Positions 1-64,000 of a stretch of DNA of 64,000 nt are shown piece by piece. Within the stretch, counting starts at the first letter, position 1. Every line of letters begins with the position of its first letter. The stretch is taken from the NCBI RefSeq assembly GCF_014217805.1, contig NZ_CP055156.1, forward strand, positions 4,532,585 to 4,596,584, given 5' to 3'. Both the position numbers and the translations under genes were made by a program. Origin of the DNA: Adhaeribacter swui. GTDB taxonomy: Bacteria; Bacteroidota; Bacteroidia; Cytophagales; Hymenobacteraceae. The notes beneath the pieces are model-generated. The model was not told the DNA's origin and made no database searches. It saw only the letters and a program-made list of their open reading frames with translations.

Positions 1-3000
1 TTCCGGAAGGCAGGTGATGAAGGTTTTTTCCGAAAGGAGGTGGCTAAACAAGAAAATGCGCGTTTTCTTCACCCTCCGGTGCAGGCCAAGTTAACAGTAA
101 ATAATCCGGATGAGCCGCAGAAAAAAGAAGAAAAACTTTCCCGCTTAAAAGAAGAAATAATACCAAAAAAAACTAATTCCCCGGAAGTAGCTGCTAATTT
201 TAAGCAAAATTTAAAATTAGCAGCTATGTTATCGGCTTCGGTGCAAAGGCTGGCCCGGCAATCTGGGCGGGAGCAGGAAAGCTTGGGTAGTAAGTCCGAT
301 ATACCTTCCTTTCTTTCCCGGGTTCCGCAACAGGCACATGCTCCTGCTGCACCCTTAGGTATTACCCATTTATTTCGAACATTAGGCGGTATGCCTTTAC
401 CCGCGGAAGCGCAGGAATTTTTTCAGGATTCGTACAGAGCTGATGTCAGTACTATCCAGGTACATGCCGATGCGGAAGCCGCGGCTATTTGTCGGGAGAA
501 ACAGGCAGTCGCTTTTACCCAAGGGAATCACCTTTACTTTGTACCGGAGAAATATGCGCCCGGAACCGAGGCAGGAAGCCAATTACTCGCTCAACAAGTT
601 GCCGGATCTTTAAAACAATTGGGCATTCCAACTCCGGGTTTAATGAACCAGATTACGGCCAGTTGCCAGGTAGATAACTCCGTTACCGCACCAAATAAAA
701 CTACTCCACCCGAAGAGAAAACCTTGCCTTCCGCTTTAGATAAAAAGAAAACCGGAAATCTGGCGGCCGCTAAATCCGGGTCTAAAAAAGAAAAAAGTGC
801 TGCGTTCCGGAAAAATAAGAAAAAACCTATTTCGGATGGCCCGGCTTTTAAAGCAGTAAAGCAAAATTTTAAAAAATCGCCCGCGCAACCCGGTGAAGAT
901 CCGGCATTTTTAAAAATAGTAGGTAAAGTTAAAGCCACCGCCAAAACCCAGAAGCAACACGAGGATGCCGGAGTTAAAGCCACAGATGCCCAAAAAGCCG
1001 CACCGGCAGTAGCAAACGAGGCGGAAAGCAAAGCACAAAAAAGAAAAACTGATGGTCTGGATGAAGCTGGAAAAATAGATAAAGCTTTTAACGAGGATGC
1101 TTTTAAAACAGAATTATTTAAAAAAATAGAGGAAATTACCCCTCAAACGCTGCAAGAGGCAACCGAATTTAAAGAAAACAACCGCATCGGGGAAGTAAAA
1201 AAGGCGATGGGCAAAAAAGTAGCTCAGGAAAAACAAAGTACTACCGCTCCGGTTGCGCAGGCAAGCGCCCAACCTTTAAAAATAAACGAGGAAGATCATA
1301 AAAAAACAGCGCCTTTGCCGCCCACACCCCAAGGCGCTGTTCCGGCAATGTTGGGTGCCCGGGAAGCGGCCCCTAAACCTAAATTAGCCCCGGAAATTTC
1401 GTTACAGGAGCAAAGCAAATCCCTGGACGAAGAAATAAAAGCGCACCAGGTAACCGAAGAGCAATTAATAACCAGCAACGAACCTGATTTTACAACCGCC
1501 TTGCAGGAAAAAAGAAAAGCCCAGCAAGATGCCATCGAAAAACCGCAACAATACCGCAAGCAGGAGGCATTATTAATCAACCAGGCACAAGCATCGGTGC
1601 AGCAGGATGCTGCGCAGGCTGTAACGGGCATGCACGCCAACCGGGGTAAAAACTTTACAGCCGTAGTACAGCAACAACAAACCACCAAGCAAAAAGACCA
1701 GGACCGCCGGGCTGCAGTAACTCAGGAAATCCAGGCAAAATACATTCTTGCCGAAAACAAGGTGAAAAAAGCGTTGGAAGAAGCAGAAACAGAATCGAAC
1801 CAGCTTTTTGACGAAGGGGCGGAAGCCGCCCGGCAAGAATTTGAAAATACCGTGGCCGAAAAAATGCGGGCCTACAAAAAACGGCGTTACTCTGGTTTTT
1901 GGGGCAAGCTGCGCTGGGGCAAAGATAAACTGTTTGGCATGTCCGAAGAAGTAAATGCTTTTTACACGCAAGGCCGGCAATTATACCTGAATAAAATGGA
2001 CCAGGTAATTACCCGGGTAGCCAACACGGTTACTACCAAACTAAACCAAGCCAAGCAAGCCATCGCCGAGGGTAAAAAAGCCATTGATGATTACGTGGCG
2101 CAATTGCCCCGGGATTTAGCTGCAGTTTGCAAAGAAGCCGCCGCTACTATTCAGGATAGGTTTGATGCCCTGGAACAAAGTGTAAACGATAAGCGCGACG
2201 CGTTAATTGAAGGCTTCGCCCGGAAATACGTAAATAATGTTAAAAAACTCGACGACCGCATTACCGAAATGAAAGAAGCCAACCAAGGCCTGATTGACAA
2301 AGCCATTGGTTTCCTGAAAAAAGTATGGCAAATAATTAAAGACTTAACCAATCTGTTTACCACCATTTTTGCCAAACTTGCTTCCATCATCGACATCGTG
2401 CTGAGTAATCCGGGTAAATTTTTCGCTAACCTGGGCAAAGCCTTTAGTCTGGGATTTGATAATTTTAAAAAGAACTTTTTAGGCTACCTCGAACAAGGTT
2501 TAATGGATTGGCTTAAAACAAATCTTGGCATCAATGGCCTGGAATTACCCCAGAAATTTGAGCCATCGGCGATATTTAGTTTGGCCTTGCAGGTTATGAG
2601 CATTACCAAAGCGCACATTCGCGAAAGGGCCGTGGCTTTGCTGGGCGAAAAAAAAGTAGCGCTACTGGAAGCTGGCGGTGGATTATTAGTCCGGATTTAC
2701 AACGAAGGTTTTGGGGTACTCTGGGACATTATCTCGGAAAAACTTAGCGATTTTAAGGAAATAGTATGGGAAACGATTAAATCTTATCTGCAAACCCGGG
2801 TTATCGAGGCTGCTCTCACTTTTCTGCTGAGTATGCTTAATCCGGTCGGGGCGTTTGTAAAAGTTTGTATCGCTATTTACGATTTTTTAATGCTGTTGGT
2901 CCGGTTTAAAGACCGCATTATGGACTTGCTGGATACTATTTTAAATGCTGTTACCAACCTTGCATCGGGAGCGGTTGACGGGGCTGCCAAAGCCATTGAA

Positions 3001-4242
3001 GGAGCCTTTGCTAAATCGATTCCGGTAATTATTGGTTTTCTGGCGGCACTGTTGCGTTTAAATAATATTGCCGCCAAAATCCGGGATATTATTACGCGAG
3101 TAAAAACCCGGGTCGAAAAAGCCATCGACTGGGGACTTTTAAAAGCCGTGAGTGTAGTTAAAGGCGTGGGCGGAGCCGTGAAGTCAGGCGTGAAAAATTT
3201 AATGGGCTGGTTAAGCCGCAAAAAAACATTTGCCAGCGGCTCCGCTTCTCATACCATTTACTTTGCCGGTAACCCTGATAATCCGGAGTTAATGATTGCC
3301 ACCACCCCTAAAACTTTTGAAGAAACCGTAGCCAATCGTCGGGCCGAAATTAGTAATGATGAAGCAATGGATAAGGGGCAGAAAAGAAATTATCGTAGAA
3401 AACTAACGGAGGCCGAGAAAACTTATAAGGCCATGAACGTTTTGAAAACAAATTTGCAACAGGCAACGGATGAACAAGAGAAATCTGGGCTGCAGCGGGA
3501 TATTTTCGGGTTAGTAGATAAAATTATAGAAACGTTCGGGGAAGTGGGTGTAACGGAACACGATGTAAAACGCGAAGTACTAACGGCGCCGGTGCAGGTC
3601 GGTGATTTTGTAAAACAAGGCAGCAAAGAGTACGAAATTATAGCCCTGAACAATGCCGAACAAAGAGTAAAAGCTACCTACCTGGGTGAGAAAGGCGGCA
3701 CGGCCAACTTTTTATACCTCGATTATGGCAAAACGTACAGCAAAATTCCGCAGCCTTCACAAATGCCCCTGGACAATAACTTCCTGCAATTAAACGCGCA
3801 ATCTGCCTGGGATTCTTACGCTATAGCTAACAAAGTGCTGAATTACCGGAGAAGCGGATTTCAACTGAACAACGATGCTGCTTACCAATGGGAACATACC
3901 GTAGAGCACAGTACCTTACGGAGCGGCATTTTCTCGTCGCAGCAAGTTAACTCCGAGAAGAATTTAGCCTGGGCGCCTACTGCCATCAACCAGAACGTTG
4001 GCCGGATTTTCGGTACCTACGACCGCAGTCAACTGGATTTTCTGCCGGCTCATTTAAAATCAAAACTCAGCCGGCCCAATGCCGAAGGAGTGAACGAGCT
4101 GATCAGCATCCGGGAGTACTTGTTGCAGAGCCGCAATTTTGCGGAACACGAAGAATTTAAAAAAGCTTATTACCGCACAAAAGGTGTTTCGGTAAAACCT
4201 GGTACGCCACACGGCCGGGGCTATTATCAGGTATTGAGTTAA
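1..4242 (+). CDS. Giant eCIS-associated DUF4157-like protein, probable toxin cargo (5' end outside window)
   Basis: The reading frame is open from base 1, so the GTG at 40 is probably not the true start: a protein-like stretch precedes it, and the GTG overlaps the only purine-rich SD-like string. Numbering from the GTG, residues ~105-195 form an eCIS-core (DUF4157) domain: the GGMPLPAEAQ opening, IQVHAD and the FVPEKYAPGTEAG segment match the family. The zincin helix HELTHVVQ is replaced by LAQQVAGSLKQ, so the metalloprotease site is lost. Residues ~320-720 are Lys/Glu/Ala-rich coiled coil; ~750-1060 hold long amphipathic and hydrophobic helices. The C-terminus (~1280-1340) has WEHTVEHS followed by a Asn/His-poor helix resembling the HHIVEQ-type HNH-like toxin domain of polymorphic toxins, with changed residues. 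DUF4157 proteins are known eCIS cargo; toxicity here is inference. It opens the eCIS gene run. Confidence 0.75.
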   Translation, partial: FRKAGDEGFFRKEVAKQENARFLHPPVQAKLTVNNPDEPQKKEEKLSRLKEEIIPKKTNSPEVAANFKQNLKLAAMLSASVQRLARQSGREQESLGSKSDIPSFLSRVPQQAHAPAAPLGITHLFRTLGGMPLPAEAQEFFQDSYRADVSTIQVHADAEAAAICREKQAVAFTQGNHLYFVPEKYAPGTEAGSQLLAQQVAGSLKQLGIPTPGLMNQITASCQVDNSVTAPNKTTPPEEKTLPSALDKKKTGNLAAAKSGSKKEKSAAFRKNKKKPISDGPAFKAVKQNFKKSPAQPGEDPAFLKIVGKVKATAKTQKQHEDAGVKATDAQKAAPAVANEAESKAQKRKTDGLDEAGKIDKAFNEDAFKTELFKKIEEITPQTLQEATEFKENNRIGEVKKAMGKKVAQEKQSTTAPVAQASAQPLKINEEDHKKTAPLPPTPQGAVPAMLGAREAAPKPKLAPEISLQEQSKSLDEEIKAHQVTEEQLITSNEPDFTTALQEKRKAQQDAIEKPQQYRKQEALLINQAQASVQQDAAQAVTGMHANRGKNFTAVVQQQQTTKQKDQDRRAAVTQEIQAKYILAENKVKKALEEAETESNQLFDEGAEAARQEFENTVAEKMRAYKKRRYSGFWGKLRWGKDKLFGMSEEVNAFYTQGRQLYLNKMDQVITRVANTVTTKLNQAKQAIAEGKKAIDDYVAQLPRDLAAVCKEAAATIQDRFDALEQSVNDKRDALIEGFARKYVNNVKKLDDRITEMKEANQGLIDKAIGFLKKVWQIIKDLTNLFTTIFAKLASIIDIVLSNPGKFFANLGKAFSLGFDNFKKNFLGYLEQGLMDWLKTNLGINGLELPQKFEPSAIFSLALQVMSITKAHIRERAVALLGEKKVALLEAGGGLLVRIYNEGFGVLWDIISEKLSDFKEIVWETIKSYLQTRVIEAALTFLLSMLNPVGAFVKVCIAIYDFLMLLVRFKDRIMDLLDTILNAVTNLASGAVDGAAKAIEGAFAKSIPVIIGFLAALLRLNNIAAKIRDIITRVKTRVEKAIDWGLLKAVSVVKGVGGAVKSGVKNLMGWLSRKKTFASGSASHTIYFAGNPDNPELMIATTPKTFEETVANRRAEISNDEAMDKGQKRNYRRKLTEAEKTYKAMNVLKTNLQQATDEQEKSGLQRDIFGLVDKIIETFGEVGVTEHDVKREVLTAPVQVGDFVKQGSKEYEIIALNNAEQRVKATYLGEKGGTANFLYLDYGKTYSKIPQPSQMPLDNNFLQLNAQSAWDSYAIANKVLNYRRSGFQLNNDAAYQWEHTVEHSTLRSGIFSSQQVNSEKNLAWAPTAINQNVGRIFGTYDRSQLDFLPAHLKSKLSRPNAEGVNELISIREYLLQSRNFAEHEEFKKAYYRTKGVSVKPGTPHGRGYYQVLS

Positions 4243-4377
4243 ATAAATTTTTAAAAATTTAAATTTTTAGATAGCTCGATTTTGAACCTACCCGCTAATA
4301 TTAAATATTAAAAAAATTTAAATACTGCCTTGATTAGAAAGAGAAAAATAGAGGAATAAGAACAAACATGGATCGTT
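4243..4377. other. AT-rich spacer between the two DUF4157 genes
   Basis: This short gap starts with a near-palindromic AATTTTTAAAAATT block right after the upstream stop codon. A purine-rich GAGGAATAAG lies about 20 bases before the ATG at 4378. No terminator-like GC hairpin was seen, so read-through is plausible. Confidence 0.4.
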
Positions 4378-5613
4378 ATGAAACTAACTTATGCCCGCCG
4401 CTACCGTCGGCCGGTTTCCCGAGCCTGGGATTCGGCCAAAAAAGATCATCAACCAGAGCCTGCTTTTTTTGCGGGTCCTTCTCCGGTAAGTTTTTTTAAG
4501 CCCAATTCATCCATCCAACGTAAGTGCGCCACTTGCGAAGCCGAGGATAAAAAAGTAAGCCGCCAAACCGACTTAAAAGAAGAGAAAAAGCTGCAGAAAA
4601 TGCCCCAGCAGAAAGAAGAAGAAAAGAAATTACAGAAGATGTCCGCAGATCCGGAGGAAAAGAATTTACAAAAACAGGAAAAAAAAGAAGAAAAGCATTT
4701 GGCTACAAAAAGCGATATTCCGGAAGAGAAAAAGATAGATAAAAAAGAAAATAAAAGTAGCCCGGGTGTTCTGGCTCGCACCCATGATTTTGTAAATTCT
4801 TTAACCGGCAAGGGCAACGCTTTGTCTCCGGTAACCTTAAAATTTTTTGCCCACCGCATGGGCTTCGATTTTAGCCCCGTAAGAGTACATACTAATCTCG
4901 AAGCGGAGCAATCGGCGCGCGAGCTGAACGCCAAAGCCTATGCCGTGGATCACCACCTGGTATTTAATCAAGGGCAGTACAATCCTGATTCCGTAGCCGG
5001 AAAAAAACTGCTGGCCCACGAACTAACCCACGTAGTGCAACACAATAAAAATGTAAAACCCATTAGCCAGCCAGATGAAAAAGTTTTAAACCGTGCGGTT
5101 AAAAGCCAAACCGTTACCATTAGCGGCCAAGCCTATCATAACCAAAATAAAGTAGCCTATGGTTGCGAAGGAGTAGCGGTGGAAGGAAAAACCGAAGCCA
5201 ACTATACCGATTCGTATACCTCAACCGGCACAACCACGCCATCCACCAAATGCGAAGATTGCCCCGATGATTGTGTGGCGGCTAAGGGTACGGTTATTTC
5301 GGAGTTTAAAGCTAATCCGGTGGTTACTTTACCCGACGTACCCGAGAATTTAAGCGAATGTGAATCTAAAGCCGTTACCCGTTTTATAAATACTACCCTC
5401 AAAAACCACGAAATGCAGCATGTGGCCGCCTTTAAAACTTACAATGGAAAAATCAATACCCCGTATAAATACCTGGGTTGCGCCAGCGGTTTAGATGCCC
5501 ACATTCAAACCATTCACGAAAATTTAAATACCAAAAGAAGAGAAGCTGCCAATGCCAAAAGCGATAAACTCGATCCCTTTAATCCTACTATACCATGCAA
5601 TTGCGACGCATAA
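4378..5613 (+). CDS. eCIS-core DUF4157 protein with a second C-terminal HExxH zincin motif
   Basis: A 411-residue protein. Residues ~60-130 are a highly charged KEEKKLQK-type repeat linker. Residues ~145-225 form a canonical DUF4157 domain with VRVHTN, the NQGQYNPDSVAG segment and the zinc motif H214-E215-L-T-H218. A separate C-terminal part is cysteine-rich (CEDCPDDC near 300) and carries a second metalloprotease-type motif, H344-E345-M-Q-H348, followed by A-A-F. DUF4157 proteins are established cargo or adaptor proteins of contractile injection systems. The second HExxH suggests a peptidase effector loaded into the particle, which is inference. It lies between the giant DUF4157 gene and the AAA+ ATPase on the same strand. 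The ATG at 4378 fits the MKLTYARRYRRP start; an ATG at 4368 is in another frame. Confidence 0.82.
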   Translation: MKLTYARRYRRPVSRAWDSAKKDHQPEPAFFAGPSPVSFFKPNSSIQRKCATCEAEDKKVSRQTDLKEEKKLQKMPQQKEEEKKLQKMSADPEEKNLQKQEKKEEKHLATKSDIPEEKKIDKKENKSSPGVLARTHDFVNSLTGKGNALSPVTLKFFAHRMGFDFSPVRVHTNLEAEQSARELNAKAYAVDHHLVFNQGQYNPDSVAGKKLLAHELTHVVQHNKNVKPISQPDEKVLNRAVKSQTVTISGQAYHNQNKVAYGCEGVAVEGKTEANYTDSYTSTGTTTPSTKCEDCPDDCVAAKGTVISEFKANPVVTLPDVPENLSECESKAVTRFINTTLKNHEMQHVAAFKTYNGKINTPYKYLGCASGLDAHIQTIHENLNTKRREAANAKSDKLDPFNPTIPCNCDA

Positions 5614-5763
5614 TTTTTATTTGTTGGTAAGTAGCTCCCAGCGAAACATTCAGCAAAATTTTTAAAAATTTATCTTTTACAACCTTAATCCTTAACTTAA
5701 ATTACCAAAAGTAAAGTATTTAATAATTTGGTATTTTAATTCACTACTAAATTACTTGTCGCT

Positions 5764-7119
5764 ATGTCGACTGCTCTTCCGGAAGAAATTGTTGCCCCGC
5801 CCGTTTTGGAAAATATGCTCTCCGATTTGCGGCAGATTATTATACAGCGGCTGGAATCTTATTTTCAGCAGGATGCGGCTGCTTTTGATAATTGGTTATC
5901 CCGGACTTTTGCGGACCAGTTCGTGAAGCTGCCCTTTGCCCGGCAATTGCCGCAGCTAAAAACCCCGGCAGAATACATGGTGCTGCTGCTGGCCCTGGTG
6001 CCGCACCTGCAACCAAACTTTTTTGAATCTATTATGGTGGAGCATTTACCCGGCGGCGGCGATTTTCCGGAGTTTGGCGGGGTAAAAGGAACAAACCACC
6101 GGGGTATTTTGCCCACCGGCGAAACCGCGCAGTTTATTATTGGTGGCACCGATTTAACGCAACGATTAGCCGTACAAGCTTTATTTGAGGAAGAACATTT
6201 TTTTTACCAGAACGATATTATTTGGCTTGAAACCGTGCGGGAAGGCGAGCCTACCATGAGCGGCCGGATTATTTTGGCTCCCGAGTGGGTAAATACCTTG
6301 TTAAAAGGTACCGATGTAAAACCGAAATTTAGCCCCGATTTTCCGGCAAAGTTGGTGCAAACTAAAATGGACTGGAACGACCTGGTTTTGCACCCGTTTA
6401 CCGCCGAACAAATAGAAGATATTAAACGCTGGTTCCGCTACCACACCGTACTGGAAGCCGATGTAAATTTATCCCGGAAAATCAGACAAGGCTACCGGGT
6501 TTTATTTCACGGGCCACCAGGCACCGGCAAAACCCTCACGGCCGGCCTCATGGGAAAAGAATTTAACAAAGATGTTTACCGCGTCGATTTGTCGCAGATT
6601 GTCTCGAAATACATTGGGGAAACCGAAAAGAACCTGAGCAAAATTTTTGACCGGGCCGAACACAAAGATTGGATTTTGTTTTTCGACGAAGCCGATGCCT
6701 TGTTCGGCAAACGCACGAACGTGCAAAGTTCCCACGATAAATACGCTAACCAGGAAGTGTCGTTTTTGCTGCAAAGGGTCGAAGATTTTGGGGGCTTGTT
6801 AATTTTGGCTTCTAATTACAAAGCCAACATGGACGAAGCTTTTCTGCGCCGGTTCCATTCTATTGTGCATTTCCCGATGCCGAACGCTCAGGAACGATTA
6901 AGGCTCTGGCAACAATCTTTACCACACTCTATAACCACGCACAACCAGCTTAACCTTTCGCAACTTGCCGACGCACACGAACTTAGCGGCGCTTCCATCC
7001 TCAACATCGTGCAATTTGCCGCGCTCAAAGCCCTAAGCCGCCCCGACCAGACTTTGTACCAGGACGATTTACTGCTGGGCATCCGCCGCGAACTCCGGAA
7101 AGAAGATAAGTCCGCCTAA
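5764..7119 (+). CDS. AAA+ ATPase of the contractile injection system (Afp15-like)
   Basis: A 451-residue AAA+ ATPase with a family-specific N-terminal domain (~1-185) and a C-terminal ATPase core. Walker A is GPPGTGKT at 250-257, Walker B is ILFFDEAD with D308-E309. Sensor 1 is the ASN in LILASNYK, and the arginine pair in FLRRFHS is the probable finger. In Afp and PVC clusters an ATPase of this type is required for particle assembly, perhaps by handling cargo or sheath subunits. Here it lies upstream of the sheath, next to the two DUF4157 genes, rather than at the distal end as in Afp. That position favours a link to cargo loading, which is inference. A 650-base gap separates it from the sheath gene. 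Confidence 0.9.
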   Translation: MSTALPEEIVAPPVLENMLSDLRQIIIQRLESYFQQDAAAFDNWLSRTFADQFVKLPFARQLPQLKTPAEYMVLLLALVPHLQPNFFESIMVEHLPGGGDFPEFGGVKGTNHRGILPTGETAQFIIGGTDLTQRLAVQALFEEEHFFYQNDIIWLETVREGEPTMSGRIILAPEWVNTLLKGTDVKPKFSPDFPAKLVQTKMDWNDLVLHPFTAEQIEDIKRWFRYHTVLEADVNLSRKIRQGYRVLFHGPPGTGKTLTAGLMGKEFNKDVYRVDLSQIVSKYIGETEKNLSKIFDRAEHKDWILFFDEADALFGKRTNVQSSHDKYANQEVSFLLQRVEDFGGLLILASNYKANMDEAFLRRFHSIVHFPMPNAQERLRLWQQSLPHSITTHNQLNLSQLADAHELSGASILNIVQFAALKALSRPDQTLYQDDLLLGIRRELRKEDKSA

Positions 7120-7774
7120 AATCGCGGATTAAAGCAGATGTGTTAGATTGTGCCGATTATTTGCAAGTCTATCCAGCAAGGAAGTAAATTGATTCAAAAT
7201 GGGAGCCTGAGCTTGCTATTATTAAGATGATAATTTAAATTTTTATTGAAATTCTTTCTAATCTAAATATAAAGCCCACCAATACGCCTTCTTTCCATTC
7301 TTATTTTAAAAAAATCAATAACTCTGACCTTCTCCAATAAACGCTTCACATCCCTCCAATAATCAGCGAAATCCGTTTCATCCGTTTGAATCCGCAATTA
7401 GTTTATCCTTAAAAATACTGAAAAATCAGTATTTCTTTCTGCCGGTGTTGCTAGTACCTTAGTATCTATAAAACGCCGGGTAAAATTTAAAAAAAGCAGT
7501 TTTATTTCGCTCCGGATTTTTGCTTCTTTTTGTTTGTCCGCGCCTGGTTTTGGTTCGATCTAAATTTTTAAAAATTAAAAATAATTCTGATCCATGCTGT
7601 TCCGGTTACCCACTTTTGTTTGCTCCAACAGTTCCTGACGCTTTTTTGAACAGGTAAACTACCTGCCGTTTATTCTTTGATTTTAGCAGTTCTGCAACTG
7701 TTACGACTATCCTTTTGCCCCAATTGAAGCACCATGCATCCAAATTCAAATGTACACATATTAAAACCTGAAAA
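7120..7774. other. 655-base gap between ATPase and sheath, with an inverted low-complexity repeat pair
   Basis: No convincing gene. Bases ~7118-7161 (GCGGATTAAAGCAGATG...) and ~7357-7400, reverse-complemented (GCGGATTCAAACGGATG...), align over about 43 bases with clear but imperfect identity, so they form a diverged inverted repeat pair. An AATTTTTAAAAATT block lies near 7565. The sheath gene probably has its own promoter in the second half, because the repeat could act as a terminator or attenuator. No promoter consensus was located with confidence. Confidence 0.4.
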
Positions 7775-9370
7775 ATGGCAACTTTAACTTATAAAACCCC
7801 CGGGGTATACATTGAAGAAATAACCACTTTACCGCCCTCGGTGGCCGAGGTAGAAACGGCCATCCCGGCCTTTATCGGCTTTACGGAAACCGGGGTGCGC
7901 AACGATGCCCGGCGAATTGCTTCGCTGGTGGAATACCAGCAATATTTTGGGTACGCTGAGATTGAAAGAAGTATTACGGTTACCGTAGAAAAAAATGCCA
8001 GTAATGCTGCCGAAACCCGGGTACTCAACGTTACCATTGATCCGGCTACTAAATCTAAAAATGTACTTTACTACGCCTTGCAGATGTATTTTGCCAATGG
8101 GGGCGGACCTTGCTACATTGTGTCTACGGGCAATTTTGCCGACAGTGCCGGCAATCCGCGCGAAGCTTACGGCAATGCTTTACTGGCCAGTTCTAAAGAA
8201 GACGAGCCCACCTTGCTGGTTTTTCCGGATGCGCCTTTTATTTTAAACGCCGCCGATTATTACGGTTTAATGAACGATGCCTTAGCCGAATGTTCCCGCC
8301 TCGGCGACCGGTTTGCCATTGTGGATGTATTGAACGTGAACGATGATTCTTTAGCTTCGGTAGCGGCTTTCCGGCAAAACATTACTGCTAATCTATCCGA
8401 AACCAAATACGGGGCGGCCTATTATCCTTACTTAAATACCAGCCTCGATTACCGCTACGAACCCGCCAATGTGCGCGTGTTGCTGGCCGGGGATGATACC
8501 TCTGCACGTGCCCTGGAAGATAGCCGGCAAACGGCCTTAGTAGCCCGGCGTGATGCGGATGCGGCCCGGGCCGAAGTAGACCGGTTAAAGCAAGCCGCCG
8601 ATGCCGGCGATGCGGATGCCAAAAAAGGAATTGGCGATGCCGAAAAAAGAGCGAGAGATTTAGAGTCAGCGGCCAAAGCGGCTCAAACTGTGGCCGATGC
8701 CGCCGGTAAAGCTGTAACGGAACAAACGTTTGAGGCTCAAAATAACGCAGTACAAAACCAAATTAAAAAAATGATTGGGGGTTTAGGCGTGCAATTAACC
8801 CCTTGCGCTGCCGTGGCGGGCGTGTACGCAGCCGTAGATAGCACCCGCGGCGTTTGGAAAGCACCCGCCAATATAAGCTTGAACTACGTTACTTCTACCG
8901 CCGCCCGGATTACCGATGATGACCAACGGGATTTAAACGTGGATGTGGTAGCCGGTAAATCAGTCAACGCCATTCGCTCTTTTGTGGGGATGGGTACCAA
9001 AATCTGGGGCGCACGCACCCTGGCCGGCAACGACAACGAGTGGCGTTACGTGAACGTGCGCCGGTTCTTTAATATGGTAGAAGAATCCATAAAAAAATCG
9101 ACGTACTGGGCTGTGTTTGAACCCAACGATAAAAACACCTGGGTACGCGTACGCGCCATGATCGAGAATTACCTGTACCAAAAATGGGAACAAAGCGCCT
9201 TGGCCGGAGCGAAAGCCGATGATTCGTTTTACGTGCGGGTAGGCTTAGGCGAAACCATGTCGCCGGTTGATATTCTGGAAGGCCGGATGATTATTGAAAT
9301 TGGATTAGCGGCGGTGCGGCCGGCCGAGTTTATTATTATCCGGTTTTCGCATTTTCTCCAGAAATCGTAG
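7775..9370 (+). CDS. eCIS contractile tail sheath protein with coiled-coil insertion
   Basis: A 531-residue phage-type tail sheath protein. The N-terminus TYKTPGVYIEEI and the following PAFIGFTETG are sheath hallmarks. The C-terminal domain (ESIKKSTYWAVFEPND..., then WEQSALAGAKADDSFYVRVG and a final EFIIIRFSH) is the conserved handshake and lock region. It should polymerise around the tube and contract to drive it out. Residues ~240-335 are an Ala/Asp/Arg-rich heptad stretch (DADAARAEVDRLKQAAD) absent from the minimal sheath fold; it may protrude from the particle surface. Afp has three sheath paralogues; only this one is present here. The tube gene follows 28 bases downstream, so sheath and tube are likely co-transcribed. 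Confidence 0.95.
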   Translation: MATLTYKTPGVYIEEITTLPPSVAEVETAIPAFIGFTETGVRNDARRIASLVEYQQYFGYAEIERSITVTVEKNASNAAETRVLNVTIDPATKSKNVLYYALQMYFANGGGPCYIVSTGNFADSAGNPREAYGNALLASSKEDEPTLLVFPDAPFILNAADYYGLMNDALAECSRLGDRFAIVDVLNVNDDSLASVAAFRQNITANLSETKYGAAYYPYLNTSLDYRYEPANVRVLLAGDDTSARALEDSRQTALVARRDADAARAEVDRLKQAADAGDADAKKGIGDAEKRARDLESAAKAAQTVADAAGKAVTEQTFEAQNNAVQNQIKKMIGGLGVQLTPCAAVAGVYAAVDSTRGVWKAPANISLNYVTSTAARITDDDQRDLNVDVVAGKSVNAIRSFVGMGTKIWGARTLAGNDNEWRYVNVRRFFNMVEESIKKSTYWAVFEPNDKNTWVRVRAMIENYLYQKWEQSALAGAKADDSFYVRVGLGETMSPVDILEGRMIIEIGLAAVRPAEFIIIRFSHFLQKS

Positions 9371-9398
9371 TTAATAACCTTTAATCACTAAAAGTATT

Positions 9399-9830
9399 AT
9401 GGCAGATTATCCATTACCCGTCTTTCACTTTCGAGTAGAATGGGGGGGCACCAAAATCGGATTTTCGGAAGTTTCCGGACTTACCCAGGAAGTGCAGCTC
9501 ATTGAATACCGCGAGGGCAGCAGCCCTGATTACTCCACCATTAAAATGCCGGGCTTGCACAAGTACAACAATATTACCCTGAAGCGCGGCATTGCCAAAG
9601 GCGACAACGAATTTTTTACCTGGCTAAATACCGTGCAGCTAAATACCGTAGAACGCCGGAACTTAACCATAAACCTGTTAAACGAAAACCACGAGCCGGT
9701 TATGAGCTGGAAAGCCCGCAATTGCTGGCCTGTAAAAGTAGAAGGTCCGGGTTTAAAAGCCAACGGTAACGAAGTCGCCATCGAGTCCATTGAAATAGCT
9801 CACGAAGGTCTAACGCTCGAAAATAGCTAG
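9399..9830 (+). CDS. eCIS inner tube protein (Afp1-like, phage tail tube family)
   Basis: A 143-residue protein of the phage tail tube family (T4 gp19 and Afp1/Afp5 type). The start LPVFHFRVEW, the FSEVSGLTQEVQLIEYREG strand pair, the ITLKRGIAKG loop and the closing ESIEIAHEGL are all typical. It should stack as hexameric rings inside the sheath and form the channel that holds cargo. It lies directly after the sheath gene and before a second tube paralogue. The two share the KRG and E-V-x-GL landmarks but little else, so one probably builds most of the tube and the other the base of it. That division is inferred from Afp and PVC structures. Confidence 0.95.
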   Translation: MADYPLPVFHFRVEWGGTKIGFSEVSGLTQEVQLIEYREGSSPDYSTIKMPGLHKYNNITLKRGIAKGDNEFFTWLNTVQLNTVERRNLTINLLNENHEPVMSWKARNCWPVKVEGPGLKANGNEVAIESIEIAHEGLTLENS

Positions 9831-9925
9831 TTAGGTAAATTAAAGTAATAGGTTTATTGGTTTGATGGATATCATTGATATATAATATTATATAATTTTA
9901 AAATTTCAAAAAAATTGTCCGGTTT

Positions 9926-10366
9926 ATGGCCGCCTATTACCCACCCGTTGGCTTTCATTTTAAAGTAGATATCCCCGGTATTGGAGCCGGAGATAAAGAC
10001 ATGCGGTTTCAGGAAGTAACCGGATTGAGCGCCGAAATTGGCGTAGAGGAACTAGCCGTAGGTGGCGAAAACCGGTTTACCTACCGGCTTCCTACCCGAG
10101 CTAAATACGCCAACGTAGTATTAAAACGCGGCATGCTCAAAGACTCCGGATTAATTAAATGGTTCCGGAATGCGATCGAGAACTTTGAATTTGAGCCCGT
10201 GGATTTAAGCGTGCATTTGCTCAACGAGAAACACGAAGTACTTAACTCCTGGGATTTCCGGCAAGCTTATCCCGTTAAATGGGTCATCTCGGATTTCAAG
10301 GCCTTAGAAAACTCCCTGGTAGTAGAAACCATCGAACTAGCCTACCAATTCTTCACGAGGAAGTGA
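9926..10366 (+). CDS. Second eCIS tube protein (Afp5-like, tube initiator candidate)
   Basis: A 146-residue tube paralogue. PVGFHFKVDI, FQEVTGLSAEIGVEEL, VVLKRGMLKDSGL and ETIELAYQFF match the family in order. The order in the cluster (after sheath and main tube, before DUF5908 and LysM protein) matches Afp5, which in structures joins the tube to the baseplate hub. It could instead be an alternative major tube subunit. The start ATG at 9926 gives MAAYYPPVGFHF, the usual length for the family. A 29-bp perfect inverted repeat pair follows the gene. Confidence 0.92.
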   Translation: MAAYYPPVGFHFKVDIPGIGAGDKDMRFQEVTGLSAEIGVEELAVGGENRFTYRLPTRAKYANVVLKRGMLKDSGLIKWFRNAIENFEFEPVDLSVHLLNEKHEVLNSWDFRQAYPVKWVISDFKALENSLVVETIELAYQFFTRK

Positions 10367-10383
10367 GGGCGAGTTGGAAAGGT

Positions 10384-10691
10384 GGAAGGTTGCAGGTTAC
10401 AAGTTGCAGGTTGCAAGTTGGTTTGTTGGAAAGTTAAAAGAATAAGACCGTTTGCTTTTTAAGTGAAAAAAGGAATACTATCTCATAAACTTGTAGGATT
10501 ACGACTGGATAAATTAGTAAGAATAAACTTGTACTAAAACTTAAAATTTAAAATAGTAAATGTATGGATTATAATAAATTATAAATTTTAAAAAGCTTAT
10601 CAGAATAATCCTGAATACACCTTTTAGAACCTTCAATCTGCACCCTCCAACTTACAACCTGTAACCTGCAACTTGTAACCTGCAACCTTCC
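10384..10691. repeat. 29-bp perfect inverted repeat pair enclosing a 250-base spacer
   Basis: Bases 10384-10412 (GGAAGGTTGCAGGTTACAAG...) reappear exactly as reverse complement at 10663-10691, and weaker pairing continues outside. The arms are built from degenerate 7-mers of the GGTTRCA and AAGTTG type. The same sequence family occurs near 13360-13440, 14490-14515, 14620-14660 and 19080-19165. A long stem could form in the transcript between the tube genes and DUF5908. The 10367-10711 gap holds no other gene that I can support. Confidence 0.8.
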
Positions 10692-10711
10692 AACCTTTCA
10701 ACCAAAAATCA

Positions 10712-10882
10712 ATGCCAGTACAAATAAATGAAATGGTGATCCGGGCTAATATTATTGAAGGAACTTCCCGTGATAAAAATAACCAAGCACCGGCTGCGGC
10801 GGGTGAAGTGAACAAGGAAGAACTGGTAAAAGAATGTGCGGCCCTGGTGCTGGAAATACTACAAACTAAAAATCAACGGTAA
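10712..10882 (+). CDS. Small DUF5908 family eCIS protein (Afp6-like position)
   Basis: A 56-residue reading frame: MPVQINEMVIRANIIEG, a short variable middle, then EELVKECAALVLEILQTKN. This matches the DUF5908 pattern: a conserved MPxxIxEMVIR start and a C-terminal amphipathic helix ending VLEIL. DUF5908 genes are found in contractile injection clusters between the tube genes and the LysM gene, the same place as Afp6 and Pvc6. Its role is not established; a small chaperone or baseplate part is possible. The stop overlaps the next start (TAATG at 10880-10884), which implies translational coupling with the LysM protein. It is easily missed because of its length. Confidence 0.85.
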   Translation: MPVQINEMVIRANIIEGTSRDKNNQAPAAAGEVNKEELVKECAALVLEILQTKNQR

Positions 10883-11598
10883 TGGCGGAAACGAACCTGC
10901 GGATTATTGCTTACGGTAAACCCAAAGACGGAGATCCATCCAAAGAAATCGGGGATTTTACCGTGGATTTTAACCCGAACACTTTTACGGTAAATAACAA
11001 AATTGAGTACAAACAACCCGATGCCAAAGGCCAAACGGGCGGCGATCCGGTATTTGAAAAAATTCCACCCTTGGAGTTTAGTCTGGAGTTTACCATCGAT
11101 GGTACCGGCGTAGCCATGGGTAATTTATCGCCGGATAAAAAAAATAATTTTAAAAATAAAAAACACGACTACGTTAAATCACAAATTATAAAACTACGCG
11201 AGGTAACCGGCAGCGGCATTAACGGCGATATTCACCGGCCCAACTACCTGGCTTTATTATGGGGCACCTTCCGGCTGGAGTGCGTTATTACCGCCTTAAA
11301 CATTACGTATAATTTGTTCGATGCCGAAGGAACGCCTTTGCGCGCCAAGGTAACCTGTAATTTCCTGGAACGGATTGCGCCTGGCAAAGGAGGGCGGCAA
11401 TCGCGCCTCGAGTCGCCGGATTTAACAAAATACCAAGTAGTGCGCGAGTGCGATATTTTGCCGCTGATTGCCCGCAACAACTACGAAGACTCCGCTTATT
11501 ACCTGCAATTGGCGCGGGTAAATAAATTAAAAAATTTCCGGAACATTCCGCCGGGTGTTACTTTGATTTTACCTCCAATGGTTGAGCAAGATGCCTGA
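10882..11598 (+). CDS. LysM-containing baseplate hub adaptor (Afp7-like, T4 gp53-type)
   Basis: A 238-residue protein. The N-terminal two thirds fit the Afp7/gp53-type fold (FTVDFNPNTFTVNNKIEYK, then PPLEFSLEFTIDGTG). The C-terminus is a LysM-like module: DILPLIARNNYEDSAYYLQL, VNKLKNFRNIPPGVTLILPP. In related particles it links the tube initiator to the VgrG-type spike at the centre of the baseplate; the LysM fold acts as a structural clamp rather than a sugar binder. Its start overlaps the DUF5908 stop by one base, and its stop overlaps the next ATG by eight bases, so three genes are translationally coupled. Confidence 0.9.
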   Translation: MAETNLRIIAYGKPKDGDPSKEIGDFTVDFNPNTFTVNNKIEYKQPDAKGQTGGDPVFEKIPPLEFSLEFTIDGTGVAMGNLSPDKKNNFKNKKHDYVKSQIIKLREVTGSGINGDIHRPNYLALLWGTFRLECVITALNITYNLFDAEGTPLRAKVTCNFLERIAPGKGGRQSRLESPDLTKYQVVRECDILPLIARNNYEDSAYYLQLARVNKLKNFRNIPPGVTLILPPMVEQDA

Positions 11599-13357
11599 AA
11601 CTGCAAATACTTTAGCTGCGCGCGAACAGCCTACCGATTTAGTAAACTTTAAAATAAAGTTAAATGGCAACGCTATGAACGGCGAGTACGCGGTAGTAGG
11701 ATTACAAATTTTTAAAAATTTAAATAAAATCTCTTACGCCCGGCTAACCCTGGCGGACGGAGACCCAGCTAAACAAGATTTTGAAATCAGCAGCAAGGAA
11801 GCGGCCTTGGTGCCGGGGAGTGAAATGGAAATTGCTATGGGGTATCATGGTCGGGCGCAAGTGGTTTTTAAAGGCATAATCGTGAAGCAAGCCTTACGGT
11901 CGGGAAAAAATAAAAAATCGTATGTAACCATTGAGGCCAAAGACAAAGCCATTAAACTGGCCGGTAATCGCCATAATGTTTGCTTTTTAAATAAATCGGA
12001 TAAAGACATTATCGAGCAAATATGTACGAAAGCCGGGCTCAGCAGCCGCGATCTGGATATAGCCGTTACCCCCGGTAAACACGCGCAGATGGTACAGTAC
12101 AACGTAAGTGATTGGGATTTTATATTGTCCCGGGCCGAGATGAACGGCATGCTGGTGTTTCCGGACGATAACAAACTCATCATTAAAAAGCCCGATACTA
12201 ACCAGGCTCCGGTGAAAGACATTACTTATGGCGTAGACGTGATTGAATTTGAAAGCGAGCTGGACGCGGGTTCACAGTTAAAACAAGTAAAAGCCCAAAG
12301 CTGGAATGCACAAGATCAGAAATTAGAAGAATCGCCGGAAGCAAGCATAAGTTTTAAAGAACCGGGTAACGTTAAAGCCAACCAATTAGCGGAAGCCTTA
12401 AACCGCCAGGAAAATACCCTGATACACGGGGCTGCCTTAACTGCTGATGAATTAAAAGCCTGGAGCGAAGCCCGGTTGCTAAAAAGCCGCTTGGCCAAAG
12501 TAATGGGTCGTGTTAAATTAAAAGGAACTACGGAAATTAAGTTAAATCAAGTGGTTAAGTTAATTGGGTTCAGCCAAAGGTTTAATGGTCCGGTGTTGGT
12601 AACGGGGCTGCGGCACAGCTACGAACAATCCATTTGGGAAACCGATATGCAGTTTGGTTTTCCGGAGCAATGGTTTTACCAGCGCGAAGATATTCTGGAA
12701 AAACCGGCCGCTGGTTTACTGCCTTGCATTAACGGCTTGCAAATTGGCTTGGTAACGCAGTTAGAAAACGACCCGGAACAACAAGACCGGGTGCAAATTC
12801 AATTGCCTTTAATCGATAACAAAGAAGCCATTTGGGCCCGCATGGCCAGCCTGGATGCCGGCAAAGAACGGGGGGCTTTTTTTCGACCCGAAATTAACGA
12901 CGAAGTAGTGGTCGGTTTCTTGAACGATGATCCACGTCACCCTATTATTCTGGGCATGCTGCACAGCAGCGCCAAACCGGCGCCTCTAGTGGCCTCAGAC
13001 GACAACAACGAAAAAGGTTTTGTCACCCGGAGTAAAATGAAACTAACTTTTAACGACGAGAAAAACACGATTAACCTGGAAACCCCCAAAGGCAAAAAAA
13101 TAGAAATCAACGACGATCAAAACACCATTACGCTCTCGGACCAAAACAATAATAAAATTACGCTGGACGCTTCCGGCATTAAAATCGAAAGCGCAAAAGA
13201 TATAATCCTGAAAACCACCGTTGGCAACATTAAAATGGAAGCAGTAAATATCGAAAGCAAAGCCAAAGCCCAATACAGCGCCGAAGGCAGCGCCACCGCC
13301 AGCCTCCAATCCTCCGGCCAAACCGTGGTAAAAGGCTCTATTGTGAATATTAATTAG
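11591..13357 (+). CDS. VgrG-like spike protein of the eCIS (Afp8-like)
   Basis: A 588-residue spike protein. Residues ~1-365 are the gp27-like hub. Residues ~375-465 are a gp5-type OB fold (GLQIGLVTQLENDPEQQDRV, then FFRPEINDEVVVGF and HPIILGMLHS). From ~475 to the end runs a repetitive beta-helix needle (NTINLETPKGKKIEINDDQN, NTITLSDQNNNKITLD). It should trimerise and be capped by the PAAR protein encoded next. The ATG at 11591 is preferred to an in-frame TTG at 11582, because ATGCCTGA overlaps the preceding stop and such overlaps recur in this cluster. No C-terminal toxin extension is present, so cargo must travel elsewhere, probably in the tube lumen. Confidence 0.93.
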   Translation: MPETANTLAAREQPTDLVNFKIKLNGNAMNGEYAVVGLQIFKNLNKISYARLTLADGDPAKQDFEISSKEAALVPGSEMEIAMGYHGRAQVVFKGIIVKQALRSGKNKKSYVTIEAKDKAIKLAGNRHNVCFLNKSDKDIIEQICTKAGLSSRDLDIAVTPGKHAQMVQYNVSDWDFILSRAEMNGMLVFPDDNKLIIKKPDTNQAPVKDITYGVDVIEFESELDAGSQLKQVKAQSWNAQDQKLEESPEASISFKEPGNVKANQLAEALNRQENTLIHGAALTADELKAWSEARLLKSRLAKVMGRVKLKGTTEIKLNQVVKLIGFSQRFNGPVLVTGLRHSYEQSIWETDMQFGFPEQWFYQREDILEKPAAGLLPCINGLQIGLVTQLENDPEQQDRVQIQLPLIDNKEAIWARMASLDAGKERGAFFRPEINDEVVVGFLNDDPRHPIILGMLHSSAKPAPLVASDDNNEKGFVTRSKMKLTFNDEKNTINLETPKGKKIEINDDQNTITLSDQNNNKITLDASGIKIESAKDIILKTTVGNIKMEAVNIESKAKAQYSAEGSATASLQSSGQTVVKGSIVNIN

Positions 13358-13768
13358 TTAGAAAGTTGGAAGGTTGGAAAATTGAAAGGTTGGAAAGTTG
13401 GAAGGTTGTAAAGTTGCAGGTTACAAGTTGGAAGTTTCAAGTTGAAAATTTAAATTTTTTAAATTCTGCTGACCTGCTATGCAACAGATAGCTTTAGCCA
13501 GGTGCAAAGAACGACGCTAAACTGTTTGAGCGTTCAGCGAGTAGCGTCTTGACTTTTTTGGTTCTTTTTGTGTCAAGACAAAAAGAACAAGAAGCGAGCA
13601 ATGAAACAACTTCACTTTGAAATTACAACTACAGCAGCAGCTATGCGAACGAGAATTACTGGCAATTAACCAAAGCGCGGTGGCTATGCGAACGAGAGCT
13701 AGTTAGAAGAAATAAAAAATAGCTTCAGCAAAACGCAACAAGAACCCATAAAAGCAAAAAATTTAAAA
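13358..13768. repeat. Gap with low-complexity repeats and a mobile-looking extragenic repeat unit
   Basis: Bases ~13358-13445 are degenerate GGTTGGAAGTTG-type repeats like those near 10.4 kb. Bases ~13540-13590 hold a TTGAC-TTTTTTGG-TTCTTTTTGTGTCAAG unit in which GTCTTGAC... pairs with GTGTCAAGAC, an extragenic repeat type common in Bacteroidota. Further on, GCTATGCGAACGAGA occurs twice (near 13643 and 13684). I see no credible gene here, and the gap interrupts the spike and PAAR genes, which are otherwise expected to be adjacent. Confidence 0.5.
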
Positions 13769-14059
13769 ATGCCTTTAGCAGCCCGCGTAACCGATATGCA
13801 TACCTGCCCCATGGTAACAGGCGTAGTGCCCCACGTGGGCGGGCCGGTTTTACCTCCCGGCAATCCAACAGTTTTTATTGGCGGTTTGCCGGCCGCCACG
13901 GTGGGAGATATGCTGGTTTGCGCGGGCGGGCCCGATAGTATTTTAAAAGGCTCGGCTACGGTATTTATTGGTAAAAAGCCTGCCGTCCGCATGGGCGACC
14001 CGACGGTGCATGGGGGCATGATAGTAGTGGGGTGTGCCAATGTAATGATAGGCGGTTAA
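13769..14059 (+). CDS. PAAR-repeat spike tip protein (Afp10-like)
   Basis: A 96-residue PAAR protein. It has the VTDMHTCP opening, the GGLPAATVGD turn and the MGDPTVHGG strand typical of the family. H11, C13, C51, H81 and C89 are placed as the metal-binding residues of the cone. It should cap the trimeric spike and pierce the target membrane. It has no extension domain, so it carries no fused effector. The stop is three bases from the ATG of the gp25-like gene, so the two are translated together. The long repeat-filled gap before it is unusual for a spike-PAAR pair. Confidence 0.95.
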   Translation: MPLAARVTDMHTCPMVTGVVPHVGGPVLPPGNPTVFIGGLPAATVGDMLVCAGGPDSILKGSATVFIGKKPAVRMGDPTVHGGMIVVGCANVMIGG

Positions 14060-14062
14060 TAA

Positions 14063-14482
14063 ATGGACGCATTTTTTCAAAATTTTACGGGTAACGGCTG
14101 GAAATTTCCGGTAGAGTTTGATTCTAATTCCGGTTCAGTTGTGCTGTTATCCGGCGAAGAAGATATTCGCAACAGTTTAGAGGTTTTGTTCTCGACGCGA
14201 GTGGGGGAGCGCCTCATGCATGCCCGCTATGGTTCTTCTTTATCCAGTTTTTTGTTTATGCCCATGCACAAAAGCAACTTAACTTACCTGGAAGCCGTGG
14301 TGCGCGACGAAATCCTGTTTAACGAACCCCGCATTGTTATCACCGATATAGAGTTGCGATTAGCCCCCGATGAAAGTAACCGGCTGGATATTGCCATAGC
14401 ATACAAAATAACTGCCACTAACAACCGGTACAACTATGTCTATCCTTTTTACCTGAAAGAAGCCACCAATTTGGAGTGGTGA
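14063..14482 (+). CDS. gp25-like baseplate wedge protein (Afp9-like)
   Basis: A 139-residue protein of the gpW/gp25 family: GWKFPVEFD, then EEDIRNSLEVLFSTRVGERL and the GSSLSSFLF helix, then EPRIVITDIELRL. In T4, T6SS (TssE) and Afp this protein joins the wedge to the first sheath ring and starts sheath polymerisation; the EDI-x-x-L and R-x-GER motif residues are present. It sits between PAAR and the first giant baseplate protein. The order PAAR then gp25 differs from the gene numbering of Afp, where gp25 precedes PAAR, but both are adjacent as expected. Confidence 0.95.
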   Translation: MDAFFQNFTGNGWKFPVEFDSNSGSVVLLSGEEDIRNSLEVLFSTRVGERLMHARYGSSLSSFLFMPMHKSNLTYLEAVVRDEILFNEPRIVITDIELRLAPDESNRLDIAIAYKITATNNRYNYVYPFYLKEATNLEW

Positions 14483-14489
14483 GTATTGG

Positions 14490-14660
14490 TTGAAAGGTTT
14501 AAAAGTTGGAAGGTTGTAATTTTAATAATGAATAAAACTATTAATGAAAAATATAATGCTGCGCTTTCATAAAGAAGAAGCTAAACTTTAGCTGTCTGGT
14601 TATTAAGTACATCCGCAATATAAACCTTCCAACTTTCAAACCTTCCAACCTTCAAACCAA
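14490..14660. repeat. Inverted low-complexity repeats flanking a short spacer
   Basis: Bases ~14490-14515 (GGTTGAAAGGTTTAAAAGTT) and ~14622-14660 (rc GGTTTGAAGGTTGGAAGG) are inverted copies of the same degenerate 7-mer family seen at 10.4 and 13.4 kb. They lie between the gp25-like gene and the first giant baseplate gene. Confidence 0.6.
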
Positions 14661-14673
14661 TAAACCTGTAACC

Positions 14674-17600
14674 ATGAATGATCTGCGAAGTTTTGGTAAT
14701 GTTTTAAAACAGGAAGGAACTTCCCGGTACGAGCGTTTTTTGCCCGCCCTGGATCCCGGATCGGTTTTACTGGATGACCGGCAGTTGCAGGACTTTATTT
14801 CTTTTGCGCAGCGGTACGCCAAACAGGTGCTGTTTGTACCGCAGCAGGCATCGGAGGTGGATTTAACAACCACTTGGGAAGATTTTTTTAAAAATAACAG
14901 CGTTCTGCTGCTTGCCCATATTGCCACTAAAAACGTGGCTGCCTACAAAGAAACCCACGACCATTTACTGGCGCTTTTTAACCGGGAAAATAACCTGAAC
15001 AACTTTAACGAACTGCTTGAATTTACTTTTTCCCGGTACAAAAAAATTAACAGTTGGTATTATGCTTCAGCCGCCGATGGTGCTTTAAACTTTGATTTAA
15101 AACTTTACATTAGCTCGTATTTGCGTCCCGAACTGGAAAGTTTGCAGGAAATGCTGCTGTATACCCGCAACCTCTTGGTAAATCAGAACTACCGCCTCCC
15201 GGATTTTCAAACAGATTTATTTAGTAGCCGTAGCACCGCGGCCGATAACGAACGGGAAATTAATGCTATTTTTAAAAATTTTAATTTTTCCGGAAGCCAG
15301 GCAAATCAACTAAACGCCCATGAAAAAGTAAAAGAAATTTTAAAACAGGATAATGTATGGGCGCTCCAGGATAAAGAAAATAGTAGCTTGCGCGAACGGC
15401 TGTTTGCCGGCAAAACCGACGAAGAAAAACGGAGCAGCGCCGCCTTGCGGTTAAACAAAATTTTTGAGGCGGTATATTATGCCACTGAAAATATAGTAAA
15501 CCACTCCCGTCATTATTTCGAAGAAATTATTCGCCAGCAGCAAAATCATCCGCCCCATTTAGCTTTGTTTATCGCTTTTATAAAGTTATATGGTTATGCC
15601 CAGCAAGAACTAAATAATTTACCCCGGAAACACCTGGATTTTTACTACAAAGAAGTTTTACAAATTAAAACCAAGTCCGCGGTACCCGACCAAGCTTACA
15701 TAATTTTAGAATTAGCCAAAGGATTTGAAACCACTTTTTTAAAAAAAGGCACCTTATTTACCGCTGGCAAAGACAAACAAAACACCGAACTGATTTACCA
15801 ATTGCAGGATGATATTACCGTTACCAAAGCGCAGGTGGCCGCCGTGCATACCTTGTTCCTGCAACAAGACGCGAACAAACAAACCCTGAATTACTACACC
15901 GAAAAGCTAACTATAAACCCGGAAGCAAATACCGAAAACATCGAGGTAGCTTCCTGGAAAATGTTTGGCGAAGCAAAAACACCCACTCTTGCGGAAGTGG
16001 GTTTTGGTATTGCCTCCACGCAGTTTTACCTGGCTAAAGGCGAAAGAAAAGTAACCCTGGTGCTGGAAACCGAAGAACCTGTTCCGGTGGAACAATTTAA
16101 TACCCGGCTGTTGCGGCTTTTGCTTACCGGCGAAAAAGGCTGGCTAAACAGCGACGATGTCAACAGCGGTATCAGCGTGCAATCCTTAATCCGCACGATC
16201 CCTACAACCTTAGAGTTAAATTTTAGTGTGTCAGCTACGCAGGAGTCCGCAATTGTGGCTTTTGATCCGGCCACGCACGCCGGTAATTTTGCTACGAAGA
16301 TGCCGGTAGTGCAATTTATTTTAAAATTTCCGCGCCGCCAGCTACTGTCCGAAGACCCGCAGTATGCCCTGTATCAGGAGCACATTCAACAGTTAAATGT
16401 GCTGCAGCAATTGCACATAAAAAGCGCCCGCATTCAGGCGCAAGTCGGTAGCTTAAACGCTCCGGTAAGTTTTGACGGCGTAAAAGAATTGATTCTGGAA
16501 AACAATGATGCCCCAATTGATAGCAAAAAACCGTTTTATCCTTTTACACCAATACCTAAAGTGGGTTCTGCTTTTTACTTGGGCTGCAAGGATTTATTTT
16601 ATAAAAAAATAGATAAACTAACCGTAAACCTGGAGTGGCTCTTGCCCGATAATTTTAGCACCTACTACAACAAATACCTGCCACCCTACGATTCGCATCA
16701 GTTTAAAGTTGCTTTAAGCATTCTGGTAAATAAGCGCTGGAAAAAAATAAGTGAAGTTTCGGTGATTGATAAAGACGCCAGCGGCCCACGGTTTAAAGTA
16801 TTACGTCTGGATTTTAGCAAAATAATCTCTACTCCGGAAAACGAACCGGACATGGATGTAGCCACCGTGGATAACGAGCACCAGGACGGTACCTTGCGCT
16901 TAAAACTGAATTACCCGGATTTTGGGCATAGCATTTATCCGCAGTTAATTACTACCGCCGTTATGGAAAAAGCTTCGTCGAAGTACGGTTCCGTAGATTT
17001 CTATAAAATTGTAAAAAAGCAACTCCACGATTCCCGGATTACCATTAAGCTGCCCGATGACATGGCGCAACGCGGCGGCTCTTTGCGCGTGGTGTACGAC
17101 ATCCTGGAAAAAGTGCCCAACCCGGCTCAGGCCCGCAGCATGATTATCAATAGCTTAAGTGAAATGATCCGACGGGTAAATGGTACCCATTTACTGGTGC
17201 GTAAGCCCAAGCCTACCCCGGAACAGGAAACCGGAACGCCCGAAAAAGAAGGCCAGGTTATCGTGAACGACGATAATTACATCGAGCGGATTTTGCGATT
17301 TTTAAAAAAAATAAATTTGGTAGCAGATACCATTTACTACGATAAAGATAAGCAAGGCGCCCCGGAAGTAGTAAACGAGGTAAAAGAAAAAGTAACCCGC
17401 CAGGCCGATTTTATCTTACCCACCGACCGGGAATTGGAAAACGTAATTGTAACAGAAGCCAGCAACGCCATTGGCAAAACCGTAGCCAACGTGGTAGACG
17501 AAATTTTAGCCACCCGCGCAAACCAGGTAGCTGATCCGGTGCAGGTATCGGCTTTGTTAGCCCAGGAATTTAAAGAGGCCAACGAAGTAATCAACGACAT

Positions 17601-19032
17601 GATTGCCCGCAAAATAGCCATCCTGTTATCGTCGAATGAATTACCGCCGCCACCTTACGCGCCTTTAATAAACGCTATCTCGCTAAGTTATACCAGTACC
17701 AAACTAGCCGTTCCCCCCAACGATCTGTTTTATCACATTACTCCTTTGGGTGTTTTTCCTGCAAACAAGTATGGCAGCAACAGCAATGGCGCGGGCACTT
17801 TAGCAAAACCTGCGGCCGTGTTCCCGAAATACCTGTTGGCGCAAGGGCCGGGTACCGCTACTATGCCGGGCATGTTATTTATCGGGCTCCGCGAGGTTGT
17901 ACCCAACCAAAATTTAGCCTTGCTGGTGCAGGTAGCCGAAGGGTCACGGGTAAACGATAAAAAACCGCCCGTCGTTCATTGGTGGTTCCGCCACAACGCC
18001 GAATGGCGGCCACTAAGCGAAGATGCCTTAATTTCGGATAGTACTTACGGCTTACAAACAACGGGTATCCTGCAATTTGCCATTCCGGCCAACGCCGAAA
18101 ACCAGACGGGTATTTTTAACACGAACCATTTATTTTGGTTATGCGCCAGCGTAGCCAGCGATACCGACGCATTTCCGCAATTAATTTCTGTAAAAGCCCA
18201 GGCGGCTCAAGTAACGTTTTTAGATCAAGAAAACGATCCGCAGCATTTGGCTTTACCTCTGGAAGCCAATAAAATTAAAAATTTAGTTGAGAAGATACCC
18301 GATATAAAAAAAGTAAGTCAGCCGGTTGCCTCCTTTGGGGGCCAAATGCAGGAACAGGATTCGGCATATTATACCCTCGTAAGCGAGCGGTTGCGTCATA
18401 AAAACCGGGCAATTACCAATTGGGATTTTGAGCGGTTGGTTTTAGATCATTTTCCGGCGGTATATAAAGTAAAGTGTCTGAACAATTATTATAACGGGCA
18501 ATTTGTTACTGGCCATGTTACGGTAGTACCCGTATCGGATTTACGCAACCGCAATTATTACGGCAGCAACTTGCTGTTTCCTAAGTTAAGTTACATCGAT
18601 TTGCGGGCCATCGAAAAAAAACTAAGTGCCCATGCTTCGCCGTTTGTAAAAATCCACGCCCTTAATCCGCAGCTAGACCAAATTTTAATCCGGTGTAAGG
18701 TGAAGTTCTACACCGGCGTAGACCAGGGTTTTTATTTGCAGCGCCTGAACGAAGAATTAATTCAGTTTTTAACCCCCTGGGCCAGCACAGATTCCGAATC
18801 GCTGGTTTTTTCCGCTAAGATTTACGCTTCGTCCATTATTAATTTTATTGACCAGCGCGAGTATGTGGATTATGTGCAAGACCTGATTATGCAGCAATAC
18901 ACCGAAACCGACCAGGGCGGTAAGATTTTCGCGGTAGATACCGACCAGCTTACGTCTTTAGTAGAAACCAAATTCACCACCGGCCACTCCATCCTGGTAT
19001 CTGCCCCCAAACACGAAATTGAACTGGTTTAA
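14674..19032 (+). CDS. Giant baseplate wedge protein, J-type (Afp11-like)
   Basis: A 1452-residue protein. The C-terminal third carries the marker region of eCIS baseplate proteins: VSERLRHKNRAITNWDFERL followed by FPAVYKVKCLNNYY, then a ferredoxin-like pair near the end (HALNPQLDQILIRCKVKFYT). The rest has helical N-terminal and beta-rich central parts of unknown fold. It should form the wedge arms with the next gene product and hold the hub ring around the spike. It is longer than phage gpJ proteins, as usual for eCIS. Afp11 against Afp12 assignment is uncertain. The start MNDLRSFGNVLKQEG is preceded by no clear SD, as usual here. Confidence 0.82.
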   Translation: MNDLRSFGNVLKQEGTSRYERFLPALDPGSVLLDDRQLQDFISFAQRYAKQVLFVPQQASEVDLTTTWEDFFKNNSVLLLAHIATKNVAAYKETHDHLLALFNRENNLNNFNELLEFTFSRYKKINSWYYASAADGALNFDLKLYISSYLRPELESLQEMLLYTRNLLVNQNYRLPDFQTDLFSSRSTAADNEREINAIFKNFNFSGSQANQLNAHEKVKEILKQDNVWALQDKENSSLRERLFAGKTDEEKRSSAALRLNKIFEAVYYATENIVNHSRHYFEEIIRQQQNHPPHLALFIAFIKLYGYAQQELNNLPRKHLDFYYKEVLQIKTKSAVPDQAYIILELAKGFETTFLKKGTLFTAGKDKQNTELIYQLQDDITVTKAQVAAVHTLFLQQDANKQTLNYYTEKLTINPEANTENIEVASWKMFGEAKTPTLAEVGFGIASTQFYLAKGERKVTLVLETEEPVPVEQFNTRLLRLLLTGEKGWLNSDDVNSGISVQSLIRTIPTTLELNFSVSATQESAIVAFDPATHAGNFATKMPVVQFILKFPRRQLLSEDPQYALYQEHIQQLNVLQQLHIKSARIQAQVGSLNAPVSFDGVKELILENNDAPIDSKKPFYPFTPIPKVGSAFYLGCKDLFYKKIDKLTVNLEWLLPDNFSTYYNKYLPPYDSHQFKVALSILVNKRWKKISEVSVIDKDASGPRFKVLRLDFSKIISTPENEPDMDVATVDNEHQDGTLRLKLNYPDFGHSIYPQLITTAVMEKASSKYGSVDFYKIVKKQLHDSRITIKLPDDMAQRGGSLRVVYDILEKVPNPAQARSMIINSLSEMIRRVNGTHLLVRKPKPTPEQETGTPEKEGQVIVNDDNYIERILRFLKKINLVADTIYYDKDKQGAPEVVNEVKEKVTRQADFILPTDRELENVIVTEASNAIGKTVANVVDEILATRANQVADPVQVSALLAQEFKEANEVINDMIARKIAILLSSNELPPPPYAPLINAISLSYTSTKLAVPPNDLFYHITPLGVFPANKYGSNSNGAGTLAKPAAVFPKYLLAQGPGTATMPGMLFIGLREVVPNQNLALLVQVAEGSRVNDKKPPVVHWWFRHNAEWRPLSEDALISDSTYGLQTTGILQFAIPANAENQTGIFNTNHLFWLCASVASDTDAFPQLISVKAQAAQVTFLDQENDPQHLALPLEANKIKNLVEKIPDIKKVSQPVASFGGQMQEQDSAYYTLVSERLRHKNRAITNWDFERLVLDHFPAVYKVKCLNNYYNGQFVTGHVTVVPVSDLRNRNYYGSNLLFPKLSYIDLRAIEKKLSAHASPFVKIHALNPQLDQILIRCKVKFYTGVDQGFYLQRLNEELIQFLTPWASTDSESLVFSAKIYASSIINFIDQREYVDYVQDLIMQQYTETDQGGKIFAVDTDQLTSLVETKFTTGHSILVSAPKHEIELV

Positions 19033-19059
19033 GTATTTAACCACTTGCCCAAAACAAGA

Positions 19060-19168
19060 AAATTTAAAAAATAAATCAACCAAAAACCCACAACCCACAA
19101 CCTATAACTTATAACAACCTGCAACTTGTAACCTGCAACTTATAAACAACCTGTAACCCACAACTAAA
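19060..19168. repeat. Low-complexity repeat tract before the second baseplate gene
   Basis: An array of AACCTGCAACTTGTAACC-type units in one orientation only. It belongs to the same family as the tracts at 10.4, 13.4 and 14.5 kb and is the reverse complement of the 13.4-kb tract. Confidence 0.6.
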
Positions 19169-19169
19169 T

Positions 19170-22100
19170 ATGCCCGCCCCGGTAACCATCGAAAAAGAAA
19201 ACAAGCTGCCGCCAGCCGAAGATTACCATTTTCTGCGCAAAGAAGGCATTAAGTTAATTCAGGATTTAGCCGGTAAAGTCTGGACCGATTACAACACCCA
19301 CGATCCGGGCATTACTTTACTGGAAGAATTTTGCTATGCCCTCACGGATTTAGGCTACCGGACTCACTTTGATATTAAAGATTTAATTACTCCCCCGGAA
19401 CTCAGGCCCGAAACCTGGAAGGAAAGTTTTTTAACTGCCCGTCAGGCATTGCCGTGTCACCCGGTTACTTTATTGGATTACCGCAAACTGATTATTGATG
19501 TAGCAGGGGTTCGTAACGCCTGGATTGAAATAAGTGACGATGCCGAAGTGCCAATTTATTTGCGGGCAGCCGATAGTTCGGGAGATGCGCAGCAACCCCT
19601 GTATGTTTTATCCGGCGAAACCGGCGACTTGCTACGGTTAAAAGGGCTATACAAAGTGTTTGTGGAATACGAGCCCGACGTAATTTTTAAAAAAAATGAA
19701 GAAGAAATAGCCCAACAAATTAAAGAGCGGCTTTATGCGCACCGCAACCTCGGCGAAGATTTTATTAGTGTTACTTCCATTGAGTACGAATATTTTAAAA
19801 TGGAAGCAGAAATTCAGGTAAGTGAAGGCACAGATATTGAAAAAATAAATGCCCGCATTTTCGAAGTGATTTACAACTTTTTTTCGCCGCCCGTTACTTT
19901 TTATACACTGGACCAAATGATTGCTAAAGGGTACTCCGCCGAAGAGATTTTTCAGGGACCGGTGCTGCGCCACGGTTTTATCGAGTCGGAAGAACTGGAA
20001 AAATCGGAGAAGTACAAAGACGTGCATCTGTCGGATATTATGCGTTTAATCTCCGGCATTGAAGGTGTAATTGCCATTAAAAAACTAGCTTTACCCCGGG
20101 AGTCGCAGTCGGCTTTTTCGGATTTTACAGATTGGCTTACCGATGTAAAAGACCACCAACGCGCCCCGCGCTTAGATACCGATAATTCCCGGATTTCCTT
20201 TATCCGCAGCGGTGACCGGCACCGCAACAACTTGGAAAAACAGCCCAATCCGGAACGCGTAAAAGCCTTGTTCTCCTTTTTTCAATCGGCCAATTTCCGG
20301 GCGCGGCTGCAGGGCGCGGGCAAAGATTTACCGGTACCCGCGGGCGAGTTCATGGATGTGCGGGATTATTATCCGGTGCAAAAAAGTTTGCCGGCGGTGT
20401 ATGGCTTAGCCGAAACGTACTTGCACCCGCCGCTTACCGCTTCAACAATAAAAAGTGCGGCTTTTGAATTATTAGATGCGCAAATCGGCTTAACCCTGCG
20501 GGAATTACTTAGTTTGCTGCTGATTGAAAAACCTAACGACGATACGCTACTCGAACAAATCAACCATTTGACAAACTTAAATCTTACGGTAGAAGAGGTC
20601 GACGCTATACTGCAACAAATTGCTACGGACAAAGAAAATGCGCCTATTATTACCCGTTATTTACCCCAACTGGTACCCGCCGAAATAGCCGCTTTACCCA
20701 TTCCGGAACAGATGACCGCGCTTTTGGCGCAGCACCGCCGTATTCCGGTGGCTAGTTCCCGTATGGCCCGCGAAATACAGCAAGTAGTTAATCAAATTAC
20801 CAATAGCTCTTTGTTTGATTTACCCGAAGAAGAGGTGCAACAGGTGCGCGATATGTACCGTTTGCGGCAACTACAACAACTGGAACCCCGGCAACGCCTG
20901 GCTTTGCAACTGCGCGGCTACCTGATGGTGTTTGAACAAATTTTAGCGGATTACCTGGGACAGCTAGCCGAAATCCGGAATTTGCTTTCTTTTTCGGCTA
21001 ACCTGAAGCAAACTTATTTTCCGCAAACCTTAGCCGGGTTACCCGACTACGAAGCATTATTTCTGGATTACGCTAAATTTCAGGAACAGCAATTACGCCT
21101 GGCCGAAACTGAAGAAACTTATTTTACCCGGCGCAACCAACTCCTGAACCATTTGTTGGGCCGCTTTGCCGAAAGCCTGGATAAATACGGTAATTTTCTG
21201 CAGACTACCGCCGGCAAAAACACTAACCAAAAATTAATTCAGGATAAAATAGCTTTCCTGCAAGATTATGTAGCCGTAAGTACTTACCGCAGCCAGGGCT
21301 TTAACTACAACAACCCCGACGCAACCTGGGACAGCACCAATGTGAGCGGCTTAAAAAAACGCATTTGCCGCTTACTGGGCATGCCGCATTACCGCCAAAA
21401 GTTTATCGCCAGCAATGCCCTCTCGATTCAGGAAATAACCCCGGATAACCAGGTGCGCCGCTACGTGGTGGTGCTTACCAATCCGGAGAATAAAGAAAAA
21501 GTTTTGCTGCGAAGCCTGGAGTACGAATTTGCGAGCGAAGCCGAAGAAATTTTAAATTATATACTGCAGAATGGATCCAACACAGATTTGTACGAAAAAG
21601 AAGGCCGCCGCGATAAGTGGAGCTATCACCTGAAAAGATTTACGCACGAAAACGACTACGAAATTATTGCAAGCCAAACATTTACGTATCAAGCCGATGC
21701 CGAAGCTGCTTATGAGCAAACAATGGGCGTGCTTACCGGCTTTGCTACCGACGAGAATTTCCATGTAATCGAGCATATTTTGCTGCGGCCCAAAGTGGAC
21801 GGGCGGGAGCGGTCCGGTAAAAGGGGCAGCAGTTTAAACGCTGATACGGTAGAATACTTATCGGTAAATACCACTTCCGCCATTAACAATTTAAGCACTT
21901 TTCAAAATCCGGCGCCTTTATACAAATTCCGGATTATCAACATTAAAAACGAAGGTAAAACCAATTGGCGTTTAAGCCTTACCAAAGAAGATTACAACGA
22001 AATTTTGTTGATAAACGAAGATTTTCTGTTTTATAAACACCTGACCCGCCGCCTGGAACAAATCCGGCAGTTTGCTTCCGATAGAGCTAATTTCACCATT

Positions 22101-22559
22101 GAGCAAAATGCCGATGGCTACCATTTTTTTCGCTTAGTAGATGTAGACCGGGTGCTGGGCGAAAGCAAAAAACGCTACCGGCAACTAGACGAACTCGAAG
22201 CCGAACTAACCAGCATGGTTACATTTTTCTCGTTTGAGCAGCAAAACCCCGCTAATCAACCCGATGAAGAAAACGCCCTGCTGGCGCAAGCCGACCCATA
22301 TTCTTTTCAAATATCGATAATGCTGCCTGAGTGGCCTGCCCGGTTTCGGAATAAAACTTTTAAGCACTTGCTCGAAAAAACCATTTACATGGAAACGCCG
22401 GCGCATATTTATCCGCAGGTGTTTTGGTTAAACCACAAGCAAATGCGCGAACTGGAAGAAGCGTATAAACTATGGCTGGAAGAGTTGCCCCAAGCCGAAA
22501 TTGCGAACACCGAGGTAGAAAATAATTTGATTTACCAGCTAAATCAACTGCGCAAATAA
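19170..22559 (+). CDS. Second giant baseplate protein, J-type (Afp12-like)
   Basis: A 1129-residue protein. Residues ~38-66 (WTDYNTHDPGITLLEEF, ALTDLGYR) are the signature of the baseplate-J-like family of contractile injection systems. Later parts are mixed alpha/beta, with HVIEHILLRPK near 865 also typical. It probably pairs with the 1452-residue protein in each wedge. It ends one base before the start of the tape-measure-type gene, so the two are coupled. N-terminal MPAPVTIEKENKLPPAEDYH gives the expected family length; no upstream alternative was seen. Confidence 0.88.
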   Translation: MPAPVTIEKENKLPPAEDYHFLRKEGIKLIQDLAGKVWTDYNTHDPGITLLEEFCYALTDLGYRTHFDIKDLITPPELRPETWKESFLTARQALPCHPVTLLDYRKLIIDVAGVRNAWIEISDDAEVPIYLRAADSSGDAQQPLYVLSGETGDLLRLKGLYKVFVEYEPDVIFKKNEEEIAQQIKERLYAHRNLGEDFISVTSIEYEYFKMEAEIQVSEGTDIEKINARIFEVIYNFFSPPVTFYTLDQMIAKGYSAEEIFQGPVLRHGFIESEELEKSEKYKDVHLSDIMRLISGIEGVIAIKKLALPRESQSAFSDFTDWLTDVKDHQRAPRLDTDNSRISFIRSGDRHRNNLEKQPNPERVKALFSFFQSANFRARLQGAGKDLPVPAGEFMDVRDYYPVQKSLPAVYGLAETYLHPPLTASTIKSAAFELLDAQIGLTLRELLSLLLIEKPNDDTLLEQINHLTNLNLTVEEVDAILQQIATDKENAPIITRYLPQLVPAEIAALPIPEQMTALLAQHRRIPVASSRMAREIQQVVNQITNSSLFDLPEEEVQQVRDMYRLRQLQQLEPRQRLALQLRGYLMVFEQILADYLGQLAEIRNLLSFSANLKQTYFPQTLAGLPDYEALFLDYAKFQEQQLRLAETEETYFTRRNQLLNHLLGRFAESLDKYGNFLQTTAGKNTNQKLIQDKIAFLQDYVAVSTYRSQGFNYNNPDATWDSTNVSGLKKRICRLLGMPHYRQKFIASNALSIQEITPDNQVRRYVVVLTNPENKEKVLLRSLEYEFASEAEEILNYILQNGSNTDLYEKEGRRDKWSYHLKRFTHENDYEIIASQTFTYQADAEAAYEQTMGVLTGFATDENFHVIEHILLRPKVDGRERSGKRGSSLNADTVEYLSVNTTSAINNLSTFQNPAPLYKFRIINIKNEGKTNWRLSLTKEDYNEILLINEDFLFYKHLTRRLEQIRQFASDRANFTIEQNADGYHFFRLVDVDRVLGESKKRYRQLDELEAELTSMVTFFSFEQQNPANQPDEENALLAQADPYSFQISIMLPEWPARFRNKTFKHLLEKTIYMETPAHIYPQVFWLNHKQMRELEEAYKLWLEELPQAEIANTEVENNLIYQLNQLRK

Positions 22560-22560
22560 G

Positions 22561-25134
22561 ATGCATGCGGTAGCGATAAATAAAGAAGTATTTGAGTTTA
22601 GTTGCACCCAAGAGCAAAAAGCCAGAATAGTGCAGCAAGAATTTGTGCACTATCTGGCGCCGCAACTCCATGCGCTAATTTTAAAAATTGTTACGGAGCG
22701 CTTTCCCCAAACAAACCTGCAAATTGATTTTCTGGAAATAGATCTGGGCCAAATTGCTCCGTTGGAATTAAGCCAGGCGACCACCTTAATAAAGTTTGAG
22801 CAGGAATTTACGCAGCAACTTATTAATTATAAAAACAACATTTTACTGGCGGGTAAACTGCAGCCGGAGTTTGAGTCACTTTTAATTGATAATTCTGACG
22901 GTTCCCTAAGAAATTTTCAACAAGATGCCTATAATCCGGGAGGGGCTGCGGTTCGGTTAATAAATAAGCTGGCCAGCCAAAAGCTGCAATTTACGCTACA
23001 GCAGGAGTGGCAACTGGTAAAAACTTTTTTAGAAACCGGCGATGTGCCCTGGTGGATAGATAAAAGTCAGTCGTTAAACCTGGATGCTATCATAAACCGG
23101 GTAGCGAAGCAGCAGCCCGGAAAATTTAAAGATTTTTTAAAAAATCAACCGCTACATACTTTTGTTTGGCAGCGGCTCAATGAGAATTGCAAGCCCACTA
23201 CCCGCGAGAAAATCCGGGAGCTAAAGCAAGAATATCTTTTACCGGAAAAAGCTGGTTTCACGTTTAGCCAGGCAAATACTGATTATGCCCCGGTATTTTC
23301 TATGTTTTCTCGGGAACAGAGTATTCGCCTGAAAACTTTATTTCGGCGGCTTTACCGGGAGTCGGAAGCAGAACAAAAGAAGAATCAGGGGTACAAAATT
23401 CTAGAACTGTCCGGTTTAAACTGGGTTCAGCAGGCTGTATTATTTGAATGGCTGCCCGCCGCAGAATTTAAAATAGTGCAAGCTTATTTTGCCACACCAA
23501 CCATTCACCGACGTTTCCCGGAAAAAAGAAAAGTGCAGCAGGCACTGCAATTACTTTCGCCGCTTCAATTAAATTTTTTACTGTTTCCCGGCCTTTTACC
23601 AACTAATCCGTCGGCAGGTAATCCGGCGCTACTTAGTAAACAAACCGAACCCGCTGCGTTTTTTAAAAATTCCCAAAGTGCGCCCCAGAAAATAAGAGGA
23701 TTAAAGGATTTACCAACCAGTTTTTCGGGTAAATCCAATCGCCTGTTCGGGTGGGCCGGCAATAAAAATTTGCCAGACAAACCTGCCCAGGAGAATCCGG
23801 GTGCCAAGCCGTTGAACCTGGAAAATACAAGGTATACTCTGCCGCAATCTACTAAAATAGTAGGGAAGCCGGCTTTAACCATTCCCGCTAAAAAGCTTTC
23901 TTTAGATGACCATTTTACCTCCCCTAATCTTACACTCACTCCCCGGTTCTCTAGTTTAAAACCGGCAAAAGAAAATGTAAAAATTGTAAATCCGGAGCTA
24001 TTAGTTCCTGCGCCCGGAGCAAGTAAAATTTATTCTACAGAAATTCCTGATAAAGCTACCGGGCCAATTTTTAAAAAATTAGCTTTTGCCGATCCGCAAC
24101 TTAAAGCCTGGTGCCACCAGTTAGCCCCCAAAGAATTACGCCAGCTTAAACGCCTTTTTACCCGGCCCCACACTGACCGTCGGGTACTGATTGGCGCTTT
24201 AATGAACCAGCCCGTTGCTAATATATCGGCTTTATTTCAGGTTTTGGCCAATGTATCTGGCATCTGCCAAATTCTTTTTTTTGAAACTGAAAAGCCGCAA
24301 AAGCCGGGGGGAACGCCCGCATTTACGAAACGTGCCGCCGCCAACCAACAAGTAAAACGGATGCAGCAAATACAAGCGCAGGTGCAGGAAATTTTTCAAA
24401 ATTTACATGTACCAGAGCAGGTGGTTTTGCAGGATATTCTGGGAAATGTTCCTGATGACTCTTGGATAGATAAAATGAACTTACGCCGGATTTTGTCACA
24501 ACTGCCCCCGGAAAGCCTTTCTTTTATGCAGGCTTTAACTGAGTTGCCGACCGCAGATTTACAATTACTGGCTACTTTAAACCAGTCACCACCCGAGAAC
24601 ATCTGGCAACAGGAGCAGACTTTGAAATACTACGTCGATAATGCCGGTTTGTGTTTGTTAGCTCCGTACCTGCCCGGATTGTTTACGCATTTAGATTACC
24701 TGGAAAATAAAAAATTTAAAAATGTAAGGGCTGCCACCCGGGCCATGCAGGTGCTGCAGTACCTGGTTACCGGTAAGCGCCAGGCGCCGGAATATAGTTT
24801 GCCTTTAACCAAGGTACTTTGCGGGTATCATTCGGGTATTAGCCCTGCCGGTAAAGTGCGGTTAACCAGCAAAGAATTAGCCGAGGCCGATAGCTTGCTC
24901 CAGGCCGTTATCCAGCATTGGAAAGCTTTGAAAAATACTTCGCCTCTGGGCCTGCAACAAACTTTTTTACAGCGCCCCGGCATACTCACGGAAAATGAAA
25001 AACACTGGACTTTGCAAGTAGAACCGCGCGGCCCCGATTTATTATTAACTACTATTCCGTGGGGTTTTACTTTAATTAAATTACCCTGGATGAGCAAAAT
25101 GCTGCAAGTAGAGTGGGAGGGATCTGCTTATTAG
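22561..25134 (+). CDS. Contractile injection system tape-measure-type protein (Afp14-like)
   Basis: An 857-residue protein. The N-terminus (FEFSCTQEQKARIVQQEF, then LQIDFLEIDLGQI) and the C-terminus (LQQTFLQRPGILTENEKHW, LQVEPRGPDLLLTTIPWGF, LPWMSKMLQVEW) are the two signature ends of this family. Afp14-type proteins set or guide tube length and occupy the lumen. Between the ends lies a Pro/Lys-rich, low-complexity linker (~355-500) that is weakly conserved in such proteins. It starts one base after the previous stop. It is the last clear structural gene; a 169-base gap follows. Confidence 0.88.
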   Translation: MHAVAINKEVFEFSCTQEQKARIVQQEFVHYLAPQLHALILKIVTERFPQTNLQIDFLEIDLGQIAPLELSQATTLIKFEQEFTQQLINYKNNILLAGKLQPEFESLLIDNSDGSLRNFQQDAYNPGGAAVRLINKLASQKLQFTLQQEWQLVKTFLETGDVPWWIDKSQSLNLDAIINRVAKQQPGKFKDFLKNQPLHTFVWQRLNENCKPTTREKIRELKQEYLLPEKAGFTFSQANTDYAPVFSMFSREQSIRLKTLFRRLYRESEAEQKKNQGYKILELSGLNWVQQAVLFEWLPAAEFKIVQAYFATPTIHRRFPEKRKVQQALQLLSPLQLNFLLFPGLLPTNPSAGNPALLSKQTEPAAFFKNSQSAPQKIRGLKDLPTSFSGKSNRLFGWAGNKNLPDKPAQENPGAKPLNLENTRYTLPQSTKIVGKPALTIPAKKLSLDDHFTSPNLTLTPRFSSLKPAKENVKIVNPELLVPAPGASKIYSTEIPDKATGPIFKKLAFADPQLKAWCHQLAPKELRQLKRLFTRPHTDRRVLIGALMNQPVANISALFQVLANVSGICQILFFETEKPQKPGGTPAFTKRAAANQQVKRMQQIQAQVQEIFQNLHVPEQVVLQDILGNVPDDSWIDKMNLRRILSQLPPESLSFMQALTELPTADLQLLATLNQSPPENIWQQEQTLKYYVDNAGLCLLAPYLPGLFTHLDYLENKKFKNVRAATRAMQVLQYLVTGKRQAPEYSLPLTKVLCGYHSGISPAGKVRLTSKELAEADSLLQAVIQHWKALKNTSPLGLQQTFLQRPGILTENEKHWTLQVEPRGPDLLLTTIPWGFTLIKLPWMSKMLQVEWEGSAY

Positions 25135-25235
25135 AAAAACGTTGGTATCGCCCAGGAAAACACTTTTTTAATAACAGGTTAAAATTAGTTATTCAAATTC
25201 AAATTTTTTAAAAAAAGCGAAATCAAAAATAGATA

Positions 25236-25280
25236 AATAAAGGTCTAGTGTCTATTGTCCAGCGTCTAATATCTAGACTG
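25236..25280. repeat. Short CTAGTGTCTA-type degenerate repeat
   Basis: Between the tape-measure gene and the vWA gene there is a tract of 7-9 base units (TCTAGTGTCTATTGTCCAG, CGTCTAATATCTAGAC). GTCTAG at the left and CTAGAC at the right make it partly self-complementary. It resembles the other low-complexity tracts in this locus in style but not in sequence. Confidence 0.4.
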
Positions 25281-25303
25281 TTTACGCATTTATAATATAG
25301 AGT

Positions 25304-26284
25304 ATGATAAAATCTAAAAAATGGGTTTGCCTTACAAACGAAGCGCACGTTTTTGATGAGCCGGCCGCAGATGGTTTTTGTCCGCTTTGCCCGCCTTACG
25401 AAGGTATCCTGGAAGAAAGAGTAGTTTTTGTGGGGGAAGAAGATAAGCCCAGATTAAGTACCGATGATGCGTACGACCACCCAACCGGATCAACAACGGC
25501 AGGCAAGCCTAAAAACCCGGTGCCGGAAGTAGGGCTGTGCGTGATATTAATGGATGCATCTTCTTCCATGACCGATCAAGCTTTTGCGGTAAGCCCACTT
25601 ACGCGCATGCGCTTAATTGCCACCAGTGCCGCCAGCGGTATTTTCGACCTGGAACGCATGCAAAATAACCCTAATGCTTTTGTGGCCGCTTTTAAGTTCG
25701 ACGACCGCGTAGACCTGATGTTTATGGATACGGTGGCCAATTTGCTGCAGCGCTTTGATAAAGACGTAAAAAAATTTGCAAACTACCTCTACGACGAGCT
25801 GTACATGATGCAGCAAGGTACTGACATTAACCGCGCTTTACAGCAAGCTTACATTTTTGTAGATAAGTTCATGAAAAAGCAATTGCCCGATTTTAAGGTG
25901 CGGGATTATACCCCCATGAAACAAATTATTTTAAAAAGCTCCGGCGATTCTTTATCTATTGCCAATGTGCGGGTATTAATCTACACCGATGGCATGCAAT
26001 ACGATGCTAACAAAAACAAGGTGCTCCAGGATAATCCTTTTAAAGTAAACCCCATTGCGGGCCTGAACCACGACATTGTTATTGGCGCTTTTTTCGGGGA
26101 TGAAAACGATGAAGGTTGCCGGGAACTGCAAAGTTTACTTAGTAATTGTCCCATTCACGATGTGCCCCAGTTTTTCCTATTTAATAATCCGGCCAAAATA
26201 AATATTTTAAAATATTTGTTCCGGATGGCTTCGGGTGCATCCGGCTTTTGCCCCAAGTGCCTCGAAAAACAACTGTACCGGTAA
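25304..26284 (+). CDS. von Willebrand factor A (TerY-like) protein with zinc-finger-like ends
   Basis: A 326-residue cytoplasmic protein. The vWA domain (~75-290) has an intact metal-ion site, D-A-S-S-S in VILMDASSSM, and the later T-D-G-M-Q loop. The N-terminus carries C9, H15, C26 and C29 (CLTNEAH, FCPLC) and the C-terminus ends in FCPKCLEKQLYR; both look like zinc-binding knuckles. TerY-type vWA proteins occur in phospho-signalling triads with a PP2C phosphatase and a kinase, and that is exactly what follows here. It may bind the particle or its cargo and act as a scaffold, which is inference. The next gene starts 16 bases after its stop. Confidence 0.85.
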   Translation: MIKSKKWVCLTNEAHVFDEPAADGFCPLCPPYEGILEERVVFVGEEDKPRLSTDDAYDHPTGSTTAGKPKNPVPEVGLCVILMDASSSMTDQAFAVSPLTRMRLIATSAASGIFDLERMQNNPNAFVAAFKFDDRVDLMFMDTVANLLQRFDKDVKKFANYLYDELYMMQQGTDINRALQQAYIFVDKFMKKQLPDFKVRDYTPMKQIILKSSGDSLSIANVRVLIYTDGMQYDANKNKVLQDNPFKVNPIAGLNHDIVIGAFFGDENDEGCRELQSLLSNCPIHDVPQFFLFNNPAKINILKYLFRMASGASGFCPKCLEKQLYR

Positions 26285-26300
26285 TTTTTTACATCTTGGC

Positions 26301-28028
26301 ATGCACCTGTTAGTAGTAACCACGGTTTTCTGGCTTTTATTTTTGCCGGGTGCCCGAGCAAATCAAGCAAATAACTTTGTCCGGGAGTTAAGTAAAAAAC
26401 ATCCGGATTCCGCATCGGTCCCAGGCAAGAAAAACAATTCGGCCCCGGTAAAAAAACAAAACCAGGATAGCGTTTCGTTACCTAACTCAAACCCCACCCG
26501 GCAAAATTTATTTTTTTTAAAATTAGCAACGCCTTCTGATTTTACTATCCGGTTAGAACCCCTGGAAAATGCTTCGGGTTTGCCAATTACAGATTCGATG
26601 TACGTGTTGCTGCCACGGCTGACGACTAACCAAAAATTACCGGTAGTTTACAAGTTGCGCCTTATTGGCCAAGATAGCGGCATTACCCGAAACCACGACT
26701 ACCGGCTTATAATGCAGGCGAACCACCATTTTGCCAAACCACAATCTGTAACGAGTCAAACTTTATTACAAGCCCGCTGGCAAGCCCAAGCAGCAAAAAA
26801 CATCGCCATTCAGTTTAGCAAAGCAAATTTAACCGCCATTACTCCGGCTGGGGCTAAAGATTCTCAAAATGACTTGGTTGATAAGAAAAGCTTTTCTTGG
26901 CAACCTTATGCTTTTTTGCTGAGCGCTCTGTTGGGCGTATTTGGATTGTTGTGGGTCGCCAGCCGTTTCCTGGTATTTTCGGTAAAACTAAGCCCCGCCA
27001 AAAAGAAATTTTTTAAAAAAAGCAAACCGGACCTACCCGCAAGTGCCCCCACTGAATTGCTGTTACATAATAATGCCACTACACCAACGCCTAAGCCTGC
27101 TGTCCCAAGCCTGCGCAATAACTACCCGGCCGAGCCGCTTTTAAGTACTCCTGACACAGAGTCAAGAGCCCAAATGCCGGATACGCAATTTTACTTTTTC
27201 ACGGAGTTGTTGTTAACGGCGGGGCCTCGAAAAAAATACATGAGCGACCCCGAAGCGGATAAAGATTTAGGCGAAGATGTTTGCGGCTTTGTGGCCCTCC
27301 GCGATCAACTTTTGCTTTGGGTACTCGACGGCACCTCCGACCAATATTGTTTGCGCCACCCTCATAGTAAAAAAGAATATTTCTCGAGCCGCTTGCTGGC
27401 ACAATCCGTAGCAAATAAACTAAGAATTGCTTATGCGCAAGTAGCAACTTTGGCCCTAGATAAATGGCTGAGCCAGGCTGTAGCAGAAGTAAAAGAAGAT
27501 TGGCTGCAAAGCGTGCAAGCGCTGCCCCTGGAAGAACAAGAAATTTTGCGCACCAATATTTTAAACAAGAACATTCCGGAGTGCGCCACCACTATTTTAT
27601 TTGGCACATTAACGCTAACCGGCCACCTGGTGGCTTACCGATCCGGCGATTGCAAAATGGTGCTGTACACCCGGCACCCCCCCAACCAACTGGCCGTGTT
27701 GGAAACTTCTTTGCACCAGAAAAACGAATCCAGCAACGACCGATTGTTTTTTAGGTTGGTACTGGATGCGGCCGGCGGGTTTGAGATTTTACATAATTCG
27801 CCCCGCTTCGAAATTGTGGAGCAAGATCAGGTTTGCGCGCTGGCCGCTTTTTCCGATGGCATTGGCCCAGAAACGGAAACGCATTTGCAAGCGCTTTCGG
27901 GTAAAACTTTAGATACCATCCGGCAAGATTTAATCTATCAGCTACAGGGCACTGACGACGACAAAGTTATTTGCTTTGTAGAAATCCGGGAATGGCCGGA
28001 GATAAACTCTAATAAATCCATTGCTTAG
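26301..28028 (+). CDS. Membrane-anchored PP2C-type phosphatase
   Basis: A 575-residue protein if it starts at ATG 26301, which gives a clean signal-like MHLLVVTTVFWLLFLPGARA; the longer frame from 26235 overlaps the vWA gene and is not needed. Residues ~20-200 are probably periplasmic, a membrane helix lies at ~201-227 (LLSALLGVFGLLWVAS), and a PP2C domain occupies ~300-570. PP2C landmarks are ED in DLGEDVCGF, LDGTSD, SGDCKMVLY, AFSDGIG and DDDKVICFV, so the metal-binding aspartates are retained. It should dephosphorylate Ser/Thr residues in the cytoplasm in response to a periplasmic or membrane signal. Its neighbours are a vWA protein and a kinase-like protein, suggesting a triad. Confidence 0.83.
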   Translation: MHLLVVTTVFWLLFLPGARANQANNFVRELSKKHPDSASVPGKKNNSAPVKKQNQDSVSLPNSNPTRQNLFFLKLATPSDFTIRLEPLENASGLPITDSMYVLLPRLTTNQKLPVVYKLRLIGQDSGITRNHDYRLIMQANHHFAKPQSVTSQTLLQARWQAQAAKNIAIQFSKANLTAITPAGAKDSQNDLVDKKSFSWQPYAFLLSALLGVFGLLWVASRFLVFSVKLSPAKKKFFKKSKPDLPASAPTELLLHNNATTPTPKPAVPSLRNNYPAEPLLSTPDTESRAQMPDTQFYFFTELLLTAGPRKKYMSDPEADKDLGEDVCGFVALRDQLLLWVLDGTSDQYCLRHPHSKKEYFSSRLLAQSVANKLRIAYAQVATLALDKWLSQAVAEVKEDWLQSVQALPLEEQEILRTNILNKNIPECATTILFGTLTLTGHLVAYRSGDCKMVLYTRHPPNQLAVLETSLHQKNESSNDRLFFRLVLDAAGGFEILHNSPRFEIVEQDQVCALAAFSDGIGPETETHLQALSGKTLDTIRQDLIYQLQGTDDDKVICFVEIREWPEINSNKSIA

Positions 28029-28159
28029 TTTCGCGCCCCGGTATTTTTTAAAAATCAGCATTTACAAGCACAAAGAACCTACATCCGCCAGATAGGTAAG
28101 GTTTCCGGTAGCCCTAAAAATAGCCAGGTGTTCCATCCAATAAAATTACTATCCGTGTT

Positions 28160-30682
28160 ATGAAAGTAATTATAAAAGAAAAGGAGTACGATTATTTCTC
28201 CGATTACCCCAATGGCTGGCTGTTTGCCTCCGGCGATCCGTATAAATTTCCGGTAACCATTGGCAAGTATACCTGCTTTGTAAAACGGTTCGAGAAAAAA
28301 AGCCCGGAAGATATATCGGGCTGGGATTTGTTACTGCAGCTAAAAGGCAAGTTCGACCCCAACCTGCCCCGCATTTACGATATTGTAGAAGTAGAAGAAA
28401 ACAACAAGTTTATTCATTATATATTCTACGAGTTTTTAACTGGCGAAACCCTGGAAGCCGCCGTTAACCGCAACGCCGACCTGGATTTACAACGGCTTAC
28501 CCAAGATTTATTTACTGCCGCAGTAGCGTTGCACGCCCGCAACTTTTGGTTTTCGGATTTTTGCGAGAAAAATATTTTTAAGGAAAGCAGTGGCCGGTTC
28601 TTGTTAATTGACCTGGATAGCGTGCAGCCCAATGCCCATCTGCCGCACAACAGCATGTACGGCGACAAGCAATACTGGGCCTTGGTTTTAAATTTTTACA
28701 AAATACAGCTCGGTTACAAAGATTTAAGACCTGCCGACATTAGCGGGCCCATGCTGAATTACTTGCAAATTGTATTTTTAATTTTGCGTTTAAAAATAGC
28801 CCTCTCGGATAAAAGATTCGATTATAAAGCTACGGAGCTCTATGATAATTTGCCAGCTTTACTTGCCGACACCGCCGGAATATTTCCTGAAATATTCCGG
28901 CGGGCATTAACCGAAAAACAGCAAGCCCCGGAATTATTAGAGCCCCACGAAGTACAAGAAAACATTATCCGGCATATTGCCCAAAACAACCAGGTGCCTT
29001 ACCAGCCTACCCAGCGGCTACCCGAAATTTTAAAATTTGCAACTTCCGCTTCGCAAGTAGAGCCCGGCCAATCTTTTACCTTAAGCTGGGAGGTAGCGCA
29101 CGCGCACCAACTGGCCCTGTACCGCAACGGCAATTTATACCAGGAAGTTATCCCCGAAACCTACCAGTTAATAATAAAAGAAAACTACGATGGCCGAACC
29201 CGAAAAGTAGAATTTACCTTACGGGCCACCAGCAAGGCCGGTGAACAAAGCAGTATGCCGGTAACAATTACCATCGCGGAAAAAGTAATTCCTGAACCTG
29301 CCTTGCCCCTGGAGCAAACCGAGCAGCAACAAGAAAACCGCCAATCTTCCCCAATTACGGAGCATGTTCTGGTAGATAACCCGGAGCCACCTATTTTAAA
29401 TCCTTTAAACCCAGACAAGCCGGCAGCACCCATAATCTGGTATTTTCGGTCGGATGCGAAACAGGTAGTAGGAGGGCAGTCGCTTATATTAGAATGGGAA
29501 GTAGAACCGGCTACCCAAATAACGTTATACCGCAACAATCAGGTTTACGCCCGAAATTTAAAAAATCAACAAAGCTTATCTGTTCCGGAGCAATACAATG
29601 CGGCAACTACCATAATAAGTTATCACCTGGTGGCGGCTAATAACCAAGTACAGATTAAAAGCGATGCGCTTGTTGTGCAAGTAATTAAACCCATAAATCC
29701 TAACCCGAGCCGGTTGCGCTACATTCAGCTAGCGGTGTTGGTTTTGTTTTTAGCTATTTTGGGCATTATAGCGGTAGGGGCGTACAGTTTATTTTTCCCC
29801 AAAAACCTCAAAGTGTATGCCGTAGCCAACCACGCTACCGAAGGAGATACATTAGCTATTGCGGGAGAAAATTTTACAAGGGCCGCAGAGAACGTACGCG
29901 TGTTTTTTAATAAACAGCCCGGAACCGTGCTAAGCCTTTCTGCTAAATTGCTGCGTGTTGTCGTGCCCGTTGTCAATACCGGTTCCGATATCACGCCGGT
30001 TACACTGGCTTTATTAATCGATACAGATACCGTGTATACCGCCCGGCAATTTGTTGTAAAGAGAAAGATAACGTTAAACACTCCTCCCATAACTACTCCG
30101 GACTCTACTGTAATACCACCAAAACCAAAGCCAGACAATAACTTAATCAGCCAAACGGAAAATAAGCTGGACACCATTCTTGCGGAAGTGGCGGAACCAG
30201 GCGGCCTTGGCGCTCATTCTTCTAACCCGGGAAATAAACCAGAGAAACTGGATAAACCAGATAAAACCAGTAAACCCGGGCAAACTCCGCCCCATTCTAA
30301 ACCCGATAAACCGGTAACTTTGCCGCCCAAGCCAGCTCCCGAAAAACCACAGCCAACTACGCATTCTTCCTATACTGGTACTTTACCACCCGATATTTAC
30401 AAACTAGTGACAGTTAAAAGCAATGTGGTTATTAATCAAAAACGGGACGGAACTAAAAATTTGCAAATAACCGTCCAGAACAGTTCGGCTTACAACCTCG
30501 ATAATGTGCGGGTAGAAATAGAATACCTGCGTAGAAATGATAAATTTTTAAAAAAAGAAATTTTAACCTTTGTGCGGGTGCGCGCGCATTCAAGCCAAAC
30601 CTTAGCCGCTCCCGATAACGAAAAAGCCAAGAAAGCAAATTTTAAAATTGTTGCCATAAACGGGCAAGCCACTGCTTATTAA
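28160..30682 (+). CDS. Membrane-anchored protein kinase-like receptor with Ig-like and IPT-like domains
   Basis: An 840-residue protein. Residues ~1-235 are a divergent protein-kinase-like fold: FVKRF holds the candidate Lys, the catalytic loop reads FSDFCEKNIF (Asp and Asn kept, His changed), and the DFG position reads LIDLDS. Two Ig-like beta domains (~290-370 and ~425-505) share the SASQVEPGQSFTLSWEV and VVGGQSLILEWEVEP pattern. A membrane helix is at ~517-543, followed by an IPT/TIG-like domain, a Pro/Lys-rich linker (~640-740) and a C-terminal beta domain, all outside the cytoplasm. No glycine-rich loop is evident, so activity is uncertain. It completes a vWA-PP2C-kinase set downstream of the eCIS genes. 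Confidence 0.75.
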   Translation: MKVIIKEKEYDYFSDYPNGWLFASGDPYKFPVTIGKYTCFVKRFEKKSPEDISGWDLLLQLKGKFDPNLPRIYDIVEVEENNKFIHYIFYEFLTGETLEAAVNRNADLDLQRLTQDLFTAAVALHARNFWFSDFCEKNIFKESSGRFLLIDLDSVQPNAHLPHNSMYGDKQYWALVLNFYKIQLGYKDLRPADISGPMLNYLQIVFLILRLKIALSDKRFDYKATELYDNLPALLADTAGIFPEIFRRALTEKQQAPELLEPHEVQENIIRHIAQNNQVPYQPTQRLPEILKFATSASQVEPGQSFTLSWEVAHAHQLALYRNGNLYQEVIPETYQLIIKENYDGRTRKVEFTLRATSKAGEQSSMPVTITIAEKVIPEPALPLEQTEQQQENRQSSPITEHVLVDNPEPPILNPLNPDKPAAPIIWYFRSDAKQVVGGQSLILEWEVEPATQITLYRNNQVYARNLKNQQSLSVPEQYNAATTIISYHLVAANNQVQIKSDALVVQVIKPINPNPSRLRYIQLAVLVLFLAILGIIAVGAYSLFFPKNLKVYAVANHATEGDTLAIAGENFTRAAENVRVFFNKQPGTVLSLSAKLLRVVVPVVNTGSDITPVTLALLIDTDTVYTARQFVVKRKITLNTPPITTPDSTVIPPKPKPDNNLISQTENKLDTILAEVAEPGGLGAHSSNPGNKPEKLDKPDKTSKPGQTPPHSKPDKPVTLPPKPAPEKPQPTTHSSYTGTLPPDIYKLVTVKSNVVINQKRDGTKNLQITVQNSSAYNLDNVRVEIEYLRRNDKFLKKEILTFVRVRAHSSQTLAAPDNEKAKKANFKIVAINGQATAY

Positions 30683-30890
30683 AAAGCAGAAGTTTGCTTA
30701 AAGTGCCCTGAGATTATAATTCGGCAGATTTCGGAGGGTTGTTTGTTCTGGCTAAGTTTCAGCAATCTATTTAATTATAGCGGGTAGAATATACTTAAAG
30801 CATTGTGTTTGAACGGATAACTACATTTTGGTAGATAAATCTTATTTTATAAATCAGCAAAATATCGGATAAAGTAATTCTCTAAATTAA

Positions 30891-30957
30891 TTAAACAAAG
30901 TTGGGCGAAAATTCTACCGGCACAATAGCGGTAGAATTTTCGCCCAACTTTGTTTAA
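30891..30957. repeat. 29-bp perfect inverted repeat with 9-base loop
   Basis: Arms 30891-30919 (TTAAACAAAGTTGGGCGAAA...) and 30929-30957 are exact reverse complements around the loop GCACAATAG. The stem is much longer than a typical intrinsic terminator and is flanked by A and T runs on both sides, so it can work as a bidirectional terminator. It may instead be a solo mobile hairpin element. Confidence 0.85.
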
Positions 30958-31337
30958 ATTTTAAAAATATCTTTCGACTGTAAACCAGGTGCTTCTTCTA
31001 ATTTCTTCGTTTACCGGAATCTCAACCGGGCACATCTATATAATGTCTAATTTACAAGAACTAATTTTTAGGCTAATTCTCCGGCGTGGTTTTATACTTA
31101 TGCTAAAAAAATACTAAATCTATTTAAGGGTTTCTAAAGCTAATACCTTGATTTTTAAAATTTAGCAATTTTTGTTGCCCTATTTTCCTGTAGAGTCATT
31201 CTACAAGGTGGGTAATTTTTCTACACTTTTCTTTTTAAGTGGGTACAATCATGTCCCTCATCCCGCTTGTCTGTAAACAAAAACATCATTTTACTTTTTT
31301 GGCACGAAACTAGCTGAGCTGCCGCAATTTGTTCTAA

Positions 31338-31360
31338 AAACAAGATTTTAAATCTTGTTT
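31338..31360. repeat. 11-bp inverted repeat with one-base centre
   Basis: AAACAAGATTT and AAATCTTGTTT face each other around a single T. It could be a protein-binding dyad or a weak terminator. Nothing around it decides which. Confidence 0.45.
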
Positions 31361-31912
31361 AATAATCTATGCTTGCTTGATTGTTATTTAAATAATACAA
31401 TAATGTATTATTGATATAAGCTTCGTGTTTCTCTTTTTAAAATAAAAATAATTATAATATTTAGATTAGAGTTTGTATGTTTATTTTCTGGTTTATTTAA
31501 TATTATTATAACTAAGTTTGTCTGTTTTAGGCTGGAGTTTGGAAGATTACATATGAATAGATATATGTTAAAATTTTAAAATTTATATAAAAATTAGATC
31601 TTTTAATATTAAAATACTAATAAAATTTGCTTAAAATTTGTGTTATAAAATTTTATATCTAAGTTTGAACCAGAAATAAGACAGAAACAAAAAGGTTGCA
31701 TCTTATTAGATATTTTATATTGTTTTTATCTAATTATAAATTTTAAAAATTAATTAATGCAAATTATAAGCGACTCTTAATACCTGGGTTTAATTGAATT
31801 TGCAGCGTTAAAAAAGATAAGTATCCAATTTAATAGTCGTTTTAAACGGCCTTAAAAGATTTCATCTGATTAGTAATTTTTTGTAGTACATGTTCCATTT
31901 TAACCCAACCTT

Positions 31913-33187
31913 ATGAAAACTAAACTACTATTCTCCATTTCTTTACTTTCATTGTTTACCGTTGCCTGCGAAACAGAAGAAATAGTTGAGCCTAAAGAGG
32001 TTGCTCGGCTAACGTCGGGTATCGAAGATCTTTCGTATATAACCTCGGCAGATAAAAACCGGCGAAACCTGGTAGCGGAAGAAAGAATTGAACCTAGTTT
32101 AAGTGGAGCCTTTGGGCGCCAGATTTACACTTCGTATGGCTTCGGGGCAACTACCTCGGTATCCCGGAGCGGTTCGCGTTCTGCCCGGCTCGAATTAAGA
32201 AAAGAAGGTAGCGCCGTTAGATCAGAAATAATTTTTAACAAACCCACTCCCTCGCACGGCTGGTACGGCATGAGCCTTTACATGCCTAGCGGTAACTGGC
32301 AAACCGAGAAAGATGGCGATGGCTGGGACATTATTACACAGTTTCATGGCACCCCCGACAGTGGTGATGGTTCCCGGGTACCCCCCATCTCTATGTCAGT
32401 AATCCAGGGTAGACTTGTTTTAACCGTTAATTATTCATCCAAACGATACAACAAAAATCCTGATGGCCGGAAAAGATTTGATTTAGGTCCGGTTGTAAAA
32501 GATAAATGGGTAGATTTTGTGTATCATATTAAATATTCCTACAAGTCTGATGGCAAGCTGGAATTATGGAAAAACGGTAGCAAAGTAGTAAGCTACACCG
32601 GACCAAATACCTACAACGATGCGGTGACTCCCTACTTGAAAATGGGTGTTTATAAAAGAAACTGGGACTATGTATCGAAACGCGTTATTTACGTAGATGA
32701 TGTTCGGATTGGTGATGGTAATTCCTCATACGCCGACGTAGCCCCATCTGGTTCAGGAAGCAGCCAACCCGTAGATCAGCCAACATCTCCTTCGCCAAGT
32801 CCAACTCCAACTGATAACACGTCAGGAACCAGTGGCCAGCAGGTAGTAAGCTTTACCTTAATCAACGCCGACACTGACCGCGACATAAAAACCATCTCCA
32901 ACGGCGAAACTTTAGATTTATCTAATTTACCAACCCGCAACCTGAACATCCGGGCGAATACCAATACAACCGTTGGCAGCGTATACTTTGCACTTTCCGG
33001 GGCTAAGAGTTTTACTAAAGTAGAGGGAGGCGCTCCTTATGCTTTGTTCGGTGATACTAACTTAAATTATGCCGCCTGGCGACCAGCCGTAGGTAGCTAC
33101 ACCTTAAAGGCTACGCCGTATTCTGGTACAAATAAAAGTGGATCCGCAGGCACTTCTTTAACTGTTAGCTTTAAGGTGCAGGAATAA
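31913..33187 (+). CDS. Secreted polysaccharide lyase lipoprotein (heparin-lyase-like fold)
   Basis: A 424-residue lipoprotein with lipobox FTVAC (Cys19). Residues ~55-270 form a jelly-roll lyase domain of the PF14099 type: SARLELRKE, GWYGMSLYMPSGNW, GWDIITQFHG and the closing VIYVDDVRIGDG. It should cleave an acidic polysaccharide outside the cell; the substrate cannot be read from sequence. A Pro/Ser-rich linker (~280-305) leads to a C-terminal beta domain (~310-424) with NIRANT and APYALFGD motifs, a module that recurs in secreted Cytophagales proteins. A strong terminator follows at 33251. The gene is monocistronic and preceded by a long AT-rich gap. Confidence 0.85.
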   Translation: MKTKLLFSISLLSLFTVACETEEIVEPKEVARLTSGIEDLSYITSADKNRRNLVAEERIEPSLSGAFGRQIYTSYGFGATTSVSRSGSRSARLELRKEGSAVRSEIIFNKPTPSHGWYGMSLYMPSGNWQTEKDGDGWDIITQFHGTPDSGDGSRVPPISMSVIQGRLVLTVNYSSKRYNKNPDGRKRFDLGPVVKDKWVDFVYHIKYSYKSDGKLELWKNGSKVVSYTGPNTYNDAVTPYLKMGVYKRNWDYVSKRVIYVDDVRIGDGNSSYADVAPSGSGSSQPVDQPTSPSPSPTPTDNTSGTSGQQVVSFTLINADTDRDIKTISNGETLDLSNLPTRNLNIRANTNTTVGSVYFALSGAKSFTKVEGGAPYALFGDTNLNYAAWRPAVGSYTLKATPYSGTNKSGSAGTSLTVSFKVQE

Positions 33188-33250
33188 TAAAGAGATTACA
33201 AAAATTAAAATACCTACATACTATAACACCCAACCCAACTAATGCTCAAG

Positions 33251-33277
33251 AAAGCCGCTAAACTATTTAGCGGCTTT
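33251..33277 (+). terminator. Intrinsic terminator of the lyase gene
   Basis: AAAGCCGCTAAA and TTTAGCGGCTTT form a 12-bp stem around a 3-base loop, with T-rich sequence after it. Confidence 0.85.
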
Positions 33278-33433
33278 TCTTTTGTGCTACAAACCCTGCT
33301 GCTGCAGTAATACATAAGGTAAGAACTAGGTATTTGCTTGTTACGGCAGCTTTTCCGTTTTTAAATAAAGTGTATATTTAGGAGGCTTTCAGATTAAAAC
33401 AAAAAGACAAAACCACTTAATAATATACCTTAT

Positions 33434-34018
33434 ATGCCAGACCCATTGTTGCAACTAAAACAAGTTATGAATGCCACGGCTCCCATGCCGGAAACAGATT
33501 GGGAAGAATTTTCAAGTTTTTTTAAGCCGTTTGCCGCTAAACGCAAAGAAGTTTTAACTAAAGCCGGCGAAACTGAAAAATACCTGTACTTTGTAACGGA
33601 AGGGGTGCAACGCATTTTTTATTACGACGATCAAAACCGCGAAGCTACTTTGGTTTTTACTTACGCGCCTTCGTTTGGCGGGGTGCTCGATGCTTTGCTG
33701 TTGCAACAACCTTCGCGGTATTATTACGAAACCCTGACCCCCTCGGTATTTTTAAGGGCGGCCATCAGCGATATATTACCTATTACCAATCAACGGCCGG
33801 CTTTAAGTTTTTTAATCCGGCAGGGGGTTACTCATGCGCTTTCGGGGGTATTAGAGCGGCTGGTAGAGTTGCAGTGCTTTACTTCAGAAGAAAAATTCCG
33901 GCAACTGCTGCGGCGCAGTCCGCACATTTTGCAATTAGTGCCGCACAAGTATCTGGCTAATTACCTGGGTATAGAAGCCACTAACTTCAGTAAATTAATT
34001 AATAAAGTACGCATCTGA
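33434..34018 (+). CDS. Crp/Fnr-family transcription regulator
   Basis: A 194-residue regulator. Residues ~30-120 fit a cyclic-nucleotide-binding jelly roll (VLTKAGETEKYLYFVTEGVQ, then TYAPSFGGVLDALL). The C-terminus (~145-194) is a winged helix-turn-helix with KYLANYLGIEATNFSKLINK. The usual RTA phosphate motif for cAMP is not seen, so its ligand is likely different or absent, as in many Bacteroidota homologues. It lies just upstream of the DUF4345-DinB pair, and an inverted repeat TTGGTA-TT-TACCAA between them is a good operator candidate. The ATG at 33434 gives the usual family length. Confidence 0.88.
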   Translation: MPDPLLQLKQVMNATAPMPETDWEEFSSFFKPFAAKRKEVLTKAGETEKYLYFVTEGVQRIFYYDDQNREATLVFTYAPSFGGVLDALLLQQPSRYYYETLTPSVFLRAAISDILPITNQRPALSFLIRQGVTHALSGVLERLVELQCFTSEEKFRQLLRRSPHILQLVPHKYLANYLGIEATNFSKLINKVRI

Positions 34019-34023
34019 GAATG

Positions 34024-34037
34024 TTGGTATTTACCAA
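34024..34037. promoter_or_regulatory. Dyad TTGGTA-TT-TACCAA, candidate operator
   Basis: A perfect 6-bp inverted repeat with a 2-base spacer lies six bases after the regulator stop and ~55 bases before the DUF4345 start. Downstream at 34060-34067, CATCTTTG fits the Bacteroidota -7 box TAnnTTTG in 7 of 8 positions. The regulator encoded just upstream is the obvious candidate to bind it; this is inference. Confidence 0.5.
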
Positions 34038-34092
34038 TATTTTTTAATCCGGGCGGCCGCATCTTTGCAACGTACTTCTAAACCAACGAATT

Positions 34093-34530
34093 ATGAAAAC
34101 GCAAAAAATTACCCAACTAGCCGCCCAATCGTTTATTGCTTTATCGGCGGTAAGCCTGTTGTCTGTTAGTGTCATGGCTTTTTTAAATCCGCAGTCTGTT
34201 ATGGACCTGGTAGGTGTAAAGCTGCCCAACACCGATGCTTTTAGCTCTATACGGGGCGTATACGGAGGCGTAGGACTTACCTTATTTATCAGTTTAATTT
34301 ACCTGATGCGTCGCGATTTATTAAAAGGTTTAGCCTTTCTGGGCCTTTTGTGGGGTTTTTACGCGGTATCCCGGGTAGTTACTGTTTTTACCGAAGGGCC
34401 GCTCGGCGATTTTGGGCAGCAATGGCTTTTAATAGAAACTTTGTTTTTTGTAATAGCCATTAGCTTGATTCTGGCAGTTAAAAAATCAACTAACCCACAA
34501 ACCAGTATACAGTATGGCACCAGTAAATAA
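34093..34530 (+). CDS. DUF4345 family small membrane protein
   Basis: A 145-residue protein with four predicted membrane helices: ~14-34, ~55-72 (after the SIRGVYGGVGLTLF motif), ~78-95 and ~110-128. The S-I-R-G-x-Y-G-G-V-G motif and FLNPQSVMDL opening are typical of DUF4345. The function of the family is unknown. Its 3' end overlaps the DinB gene by 17 bases, so the two are co-translated. The pair probably responds to the Crp-like regulator upstream. Confidence 0.8.
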   Translation: MKTQKITQLAAQSFIALSAVSLLSVSVMAFLNPQSVMDLVGVKLPNTDAFSSIRGVYGGVGLTLFISLIYLMRRDLLKGLAFLGLLWGFYAVSRVVTVFTEGPLGDFGQQWLLIETLFFVIAISLILAVKKSTNPQTSIQYGTSK

Positions 34531-35095
34531 ATACCAGTTTTTAGATTACCTGGAAAGCCGGGTAGAAGGCCATCTGCAGGAGGCCATAAAAATTTTTCAG
34601 AATGAAATCGAGGCCGTTTTACTGCAAGCCGCGCCCAACGGCGGCTGGAGCATTGCCCAATGTTTAGACCATTTAAACGGGTACGGCCATTTTTACTTGC
34701 CCTTAATTGCTAGTGAATTGCAGAAGCCACAGTTAAAACCAGCTTCGGAAATTTTTAAAAGCAGCTGGTTGGGCAGTTATTTTACCCGCATGATGGAACC
34801 GAGCACCGGTACCAAAAAATTTAAAGCTTTTAAAAACCACGTGCCGCCCCCTAATTTAGATGCCCCCGTCGTAGTGGCGGAGTTTATTCAGCAGCAAGAA
34901 AACTTATTAGCCTACTTAAAACAAGCCCGCCACGTAGATTTAGATACCATTAAGTTGCCTTTATCCATTACCAAACTAATTAAGTTGAAGTTGGGCGATG
35001 TGTTTCAGTTTTTAATTGCTCACAACGAAAGGCATTTGTTACAAGCCAAACGCAACCTGGCACCAGTTGTAAAAAATCAAACCCATACCGCATAA
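34514..35095 (+). CDS. DinB family protein
   Basis: A 193-residue four-helix-bundle protein of the DinB/YfiT-like superfamily. The GGWSIAQCLDHLNGY segment (~48-62) and the C-terminal LIAHNERHLLQAKRN carry the His residues of the usual metal site (first site His in DHLN, later H-N-E-R-H). Members include thiol transferases and many of unknown function; no substrate can be named. The ATG lies inside the 3' end of the DUF4345 gene. A strong terminator-type hairpin follows immediately. Confidence 0.85.
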   Translation: MAPVNKYQFLDYLESRVEGHLQEAIKIFQNEIEAVLLQAAPNGGWSIAQCLDHLNGYGHFYLPLIASELQKPQLKPASEIFKSSWLGSYFTRMMEPSTGTKKFKAFKNHVPPPNLDAPVVVAEFIQQQENLLAYLKQARHVDLDTIKLPLSITKLIKLKLGDVFQFLIAHNERHLLQAKRNLAPVVKNQTHTA

Positions 35096-35138
35096 AACAC
35101 CACGGCCTTTCCTGGATTAGGAAAGGCCGTGGTGTTTT
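35094..35138. terminator. Bidirectional intrinsic terminator after dinB
   Basis: A 20-bp perfect stem (AAAACACCACGGCCTTTCCT with its complement) around a 5-base loop, flanked by A and T runs. It serves the + strand gene and probably the convergent - strand peptidase gene as well. Confidence 0.9.
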
Positions 35139-35205
35139 AAAGACTAGCGGAATATTAAAAATTTAAAAATATGGACTACCGCTGTTACTAAATGCGGTTT
35201 ATAAA

Positions 35206-36846
35206 TTATTTACCGGTGGCAGTTTTAGAAAAGAAGCTGTCGGGGTTCCAGGTTGGCTGGTTAACATTTTGCGCTACCTGGTAACTGATTAAAAAATTTA
35301 ATTGCGTGTACGTTTTTCCGGCTTTAAAATCAAAAATACCATTGATATCGTCTTGTGGTTTGTGGTAATACGTTTCGCGCCATTGCTGCACAGTTAAGTT
35401 TAAGTTGTTGGCGCCATCGGCGGTTTTGTTACCGTACTTAATGTGCAATGCCGGAATCCCTTGCTTCACAAAGCTGTACTGGTCGCTGCGCACAAAGCGG
35501 TTTTGTTCCGGTTCCGGGTCTGATTCTACGCTTAAATTTAAATAATTGGCCGCTTCTTTTACCTGCTTACTCAACGACGAATGTTCTGCCCCCAAGGCCA
35601 CCACCGATAACAAGGGCGCAATTAAGGTGGGCATATCGGTATTAATATTAGCCACGATGCTATTAACCGGCACCACCGGCCGCATTGTAAAGTAAGAAGA
35701 TCCCAGCAAACCCATTTCTTCGCCGGTAACCAGGGCAATCAAAACAGATCTTTTGGGTTTATTTTTTAACTGCGTGTATAATTTAGAAATTTCGAGTAAA
35801 CAAGCCACGCCCGAGGCATTGTCGTGGGCGCCGTTGTAAATAGAATCGCCTTTTACCGGCGTGCTGATGCCCATGTGGTCCAGGTGGGCCGTATGCACCA
35901 CATACTCATTTTTAAGGACCGGGTCCGAACCCGTGATCTTCCCGATTACATTATAACTGGTAATATCCTGGTAGGTGTTGGTGTAAGTGGCTTTTAATAC
36001 CTGGGGCATTTCGGCGGAGGCTGGTTTACCTGTTCTCAGGGAAGTATAAATGCGGGCAGTGTCCAAGTTGGCTTGTTGCAATAACTGATTAAACCGTTGG
36101 CGGTTAAACACACTTAGCACCTTTATTTTATCGGAAATGTAGCTGCCGGAAGGCGCCATTTTACCATCAGGTAAGCGCAATCCGGTAATTCTTTTGGGAG
36201 CGGTTACGTGGTTGGTGGGCGCTCCAATAATTACGCCTATTGCCCCGTGGTCCAGCGCCGTTTGTAAAAGCGTATTTAGGTTCATGCTGCTGGCCGCCAC
36301 ACTCGACGGAAAACTTTGCGGGGCTCCGCGCCGGATTACCACAATTTTGCCGCGAACATTTATGCCAGCGTAATCGTCGTAGTTTAACTCGGGGGCGCTA
36401 ATGCCGGAACCCACAAAAACCAATGGAGCCTGTAAACTAACCTGCGGGTCTTCGAAGTGCGGGTATAAAATAAAATCTTCCCCGTTTTTTAAATTTTCTT
36501 CATTCCCGCGGCCATCGTTTAAGGCTATAGCGGCCTGTTGGTTGGTAAAAGCTTTACGTAACCGCACAGTTTGCAAGTAACTGTTGTTTTCGCCGGCGGG
36601 CTCAACGCCAGCCGTTTTAAAATGATTAACCACGTAATCTACGGCAATTTGGTAGCCAGGAGTGCCCGGCAAGCGTCCTTGTAATCTGTCGTCGGCGAGG
36701 TACCTTACGTGGGCCTCTAAGTCGGAGGGGTTTACATTTTTTAAAATCGAGCTTACGTTTTTATCTTTTTTTGATATTTGCGCTTCTGCCGCGGAAATCC
36801 GCAGACCTAGTAAAGCAGTAAGAATTAAAGCAAAAGAAAACTTCAT
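35206..36846 (-). CDS. Secreted M28 family zinc aminopeptidase with PA domain
   Basis: A 546-residue secreted peptidase with a signal peptide (ALILTALLGLRISAAEA). A PA insert (~135-260; LVFVGSGI, GKIVVIRRGAP) precedes the M28 catalytic part. Zinc-site residues are visible in order: HTAHLDHMG, YNGAHDNASG, VTGEEMGLLGS (catalytic and metal Glu), NINTDM, and a late His in PALHIKYG. It should remove N-terminal residues from peptides in the periplasm or outside. It stands alone on the - strand, facing away from the sialidase-type gene with a 317-base divergent gap. Confidence 0.9.
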   Translation of the reverse strand: MKFSFALILTALLGLRISAAEAQISKKDKNVSSILKNVNPSDLEAHVRYLADDRLQGRLPGTPGYQIAVDYVVNHFKTAGVEPAGENNSYLQTVRLRKAFTNQQAAIALNDGRGNEENLKNGEDFILYPHFEDPQVSLQAPLVFVGSGISAPELNYDDYAGINVRGKIVVIRRGAPQSFPSSVAASSMNLNTLLQTALDHGAIGVIIGAPTNHVTAPKRITGLRLPDGKMAPSGSYISDKIKVLSVFNRQRFNQLLQQANLDTARIYTSLRTGKPASAEMPQVLKATYTNTYQDITSYNVIGKITGSDPVLKNEYVVHTAHLDHMGISTPVKGDSIYNGAHDNASGVACLLEISKLYTQLKNKPKRSVLIALVTGEEMGLLGSSYFTMRPVVPVNSIVANINTDMPTLIAPLLSVVALGAEHSSLSKQVKEAANYLNLSVESDPEPEQNRFVRSDQYSFVKQGIPALHIKYGNKTADGANNLNLTVQQWRETYYHKPQDDINGIFDFKAGKTYTQLNFLISYQVAQNVNQPTWNPDSFFSKTATGK

Positions 36847-37163
36847 GAAATTAATGTAATATATTATTGCTGATTAGCGATTAAACATCAAAGCTACCGC
36901 AACCAATTAATTTTTAAAATTTTAAATTTACATTTTCTATACTCTAATCCACAAAAGAGGTTTATGATTTGCTCGGTGCTTTTGGTTCCCTTTGGCTTTA
37001 TTAATTGATTGAGGAAAATTTTAAAAATCTCTTTTTAGGATTCTAAAACGTTGTTTGCTTAACCACACTCGAAATAATTTCGGATATAATAATTTATTTA
37101 CCGCTATTAAATTGCACAAAACAACTTAGTTTCGGGAAAATTTACGAACTACCTCCTCGACCT
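36847..37163. promoter_or_regulatory. Divergent promoter region between peptidase and sialidase-type genes
   Basis: Both neighbours start at its edges, so it must hold both promoters. It has an ATTTTTAAAATTTTAAATTT block near 36910 and a second AT palindrome near 37018. No clear TTG/TAnnTTTG pair was found. Confidence 0.4.
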
Positions 37164-38204
37164 ATGAAGCTTTTTATAACTTGTATCGGATTTTGGTTAG
37201 CAACCATAATGGCGGCAAATGCGCAGCGTTCCTGGCAGATAACCCAAGAAGAATTAATTTTTAAAAATCCGCCGTTTGCCGAATGCCATGCTTCCTCACT
37301 AGTAGAAGTAAGTCCGGGTAAAATTTTAGCTACCTGGTTTGCGGGTACCCACGAACGGCACCCCGATGTAGGCATTTATGTGGCTAGCCAAGAAAACGGC
37401 CATTGGAGCAAACCCGAGCTGGTGGCCGATGGCGTAATAAACGATACGTTGCGGTACCCTTGCTGGAACCCGGTACTTTTTAAAACCCGCGCCGGAAAAT
37501 TATTGTTATTCTATAAAGTAGGGCCTTCGCCGAGTACCTGGTGGGGGATGCTGCGTACCTCCACGGATAATGGCAAAACCTGGGGCCCTGCCGAGAAATT
37601 ACCCGAAGGAATTTTAGGGCCCATCAAAAATAAGCCCGTGCAACTAGCCAACGGTACTATCCTGGCTCCGTCCAGCACCGAAACCAACGAAAAATGGCGC
37701 ATTCACCTGGAGCAATCCCAGGACGACGGTCAAACCTGGCAACTTATTCCCGTGGATCCCGGCACCAACCTGGATGTGATTCAGCCGAGCGTATTAGTTT
37801 ATCCCAACAACCACCTGCAGCTACTGAGCCGCAGCAAGCACGACCGCCTGGTAGAATCGTGGTCGCGGGATAACGGCAAAACCTGGGAACCCTTGCGGCC
37901 AACCACTATCCTGAACCCAAACTCCGGCACCGATGCGGTTACTTTAAAAAATAAAACGCAATTACTCGTGTATAACCCCACTACCCGGGGCAAAGATTGG
38001 TCCGATGGCCGGGCCAAACTCGCGGTGGCTATTTCGCAGGATGGTAAAAAATGGACCGATATTTTGACTTTAGAAGATCAACCCAAAGGTGAATTCAGCT
38101 ACCCGGCCGTTATTCAAGCGGCCGACGGCAAAGTGCATATTACTTATACCTACGATCGCAAAAACATCAAACACGTGGTGCTTACAGAAGGTAAATCGAA
38201 GTAA
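37164..38204 (+). CDS. Secreted sialidase-type BNR/Asp-box protein
   Basis: A 346-residue protein with signal peptide (FITCIGFWLATIMAANA). Four Asp-box motifs (STDNGKTW, SQDDGQTW, SRDNGKTW, SQDGKKW) mark a six-bladed sialidase-type propeller of the BNR_2 family. The opening ECHASSLVEVSPGKILATWF is typical of secreted members. Relatives act as exo-sialidases or on other glycans. The classical FRIP arginine motif of GH33 is not evident, so sialic acid specificity is unproven. It has no lipobox, so it is periplasmic or exported. The low-GC cassette array begins about 160 bases downstream. Confidence 0.82.
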   Translation: MKLFITCIGFWLATIMAANAQRSWQITQEELIFKNPPFAECHASSLVEVSPGKILATWFAGTHERHPDVGIYVASQENGHWSKPELVADGVINDTLRYPCWNPVLFKTRAGKLLLFYKVGPSPSTWWGMLRTSTDNGKTWGPAEKLPEGILGPIKNKPVQLANGTILAPSSTETNEKWRIHLEQSQDDGQTWQLIPVDPGTNLDVIQPSVLVYPNNHLQLLSRSKHDRLVESWSRDNGKTWEPLRPTTILNPNSGTDAVTLKNKTQLLVYNPTTRGKDWSDGRAKLAVAISQDGKKWTDILTLEDQPKGEFSYPAVIQAADGKVHITYTYDRKNIKHVVLTEGKSK

Positions 38205-38363
38205 AATTTAAAATTGTAGGAAATTCGATTTTTAAAAAATTTATGGAGCGATTATTCTAACTGGGATTAGGAACCGAATCAAAGAAAAATGCATAAGTCA
38301 TGAATTAAATTGTTGGAAAATCAAGACATTAGGGTTCGAATGTGCCTTTTTAGTACGCCTTGC

Positions 38364-38412
38364 ATACAACGGGTAGGTATATAAAGTGGCGTAGCTACTT
38401 TATAGGTTATGT
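38364..38412. repeat. attC-like element A1 (3' of the SUKH cassette)
   Basis: Outer cores ATACAAC and GTTATGT; inner stem TATAAAGT / ACTTTATA around GGCGTAGCT. It marks the left border of the cassette array. Confidence 0.55.
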
Positions 38413-38429
38413 TGAAACACGTTATTCAT

Positions 38430-38837
38430 TTAATAAATAGACTCATCATCTGAATTTATCAGAGTTATAGCTTCTTCAAATGTATTGGCAAACTTAACAG
38501 GATTGTCACAATATTTGTAAACACCTTCTTCCCCCCGTAAAAAACCTATTTGATGTACATCCAATGAATAGTCTGCAAACCCGATAAATTTTTTATTTGT
38601 GCTTTCTTTATATTCCTCCAGCATTCTTTCTATGGGCCAGATTGAAAACGTATTTTCTATCCAGTCTAGGTCTTTAAAGCCATTTACTTTTTCATATAGC
38701 TGTTGAAACTGTGATGGAAATGTAATACCTAAAATTCGTTCTGCACTCCTTATTGTTTCAATTGAAGTGCCTTTATTAAGTTCTACACCATCAAATTCCC
38801 ATTGCTCAATGGTTTTCCCTACCCAATAATTTGTCAT
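38430..38837 (-). CDS. SUKH (SMI1/KNR4) family protein, immunity-type
   Basis: A 135-residue protein. TIRSAERILGITFPSQFQQL with YEKVNGF, then IWPIERMLEE and FIGFADYS are the SUKH signature. This superfamily supplies immunity proteins against nuclease and deaminase toxins of polymorphic toxin systems. No cognate toxin lies beside it; the nearest toxin-like genes are the DUF4157 proteins over 30 kb away. It is the first cassette of the array: attC-like elements flank it on both sides, and it is AT-rich like its neighbours. The ATG at 38837 gives MTNYWVGKTIEQWEF, a usual start. Confidence 0.85.
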   Translation of the reverse strand: MTNYWVGKTIEQWEFDGVELNKGTSIETIRSAERILGITFPSQFQQLYEKVNGFKDLDWIENTFSIWPIERMLEEYKESTNKKFIGFADYSLDVHQIGFLRGEEGVYKYCDNPVKFANTFEEAITLINSDDESIY

Positions 38838-38871
38838 TTGAAGCGCAAAATTTCTTTTAATTGTATATGCC

Positions 38872-38935
38872 GCACAACGTCTTGTGTATACCCTATGTGA
38901 GGCCTCTTTTTAATGCTTTTTAGGTGGTGTTGTGG
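38872..38935. repeat. attC-like element A2
   Basis: Outer cores GCACAAC and GTTGTGG; the inner part is the most diverged of the set, with CCTCTTTTTAATGC before TTTTTAGGTGG. It separates the SUKH cassette from the next gene. Confidence 0.45.
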
Positions 38936-38953
38936 TGCGTAATTCTATTATTC

Positions 38954-39436
38954 TCAAGACTTTACTTGTGGTTTAAGAGCAATTAATTGTCCATTCACCT
39001 TAAAACCTTCTTTGAAGCTAAGTTCTATACCTCTCCTGAAAGAATTCAATATATAATCAAATCTATTTGTAAAGTCCCCATAATTAACTGGAAGTAACTT
39101 AAAATACTTGTCGCCACTTGGCGGTGTACCAATAGAAATATGCTGCTTATCTTCAACACCCCAAGACGATATTTGCTTTGTTGGTATAGGGATATGGATT
39201 ACAATCAATTTAATTTTATCAGATGTATAAGACCGATTTCCCGTAAATACTTTTATTTGTTCTCCTTTCCCATAAACCCCCTTAAATTGAACTTCCCAAT
39301 CACTTAAGTCTTTAGATGTTATTTTGTCTAAAACCTTATCTGCTTCTACTTCTAAAATTTCAGACAACTTATCAGAATCAAACTCTACATCTAAAAAGTC
39401 TATCACATAAGAGGTATGTAATATTCGGGATTTCAT
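38954..39436 (-). CDS. Unknown cassette protein, possibly immunity-type
   Basis: A 160-residue soluble alpha/beta protein that I do not recognise with confidence. It has no signal peptide or membrane helix. Notable segments are VIHIPIPTKQISSWGVEDKQ and YGDFTNRFDYILNSFRRGIE near the C-terminus. The size, composition and company of a SUKH cassette recall small immunity proteins of polymorphic toxin systems (for example the Imm9-type), but no family motif proves this. It is the second cassette, with element A2 at its 3' side and A3 at its 5' side. Confidence 0.6.
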   Translation of the reverse strand: MKSRILHTSYVIDFLDVEFDSDKLSEILEVEADKVLDKITSKDLSDWEVQFKGVYGKGEQIKVFTGNRSYTSDKIKLIVIHIPIPTKQISSWGVEDKQHISIGTPPSGDKYFKLLPVNYGDFTNRFDYILNSFRRGIELSFKEGFKVNGQLIALKPQVKS

Positions 39437-39456
39437 TTAGCTTTAAATTTTATGTA

Positions 39457-39510
39457 CCACAACGTACTTGGCTATGCGGCGGAAAAGCTGCCGTATAGGT
39501 GTGGTTATGG
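39457..39510. repeat. attC-like element A3
   Basis: Outer cores CCACAAC and GTTATGG. It has the shared ACTTGGCTA, then inner stem CTATGCGGC / GCCGTATAG, then AGGTGTGG. It is nearly identical in its core to A5 and similar to A4 and A6. Confidence 0.6.
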
Positions 39511-39522
39511 GTAGGTGTTTTA

Positions 39523-40290
39523 TTAATGAACTAATTTGATTTGGCTATTTGTAAGTTCAACAACTTTAAAATGTTGACCATAAATAAATTCTTCACCATT
39601 CTTTTTATCGTCTCCATTCATAACCAAATTGGTTACACCATTATCGATATAAAATTGATAATCGTAATAGATTTTCTCCCCTTTGCGATTCAGTATGGCC
39701 TTTTGAGGCTGTAAAAATTCAAAATATTCCTGTGCTTCAGAATTTGCTGGAATTTTTTCTAGTATCCATTCTGATTCTAATTTTAGATTTTCGAGCTTTT
39801 CATTTTCCATCCATTTACCGACTAATCTTTTTGAAAGAGAAGCATTAAACTCTTTTATCTTGTTTGGCATTTCCTTAAAATAGCTTTCAAAAATTTCCTT
39901 TTCTAAATTTTGAAATGTCAATGATTTCCAATCGCAAAATTTAAAGATTTTCAAATTTCTATTGTCTATTTCAACTTCGTAATATTGAACATACGAAGTT
40001 TCGTTACTTTCCTCGCAATTCTTAGAATAGTTTTCCGCTAACTTCACGAAAGAGTTTAGATTTGAAATTGATTTGTTATTGAGTTCTGTTCTGGATGAAA
40101 AGAGTTTATCTGAATTTGGAATTGTGATTTTTCCGACAACGGCATTTTCTTCCAAATTGAACGTCATTTCCCTTACGGAATAACTCTCATCACCATAAGT
40201 GTGTTTTATTCTTAATGTTTTAAACAATGGTTTTTCTCGCGGTGTGCAAGCCAAAAGAAAAATTGAAAATATTAAGATGAGATTTTTCAC
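39523..40290 (-). CDS. Unknown lipoprotein cassette
   Basis: A 255-residue lipoprotein with lipobox FLLAC (Cys15). The mature part is Glu/Lys/Asn-rich and mostly beta (SVREMTFNLEENAVVGKITI), and ends in a short lipocalin-like strand run (FVYGQHFKVVELTNSQIKL-type, seen as EFIYGQHFKVVEL). No catalytic motif was seen. It is probably anchored in the outer membrane or periplasm. It is the third cassette, between elements A3 and A4, and is clearly AT-rich compared with the eCIS genes. Confidence 0.65.
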   Translation of the reverse strand: MKNLILIFSIFLLACTPREKPLFKTLRIKHTYGDESYSVREMTFNLEENAVVGKITIPNSDKLFSSRTELNNKSISNLNSFVKLAENYSKNCEESNETSYVQYYEVEIDNRNLKIFKFCDWKSLTFQNLEKEIFESYFKEMPNKIKEFNASLSKRLVGKWMENEKLENLKLESEWILEKIPANSEAQEYFEFLQPQKAILNRKGEKIYYDYQFYIDNGVTNLVMNGDDKKNGEEFIYGQHFKVVELTNSQIKLVH

Positions 40291-40311
40291 TATAGTTGGT
40301 TTAGAACTTGC

Positions 40312-40363
40312 CCATAACGAACTTGGCTAAAAAGCGCGTAGTGCTTTTTAGGTGTGGTTAAGG
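40312..40363. repeat. attC-like element A4
   Basis: Outer cores CCATAAC and GTTAAGG. The inner stem CTAAAAAGC / GCTTTTTAG is a perfect 9-bp pair, framed by the shared ACTTGG and AGGTGTGG. Confidence 0.6.
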
Positions 40364-40376
40364 CATGTTATTTTCT

Positions 40377-40838
40377 TTATTTTAATGCATTTATTAAACA
40401 TATAACTATAGCCATTTTCAAGCTAATTCTAATACTTCCATATAGGAAGGCATAAAAGTTTTCTTTTATTTCTATAAGTCTTTTTCTTCTTCTTTCCTTT
40501 CGTAAAAATCTTGGATTTGCTATAAACATCGGAATTTGAAGAATGCAGATTATAAGTTTTGGGTTGAATAAAGATTCGGTCAGAAAGAAAAGAAGCGCAT
40601 AAAATATAATCACCCCTTCATAACCTATCGTTCTTAATATTTCTGTTAATAGTGCAGTAAGCTGAAGTGGAGTAAAAATATATAACCCAATAATAAAAGC
40701 ACTTGGTATTATAATGCAGATAATGAAATAAAACTTAAAAAATTTAAATATTCTGGAATTAATAGGTTCACTAATATTTATCGGATCTAAACTTTCTTTA
40801 GTCCTGAAGTCAAGTAAGTTTAATATTCCTATTATCAT
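40377..40838 (-). CDS. Small membrane protein cassette of unknown function
   Basis: A 153-residue protein starting MIIGILNLLDFRTKES at ATG 40838. A longer frame reaching 40913 runs back through element A5 and is rejected. Hydrophobic segments lie at ~32-52 (FKFYFIICIIIPSAFIIGLY), ~72-88, ~92-108 and ~135-150, so three or four membrane helices. A basic RKERRRKRL patch lies between the last two. No family was recognised. It is the fourth cassette, with elements A4 and A5 on its two sides. Confidence 0.6.
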   Translation of the reverse strand: MIIGILNLLDFRTKESLDPINISEPINSRIFKFFKFYFIICIIIPSAFIIGLYIFTPLQLTALLTEILRTIGYEGVIIFYALLFFLTESLFNPKLIICILQIPMFIANPRFLRKERRRKRLIEIKENFYAFLYGSIRISLKMAIVICLINALK

Positions 40839-40853
40839 TTCTTCTTTAATGTG

Positions 40854-40903
40854 CCCTAACGGGCTGCGGCTATGCGGCGGCGGCGCTGCCGTATAGGTTA
40901 TTA
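40854..40903. repeat. attC-like element A5
   Basis: Outer cores CCCTAAC and GTTATTA. The inner stem CTATGCGGC / GCCGTATAG is the same as in A3. It overlaps the N-terminal part of an over-long reading frame, which supports the later start of the membrane gene. Confidence 0.6.
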
Positions 40904-40916
40904 GCAATAGCAATTT

Positions 40917-41585
40917 TTATTGTAGCCTAAACGATACAGGCATTGATACACATAAGTCTTGATTTTGCCCTTTAATTATTGGAGGTGTTAATAATTTTAA
41001 TTTTCTAACTACTCTAACAGCTTCTTTATCCAAAAGAATATGTCTTCCCTCTTGAACATAGATATTTTCAATATTCCCATCCTTTGTAATGGTAAATACT
41101 AACTTTACTGTTCCCTGAATATTTTCTCTTACTGCATCTCCAGGATAGACTATGTTTTTAGCTATGAACTGATTGAACGTCTTTTCACCAGTTGAAATTT
41201 GGGGAGCTTTATATCCTATAGCTTCATTATTAATAAAGTAGTCGGTTATATTTAAATTAAAACTATCGCACTTTTGGTCTGAATATTTGAAGGGAAAAGA
41301 GTAAGCTAATTGCTTAGGCCCACTACCAGACATATAAACCCAATTACCAACAGGCTCATTTCCTTTAAAGGTTTGGCTTCTTCTAACTTCATTCTTTTTT
41401 ATATCTTTAACTGTAGTTGTTAAACTTCCATCTGCATTTTCAATTGTTATTTCAGCATATTTTGCATTTTCTTGTGGTACTTCTTTCCTTAAATATTCAT
41501 CTTTATAATACCGTGTCTTGGTTGTTTATGCATGACAGATAATCGTTATTATAAATAGGATAAAGGTTAATAGGTTTGTTCTCAT
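40917..41585 (-). pseudogene. TonB C-terminal-domain protein broken by a nonsense codon after its signal peptide
   Basis: Read from ATG 41585, the gene starts with a clean signal peptide, MRTNLLTFILFIITIICHA. Codon 20 (41528-41526) is TAA, then the frame stays open (TTKTRYYKDEYLRKEV...) to the end of a TonB C-terminal domain (FIAKNIVYPGDAVRENIQG, then VKLVFTITKDG and LDKEAVRVVRKL). A CAA to TAA change at the usual Gln after the cleavage site explains it. A frame starting at 41333 (MSGSGPK) lacks the export signal and half the protein, so it is unlikely to work. TonB-domain proteins of this type occur as periplasmic proteins in Bacteroidota. It is the fifth cassette, between A5 and A6. Confidence 0.8.
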
Positions 41586-41604
41586 TTTATTCTTTGATTG
41601 TTTT

Positions 41605-41652
41605 TGCTAACCTACTTGGCTAAGGCACGCTTTAGTGTGCTTTAGGTGTGGT
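41605..41652. repeat. attC-like element A6, left part (interrupted by the group II intron)
   Basis: Outer core TGCTAAC, shared ACTTGG, inner stem CTAAGGCAC / GTGTGCTTTAG, then AGGTGTGGT. The remaining TAGCG of the right core lies at 43496, after the intron. Joined, the right core reads GGTGTGGTTAGCGG, matching A3 and A4. Confidence 0.65.
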
Positions 41653-42133
41653 GTGCGCCCAGTATGGGCATCAGGTACTGAAAGGTATCAAATTATTCCA
41701 GAGGGTGCAAATCCCTTACAGGCGAGTTGGTGAAGCCTGTTAGTAAGCCGCAAGCTGGTTTACCGTGAGGTAAGCAGTGAAGAAAGCGGGACTACAAAAT
41801 CCGGTACTGACGAACAGAAAGTACATAAGAGGCCTATTAACGCGGGTAAGCAAGCACCTCTTTGCAAAGCCTCTGACCAACAACCGTTAGTAGGTAGATG
41901 TACCAGGCATCGGAGGAAGGAATATGCTCTTACCTGGGGAGGTCTCCCGGTGTCGCGAACACGGGGAGAAGTCAGCAGAAGCCATAGTAGTTGGTAGTAA
42001 CGAGCCATCATAGATAGGTGGAGGCCTCACAAACCAATGAAGGGCGGAACGTGAAGTTGTTCCAAATGGGGTAAGGAGGCTTAGCCAGCCTTACCGTAAG
42101 CGGAACAGGGATTACCATTTAAGTAGTAATAAG

Positions 42134-43450
42134 ATGATAGAGAAAGTATTGCACCAAGGCAACCTGCTGCTGGCTTACCGGCAAGTGCTGGCCAACAAAG
42201 GTTCAGCTGGCGTAGACAGTATGCCGGTACACGAACTAGCGGCCCATCTCCGCGTAAACCAGGATGCCTTAGCTTTGGCTATCCGGGGTGGCCAGTACTT
42301 ACCTCAACCCATCTTAGGGGTAGAAATACCCAAGAGTAACGGCCAGAAGCGCCTCTTAGGCATTCCCACCGTCACCGACCGCTTACTGCAACAAGCGGTA
42401 AATCAAACCATCGCTCCTTTGTTTGAATTGGAGTTCAAACAACACAGCTACGGCTTCCGGCCGAACCGTAACGCCCAGCAGGCAGTATGGCAGGCCCAGA
42501 AGAACATCCATGCAGGCTACCAACATATTATTGATATTGACCTGAAGAATTTCTTCGATGAAGTAGACCATTGTCTGCTCTTGCAACTGGTGTACCGGAA
42601 GGTAACCTGCCCGCTGGTGTTGCGCCTGATCCGCAAATGGCTTCGGGCCCCTATCCTTATTGGGGGAATGTTAACCAAACGCCGCAAAGGTGTGCCACAG
42701 GGCAGTCCGTTGAGTCCACTGCTCTCCAATATTCTGCTCCATGAACTGGATAAAGAACTGGAAAAGCAAGGCTTGCGGTACGTGCGCTATGCCGATGACT
42801 TTAGTGTTTATACCAAAAGTGAATCGGAGGCCCGGCAGGTGGGCAACAACCTTTTCCTGTTCCTGAAGAATAAGCTAAGGCTACCCATCAACCGGGAAAA
42901 GAGCGGCATTAGACGACCCGTCGATTTTCAGATACTAGGCCACCGGTTTGTACCAACTTACCGGAAAGGGGACAAAGGCCAATATCAGTTGGTAGTAGCA
43001 GAAAAGGCATGGGTCCGGCTCAAGCAGAACCTGAAAGGGATTACCCGTAAGACCGCGCCCAGTGCTTTGGAGCAGCGTATTCAGCAACTCAAAGAGGTGC
43101 AGCGGGGGTGGGTGAATTACTTTCGTCTGGCTAGTATTCAAGGGAAGTTAAAGCAGGTAGATAGTTGGCTCAGAAACCGGCTCAGACATTGCATCTGGCA
43201 TGATTGGAAGAAAGCCGATCGGAAAAGAAAGAACCTGATCCGATTAGGTGTTTCTATGGATCAGGCTTATGCCTGGAGCCAGACCAGGAAAGGGGGCTGG
43301 GCAGTAGCGCAAAGCCCCATCCTGGTGACCACTATCACGCTGAAACGGTTGGTAAAGAAAGGTTATGAATCGTTGCTCGATTACTACAAACAGGTATCCC
43401 CACAACTAAACGAACCGCTGTATACGAGACCCGTACGTACAGTGGTGTGA
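42134..43450 (+). CDS. Group II intron reverse transcriptase/maturase (no endonuclease domain)
   Basis: A 438-residue intron-encoded protein. RT blocks are visible in order: GSAGVDSMPV, the VEIPKSNGQKRLLGIPTVTD block, HSYGFRPNRNAQQAV, DIDLKNFFDEVDH, GVPQGSPLSPLLSNILL, and the catalytic YADD at 219-222. The maturase X domain follows (~290-380; QRGWVNYFRL). No HNH domain is present, so mobility must rely on nicked or single-stranded targets, as in endonuclease-free classes. The last residues, LYTRPVRTVV, are encoded by domain V of the intron itself. The ORF sits in domain IV of the RNA. Confidence 0.95.
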   Translation: MIEKVLHQGNLLLAYRQVLANKGSAGVDSMPVHELAAHLRVNQDALALAIRGGQYLPQPILGVEIPKSNGQKRLLGIPTVTDRLLQQAVNQTIAPLFELEFKQHSYGFRPNRNAQQAVWQAQKNIHAGYQHIIDIDLKNFFDEVDHCLLLQLVYRKVTCPLVLRLIRKWLRAPILIGGMLTKRRKGVPQGSPLSPLLSNILLHELDKELEKQGLRYVRYADDFSVYTKSESEARQVGNNLFLFLKNKLRLPINREKSGIRRPVDFQILGHRFVPTYRKGDKGQYQLVVAEKAWVRLKQNLKGITRKTAPSALEQRIQQLKEVQRGWVNYFRLASIQGKLKQVDSWLRNRLRHCIWHDWKKADRKRKNLIRLGVSMDQAYAWSQTRKGGWAVAQSPILVTTITLKRLVKKGYESLLDYYKQVSPQLNEPLYTRPVRTVV

Positions 43451-43495
43451 GAGGCGCTCCCCATCAGCTAACACTGGTGGGGCCGTCTACTCAAT
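43412..43495 (+). ncRNA. Group II intron domains V and VI
   Basis: ACCGCTGTA (43414-43422) pairs with TACAGTGGT (43438-43446) with one wobble; the 2-base bulge CG at 43436-43437 and upper TACG/CGTA stem fit domain V. The triad position appears to read AAC instead of the usual AGC. CCCCATCAG / CTGGTGGGG downstream forms domain VI with an unpaired A-rich loop, and the intron ends ACTCAAT. Confidence 0.75.
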
Positions 43496-43519
43496 TAGCG
43501 GCAGATTTTGTTATTTAAT

Positions 43520-43969
43520 TTATTGCAATAAAAAAATCAAGTTCTCAACTCCATATGATCTTTGTATTGGAATATAATATTTAATCTGAGTATTTGTTTC
43601 TTCCACCACAATATAGGTATCGCTATATTTATCGCTGTCGATGAATAATTCTTTTGTCTTTCTGTTAAAAGTGTAAGTTTGAGTTACCATTGGTGTTTCG
43701 TTTATTCCGCAGTGGTCATTATTTCTAAACCATTCTAATTTTCCATCTGAACCAAATTTGAAAGTGTCATCTTTTTCACAATCATGCACAGAATAATAAA
43801 CATTTGCGCCAGGTGGATTAGTGGATGGGTTTTTGTCAATTAGGCCTCTTTTCCAAGTTTTGGATTTCCATAAATTTGGAGCACTTTCGCTGTCTTTCTT
43901 ACAACTTGCAAGAGCCAAAGCCATCGAAAAAATAATTACTAGGTGCGTAAATCTCGTTATGTTTAACAT
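43520..43969 (-). CDS. Small lipocalin-like lipoprotein cassette
   Basis: A 149-residue lipoprotein with signal peptide and Cys23 (ALASCKKD). The mature part is a run of short beta strands (DDTFKFGSDGKLEWF, TYTFNRKTKELFIDSDKY, TYIVVEETNTQIKYYI) like Bacteroidota lipocalin-like proteins. No ligand can be predicted. It is the sixth cassette. Element A6 with the intron lies at its 3' side and A7 at its 5' side. AT-rich as the other cassettes. Confidence 0.72.
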   Translation of the reverse strand: MLNITRFTHLVIIFSMALALASCKKDSESAPNLWKSKTWKRGLIDKNPSTNPPGANVYYSVHDCEKDDTFKFGSDGKLEWFRNNDHCGINETPMVTQTYTFNRKTKELFIDSDKYSDTYIVVEETNTQIKYYIPIQRSYGVENLIFLLQ

Positions 43970-44003
43970 ACTCTTTGGTTTTTATTCATTTCTGTAAATT
44001 TAC

Positions 44004-44041
44004 CGCTAACTACCGGATAAACGGAGTTGTTCCGGTTATCT
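44004..44041. repeat. attC-like element A7 (short), right border of array
   Basis: Cores CGCTAAC and GTTATCT with CCGGA / TCCGG in between and a TA spacer on the left arm only. It is shorter than the others and has no ACTTGG motif. Confidence 0.4.
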
Positions 44042-44315
44042 GCACTATGTGTGGAGTAGTTATTTCTGCTTTAAGGAAGTATTTAGAGTCCATTTTCCTG
44101 GTTTTAACTGCTCGTTTCATGGTAGAAGTAATATATAGAAAATTTACCAATTATCTTGCCAGTTGGAGATGTTCTTTTAAAAAGTATTGCTACCCCGTGC
44201 AAATTATCTTCTTGCAGTTTATAGCTACCGATTAGTTAGTTTTTTCTTAGTATTCAAAATAAACTTTGGGTCAAAATAAGGGAGGGAAAGGATATGTACT
44301 TGCTTTTATAAAAAG

Positions 44316-44371
44316 CTTATCCAATTAATAAACGTTTATAACCGGTTATAAACGTTTATTAATCGGATAAG
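44316..44371. repeat. 56-bp near-perfect palindrome with nested ATAAACGTTTAT units
   Basis: The centre lies between 44343 and 44344. Only one pair (44323/44364) is mismatched and there is no loop. Within it ATAAACGTTTAT, itself a palindrome, occurs twice around AACCGGTT. It may be a multi-site operator, a replication or recombination site, or a cruciform. No gene lies within 180 bases on the right; the permease gene ends at 44559. Confidence 0.85.
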
Positions 44372-44558
44372 TAATCTTCCCGGTAGCAACTAGGAGGTAC
44401 TGGATAAAAGAAAAATGGTAGTGAAATTTTATTGTATTATCTGGGATTTAAAGAAATTAAGCGGCTTTCTTTACAATAGCGTCAGAAGTTACCTGGTGCT
44501 ATTATACTTTTGCTTAGGTGTTTTATAAAAGCAAAATAAGCTACCGTAAACGCGTACC

Positions 44559-47237
44559 TTATTCTGTTTTTAAACTTTTCACCGGATTTTGCACGGCCGC
44601 TTTCACACTCTGGAAACCCACCGTAACCAACGTTAAGAGAATGGCTGCTGTACCAACACCCAAAAAAATTAAAGGATTTATGGTAATGCGGTAGGCATAC
44701 TGGTTTAGCCATTGGTGCATCAGAAACCAGGCAAGCGGCATGGCCAAGAGTAAGGCCAAAATCACCAGGCGTACAAAGTCTTTTGATAAAATAAACAAGA
44801 TATCCGATACCTGAGCGCCCAGTACTTTCCGGATGCCGATTTCTTTGGTGCGTTGTTCCATAACCAGCAAAGCCACGGCAAACAAACCCGACACCGATAA
44901 AGCAATGGCAATACCGGAAGCCAGGCTGCAGATTTGCGCCATTTTTTCTTCTTCCTGGTACCAGGCATCAATGTTTTCTTCCATAAAAGAGCCGGTAAAC
45001 TCCGTGCCGGGCGCTAGCTCGCGCCATAATTTGTGCATCTTGTTCATGGCGGTTTTTAAACTCTGCGGCGAAACCCGCACCAATAAGTAGTTAATCGGTT
45101 CCGAAGCCGACAAGTGCAAGGTAATCGGTCTTTTTTCGGCGGCCGCCGAGTACAAGTTAAAATCCGGGATAATGCCAATGATTTGCTGTTTCTGGCCGTT
45201 GATATCCAGGAATTTGCCCAGGGCTTGTTTTTCGCCCATTTGCTCCGCCAAACTTTCGGTTATAATTACCCGGTTAACAGAATCGGCAGCGTAACTTACT
45301 TCAAACTCGCGGCCGTTAATTAACGGAATCTGTAAAGTTTTTAAATAATCGTAATCTACCCCCACCCAATCGGTTTGAATATCCTGGCCCTGGTACGTAA
45401 AGCCAATAGTAGTCCGGGAACTTACGTTATCTTTGCCCTTGCCCAGGTTAATGTTAGAACCGGTAACCGCCCGGATGCAGGGATCGGAAGCCAGCTTTTG
45501 CCGCAGTCGGGCTAAAACTTGCCGGCCATTTACCTGGTTGCCCACCGGAATGCTAATAAGTTGTTCTTTTTCGAAGCCTAACGGTTTTTGCCGGAGATAA
45601 TCGACTTGTTGCAGCGCAATTAGGGTGCAGCAGGTGAGCAAACACGACAAGGCAAATTGGGTTACCAGTAAAGAGTTGCGCAGAAAACCGGGGCGCTTGA
45701 GCGAGATTTTACCTTTTAAAACGGCTACCGCGTTAAACTTAGCCATGAGCCAGGCCGGATACCCACCTGCTATTAAGGTAACCACCAGAAACATGCCGCC
45801 AATAAATGCTAAAAAGCCGGGTTGCAGCAAATGCCCCAAAGTTAAACGGGTATTAAACGTAGCGTTAAATTCCGGTAAAAGCAGGTAAGCTAGTAACGCT
45901 CCTAGTAGTAAACCAAAAAAGCAAATTAAAGCCGATTCGAGGTAAATCTGTACAAAGAGCTGGCTTTTTAAAGCTCCCAAATACTTGCGCACGCCCACTT
46001 CTTTGGCCCGGGTAAAAGAACGCGCAATGCTTAAGTTTATAAAGTTGATGCTGGCAATAATCATAATAAACAAACCAATGCCCAGCAAAACGTAAATAAT
46101 AGCAAGCGGTGGTCCGTTAGATAAAGCCGTATCAAAATGTACTTTAGGCAGCGATTGCAACCGGAGGGCAAATATTTGCCCTTGTTCATCTGGCTTGGCA
46201 CCTTTAGCTTTTAAATCTTGTAAAGTAGCGGCAAAATAATTTTGCGTAAAATAACTTAGCTTTTTCTCGAATGCGGCCTGGCTGACCTCGGGTTTTAATT
46301 TTACAAAAACTTTGTGCGAGAAAGCCGTCCAGTTATTTTGATCAGATTGGTAAAAAGGAGCATTTTCGATGCGAATTAAGGCTTCGAACCGGATGCTGGA
46401 GTTGGTGGGGGCGTTGGCCAGCACGCCCGTTATCAGGTAGGTTTTCTTTCGGCCTTCTTGTATGTGCTGCACGGTTTTACCCAAAGGATCTTCGTGGCCG
46501 AACAAGGCCTGCGCTAAATCCTGGTTAATAACCATGCTGCTGACATTCGCCAAAGCCGTGTTGCGATTCCCTTTTACGAGCGGAAAATTAAAAATTTTTA
46601 AAAAATCCGCATCCGTGAGCACCACATCCTGATCTAAATATTTATCGGCATACGCTACCGTACTTTTTCGGGTAGAGAGGATGCGCGTGCTGGCTTCTAC
46701 TTCATCGTATTCGCTTTTTAAACTAGGCGATAGGGGCAGGGGCAGGGAGCCGCTGCGGGTCATTTTTTCAGGATCGTTGGCGAACAAATAAGCCTGATAA
46801 ATGCGGTCTTTATTTGGGTGAAAAGAATCAAAGGTGAGTTGCAGGTACGCAATTAAAAATAAGAACACGCAAATGCAAAACGCTACTGCCAGCCCCAGGC
46901 CGTTGATGGTAGTGTAACCTTTGTGCCGCCAAATGTTGCGCCAGGCAATAACCAGGTAGTTTTTGAGCATATAGTTCGGGAATAAAGTGTTTATGTTTGG
47001 ATTATTATGTAAAGTAAAAGAACTTGGTTTACGTTTCATGGCAAACGGACGAATAAAGCCCAGCACCTCCCGGATGTAACGCCAGCGGGCTTTCTTTTCG
47101 CCCACCTGGTTTACCTGGTACAAAAATTCTTCGTGCAAATCGCCCAGCAGTTCTTCTAATAAATGCGGCGCACAAAACCAGGCAAGTAACCTGTCGGCCC
47201 AGCGGGGCGGTTGCGGTGAATTTTTAAAATTTTTCAT
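44559..47237 (-). CDS. MacB/FtsX-type ABC transporter permease with prefix domain
   Basis: An 892-residue permease. Residues ~1-85 are the permease-prefix domain found with PadR partners (WADRLLAWFCAPHLLEELLGDLHEEF). Two repeats of MacB-type periplasmic domain plus FtsX domain follow: helices near 105-125, then SFTRAKEVGVRKYLGA before the FtsX helices, and near the end EQRTKEIGIRKVLGAQ with the last helices. It lacks an ATPase domain; an ATPase must come from elsewhere. Such proteins act in export or antibiotic-stress functions; the substrate is unknown. It is coupled to the PadR gene by a 4-base ATGA overlap. Confidence 0.92.
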   Translation of the reverse strand: MKNFKNSPQPPRWADRLLAWFCAPHLLEELLGDLHEEFLYQVNQVGEKKARWRYIREVLGFIRPFAMKRKPSSFTLHNNPNINTLFPNYMLKNYLVIAWRNIWRHKGYTTINGLGLAVAFCICVFLFLIAYLQLTFDSFHPNKDRIYQAYLFANDPEKMTRSGSLPLPLSPSLKSEYDEVEASTRILSTRKSTVAYADKYLDQDVVLTDADFLKIFNFPLVKGNRNTALANVSSMVINQDLAQALFGHEDPLGKTVQHIQEGRKKTYLITGVLANAPTNSSIRFEALIRIENAPFYQSDQNNWTAFSHKVFVKLKPEVSQAAFEKKLSYFTQNYFAATLQDLKAKGAKPDEQGQIFALRLQSLPKVHFDTALSNGPPLAIIYVLLGIGLFIMIIASINFINLSIARSFTRAKEVGVRKYLGALKSQLFVQIYLESALICFFGLLLGALLAYLLLPEFNATFNTRLTLGHLLQPGFLAFIGGMFLVVTLIAGGYPAWLMAKFNAVAVLKGKISLKRPGFLRNSLLVTQFALSCLLTCCTLIALQQVDYLRQKPLGFEKEQLISIPVGNQVNGRQVLARLRQKLASDPCIRAVTGSNINLGKGKDNVSSRTTIGFTYQGQDIQTDWVGVDYDYLKTLQIPLINGREFEVSYAADSVNRVIITESLAEQMGEKQALGKFLDINGQKQQIIGIIPDFNLYSAAAEKRPITLHLSASEPINYLLVRVSPQSLKTAMNKMHKLWRELAPGTEFTGSFMEENIDAWYQEEEKMAQICSLASGIAIALSVSGLFAVALLVMEQRTKEIGIRKVLGAQVSDILFILSKDFVRLVILALLLAMPLAWFLMHQWLNQYAYRITINPLIFLGVGTAAILLTLVTVGFQSVKAAVQNPVKSLKTE

Positions 47238-47572
47238 AAGTTCAGGCTCGGTTTAAGGGTGCGGGGCAACTGATTGATTAACTGCGAACGCACCGCCTGA
47301 ATGTCCAGTAAAGTTTGCTCGCCGTAGGCCGTAATGGTAAACAAGCGTTTGCGCCGGCCACCCCGTTCGGCGGTAGCTTCGCCCAGGCAAGACGTTACCA
47401 TGCCTTTTTCTTCGAGGCGGTGCAAGGCAGCGTGCACTTGGTTTAGCCGCGCGCTCCGGCCGGTTTGCTCGGTTATGTAGTGGGTAAGCGCTACCCCGTA
47501 GGCGTTGCCTTCCAGGGCCACCACCGTCAGCAGCACTATTTCTTCAAATTCTCCCAGGTACGTTCGTTTCAT
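47234..47572 (-). CDS. PadR family transcription regulator
   Basis: A 112-residue winged-helix regulator. FEEIVLLTVVALEGNAYGV is the PadR opening, ALHRLEEKGMVTS the recognition helix and wing, and RRKRLFTITAYGEQTLL the end of the domain. It precedes and overlaps the permease gene by four bases, so the two are one operon. It is probably the repressor of that operon; operator-like dyads lie upstream at 47682-47735. Confidence 0.92.
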   Translation of the reverse strand: MKRTYLGEFEEIVLLTVVALEGNAYGVALTHYITEQTGRSARLNQVHAALHRLEEKGMVTSCLGEATAERGGRRKRLFTITAYGEQTLLDIQAVRSQLINQLPRTLKPSLNL

Positions 47573-47914
47573 GCGGTATATTGGCGGATTAATTATTATA
47601 TCTAGTTTTGCTGAGCAAATGCTTTGCCACGTGCCGAAAAGCCGCTTTACAGCTTAATCGGCGTGTTTTATGCCGCACGAACCGCACAAAAGTGTGCGGA
47701 AACAATACACTTTAGTGTCTGCTTTCCGGACATTTTTTATTTAAAATTACTAGCTAATGAGAAGCGAGAATGCTGAGAAACTATCGATACTATCTGTTAC
47801 CGGATGTACTTTCGGAGTTGATTAGATTTTTTAAAATTTTTGTTTTCCAGGTGCCGGAACTGATTTGGGGTAGGGTATTTAGGAAGAGTAGTAAAACTTA
47901 TTCTGATAGATCAA
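47573..47914. promoter_or_regulatory. PadR-permease promoter gap
   Basis: The right part is the 3' side of a convergent gene; the left part must hold the padR promoter. Dyads at 47682-47699 and 47707-47718 are described separately. An ATTTTTTAAAATTTTTG block lies near 47828. Otherwise nothing was seen. Confidence 0.4.
47682..47733. promoter_or_regulatory. Tandem dyads upstream of padR, candidate operators
   Basis: CCGCACA-AAAG-TGTGCGG (47682-47699) and ACACT-TT-AGTGT (47707-47718) are perfect inverted repeats, and the second is framed by CGGAAA and TTTCCG. They lie about 110-160 bases before the padR start on the - strand. PadR proteins bind dyads of this size near their own genes; binding here is inference. 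Confidence 0.5.
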
Positions 47915-48478
47915 CTACCATTGGGAAGTATGCAAAGTAGTGGCAGCAATGGCTGGATGATTCGCCCGGATAAGGAGCTGGTCTTGTTGGTTGGCTTGAA
48001 ACGAGTAATAAAACGTACGCGGCGTAAGCTCCGAATGGGTGGCCTGGTGTTCCGAATTTTTAAGAGCCGCATCGCATATTTTTATGTACTCCCGGATATT
48101 ACCCTGGCTGGGGTAAAAAGTAAAAGAATGATCTGCATGAAACTTCACTTTTCCTTTTTGGTAAGTAAATGCTTCGGTAAGGCCACCAGCGTTCCTCTGA
48201 CCGGTAATCTGGTAAAGTTCACAATCCCCATCGGGGTTAATTGCTAGTGCTAGGCTGCCTGGAGCCATTTTGCCGGGATAAGTACCGGTGTAATTCCAAA
48301 AATCATTTATCGGGAATTGATCCGAAATCCATTTTTTAGCCAAAGCTGGTGGTACTTTAGCTGGGTACTGCGGTGCTATTTTAGAATCTTGCGAACAAGC
48401 AAACAGCAGCAAACAAAGTCCGAACAACCCAGCTATAATGCCGCTAGCCGTAACTTTTTGTATACTGATACTTTTCAT
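47915..48478 (-). CDS. Uncharacterised lipoprotein
   Basis: A 187-residue lipoprotein with lipobox LLFAC (Cys28). The mature part has KKWISDQFPINDFWNY and later YFYPSQGNIREYIK-type strands (seen as FTFYPSQGNIREYI), which recall lipocalin-like or DUF-type Bacteroidota proteins. No family was recognised. It stands alone, with 340- and 525-base gaps on either side. Confidence 0.7.
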   Translation of the reverse strand: MKSISIQKVTASGIIAGLFGLCLLLFACSQDSKIAPQYPAKVPPALAKKWISDQFPINDFWNYTGTYPGKMAPGSLALAINPDGDCELYQITGQRNAGGLTEAFTYQKGKVKFHADHSFTFYPSQGNIREYIKICDAALKNSEHQATHSELTPRTFYYSFQANQQDQLLIRANHPAIAATTLHTSQW

Positions 48479-49004
48479 GGATTAAAATTTTAAACTCAAA
48501 TTTTTAAATGATCGTCCGGAAAAAGTAAAATCCAGCTAAATGCTTTTAGTTTATCTTAATAATACCCCGTAAGCTTTTGTATAAAGTTAAATAGGGTAGC
48601 CGGGGCAAAATCAATATCTAAACCCCAACGCAATTATAAATCCTACAACAATAAAAAAGCTTACTTATCAAAGTGCAGCGTTGCCACCGGGCCGGTTTCT
48701 GACACTCCGTTGTTTACTCATTCAATAGATTAACGTTGCTGGTTAAAATAGACAAAATATTGTAAGCCAATGTGTTAAAAACATTTCTACTTAAATTGAT
48801 TTATATGTTAATTTAAAGAAAAATTTTAAATTTTGCTAGAGTTTAACTTTAATAATATTGATAAAGCAAAAATAAAAGAAGTAAAAGTTGAAGGAAATAA
48901 GTGGTAGTACTTAATTCGTATAAGCAATATTACCCATCCTGGTTTTTGTCCATTCGCTCACAGCAGAATAACAGTACATTTTTAAAAGCTATATCGGATT
49001 ATGA
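48479..49004. other. 526-base gap
   Basis: AT-rich sequence with no gene that I can support. The left edge must hold the promoter of the - strand lipoprotein. I see no hairpin or repeat of note. Confidence 0.4.
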
Positions 49005-49436
49005 TTAATTTTTAGGATATACAATAATCAAGGTTAATTCCTGGTTGGCAGTGGGTTTTATGCCGTGGGAGCTGCCTGGCCGGGTCAGAATAGCGTCGCC
49101 GGGTTTTACCAGGAAAGTCTTACCGTTCATTGTCATTTCGCCAGTTCCGCTGATAATGTAATACACTTCATCTTCTTGTTGCAAGTGGTAACCAATAGCC
49201 GAACCAGGCAGCAAAGTTCTTTTCTTAAAAGCGGTTTTATAATCTTTTACGCCATCAAAAAAACTATACCCCACGGTTTTGCCGCCCCCGTCGTGCGGAC
49301 CTGTTTGTTCTTTGGCTACCTGCGCATCTTGTTCTAAAACGTAGGGAACTGTAGACGTAGTTTGCGCCCATACTGGCTGGGTAACTAAGCTAGCGGCTAT
49401 AATAAAGAGTAAGCCAAAAAGTAATTTAATGGACAT
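49005..49436 (-). CDS. Exported cupin-domain protein
   Basis: A 143-residue protein with signal peptide ([14 protein letters not shown]). The cupin motif 1 is [20 protein letters not shown] (one His and Glu of the metal site) and motif 2 is [14 protein letters not shown] (His). The pattern fits a small one-domain cupin that binds a metal and a small ligand. The reaction cannot be told. It has no operon partner. Confidence 0.85.
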
Positions 49437-49686
49437 AATACACCTGGTTTAGCTAAATATCAAAAACTGAGAATCTGATAAGATAAAGGTTAATTTTTAA
49501 ACCAGAAAATCAAAAGCAAAAATTAGGACGGGCCAAAATTTTAAAAAATATAAGCTGCTCATCTTTAACCAGGTAAGTAAACCGCTCGGCAATTACTTTC
49601 CCGCTACCACGAACCAGACAACTCCGGATGCGTAAGAATAGAACAGCCTTATGGGCTAAACATGTAAATTAATCAGAAATAAAACT

Positions 49687-49902
49687 ATGGCCGAAAATCA
49701 AGATAATCCTTCTACTTCTGATCAGGGAAAAAGAAGTACCGCTGAAACCGACGTAACCTACCAACGCGACGATGCTGCCCTGCGTAATAGCGCTACCACC
49801 TCTACCGCCGATACCGACAACGACAATACCACCCACGACGGTGTAGAACGGGTAGATGATACTTTTGATGGCGATGTAGATAACATTGAAATTGATAAAT
49901 AA
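49687..49902 (+). CDS. Small acidic protein, unknown
   Basis: A 71-residue, Asp/Thr-rich protein without hydrophobic segments (SDQGKRSTAETDVTYQRDD, then TFDGDVDNIEIDK). It is probably disordered. I do not recognise a family. Reading frame and a good terminator right after its stop support it as a real gene. Confidence 0.6.
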   Translation: MAENQDNPSTSDQGKRSTAETDVTYQRDDAALRNSATTSTADTDNDNTTHDGVERVDDTFDGDVDNIEIDK

Positions 49903-49924
49903 AACGGAAGTAACTGCCTAAAAC

Positions 49925-49965
49925 AAAAAGCGCCAGCTTCTTTTATTAAGAAGTTGGCGCTTTTT
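49925..49965. terminator. Bidirectional intrinsic terminator
   Basis: AAAAAGCGCCAGCTTCTT pairs with AAGAAGTTGGCGCTTTTT (one G-T wobble) around TTATT. It separates the convergent acidic-protein and serpin genes. Confidence 0.9.
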
Positions 49966-49986
49966 TAAAATTTTACTTTTCTACGA

Positions 49987-51231
49987 TTACGGATTCATCA
50001 ACTGCCCGATAAATAAAATAGCGTTAGACGATTTTTCGCGGATTAAAAACAAAAATGGCCGGTTTACCTGAATTGATTGGGGCATTGAGGTAAGCATCAT
50101 GCCCACGGAAGTAGCGGCAGCGGCTTCGGTTCCTTCTTCGTTTACTTCCACAAAGGTTTTGTGTTTTACTTCGCTAATAGCCAGGTGCTGGTTGGCATCT
50201 TGTAGCATTTTACTAAAATTGGCCTGGTTACCAAAAGCCTCGCCCATACCCAATTGAGTTAAAGCCAGGTTCAATTTTTTTTCATATTCCAGCTTAAACT
50301 TTGGCATTTTTAATTCCAGGCGGGAGCTGTCGGCATTATTGAGCCAGTCGGTTAATTGCGTACTGCTTAAGCTACTGCTTAATTCGCCCACGGTGTGTTG
50401 GCCCCGGGGCACGATTAGCGTCATACTGAACTGGCGATTACCGTAGGGCAGGTCAATTACTTGTTTGCTGGCATCCTGGTAATACCGGTAACGGCCATTT
50501 TGCAAGGTCATTAAATTTACGTTTACGGTGCTGCCATCTTCTTTTTGAAAAGGAGCCGGTTGGGTAAGCTTTTTATTAAAAGGGTAAGTCCAGGTGCCTT
50601 TAAAGTAAAGTGCATTTATTAAAAACAAGACATGGTCTGGCCGGATTGTCTGCACCATATTGGTAATCTTACCCTGGGTATTGTTCTTCACCCAATCGTT
50701 AATAATGTTTTTCGCCGCGGGCGAATCAAAATCTAAATCTTTTAAGGCAGCATTAAAGTAGTTTTGGCTGTTCTGCACAAAGGGGGCTTGTAACTGATAA
50801 TGACGGCTGTACCAGATAGAATTAGCTGCGGTAAATTTTACTTGCGAATCCAGGTTTGTTAATAGTTCTGTTAAAGTTTTATAAGCCTGGTTTAATTCCT
50901 CATCGGTTTGGGGTTCAAACCCGAGGGTTTGCCGCATGGCCTCTTTGGTAGAACCATCCGCGCCGTTGTAGGTCATGGTAAGGGCCGAAGAAATGCTGAA
51001 AGGCGATATAAAGATATTTTGATTTTCTTCTTTCTGGCGCAGCGTTTCAAACGATTTAAAAGCAAAGTTATTGGCGCTGTTTACAATTTTTACTTCCTGC
51101 GCCGCCAGCGGTCGCACCAGGGGCGGAGTATTAGGGCCACCAGGAGCAGCTATTTCTTTCTGGCAGGAACTCAGTAAAAGCAGGGCGCCAGCCGCTCCTA
51201 AAAACAAAAACTTAACGGCTTGAAAATGCAT
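49987..51231 (-). CDS. Bacterial serpin lipoprotein
   Basis: A 414-residue serpin from ATG 51231, which gives a lipoprotein signal and Cys23 (LLLSSCQKE); a longer frame to 51276 adds no signal sense. ISPFSISSALTMTYNGADG is the strong serpin N-terminal motif. The reactive loop hinge is VNEEGTEAAAATSVG, with small residues typical of inhibitory serpins; the P1 position falls in the following MMLTSMP segment and cannot be fixed by eye. The C-terminus FLFLIREKSSNAILFIGQLM is canonical. It should trap serine or cysteine proteases at the cell surface. A secreted peptidase (M28) is encoded elsewhere in the window but is not a serpin target. Confidence 0.93.
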   Translation of the reverse strand: MHFQAVKFLFLGAAGALLLLSSCQKEIAAPGGPNTPPLVRPLAAQEVKIVNSANNFAFKSFETLRQKEENQNIFISPFSISSALTMTYNGADGSTKEAMRQTLGFEPQTDEELNQAYKTLTELLTNLDSQVKFTAANSIWYSRHYQLQAPFVQNSQNYFNAALKDLDFDSPAAKNIINDWVKNNTQGKITNMVQTIRPDHVLFLINALYFKGTWTYPFNKKLTQPAPFQKEDGSTVNVNLMTLQNGRYRYYQDASKQVIDLPYGNRQFSMTLIVPRGQHTVGELSSSLSSTQLTDWLNNADSSRLELKMPKFKLEYEKKLNLALTQLGMGEAFGNQANFSKMLQDANQHLAISEVKHKTFVEVNEEGTEAAAATSVGMMLTSMPQSIQVNRPFLFLIREKSSNAILFIGQLMNP

Positions 51232-51819
51232 ATTTTTAAAAATTACGTTTTGTGGGAAAGTAAAGAGTAAACCCAATCCAGCTAGGTTTTCTTTTTTGTT
51301 AAATGACCCACCTGCTCCCGAAATGGTTGCAGGCTAAAGTAAAATCTCCCGGATTGTTTTTTTCACTAACCGGTGGCAAAGAATGCCCGAGTTTATATCG
51401 TTCTATCCTGCTTGAAGGAATTTTAAAAATTTTAAATTTAGCAGGCTGCGCTTTAAAGACAAAGGTATTGCTATCTAATACCAAAAGCGTTACAGCTCGA
51501 AAGATGAAATCTCTATCAGTAGAGAAGTAAATAATGCCAGATAGAAAGAAGTAGCTGCTACAGCAGACTTTGATGTTATTCTATGAAGCCTATGTTAAGC
51601 GCCTTATAATAAGCATATTATCAAGCAGATGATGTAAGCTCTTTGATACGATTTGGATTAAACAGAATGGATAAATTGGGATAAAAACAAGCCCCTTCCT
51701 AAAAGCAGGAAGGAGCTTGTTTTTTTACAAAAGCAGTGGTTGCGAATGGAGGTTTTAATTTGTTCAGGTACTTCGGACTAAGTATCTGGTTATCTATATT
51801 GATTAAAAGCTAGTTAAGC
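51232..51819. other. 588-base gap between serpin and PAS kinase
   Basis: Short frames here lack protein-like composition. An ATTTTTAAAAATT block lies at ~51232 and another at ~51418. A terminator hairpin lies at 51687-51720. It must also hold the serpin promoter. Confidence 0.4.
51687..51726. terminator. Intrinsic terminator near the 3' end of the PAS kinase gene
   Basis: ACAAGCCCCTTCCT and AGGAAGGAGCTTGT pair (one mismatch) around a 6-base loop, with A and T runs on both sides. Confidence 0.8.
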
Positions 51820-53760
51820 TTATTCCTGGTTTTGATTGAGGTACACTGTAAATACCGAACCTTCTCCCACGACACTTTCCACGGTAATTCGGTCGCCGGA
51901 GTTATCCAGAATTTTTTTAACCAGATATAAACCTAAACCAGAGCCTTCTACGTGCGAGTGGGCCCTTTTATAAATTTGGAATATTTTATCTACTTGGCTT
52001 TCCGCAATACCTAAGCCATTATCAGCTACCGAAATCACGTATTCGCCGTGCGGGTTAATAAAAGTTTTAATGTTAACCTCGGGCGGGCGGTTGGGGTAGG
52101 CGTATTTAATAGCGTTATTTACCAGATTGTATAAGATGCTCCTGAGGTTTTTGCGGGAATACTGAATTACCTCAAATTCTAAATCCAGGGCTTGTATTTC
52201 GGCTTTACTGGCTTTAATTACCTCGCTTAAACTTTCTTTTATTTCATCCAGCAACTCCAATAGGTTAATACTTTCGCTGATTTCTTTTTCCTGTTGAATT
52301 TTACTAACCTCGCCCAAATCCGAAATTACTTTTTTTAGGGTAGTAATGGAGCCGTGCATTAAACGCAGAATTTGTTGGTGCATCTCTTTTCCCGTGCCTA
52401 AATCTTCGGTTAAAGCCGACAGTAAGCCTTCCAGGTTCACAATCGGCGATTTCAGGTCGTGCGAAGCGGTGTAAACAAAATTATCGAGGTCGCTGTTAAT
52501 GCGGGCCAGTTCTTTGTTTTTCTGCATTAAATCTTCGTTCCGGCGGCGTTCGGTTAAGTCACGGGTTATTTTGGCAAAGCCCAAAAGACGGTGGGCTTCG
52601 TTGTAAACGGGCGTAATTACTACGTTGGCCCAAAAGGCAGTACCGTCTTTTTTAATGCGCCAGCCTTCGTCCTCAAAATGACCGTTCTCCAGGGCTTTTG
52701 CTAATTCAAACTTCGGAAATCCTTCCCGGATGGCTTCGGTAGGGTAAAAAATAGAAAAATGCTTGCCGATAATTTCTGGCGCTTTATAGCCTTTTAAGCG
52801 TTCGGCGCCCACGTTCCAGCTCACAATAATACCATCCGGATTTAACATCAGAATGGCATAATCTTTTACGCTGTTAATCAGCAAACGGCTTTTTTCTTCG
52901 CTCTCTTTCAGGTCTTCGTTCATCCGGAACAATTGCTGCTCCAGTTTTTTCTTCTCGGTTAAGTCGCGGGTAATTTTAGAAAAACCAATAAGCTCCTTGC
53001 GCGGATTATAAATGGCCGTTAAGATCGTATTGGCCCAAAAAGCCGAACCATCTTTGCGGTAACGCCAACCCTCATCTTCGAATCGCCCTTCGGCTTTGGC
53101 CCGGCTTAGCTCGTACTCCGGATACCCTTGCTGTACAGCCTCCTGGCTGTAAAATTTTGAAAAAAACTTACCGATAATTTCGCTGGCTTCGTACCCTTTC
53201 ATGCGACGAGCACCCTCGTTCCAGGTAGCCACATTGCCCGCCGGATCGAGCATAAAAATAGCGTAGTCTGTTACGCCTTCTATCAACAGCCGGAAACGTT
53301 CTTCGCTGTCTTTTAACTCTTCGTAAGCCTTATATAAATCGTCTTCGGCTTTTTTTCTTTGAGATAAATTACGGGTTATTTTAGAAAAGCCCATTAATTT
53401 ATGTTGCGCATCGTAAATGGGCGTAATAATTACGTTAGCCCAAAATACGGAACCATCTTTTCGCACCCGCCAACCTTCGTCTTCAAAGCGACCTAAACGT
53501 TGGGCTTCGCGCAGCTCCATGCCTGGGTAATCGCTGGCTTTGGCATCGGGGGTGTAAAAAGTAGAAAAGTGCTTGCCTATTATTTCTTCCGGTTTATACT
53601 GTTTTATAAGCTGTGCGCCGGGGTTCCAGGTAATTACGTGGCCCGTGGCATCTAATAAAAATATAGCGTAATCGGTGATGCTGTTAACCAGTATTTTATA
53701 TTTGTCATTCGTCAGGTTTTCAGGATTTAATACGGAAAAATTATCGGTCTCTGCCTTCAT
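51820..53760 (-). CDS. Soluble sensor histidine kinase with three tandem PAS domains
   Basis: A 646-residue protein without membrane helices. Three near-identical PAS/PAC modules (~20-130, ~150-262, ~285-397), each opening with a DYAIFLLD-like strand, GKHFSTFY and FEDEGWR-x-x-KDG-x-FWANV, and closing with GFSKITR. A HisKA domain (~415-485) has the phospho-His in YTASHDLKSPIVNLEGLL. A HATPase domain (~525-640) has NLVNNAIKYAY, ADNGLGI and GSGLGLYLVKKI. It should sense an internal ligand or redox state and phosphorylate a response regulator, which is not encoded nearby. The strong similarity of the modules points to recent duplication within the gene. Confidence 0.93.
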   Translation of the reverse strand: MKAETDNFSVLNPENLTNDKYKILVNSITDYAIFLLDATGHVITWNPGAQLIKQYKPEEIIGKHFSTFYTPDAKASDYPGMELREAQRLGRFEDEGWRVRKDGSVFWANVIITPIYDAQHKLMGFSKITRNLSQRKKAEDDLYKAYEELKDSEERFRLLIEGVTDYAIFMLDPAGNVATWNEGARRMKGYEASEIIGKFFSKFYSQEAVQQGYPEYELSRAKAEGRFEDEGWRYRKDGSAFWANTILTAIYNPRKELIGFSKITRDLTEKKKLEQQLFRMNEDLKESEEKSRLLINSVKDYAILMLNPDGIIVSWNVGAERLKGYKAPEIIGKHFSIFYPTEAIREGFPKFELAKALENGHFEDEGWRIKKDGTAFWANVVITPVYNEAHRLLGFAKITRDLTERRRNEDLMQKNKELARINSDLDNFVYTASHDLKSPIVNLEGLLSALTEDLGTGKEMHQQILRLMHGSITTLKKVISDLGEVSKIQQEKEISESINLLELLDEIKESLSEVIKASKAEIQALDLEFEVIQYSRKNLRSILYNLVNNAIKYAYPNRPPEVNIKTFINPHGEYVISVADNGLGIAESQVDKIFQIYKRAHSHVEGSGLGLYLVKKILDNSGDRITVESVVGEGSVFTVYLNQNQE

Positions 53761-54213
53761 TATACCTACGAAATTTACTGAATCTGGAAAAGTTTTGGTT
53801 TAAAGATATAACCGTTTTAAGAATTACAATAGCCAATTAATACTTAATTCAGCTTTTTAGCATATGCAATAAATACCTAATTTGAGCCTTTTAGCGTATT
53901 TGGGTTAATAAAGTTTCTTGCTAACAACCTGTTTTTACCCCGCAAAACAGCTTTTCCGGGATGTTTCTTATAATAAAACAAATTCTGGCAGTTCCGCTAA
54001 AGTCTTGTTGGCAAACGGGTTTATTAAATAGCAAAATTTGATTTTTTAATTTTGGTAGTCTCCGCCGGGTTTACTCTTGCCCGAAAAGAAATTTTAAAAA
54101 TTATTTTTAATTGTTTCTGAAAGTTGTAATCTTTTACCGCTGGAAATCTCTTCGGAATCCTAAAGAAAAAATTTTGCCAATTCAAGCTTAAACTTTTAAA
54201 CCCGCTACTTTAC
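53761..54213. promoter_or_regulatory. Divergent gap between PAS kinase and esterase genes
   Basis: Contains two similar TTTTAGCRTAT stretches near 53856 and 53890, and an ATTTTAAAAATTATTTTTAA block near 54093. It must carry both promoters. No consensus box was located. Confidence 0.35.
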
Positions 54214-55536
54214 ATGTTAAAAACCTTACCTTATTCGCGTTCTTTTTTTAAAATTTTTCTTTTTTGTTGGTTGCTGATCGGGTACGCCGGGGCTCATGCC
54301 CAGCCTACCGAAAAAATGATAAAAGTGGTGGTGGCGCCCGACCACAGCAACTGGCAGTACAAAACCGGGGAGCCGGTTAAATTTACCATTACCGTATTGC
54401 AAAACGGCAATCCTTTAAAAAGTGCCCGGCTTAAGTACGAAGTAATGCCTGAAAAAATGCCCGCTACTAAAACCGAAACGCTAACCCTGGCCAATGGTAC
54501 CAAAGAAGTAGTAGCCGGAACCATGAAAAAGCCCGGCTTTCTGCGCTGCACCGCTACCGCTACCGTAGACGGTAAAGAATATGTAGGTTTGGCAACCGCC
54601 GGGTTTGAGCCTTTAAAAATTGAACCCACCACCACCGTACCCGCCGATTTTCAGGCATTCTGGGACAAAGCCAAAACTGAGGCCGCTAAAATACCCCTGG
54701 ATGCCCGCCTGACTTTACTACCCGAGCGTTGCACCGAAACCGTGAATGTGTACCACGTAAACCTACAGAATTATGCCCTAAATACCCGGCTGTACGGTAT
54801 CTTGTGCGTACCTAAAAAAGAAGGAAAATACCCGGCCATTTTAAAAGTGCCCGGCGCAGGCGCCCGGCCGTATAATGGCGATATTGCCGGTGCCGAAAAA
54901 GGATTTATCACTTTTGAAATTGGCATTCATGGGGTACCGGTAACTATGGAGCCGAGTGTGTATACCAATCTGATGGCCGGTGCCCTGCGTAATTACTGGA
55001 CCCACGGCCTCGATGATAAAGACCAGTATTATTACAAACGGGTGTATTTGGGTTGCGTGCGCGCCAACGATTTTATTTTTAGCTTACCGCAGTTCGATGG
55101 GCAAAACTTAGCCGTGACTGGGGGCAGCCAAGGGGGCGCTTTAAGTATTGTAACCGCTGCCCTTGATAATCGCGTGAAGTATTTGGTAGCTTATTATCCT
55201 GCCCTGAGCGATTTAACCGGTTATTTGCACGAACGCGCCGGCGGTTGGCCGCATTTATTCAGTAAAGACAATTATACCTTTAACGGCAAAAAAGATAAAA
55301 TTGAAACCTCGAAGTATTACGATGTGGTAAACTTTGCCCGGCTGGTAAAAGTGCCCGGCTATTACTCCTGGGGTTTTAACGACGAAACCTGTCCGCCCAC
55401 TTCCATGTACGCGGCCTATAACGTTATAACGGCTCCCAAAGAATTGTACTTAGCCCTGGAAACTGGCCACTGGACTTACCCGGAGCAATACGAGAAAACC
55501 AATCCCTGGCTGTATTCTAAATTGCAGAAAAAATAA
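54214..55536 (+). CDS. Secreted acetylxylan esterase-type alpha/beta hydrolase
   Basis: A 440-residue secreted protein (signal peptide FLFCWLLIGYAGAHA). A beta-sandwich ~30-140 precedes an AXE1/cephalosporin-C deacetylase-type domain (~145-440): FQAFWDKAKTEA, YGILCVPKKEGKYPAIL, and the nucleophile in TGGSQGGAL. The late D-E (GFNDETCPPTSMYAAY) and H (LETGHWTYP) complete the triad. It should deacetylate acetylated sugars in the periplasm. It stands alone; its 3' end is followed after 66 bases by the convergent kinase gene. Confidence 0.88.
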   Translation: MLKTLPYSRSFFKIFLFCWLLIGYAGAHAQPTEKMIKVVVAPDHSNWQYKTGEPVKFTITVLQNGNPLKSARLKYEVMPEKMPATKTETLTLANGTKEVVAGTMKKPGFLRCTATATVDGKEYVGLATAGFEPLKIEPTTTVPADFQAFWDKAKTEAAKIPLDARLTLLPERCTETVNVYHVNLQNYALNTRLYGILCVPKKEGKYPAILKVPGAGARPYNGDIAGAEKGFITFEIGIHGVPVTMEPSVYTNLMAGALRNYWTHGLDDKDQYYYKRVYLGCVRANDFIFSLPQFDGQNLAVTGGSQGGALSIVTAALDNRVKYLVAYYPALSDLTGYLHERAGGWPHLFSKDNYTFNGKKDKIETSKYYDVVNFARLVKVPGYYSWGFNDETCPPTSMYAAYNVITAPKELYLALETGHWTYPEQYEKTNPWLYSKLQKK

Positions 55537-55602
55537 ACTCAAAACGAGATTTTAAAACCCCAGATAAAATCAGGATTTTAAAATTGCGGCAAAATTTAAA
55601 AA

Positions 55603-57198
55603 TTAAGTTTGCTGCGGCAGAAAAATAGTAAAAGCGGTGCCGGTATTTATTGTACTGGTTACCGCTATTTGCCCGCCGTAGTTCTCGATGGTGCGTTTTA
55701 TTAAATACAGGCCAATGCCGCTACCTGCTACGTGGTTATGAAACCGTTTAAAAAGCGTAAATAATTTAGCTTGCTGCACTTCAGTTAATCCAAGTCCGTT
55801 ATCTGCAATCCGCAATTGCACGCCGCCCGGCACAGGTTCGGCGCTGATGTTTATTTCGGGGGCTCGCTCGGGGGAGCGGTATTTTAAGGCATTCGAAATT
55901 AAATTGCTAAAGATGCTGCGCAGGTGGATGCGCGAGAAAAAAACATATTCGGTTTGTAAATTTAAATAAAAAGTAGCTGCCGATTCATTTATCTCAGATT
56001 GTAATTCATCCTGAATTTCGGTGAGTAGCGGTACCAGCTGAATACGCTCAGGTTCCTGGGTATCTATTTGTTGCGATTGTATGATCTGGGTTAAATCCTG
56101 AATAGTTTTTTTTAAATTATTAACTGAATTGGCTCCAAAAAAAATTAGCTGTTGATCTTCGGGTGGCAATTGCGACTTAATCAGCACATTTAATTCCCGG
56201 AAAATAGCTTCCAGGTTATTGATGGGGCCTTTTAAATCGTGGCTCGCCATGTACACAATATCATCGAGGCTTTGATTAATGTTGGTAAGCTCTTGGTTGC
56301 GTACCGCTAAATCGGCGTTGGTTTGTTTTAAATTACTGTTTGTTTTTTGCAAAATCGCATCCAGTTTATCCAAACGGTTTAGAAAAATATGAGCAATCGG
56401 CAGGGTAATTAAACAGATTACCAGAAAGGAGCTAACCAAGCTGGAGGTAGGTGTAAAGTTCCATTGGTTTAATCCGTAAAGGTAAAATCCCATTAAAATC
56501 GGAACGGTTAGCAAAAAGTAGCCAAAAGATGTCCGGGCCAGCTTGCCCCCCATGTACGGACTCGAAAATATTTTCATCCAACCCGACTCGGAGCAATAAA
56601 GCAGTATACTTAAGTTTAAAAGTAATAAAGCCAAAGCCGTATGACCCGCAATGGTAGAAAAGCGCCCAAACTGGTAAAACTGAGTGATACCGTATAAATG
56701 GCCCAAAAAAGAGGCATAAGTTAAAATAAAAAAGAAGGCTACTAGTAATTGGGCTAAACCGTACCGCTGGTAAGTAAATGCTACCAACGCCAAAGTTATA
56801 ATATATATATTACAAGCCGACAGGAGCGACATTCGGCCCGGCGGTTCCAGGGTGGGGTCAGTTACTACATCAGTATAAAATAACTGATCGATACCTAAAT
56901 TCTGGTTTAAAAAATATTCCAAGATAGAAATTTGGCAGATCAGAAATACCAGGATAGCCAGCAAGCGGGTTATACCGGTTCTTTTGAGTCGTAAACTTAT
57001 AATGGACAGACTACAGCCCAAAATACATAACGCGGTATTTACTTTCATGGTGCCGGCTGCGCCAAACGAACTGCGTAGGGACTCTATCTGGAAAAACCAA
57101 CCGGTTAAACTAAGAACAGCAATAACAAGGGCAAACCAGGCTAAAATTATGGAAAGTAATTGTAATCGGTTTTGTAAGGCAATTTTAGTTGCTTCCAT
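55603..57198 (-). CDS. Membrane sensor histidine kinase with multi-helix N-terminal sensor
   Basis: A 531-residue kinase. Residues ~15-280 hold about eight membrane helices in pairs (ILAWFALVIAVLSLTGWFF onward). A HisKA domain has the phospho-His in YMASHDLKGPINNLEAIF (~318-335), and the HATPase domain closes with NLISNALKYR, ADNGLGLT and GSGIGLYLIKRTI. The kinase core resembles the PAS kinase at 51.8 kb (ASHDLK-P-NLE), so the two may share a regulator. No response regulator is adjacent. Confidence 0.9.
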   Translation of the reverse strand: MEATKIALQNRLQLLSIILAWFALVIAVLSLTGWFFQIESLRSSFGAAGTMKVNTALCILGCSLSIISLRLKRTGITRLLAILVFLICQISILEYFLNQNLGIDQLFYTDVVTDPTLEPPGRMSLLSACNIYIITLALVAFTYQRYGLAQLLVAFFFILTYASFLGHLYGITQFYQFGRFSTIAGHTALALLLLNLSILLYCSESGWMKIFSSPYMGGKLARTSFGYFLLTVPILMGFYLYGLNQWNFTPTSSLVSSFLVICLITLPIAHIFLNRLDKLDAILQKTNSNLKQTNADLAVRNQELTNINQSLDDIVYMASHDLKGPINNLEAIFRELNVLIKSQLPPEDQQLIFFGANSVNNLKKTIQDLTQIIQSQQIDTQEPERIQLVPLLTEIQDELQSEINESAATFYLNLQTEYVFFSRIHLRSIFSNLISNALKYRSPERAPEINISAEPVPGGVQLRIADNGLGLTEVQQAKLFTLFKRFHNHVAGSGIGLYLIKRTIENYGGQIAVTSTINTGTAFTIFLPQQT

Positions 57199-57745
57199 AA
57201 AATGAACGAACCTATATCATAGGTGATAAATATTCTAATTCAGGAATGGAAAAGCGTATTACCGGTTATCTTCCGGCCACACTAGTCCAACCTGGGGCAG
57301 GGTAGTATTTATAAATCTACTATTTTCCTTCGGAAATACGTTTTTAACGGAAAATCTTTTCTGTTTACCGCTAAACAAGCAATATTTTGTTGTAATCGCG
57401 GTAAAATACTTCAGAATAATTAGAATTTTTAAAAATTAACCTGCACCCCGGGGCAAGTTGATTCAATAATTCTGTATTTACCATACTACCAGCCGTAGAC
57501 ACCGAACAGGATAAAAAATTTAAAAACTAAGTGGGTTTTATTTAAAAAACGTGAGTTCGACGCAAGTACATTTTAGGTTTTCCTTATTCATTTTGGTCAT
57601 TCTGAAGAATGAATAGCCCTGTATTCTTTTCTTTTCTCGAACTCACGTTAAAAAGAATAATTTAAAATAACTGTATCCGGTTTAATAGATCATTATTGGC
57701 TAAAATCGAAATACTGCGGAATACTAAGTCGAGAGGTTGAATGCT
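57199..57745. other. 547-base gap with a 13-bp terminal inverted repeat element
   Basis: It contains an element bounded by AACGTGAGTTCGA and its complement (57548-57649). An ATTTTTAAAAATTAA block lies near 57428. The left edge must hold the kinase promoter. I see no gene in it. Confidence 0.4.
57548..57649. repeat. 102-bp element with 13-bp perfect terminal inverted repeats
   Basis: AACGTGAGTTCGA at 57548-57560 and TCGAACTCACGTT at 57637-57649. A third copy of the end lies at 62276-62288, so the sequence is repeated in the genome. It may be a small nonautonomous mobile element or a paired transcription signal. Confidence 0.6.
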
Positions 57746-59038
57746 TTATTCTTTATTTTCTGGTTTAACCACTTGGCCGTCTTTTATTATTAGTTGCACA
57801 TCGTTGAGCGCCTGGGTAAAGTTTTTCTCCAGATCGCCGTTAAAGATTACCAGATCGGCGGCCATGCCTTTTTTTAAAATTCCTGTTTTATTAGCATTGC
57901 CTATGGCTTTGGCAGCGTTTATGGTGGCGGTTTGCAATACTTCGGCCGGGGTTAATCCGGCTTCCAGGTAAGCGACTAACACATCCTTCGAGCCTTCGGC
58001 GCGGGTAAGGTTGGGCATATCGAAGTAAAAATCAGAACCGGCCACCAGCATTACTTTATATTGCCGCGCTTTTTTAATCCGGTCGTGGTTCGTTTGTAAA
58101 AAGTTATTAGCTGCATCTTCGGCTTCTTTTCCTTTCAGACCAATGCCAGCTACCAGCAGCATGGCTTTTTCCCGCGACACATCCGTGGGAACCAGGTAAA
58201 CCCCACGCTGGCCCATGAGCATAATGGTGCTATCGGATAAGCTATAGCCGTGTTCGATACCGTTTACACCGGCTAGTACGGCCAAGCGGGCAGTTTTATC
58301 GGAAGTGGAATGGGCGGTTACCGGTAATTTTTTTTCTTTGGCGGCGGCAACAATGGCATTTATTTCTTCGGCACCCATCTGGCGGTAATCGGTATCCAGA
58401 CAAACTTTTATTACGTTCACCTTTTTTTGGGCTTGTTGAGTCACGGCCTGGTATGCATCTTTTTTATTCTTTATAATTAAATATTCCTGTTTAATTATAA
58501 AGCTGTCGGCGGGTGGTAATTTAAAAAATTGCCCGCCCGGTGGACTCAAAATAGGACCCGATAAGTAGAGGCGGGGCGTAGGCTTTTTGTCCTGGGCTAA
58601 CTGTTTTTGTAATTCCTGATCGAGGTATTGGCCAGAGTTGCCCAAATCCCGGAGGGTAGTAAAGCCGGTACGTAATAATGCATCGGCAAATTGTTGGCCT
58701 TGCTGCAACCGCTTCGCCTCCGGAATTTTAGACCCTACCTCCAGGCCTTCGTTTTGTTTTTGCTTAAACAGTAAATGCGTGTGCGCGTCTATTAAGCCAG
58801 GTGTAACAGTAGCGTTGTGGGCATCCAGAATTTGGGCGTTCTTGGGTACTTTCAGGCGTGGGCCTACTGCTTGAATAGTATTACCCGAAATTAAAATTTC
58901 CTGGTCGGTAACAAAGGTATTAGTTTCAGCATCATACATTTTGCCGGCTTTAATTAAATAAAAGCCAGCGGTACTTTTTTGCGCGTAGTTGGTCAAGCTG
59001 CCGGCCAGTAAAGCCAGGACTAGAATAAACTTTTTCAT
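57746..59038 (-). CDS. Exported metal-dependent amidohydrolase
   Basis: A 430-residue amidohydrolase with a signal peptide (FILVLALLAGSLTNYA). Metal-site motifs appear in order: VTPGLIDAHTHLLF (His pair), LPVTAHSTS, GVNGIEHGYSLSD and VAGSDFYFD (Asp). The C-terminus KKGMAADLVIFNGDLEK is typical of imidazolonepropionase- or dipeptidase-like periplasmic members. Its substrate is unknown. It is divergent from the sigma factor gene, with a 281-base gap. Confidence 0.9.
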   Translation of the reverse strand: MKKFILVLALLAGSLTNYAQKSTAGFYLIKAGKMYDAETNTFVTDQEILISGNTIQAVGPRLKVPKNAQILDAHNATVTPGLIDAHTHLLFKQKQNEGLEVGSKIPEAKRLQQGQQFADALLRTGFTTLRDLGNSGQYLDQELQKQLAQDKKPTPRLYLSGPILSPPGGQFFKLPPADSFIIKQEYLIIKNKKDAYQAVTQQAQKKVNVIKVCLDTDYRQMGAEEINAIVAAAKEKKLPVTAHSTSDKTARLAVLAGVNGIEHGYSLSDSTIMLMGQRGVYLVPTDVSREKAMLLVAGIGLKGKEAEDAANNFLQTNHDRIKKARQYKVMLVAGSDFYFDMPNLTRAEGSKDVLVAYLEAGLTPAEVLQTATINAAKAIGNANKTGILKKGMAADLVIFNGDLEKNFTQALNDVQLIIKDGQVVKPENKE

Positions 59039-59319
59039 TTATTAAAAATAAAGGCGTTTGGCAATATAAGCAGGGAATTATTGAAAAGCTGAATTTTTAA
59101 ATTTTTAAAATTAGGAGCTAAACCAGATTAATCAGCTTTCTTCCGAAGGGAAATTTTTATCAAATCAACAAGCCGGATTGCTCTTTCAATTTCTAAAGCT
59201 TTAATGAAAAACCAGATTATTCGGGTATTAGTCCAAAGCAAAATTTTAAAAAATTTTGTAAATTCTGCGACTTACCTGATGGCTTTGGCTCTTAGTAGCA
59301 AATTAAACATGCAAGCAAT

Positions 59320-59937
59320 ATGCCCCAGACTCCGGATGAATTTTTAAACCTGCTGCAACCGCATTACCGCAGTGCTTTGCAGTATTGCCGCGCCTTGTGT
59401 CGCGAGCCGAACGATGCCCAGGATTTGTTGCAGCAGGCACTGGTATTGGCTCTGGAAAAGCTACCGGGTTTGCGCGACCCCACCCGATTTAAAGCCTGGT
59501 TTTTCCAGATTATTACCCGCGCCTTTTACCGCCAGTGCCGGCAAAAATTCTGGCGGTGTTTTCTGCCCCTGGAGAGTACCAATCATACATTCGAATTAGA
59601 AAATGATCAGCCGGACTTTCCCGTTATTTTTCCGGGGACAGAGGAGCCCACCAACGAGCGCCGCACCCGTTTGCTGGAAGCGCTAGCTAAACTTCGGCCG
59701 AAAGAACGAGCCGCTTTACTGCTTTTTGAACTGGGCGATTTTACCATAGCGGATATTGCCGAAATTCAGGAAGAGAAAAGTTTATCAGCCATAAAATCGC
59801 GGTTAAGCCGCACCCGCCAAAAGCTAAAAGACTTAATTCTGACGGCCGAAAAAAACAAAGAAAAAATTATTAACCCTACTAAAGAAATTACCCATGAAAT
59901 CGAAAAAATGGCAGCCCTTTTCACCGGCCGCCGCTAA
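59320..59937 (+). CDS. ECF-type RNA polymerase sigma factor
   Basis: A 205-residue sigma factor. Region 2 is ~10-80 (YCRALCREPNDAQDLLQQAL, then RFKAWFFQIITRAFYRQCR). Region 4 is ~120-175 (KLRPKERAALLLFELGDF, then EEKSLSAIKSRLSRTRQKL). A short basic tail follows and overlaps the next gene by 44 bases, so sigma factor and membrane protein are coupled. The overlap and the single-helix partner suggest a sigma/anti-sigma pair. Divergent from the amidohydrolase. Confidence 0.92.
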   Translation: MPQTPDEFLNLLQPHYRSALQYCRALCREPNDAQDLLQQALVLALEKLPGLRDPTRFKAWFFQIITRAFYRQCRQKFWRCFLPLESTNHTFELENDQPDFPVIFPGTEEPTNERRTRLLEALAKLRPKERAALLLFELGDFTIADIAEIQEEKSLSAIKSRLSRTRQKLKDLILTAEKNKEKIINPTKEITHEIEKMAALFTGRR

Positions 59938-60886
59938 ACCCGAACCCGATATGGACGCTTATTTTAAAACTTTACAGGAAACCGACTACGCTGATACTTT
60001 TAATAAAACCGCTGTTTGGGTGCGCCAAAATCAGCCCCGAACTGTCGGTGCCACTGTAATTTCGTGGCCGCATTGGTTACGTTTGTTTTTATTTGGTTCA
60101 TCGGTACGTGTAGCTTATACCGTGCTTTTTTTTATTACGATGGTAGGCGCTTGTAATTACCCTGTAGAAGTAAACGAGCCCGTGGCATCGGTGCTTACCT
60201 GGCAGGTAAATGCCCAGGATAAAGCCACCATTAATGCTATTTCGGGCTTACCTTGGTTAAAAGAAGAACAATTACTGGCCGAAAGCAGAAATATCAATGG
60301 CAACCTAGTTTTGGAGTACACGGTTACATTACCTGCTTTAAAAAAAGATCAATTGCAAGCTTACCAGCAAAGTTTACAACAGTTAATTGGTATTCAAAAT
60401 TTAAAAATTTTACCAATTACGCATAAAACTTCACAGCCTTTGTACGAAGCTGCCCTGGAAAACATGCTGAAAATCGAAATGGATGTAACCAACATTTCGG
60501 ATGCTGATTTGAAGAAAGCCGTAGAAGCCAAATTGAAACAGCAAGGATTAACCAACCTGGATATTGCCATTAAAAAAGATGACAATGGTCAGCGCCTGGT
60601 TACAACTAAACTACCCGAAGTTCCGGTGGGTAATCAAAACTTTGACCTGCTATTAAAAGACGGAAAACGCCACACCCGCATCCGGGAGCAAAAGAAATTT
60701 AACCCGGGCTCCAATACTCCTGATTTTAAAAATATGACCGATGCGCAAATTAAAGAAGTTATTATCCGCGACCATCCGGCTTTACCACTTACCCCCGACG
60801 ATATTAAAATTACCCGCCAAGGCCAGGATATTCTCATCGCCATCGACGACCAAAAGGGAAATCACCTAAAGCTTCGGTTAAGGTAA
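59894..60886 (+). CDS. Single-pass membrane protein, candidate anti-sigma factor
   Basis: A 330-residue protein. A cytoplasmic N-terminus of ~60 residues (MDAYFKTLQETDYADTF, then KTAVWVRQN) precedes one membrane helix at ~72-90 (VRVAYTVLFFITMVGACNY), and a periplasmic beta/alpha part follows (~95-330) with repeated LKKAVEAKLKQQG and ALPLTPDDIKI-type segments. No classical zinc anti-sigma domain (HxxxCxxC) was seen. Coupling with the sigma gene makes an anti-sigma role likely but unproven. A terminator follows at 60906. Confidence 0.65.
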   Translation: MKSKKWQPFSPAAAKPEPDMDAYFKTLQETDYADTFNKTAVWVRQNQPRTVGATVISWPHWLRLFLFGSSVRVAYTVLFFITMVGACNYPVEVNEPVASVLTWQVNAQDKATINAISGLPWLKEEQLLAESRNINGNLVLEYTVTLPALKKDQLQAYQQSLQQLIGIQNLKILPITHKTSQPLYEAALENMLKIEMDVTNISDADLKKAVEAKLKQQGLTNLDIAIKKDDNGQRLVTTKLPEVPVGNQNFDLLLKDGKRHTRIREQKKFNPGSNTPDFKNMTDAQIKEVIIRDHPALPLTPDDIKITRQGQDILIAIDDQKGNHLKLRLR

Positions 60887-60905
60887 AAATTTAAAAATTT
60901 ACTAT

Positions 60906-60947
60906 AAAAAAAGCGCTCGGGAAACTTAAAACTCGAGCGCTTTTTTT
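60906..60947. terminator. Bidirectional intrinsic terminator
   Basis: AAAAAAAGCGCTCG pairs with CGAGCGCTTTTTTT over a 14-base loop. It separates the convergent membrane-protein and SMP-30 genes. Confidence 0.9.
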
Positions 60948-60962
60948 ATGTTTAATTTTAAA

Positions 60963-61934
60963 TTAGATGCCTTTCACCAACATTGGTAGTTTGTAAACGC
61001 CTTCCATGGCCGTTATAAAAAGCATATTGCGATCTTTGCCGCCGAAAGTAGCGTTGGCCGTCCAGCCGGCAGGTACGGGAATATGTACTAATTTTTGACC
61101 AGCGGGGGAATATACCGTCACTCCTTTGCCACATAAATACAAATTACCTTGGCTGTCCAGGGTCATGCCGTCGGAACCTTGTTCAACGAATAATTGGCGG
61201 TTAGTTAATTTGCCATCCGGGGCTATCTGGTATTTGTAGGTTTTATTGGCTTTAATGTCGGCAACGAACAAGGTTTTACCATCCGCAGAGCCAATAATGC
61301 CGTTGGGTTGTTCCAGGTTATCATCGGCCAGAACGGGTTCTTGCTTGCCTTGAGGTAAGTAGTAAACGTTTTGCTTGGCTAGTTCAGGGGTTTTGCGGGT
61401 CCAGTAATCGCGCGGGTAAAACGGATCGGTAAAGTAAATGGTGCCGGTTTTGGGGTGCACCCACAAATCGTTAGGGCCGTTAAACTTTTTTCCATCTAAA
61501 TCTTTCAGGAGCACCGTTACTTTTTTATCCGGACTAATAGCCCAAATCTGATTATTCTCGTCGGCGCAGGAAAGCAGGTTGCCTTTTTTATCGAAGTACA
61601 TGCCATTGGAGCGGCCAGTTTTATCCATAAATAAAGTTAGCTGCCCATCGGTGCTGTATTTCCAGATTTTATCGTTCGGTTGATCCGTGAAAAAAACGTT
61701 GCCTTGTTTATCGGCGGCAGGACCTTCCGTGAACTTAAATTGTTTGGCAATTAATTCAACCTGGGCGCCGGGGGCAAACAGTTTATGGTTTACCGAATCG
61801 GCCGTAGTAGTTGTGCCGGAAGAAGTTGCCGTGTTGCCGTTAGCCGGTTTATAAACCGGATTAAAAATAATAAAAGAACTTATTGCCAACGAAGTACCCA
61901 ACAGGCCTAAAGTTGATTTAAAGGTTAGTTTCAT
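60963..61934 (-). CDS. SMP-30/gluconolactonase family protein, exported
   Basis: A 323-residue beta-propeller protein with an N-terminal signal anchor (LGLLGTSLAISSFIIF). FTEGPAADKQGNVFFTD carries the Glu of the metal site; later FNGPNDLWVHPKTGTIYFTD (Asn and Asp), LEQPNGIIGSADGKTLFVAD and GSDGMTLDSQGNLYL complete the set. It probably opens a sugar lactone or a similar ester in the periplasm. It stands alone. Confidence 0.9.
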   Translation of the reverse strand: MKLTFKSTLGLLGTSLAISSFIIFNPVYKPANGNTATSSGTTTTADSVNHKLFAPGAQVELIAKQFKFTEGPAADKQGNVFFTDQPNDKIWKYSTDGQLTLFMDKTGRSNGMYFDKKGNLLSCADENNQIWAISPDKKVTVLLKDLDGKKFNGPNDLWVHPKTGTIYFTDPFYPRDYWTRKTPELAKQNVYYLPQGKQEPVLADDNLEQPNGIIGSADGKTLFVADIKANKTYKYQIAPDGKLTNRQLFVEQGSDGMTLDSQGNLYLCGKGVTVYSPAGQKLVHIPVPAGWTANATFGGKDRNMLFITAMEGVYKLPMLVKGI

Positions 61935-62113
61935 GCAAAAAGTTTAGCGGCTGATTGTTTTAACTTCGCAATAAAGCTAAAAGGTATGTAATTTTAAAAT
62001 ATTTGTGCATGAACTATTTGTATTACAAGCGACAGGTTTTATTGAAGGCTTAAAAAGATTCCAAGTAAAAAGCCAGAAGATTTCCGATTTTCAATCCGTA
62101 GTATGGGTAATCC

Positions 62114-62302
62114 TAATATAAACCAACATTTTCACTATGGCGCGGATTTACTTCCGTGACTTGTATTTAGGTAAGTGTCAGTTTCTTTCTATTTAAGTAA
62201 TCATGGAAGAATTTAACTAATAGGCTGTCGATTAGATCCTTCCAGGATAACGTAAATGAGGCAGAATGGCTTATCTCGAACTCACGTTAATATAAACCAA
62301 CA
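62114..62302. repeat. 15-bp direct repeat flanking 160 bases
   Basis: TAATATAAACCAACA at both ends. The inner segment could be an inserted element (target duplication) or one unit of a tandem repeat left after recombination. The right end joins the repeated TCGAACTCACGTT. Confidence 0.6.
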
Positions 62303-62341
62303 AAAAAGCCGCTTTCCTTTAACGGAGAAAAGCGGCTTTTT
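62303..62341 (-). terminator. Terminator of the glucanotransferase gene
   Basis: AAAAAGCCGCTTT pairs with AAAGCGGCTTTTT around CCTTTAACGGAG, with T/A runs on both sides. Confidence 0.85.
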
Positions 62342-62355
62342 AAAAATTTCTAATT

Positions 62356-64000
62356 CTAGGTTCGGTTATAGAGGTAAGTCCATTCTTTCAGGACGTTTTC
62401 TGCTTCTTGGGTGAGCTGGCCGGGTAACAGGCGCCAGCCCCAGTTTCCTTCGCCCTGGCCAGGCGTATTCATGCGGCCTTGCTCGTCGATGCCCAGCAAA
62501 TCCTGCAGGGGCAGAATGGCAGTTTTTGCCACTGAAGCATAAGCTAAACGGCTCATCACCCAGTACATATCATCTTCAGTCAGGTCGCGGCCCACATAGT
62601 GTTCGATTTGCTGATGGTACTTGTGGCCTTCTTGGCGGTACCAGCCTAGCACGGTGTTGTTGTCGTGGGTGCCGGTGTAGGCAATAAAGTTACGGGCGTA
62701 GTTGTGCGGAATGTAATCGTTCTGTGGCATTTCGTCGCCGAAAGCAAACTGCAGTATTTTCATGCCTGGCAAGTTAAAGTCGTCGCGTAATTTTAAAACC
62801 AGGTCATTGATCTCGCCTAAGTCTTCGGCCACGAATGGCAAACTGCCTAATTCTTTTTCCATGTAGGTAAAGAAATCAGCGCCCGGGCCGGGTTGCCACA
62901 CGCCATTGCGGGCGGTAGTTTCGCCGGCCGGTACTTCCCAGTAATCGGCAAAAGCCCGGAAATGATCCAGCCGAACCAGATCGTACAACTCCATGTTTTT
63001 GCGCAAGCGGCCTACCCACCAGTCGTAATCGCGTTCTTTTAAAACATCCCAACGAAATACAGGCATGCCCCACAACTGGCCATCGTCGCTGAAAGCATCG
63101 GGTGGAACCCCGGCTACGCCCGTCATGTTCCCTGCTTCATCCACGGCAAAAATTTCAGGATTACTCCACACATCTACGGAGTCGTAGGAAATGTAGAAAG
63201 GCATATCGCCGAACAGTTGGATGCCGCGGTTATTGCAATAGGTGCGCAGGCGTTTCCATTGTTTAGCGAAAATAAACTGTACCCATTTAATTTTGTCGAG
63301 TGTTTCCTGGTTTTGCTCCGTTAAATCGGCCAGGGCTTGCAGTTCGCGTTGCTTAAATTGCTCCGGCCACTGGAACCAGGCCGAACCACCATTTTGCGCT
63401 TTTAATACCATGTACAAGGCAAAATCATCGAGCCAGGCAGCTTCGGTGAGGCAATAATCCAGAAACTGCCGCTGCAAAGTCGGGAAATCATTATTTTTAA
63501 AATTTTGCCAGGCCAGGTCCAGAATTTCATCTTTTACGCGTTGTGCTTCCTGGTAATCTACCGACCCGGTTTGCGGTAAGTGGTATTGTTGCAGATCTAC
63601 ATCCGGGAGCAATCCTTCTTTCGCCAGCAACTCCGGACTAATCAGCAAAGGATTACCGGCTCTACTCGAAATAGAAGAATATGGCGAATAACCCTGACCT
63701 TGTTCAATAGGATTAAGCGGCAGCAACTGCCAGTATTTTTGCTTGCTTCGGTTCAGGACATTGGCAAAGTTACGCGCTTCAGGACCTAAATCACCAATAC
63801 CGAACGGCGACGGCAGCGAAGTAATATGCAGCAAAATACCAGCCCCACGTTCGTTAACGGCTTGTAATTTTAAAAGCGATACCGGCAACACGCTAAATAA
63901 ATCCTGCACCAGAAGTTCGTGGGCGTATTTACCCGAAGTCCGGAGCAACATGTTTTGCCAATCGGCGGGAGCATCTTTCGGCAATACAATTTTAGTGTCT
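62356..64000 (-). CDS. malQ: 3' part of probable TreY-MalQ fusion: 4-alpha-glucanotransferase (GH77)
   Basis: The GH77 domain starts at GILLHITSLPSPFGIGDLGP and runs to the end: YWQLLPLNPIEQGQGYSPYS, FGDMPFYISYDSVDVWSNPE, VRLDHFRAFADYWEVP (catalytic Asp), FVAEDLGEI (acid/base Glu) and YTGTHDNNTVLGW. It transfers maltooligosyl units in starch or glycogen breakdown. Before it, the frame is open to the window edge and reads DTKIVLPKDAPADWQ, then LFSVLPVSLL, like the C-terminal end of maltooligosyltrehalose synthase. A start at the TTG 63984 is therefore rejected. The gene is probably a fusion joining trehalose and maltodextrin metabolism; the left part lies outside. Confidence 0.88.
   Translation of the reverse strand, partial: DTKIVLPKDAPADWQNMLLRTSGKYAHELLVQDLFSVLPVSLLKLQAVNERGAGILLHITSLPSPFGIGDLGPEARNFANVLNRSKQKYWQLLPLNPIEQGQGYSPYSSISSRAGNPLLISPELLAKEGLLPDVDLQQYHLPQTGSVDYQEAQRVKDEILDLAWQNFKNNDFPTLQRQFLDYCLTEAAWLDDFALYMVLKAQNGGSAWFQWPEQFKQRELQALADLTEQNQETLDKIKWVQFIFAKQWKRLRTYCNNRGIQLFGDMPFYISYDSVDVWSNPEIFAVDEAGNMTGVAGVPPDAFSDDGQLWGMPVFRWDVLKERDYDWWVGRLRKNMELYDLVRLDHFRAFADYWEVPAGETTARNGVWQPGPGADFFTYMEKELGSLPFVAEDLGEINDLVLKLRDDFNLPGMKILQFAFGDEMPQNDYIPHNYARNFIAYTGTHDNNTVLGWYRQEGHKYHQQIEHYVGRDLTEDDMYWVMSRLAYASVAKTAILPLQDLLGIDEQGRMNTPGQGEGNWGWRLLPGQLTQEAENVLKEWTYLYNRT

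What the first reader, a model, noticed from the sequence alone, without database searches (positions are those of the whole stretch)
25304..30682. eCIS locus extended by a vWA-PP2C-kinase triad resembling TerY-P
Directly after the tape-measure gene come a TerY-like vWA protein with zinc-knuckle ends, a membrane PP2C phosphatase and a membrane kinase-like receptor with Ig/IPT domains. Two of the three have a membrane helix and extracytoplasmic domains. The same strand, order and spacing suggest they belong to the injection system. Phospho-control is known for T6SS (PpkA/PppA/Fha) but would be novel here. A membrane-tethered control of an eCIS would also bear on whether particles are released or held at the envelope.
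Basis: partly seen in the sequence, partly recalled or inferred. Interest (0 to 1): 0.82.

Follow-up and report, generated by a model that had tools for sequence, protein, structure and literature searches.

The report
Kinase-phosphatase switch beside an injection machine
Right after the genes for a phage-tail-like injection machine, this bacterium carries genes for a kinase, a phosphatase and an adaptor that may let it sense its envelope and control the machine, and bacteria of another order carry the same set beside the same type of machine.

Summary
Directly 3' of the eCIS tape-measure gene lie a vWA protein with zinc-type ends (25304-26284), a membrane PP2C (likely start 26301) and a membrane kinase (28160-30682). 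Motifs, and predicted folds for vWA and kinase, fit. Profile scans show that eCIS-linked vWAs form one clade (99/100) and their eCIS one tape-measure clade (99/99): four genomes of the window's genus (one locus decayed) and three genomes of a Chitinophagaceae group. More distant copies are not tied to eCIS: of 21 loci found outside the genus, 3 are eCIS-linked, 5 (Nitrospinota) have T6SS genes nearby, 11 have neither, some in defence-like settings, and 2 are untestable. So the triad is a wider, portable module, apparently recruited once into one eCIS subtype and separately into T6SS clusters. It is TerY-P-like but lacks the kinase zinc ribbon, and differs from the T6SS threonine-phosphorylation pathway (no FHA domain found in the genome). 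That it controls the eCIS is inferred, not shown.

The parts
25304..26284 (+). vWA protein, 326 aa, no TM found; MIDAS D84, S86, S88, T173, D229; N-terminal zinc-type ligands (C9,H15,C26,C29) and C-terminal ones (C282,H285,C316,C319)
26301..28028 (+). membrane PP2C: signal peptide, outward domain (about 26361-26918), TM (about 26919-26990), cytoplasmic PP2C domain (about 27186-28004); ORF open from GTG 26235
   Evidence: Pfam PP2C_2; E347-D348-x2-G351, D365-G366, G471-D472, D541-G542, D575-D576-K577 invariant in the 16 rows; TM scan; start codon and borders
28160..30682 (+). receptor-like kinase: kinase domain 28160-28984, Ig-like 29021-29278 and 29429-29689 (cytoplasmic side), TM 29705-29794, TIG 29807-30061 and C-terminal beta domain 30407-30577 (outside)
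22561..25134 (+). eCIS tape-measure protein, directly 5' of the triad
   Evidence: CIS_TMP 1.7e-91
4378..5613 (+). eCIS_core (DUF4157) protein
   Evidence: PF13699 1.5e-26
5764..7119 (+). eCIS AAA ATPase
   Evidence: PF00004 1.3e-27
7775..9370 (+). sheath; nearest solved relative AlgoCIS sheath
   Evidence: PF17482 7.4e-14; 7adz E 1.6e-139
9399..10366 (+). two inner-tube proteins (9399-9830, 9926-10366)
   Evidence: PF06841
10882..13357 (+). CIS_tube protein (10882-11598) and spike (11582-13357)
   Evidence: PF19266; PF04717/PF05954
14063..22559 (+). gp25-like wedge (14063-14482) and two large proteins (14674-19032, 19170-22559) taken as baseplate by position
   Evidence: PF04965 for the first; no Pfam hit for the two large ones; their order is kept in G003, G009, L060-L062
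30891..30957 (.). 29-bp perfect hairpin, 9-nt loop, 208 bp after the kinase stop; candidate 3' end of the unit
   Evidence: -46.7 kcal/mol, z -13.4; no such hairpin within 700 bp after the kinase in five other loci

Best explanation
The three genes encode a membrane-linked phospho-switch that has become a fixed accessory of one eCIS subtype. The kinase senses outside the cytoplasmic membrane through its TIG and C-terminal domains and signals through one TM helix to a cytoplasmic kinase domain. The PP2C, with its own extracytoplasmic domain, reverses the phosphorylation on the same side. The soluble vWA protein, with a complete MIDAS and two zinc-type sites, is the adaptor between the enzymes and a cytoplasmic target. 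The target is most likely an eCIS component or its assembly, so that assembly, membrane docking or firing waits for an envelope or contact signal. Shown: gene order, domains, catalytic motifs, predicted folds of vWA and kinase, conserved linkage, matching trees. Inferred: topology, catalytic activity, zinc binding, co-transcription, target and purpose.
For: Same order and strand (baseplate-TMP-vWA-PP2C-kinase) in the genus (3 intact, 1 decayed) and in Segetibacter, Pinibacter and MAG E01. eCIS-linked vWAs are one clade, fork 99/100, in a tree of 24 rows; triad-bearing eCIS are one clade, 99/99, 7 of 30 TMPs. Distances of PP2C and kinase domains track the baseplate protein bp2 over six loci, r 0.94 and 0.92 (1 and 4 of 720 permutations as high); vWA 0.77 (16 of 720). 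Of 8 genus genomes, vWA is in 4 (3 with the whole eCIS, G024 with a remnant) and absent from 4 (G014 has another eCIS; G019, G029, G034 have no sheath match, G034 being 78% complete). In G024 no sheath is found, only bp2 residues 762-1129 remain, and PP2C and kinase are broken while vWA is intact. TIG and C-terminal profiles built from three genus kinases hit, at E 0.01 or better, only eCIS-linked kinases. Catalytic residues are kept. Precedents: T6SS kinase/phosphatase control (listings; PMC3224232 passage) and a membrane protein needed for CIS firing in Streptomyces (PMC12237407 title and passages).
Against: No activity, substrate or transcript was measured. Most vWA relatives found lie without eCIS. 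No FHA phospho-reader found in the genome. The TMP-vWA gap is 137-470 bp in six loci; no hairpin was found in it, but the window's gap holds one weak promoter-like match (25281-25308; the region's total is near chance), so co-transcription is open. PP2C has no TM in Segetibacter as called. One of two Segetibacter kinases has lost the catalytic motif. The outward C-terminal domain was not found in MAG E01 or in Segetibacter's first kinase, and the outward PP2C domain not outside the genus. [quoted passage not shown]
Confidence: 0.6

Rival explanations
1. The triad is a stand-alone defence or stress module that merely sits in the eCIS locus and does not act on it.
For: Relatives lie in defence-like settings: MTES_1575/DUF4011 helicase (PADLOC PDC-S37) with HsdM- and HsdS-like ORFs beside L066, GmrSD beside L064, HsdM near L078, an integrase beside L063 (the Hsd names for L066 are by eye). 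The window kinase has five weak PADLOC hits, all PD-T4-6 (E 0.0012-0.0095). TerY-P-like modules are cited as antiphage systems (PMC11090510 passage). 11 of 21 outside loci show no eCIS or T6SS match in the stored flanks.
Against: Every eCIS-linked copy found lies at the same place, in one clade that matches the eCIS tree; kinases of this clade share outward-facing domains; genus genomes without this eCIS lack the vWA; no PADLOC hit for the window vWA or PP2C.
Confidence: 0.2
2. The triad controls release (host lysis) or expression of the locus rather than an eCIS subunit.
For: eCIS particles are described as released by lysis (PMC8213781 figure legend); outward-facing receptor domains suit a stress sensor.
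Against: No lysis-type Pfam domain among the locus ORFs scanned (lysis genes elsewhere in the genome were not sought); no DNA-binding domain hit in the triad.
Confidence: 0.13
3. The proteins are injected effectors; a survey listed vWA domains near eCIS among putative toxins.
For: PMC8213781 names VWA (PF00092) among eCIS-associated toxin domains (passage); position at the 3' end of the cluster.
Against: Homologous triads exist without eCIS and in T6SS clusters; kinase and PP2C have predicted TM helices; effector-type ORFs lie upstream (eCIS_core; RNase A-type C terminus).
Confidence: 0.05

Closest known systems
TerY-P triad (vWA + PP2C + Ser/Thr kinase with C-terminal zinc ribbon)
   Same: Three protein classes, adjacent, same strand; vWA with complete MIDAS; found beside varied systems
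   Different: Kinase has no zinc ribbon but Ig-like, TM, TIG and C-terminal domains; zinc-type sites are in the vWA; PP2C is membrane-anchored; linked to an eCIS
T6SS threonine-phosphorylation pathway (PpkA/PppA/Fha)
   Same: Membrane kinase with outward part plus PP2C beside a contractile injection system
   Different: vWA is a separate protein without TM, not the kinase's outward sensor; no FHA domain found in the genome
AlgoCIS (clade Ib eCIS)
   Same: Nearest solved sheath relative; DUF4157 proteins in the cluster
   Different: The words kinase, phosphatase and von Willebrand do not occur in the paper's main text
CisA of Streptomyces CIS
   Same: Membrane protein tied to a cytoplasmic CIS and needed for firing (title and passages)
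   Different: 'kinase' and 'phosphoryl' do not occur in that paper; its sequence was not compared
Archaeal ArnA/ArnB
   Different: Fold-level match only; other vWA domains score as well

Membership tests
eCIS | sheath, tube, spike, gp25-like wedge, tape measure, AAA ATPase, DUF4157 in one cluster | tested here: met
TerY-P triad | vWA with MIDAS, adjacent to PP2C and kinase | tested here: met
TerY-P triad | vWA is TerY-like by sequence | tested here: inconclusive
   Pfam VWA_2 only, no NCBIfam model at 0.01, no tblastn match at 1e-5 in 72,556 plasmids (that ter plasmids carry terY is recalled)
TerY-P triad | kinase fused at its C terminus to a zinc ribbon | tested here: not met
   two Cys in 840 aa, no CxxC; definition from PMC11090510 passage
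T6SS threonine-phosphorylation pathway | PP2C phosphatase beside the kinase | tested here: met
T6SS threonine-phosphorylation pathway | kinase with an outward vWA sensor domain | tested here: not met
   outward part has a TIG hit and a beta domain, no VWA hit; PpkA layout from PMC3224232 passage
T6SS threonine-phosphorylation pathway | FHA phospho-reader | tested here: not met
   no PF00498 match at E 0.001 in the own genome; control rings in 6 of 14
Active eukaryotic-type kinase | ATP lysine, catalytic Asp and Asn, metal Asp | tested here: met
   K42, D133, N138, D151 invariant in the 12 rows (Segetibacter's second kinase not among them); DxxxxN in 18 of 19 triad kinases; fold
Active eukaryotic-type kinase | measured ATP binding and phosphotransfer | not testable with these tools
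   needs biochemistry

The most novel reading that the evidence does not exclude
A vWA-PP2C-kinase cassette is a portable firing control that contractile injection systems of two branches (eCIS in Bacteroidota, T6SS in Nitrospinota) captured separately; in this eCIS subtype it ties a cytoplasmic particle to an envelope sensor, so that it docks at the membrane and fires from a living cell on a signal rather than only after lysis.
Probability: 0.27. Interest if true: 0.88.

Novelty: new variant of a known kind. Interest (0 to 1): 0.66.

Why it matters
How eCIS are held, released or fired is open, and the words kinase and phosphatase do not occur in four CIS papers checked; no held paper has both 'contractile injection' and 'PP2C'. 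A defined eCIS clade with its own conserved phospho-switch makes control testable by single gene deletions. The same module in T6SS clusters of another phylum suggests that phospho-control of contractile injectors arose more than once from one portable cassette. It also argues against reading every vWA gene beside an eCIS as a toxin.

Tried and rejected
Idea that vWA is well conserved because it docks on the sheath: rejected, since vWA is the best-conserved triad member in 12 of 12 pairs compared, also without eCIS (L063/L064 92%, L067/L068 86%) and with T6SS (L077/L079 77%).

The hairpin after the kinase as a general operon end: real in the window but absent in five other loci; promoter- and terminator-like counts near chance.

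A single-sequence scan of genome contigs found no relative; the profile scan found 21, but it rests on two peptide patterns, and records near the window's own genome may be left out, so its counts are lower bounds. Viral contigs, plasmids and phages: none. vWA in genome samples: family 4 of 150, phylum 1 of 395, the own genome, family of Segetibacter 4 of 244, order 4 of 390. PP2C profile over the order: 4 of 241.

T6SS linkage is strong in L077 and L079 but rests on one core gene, TssK, in L072, L075 and L076. eCIS and T6SS were sought in flanks by BLAST with the window's and L079's proteins, so remote forms could be missed.

Folds of the Ig-like, TIG and C-terminal domains were not searched alone; kinase matches filled the second look. 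PP2C structure was not predicted. ArnB as closest vWA: many vWA domains tie with it.

Full report
What is there. The window lies in a 6.2-Mb genome of 3 contigs rated 100% complete. An eCIS runs from 4378 to 25134 on the + strand: eCIS_core, AAA ATPase, sheath, two tubes, CIS_tube, spike, gp25, two large ORFs without Pfam hits taken as baseplate, tape measure. The sheath is nearest to AlgoCIS and then to the Anabaena thylakoid CIS. One gene in the genome matches CIS_TMP and one matches this vWA. Upstream are a second eCIS_core protein (window 1-4242) and, before the window, a protein with a bacterial RNase A-type C terminus.

Linkage in the genus. Of the 8 genus genomes held, 4 have vWA: G000, G003 and G009 with the whole cluster in the same order; G024 with TMP, intact vWA, broken PP2C and kinase, bp2 residues 762-1129 only, and no sheath match in the genome. 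The other four lack vWA: G014 has a different eCIS (sheath 61% identical over 326-529); G019, G029 and G034 (78% complete) have no sheath match and no CIS_TMP. In the family sample 24 of 150 genomes have CIS_TMP and 4 of 150 have vWA, all four among the 24; the four are one genus, so this is no probability. The frame breaks in G024 could be sequencing errors; the loss of the sheath is less likely to be.

Linkage beyond the genus. The profile scan of genome contigs gave 21 loci. In the stored flanks: 3 have baseplate-TMP-triad (L060 Segetibacter, L061 Pinibacter, L062 MAG E01, labelled Williamsia but returned in the genome family of Segetibacter). 5 Nitrospinota loci have T6SS genes: L077 and L079 have TssK, TssL, TssM, TssA, TssB and TssC around the triad; L072 and L075 have TssK directly upstream; L076 has TssK about 5 kb upstream (Pfam for L079 and for TssK of L075; the rest by BLAST to L079). 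In L072 and L075 only vWA matched, not PP2C or kinase. 11 have neither (L063-L071, L074, L078), all with the triad complete. L073 (4.7-kb contig) and L080 (partial) cannot be judged. Of 20 of these genomes searched (L065 not held), 6 have CIS_TMP: the three linked ones, and G748, G750 and G755, where it is not in the triad's flanks.

Co-inheritance. In the vWA tree (24 rows; L080 left out) the 7 eCIS-linked rows are one clade (fork 99/100); the 5 T6SS-linked rows and L073 are another (100/100); the root is at the midpoint, for drawing only. In the TMP tree (30 rows, C-terminal 330 residues; G755 not included) the 7 triad-bearing eCIS are one clade (99/99), split into the genus and the Chitinophagaceae group. 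Distances agree over six loci. Profiles from three genus kinases, searched over all ORFs of 24 loci (two held twice), hit at E 0.01 or better only eCIS-linked kinases: TIG in both Segetibacter kinases (7.5e-31 and 0.008), Pinibacter (1.1e-8) and MAG E01 (0.0015); the C-terminal domain in Segetibacter's second kinase and Pinibacter (about 7e-13), not in the others; the outward part of PP2C in none outside the genus.

Mechanism. The best reading is an envelope-sensing kinase/phosphatase pair acting through the vWA adaptor on the eCIS. The T6SS pathway shows that such control exists for a related machine; here no FHA reader was found in the genome, so the output would run without FHA, perhaps through vWA itself. 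In Segetibacter an active-looking kinase stands beside one that lost the catalytic motif and carries the outward domain, which looks like a receptor pseudokinase.

Known or new. TerY-P triads and their link to restriction and defence are known (PMC11090510, passages). A survey of eCIS treats vWA as a putative toxin domain and names GerE and histidine kinases as regulators (PMC8213781, passages). Term counts in the AlgoCIS, thylakoid CIS, hot-spring CIS and metagenome CIS papers show no kinase, phosphatase or von Willebrand. Library searches that join CIS or T6SS terms with TerY, PpkA, PP2C, forkhead or von Willebrand gave no listing that names such a triad at an eCIS (one search listed 20 of 33). 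The library lacks most subscription papers, so this is not proof of novelty.

Noticed in passing
L079 2752-20868; L077; L076 4833-9895: These Nitrospinota loci hold a second vWA and a second kinase (with C-terminal CxxC motifs in L079) beside the triad, and in L076 a second PP2C, so some T6SS clusters may carry two phospho-triads.
   Followed up: partly
L036 3-2489 (ends just before the window's start): 829-aa ORF with a bacterial RNase A-type C-terminal domain, next to two eCIS_core proteins: candidate eCIS cargo.
   Followed up: no
window 31913-33187; L039, L041, L042: A polysaccharide lyase gene follows the triad in all four genus loci, split in G003 and with further copies in G009 and G024. 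A TTTG/TANNTTTG promoter match lies before it (31637), but such matches are at chance level.
   Followed up: no
window 30891-30957: 29-bp perfect inverted repeat with 9-nt loop, not seen after the kinase in five other loci: terminator or small mobile element.
   Followed up: partly
window 42134-43450: Group II intron-type reverse transcriptase/maturase ORF.
   Followed up: no
window 49987-51276: Serpin (E 4.1e-117); recalled as uncommon in bacteria.
   Followed up: no
L060 16685-20206: Second Segetibacter kinase-like protein has lost the catalytic DxxxxN motif but keeps TIG repeats and the C-terminal domain: a probable receptor pseudokinase.
   Followed up: partly
L060 and L061 vWA: An extra segment, Ig-like by eye, lies between the N-terminal zinc-type part and the vWA domain.
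   Followed up: no
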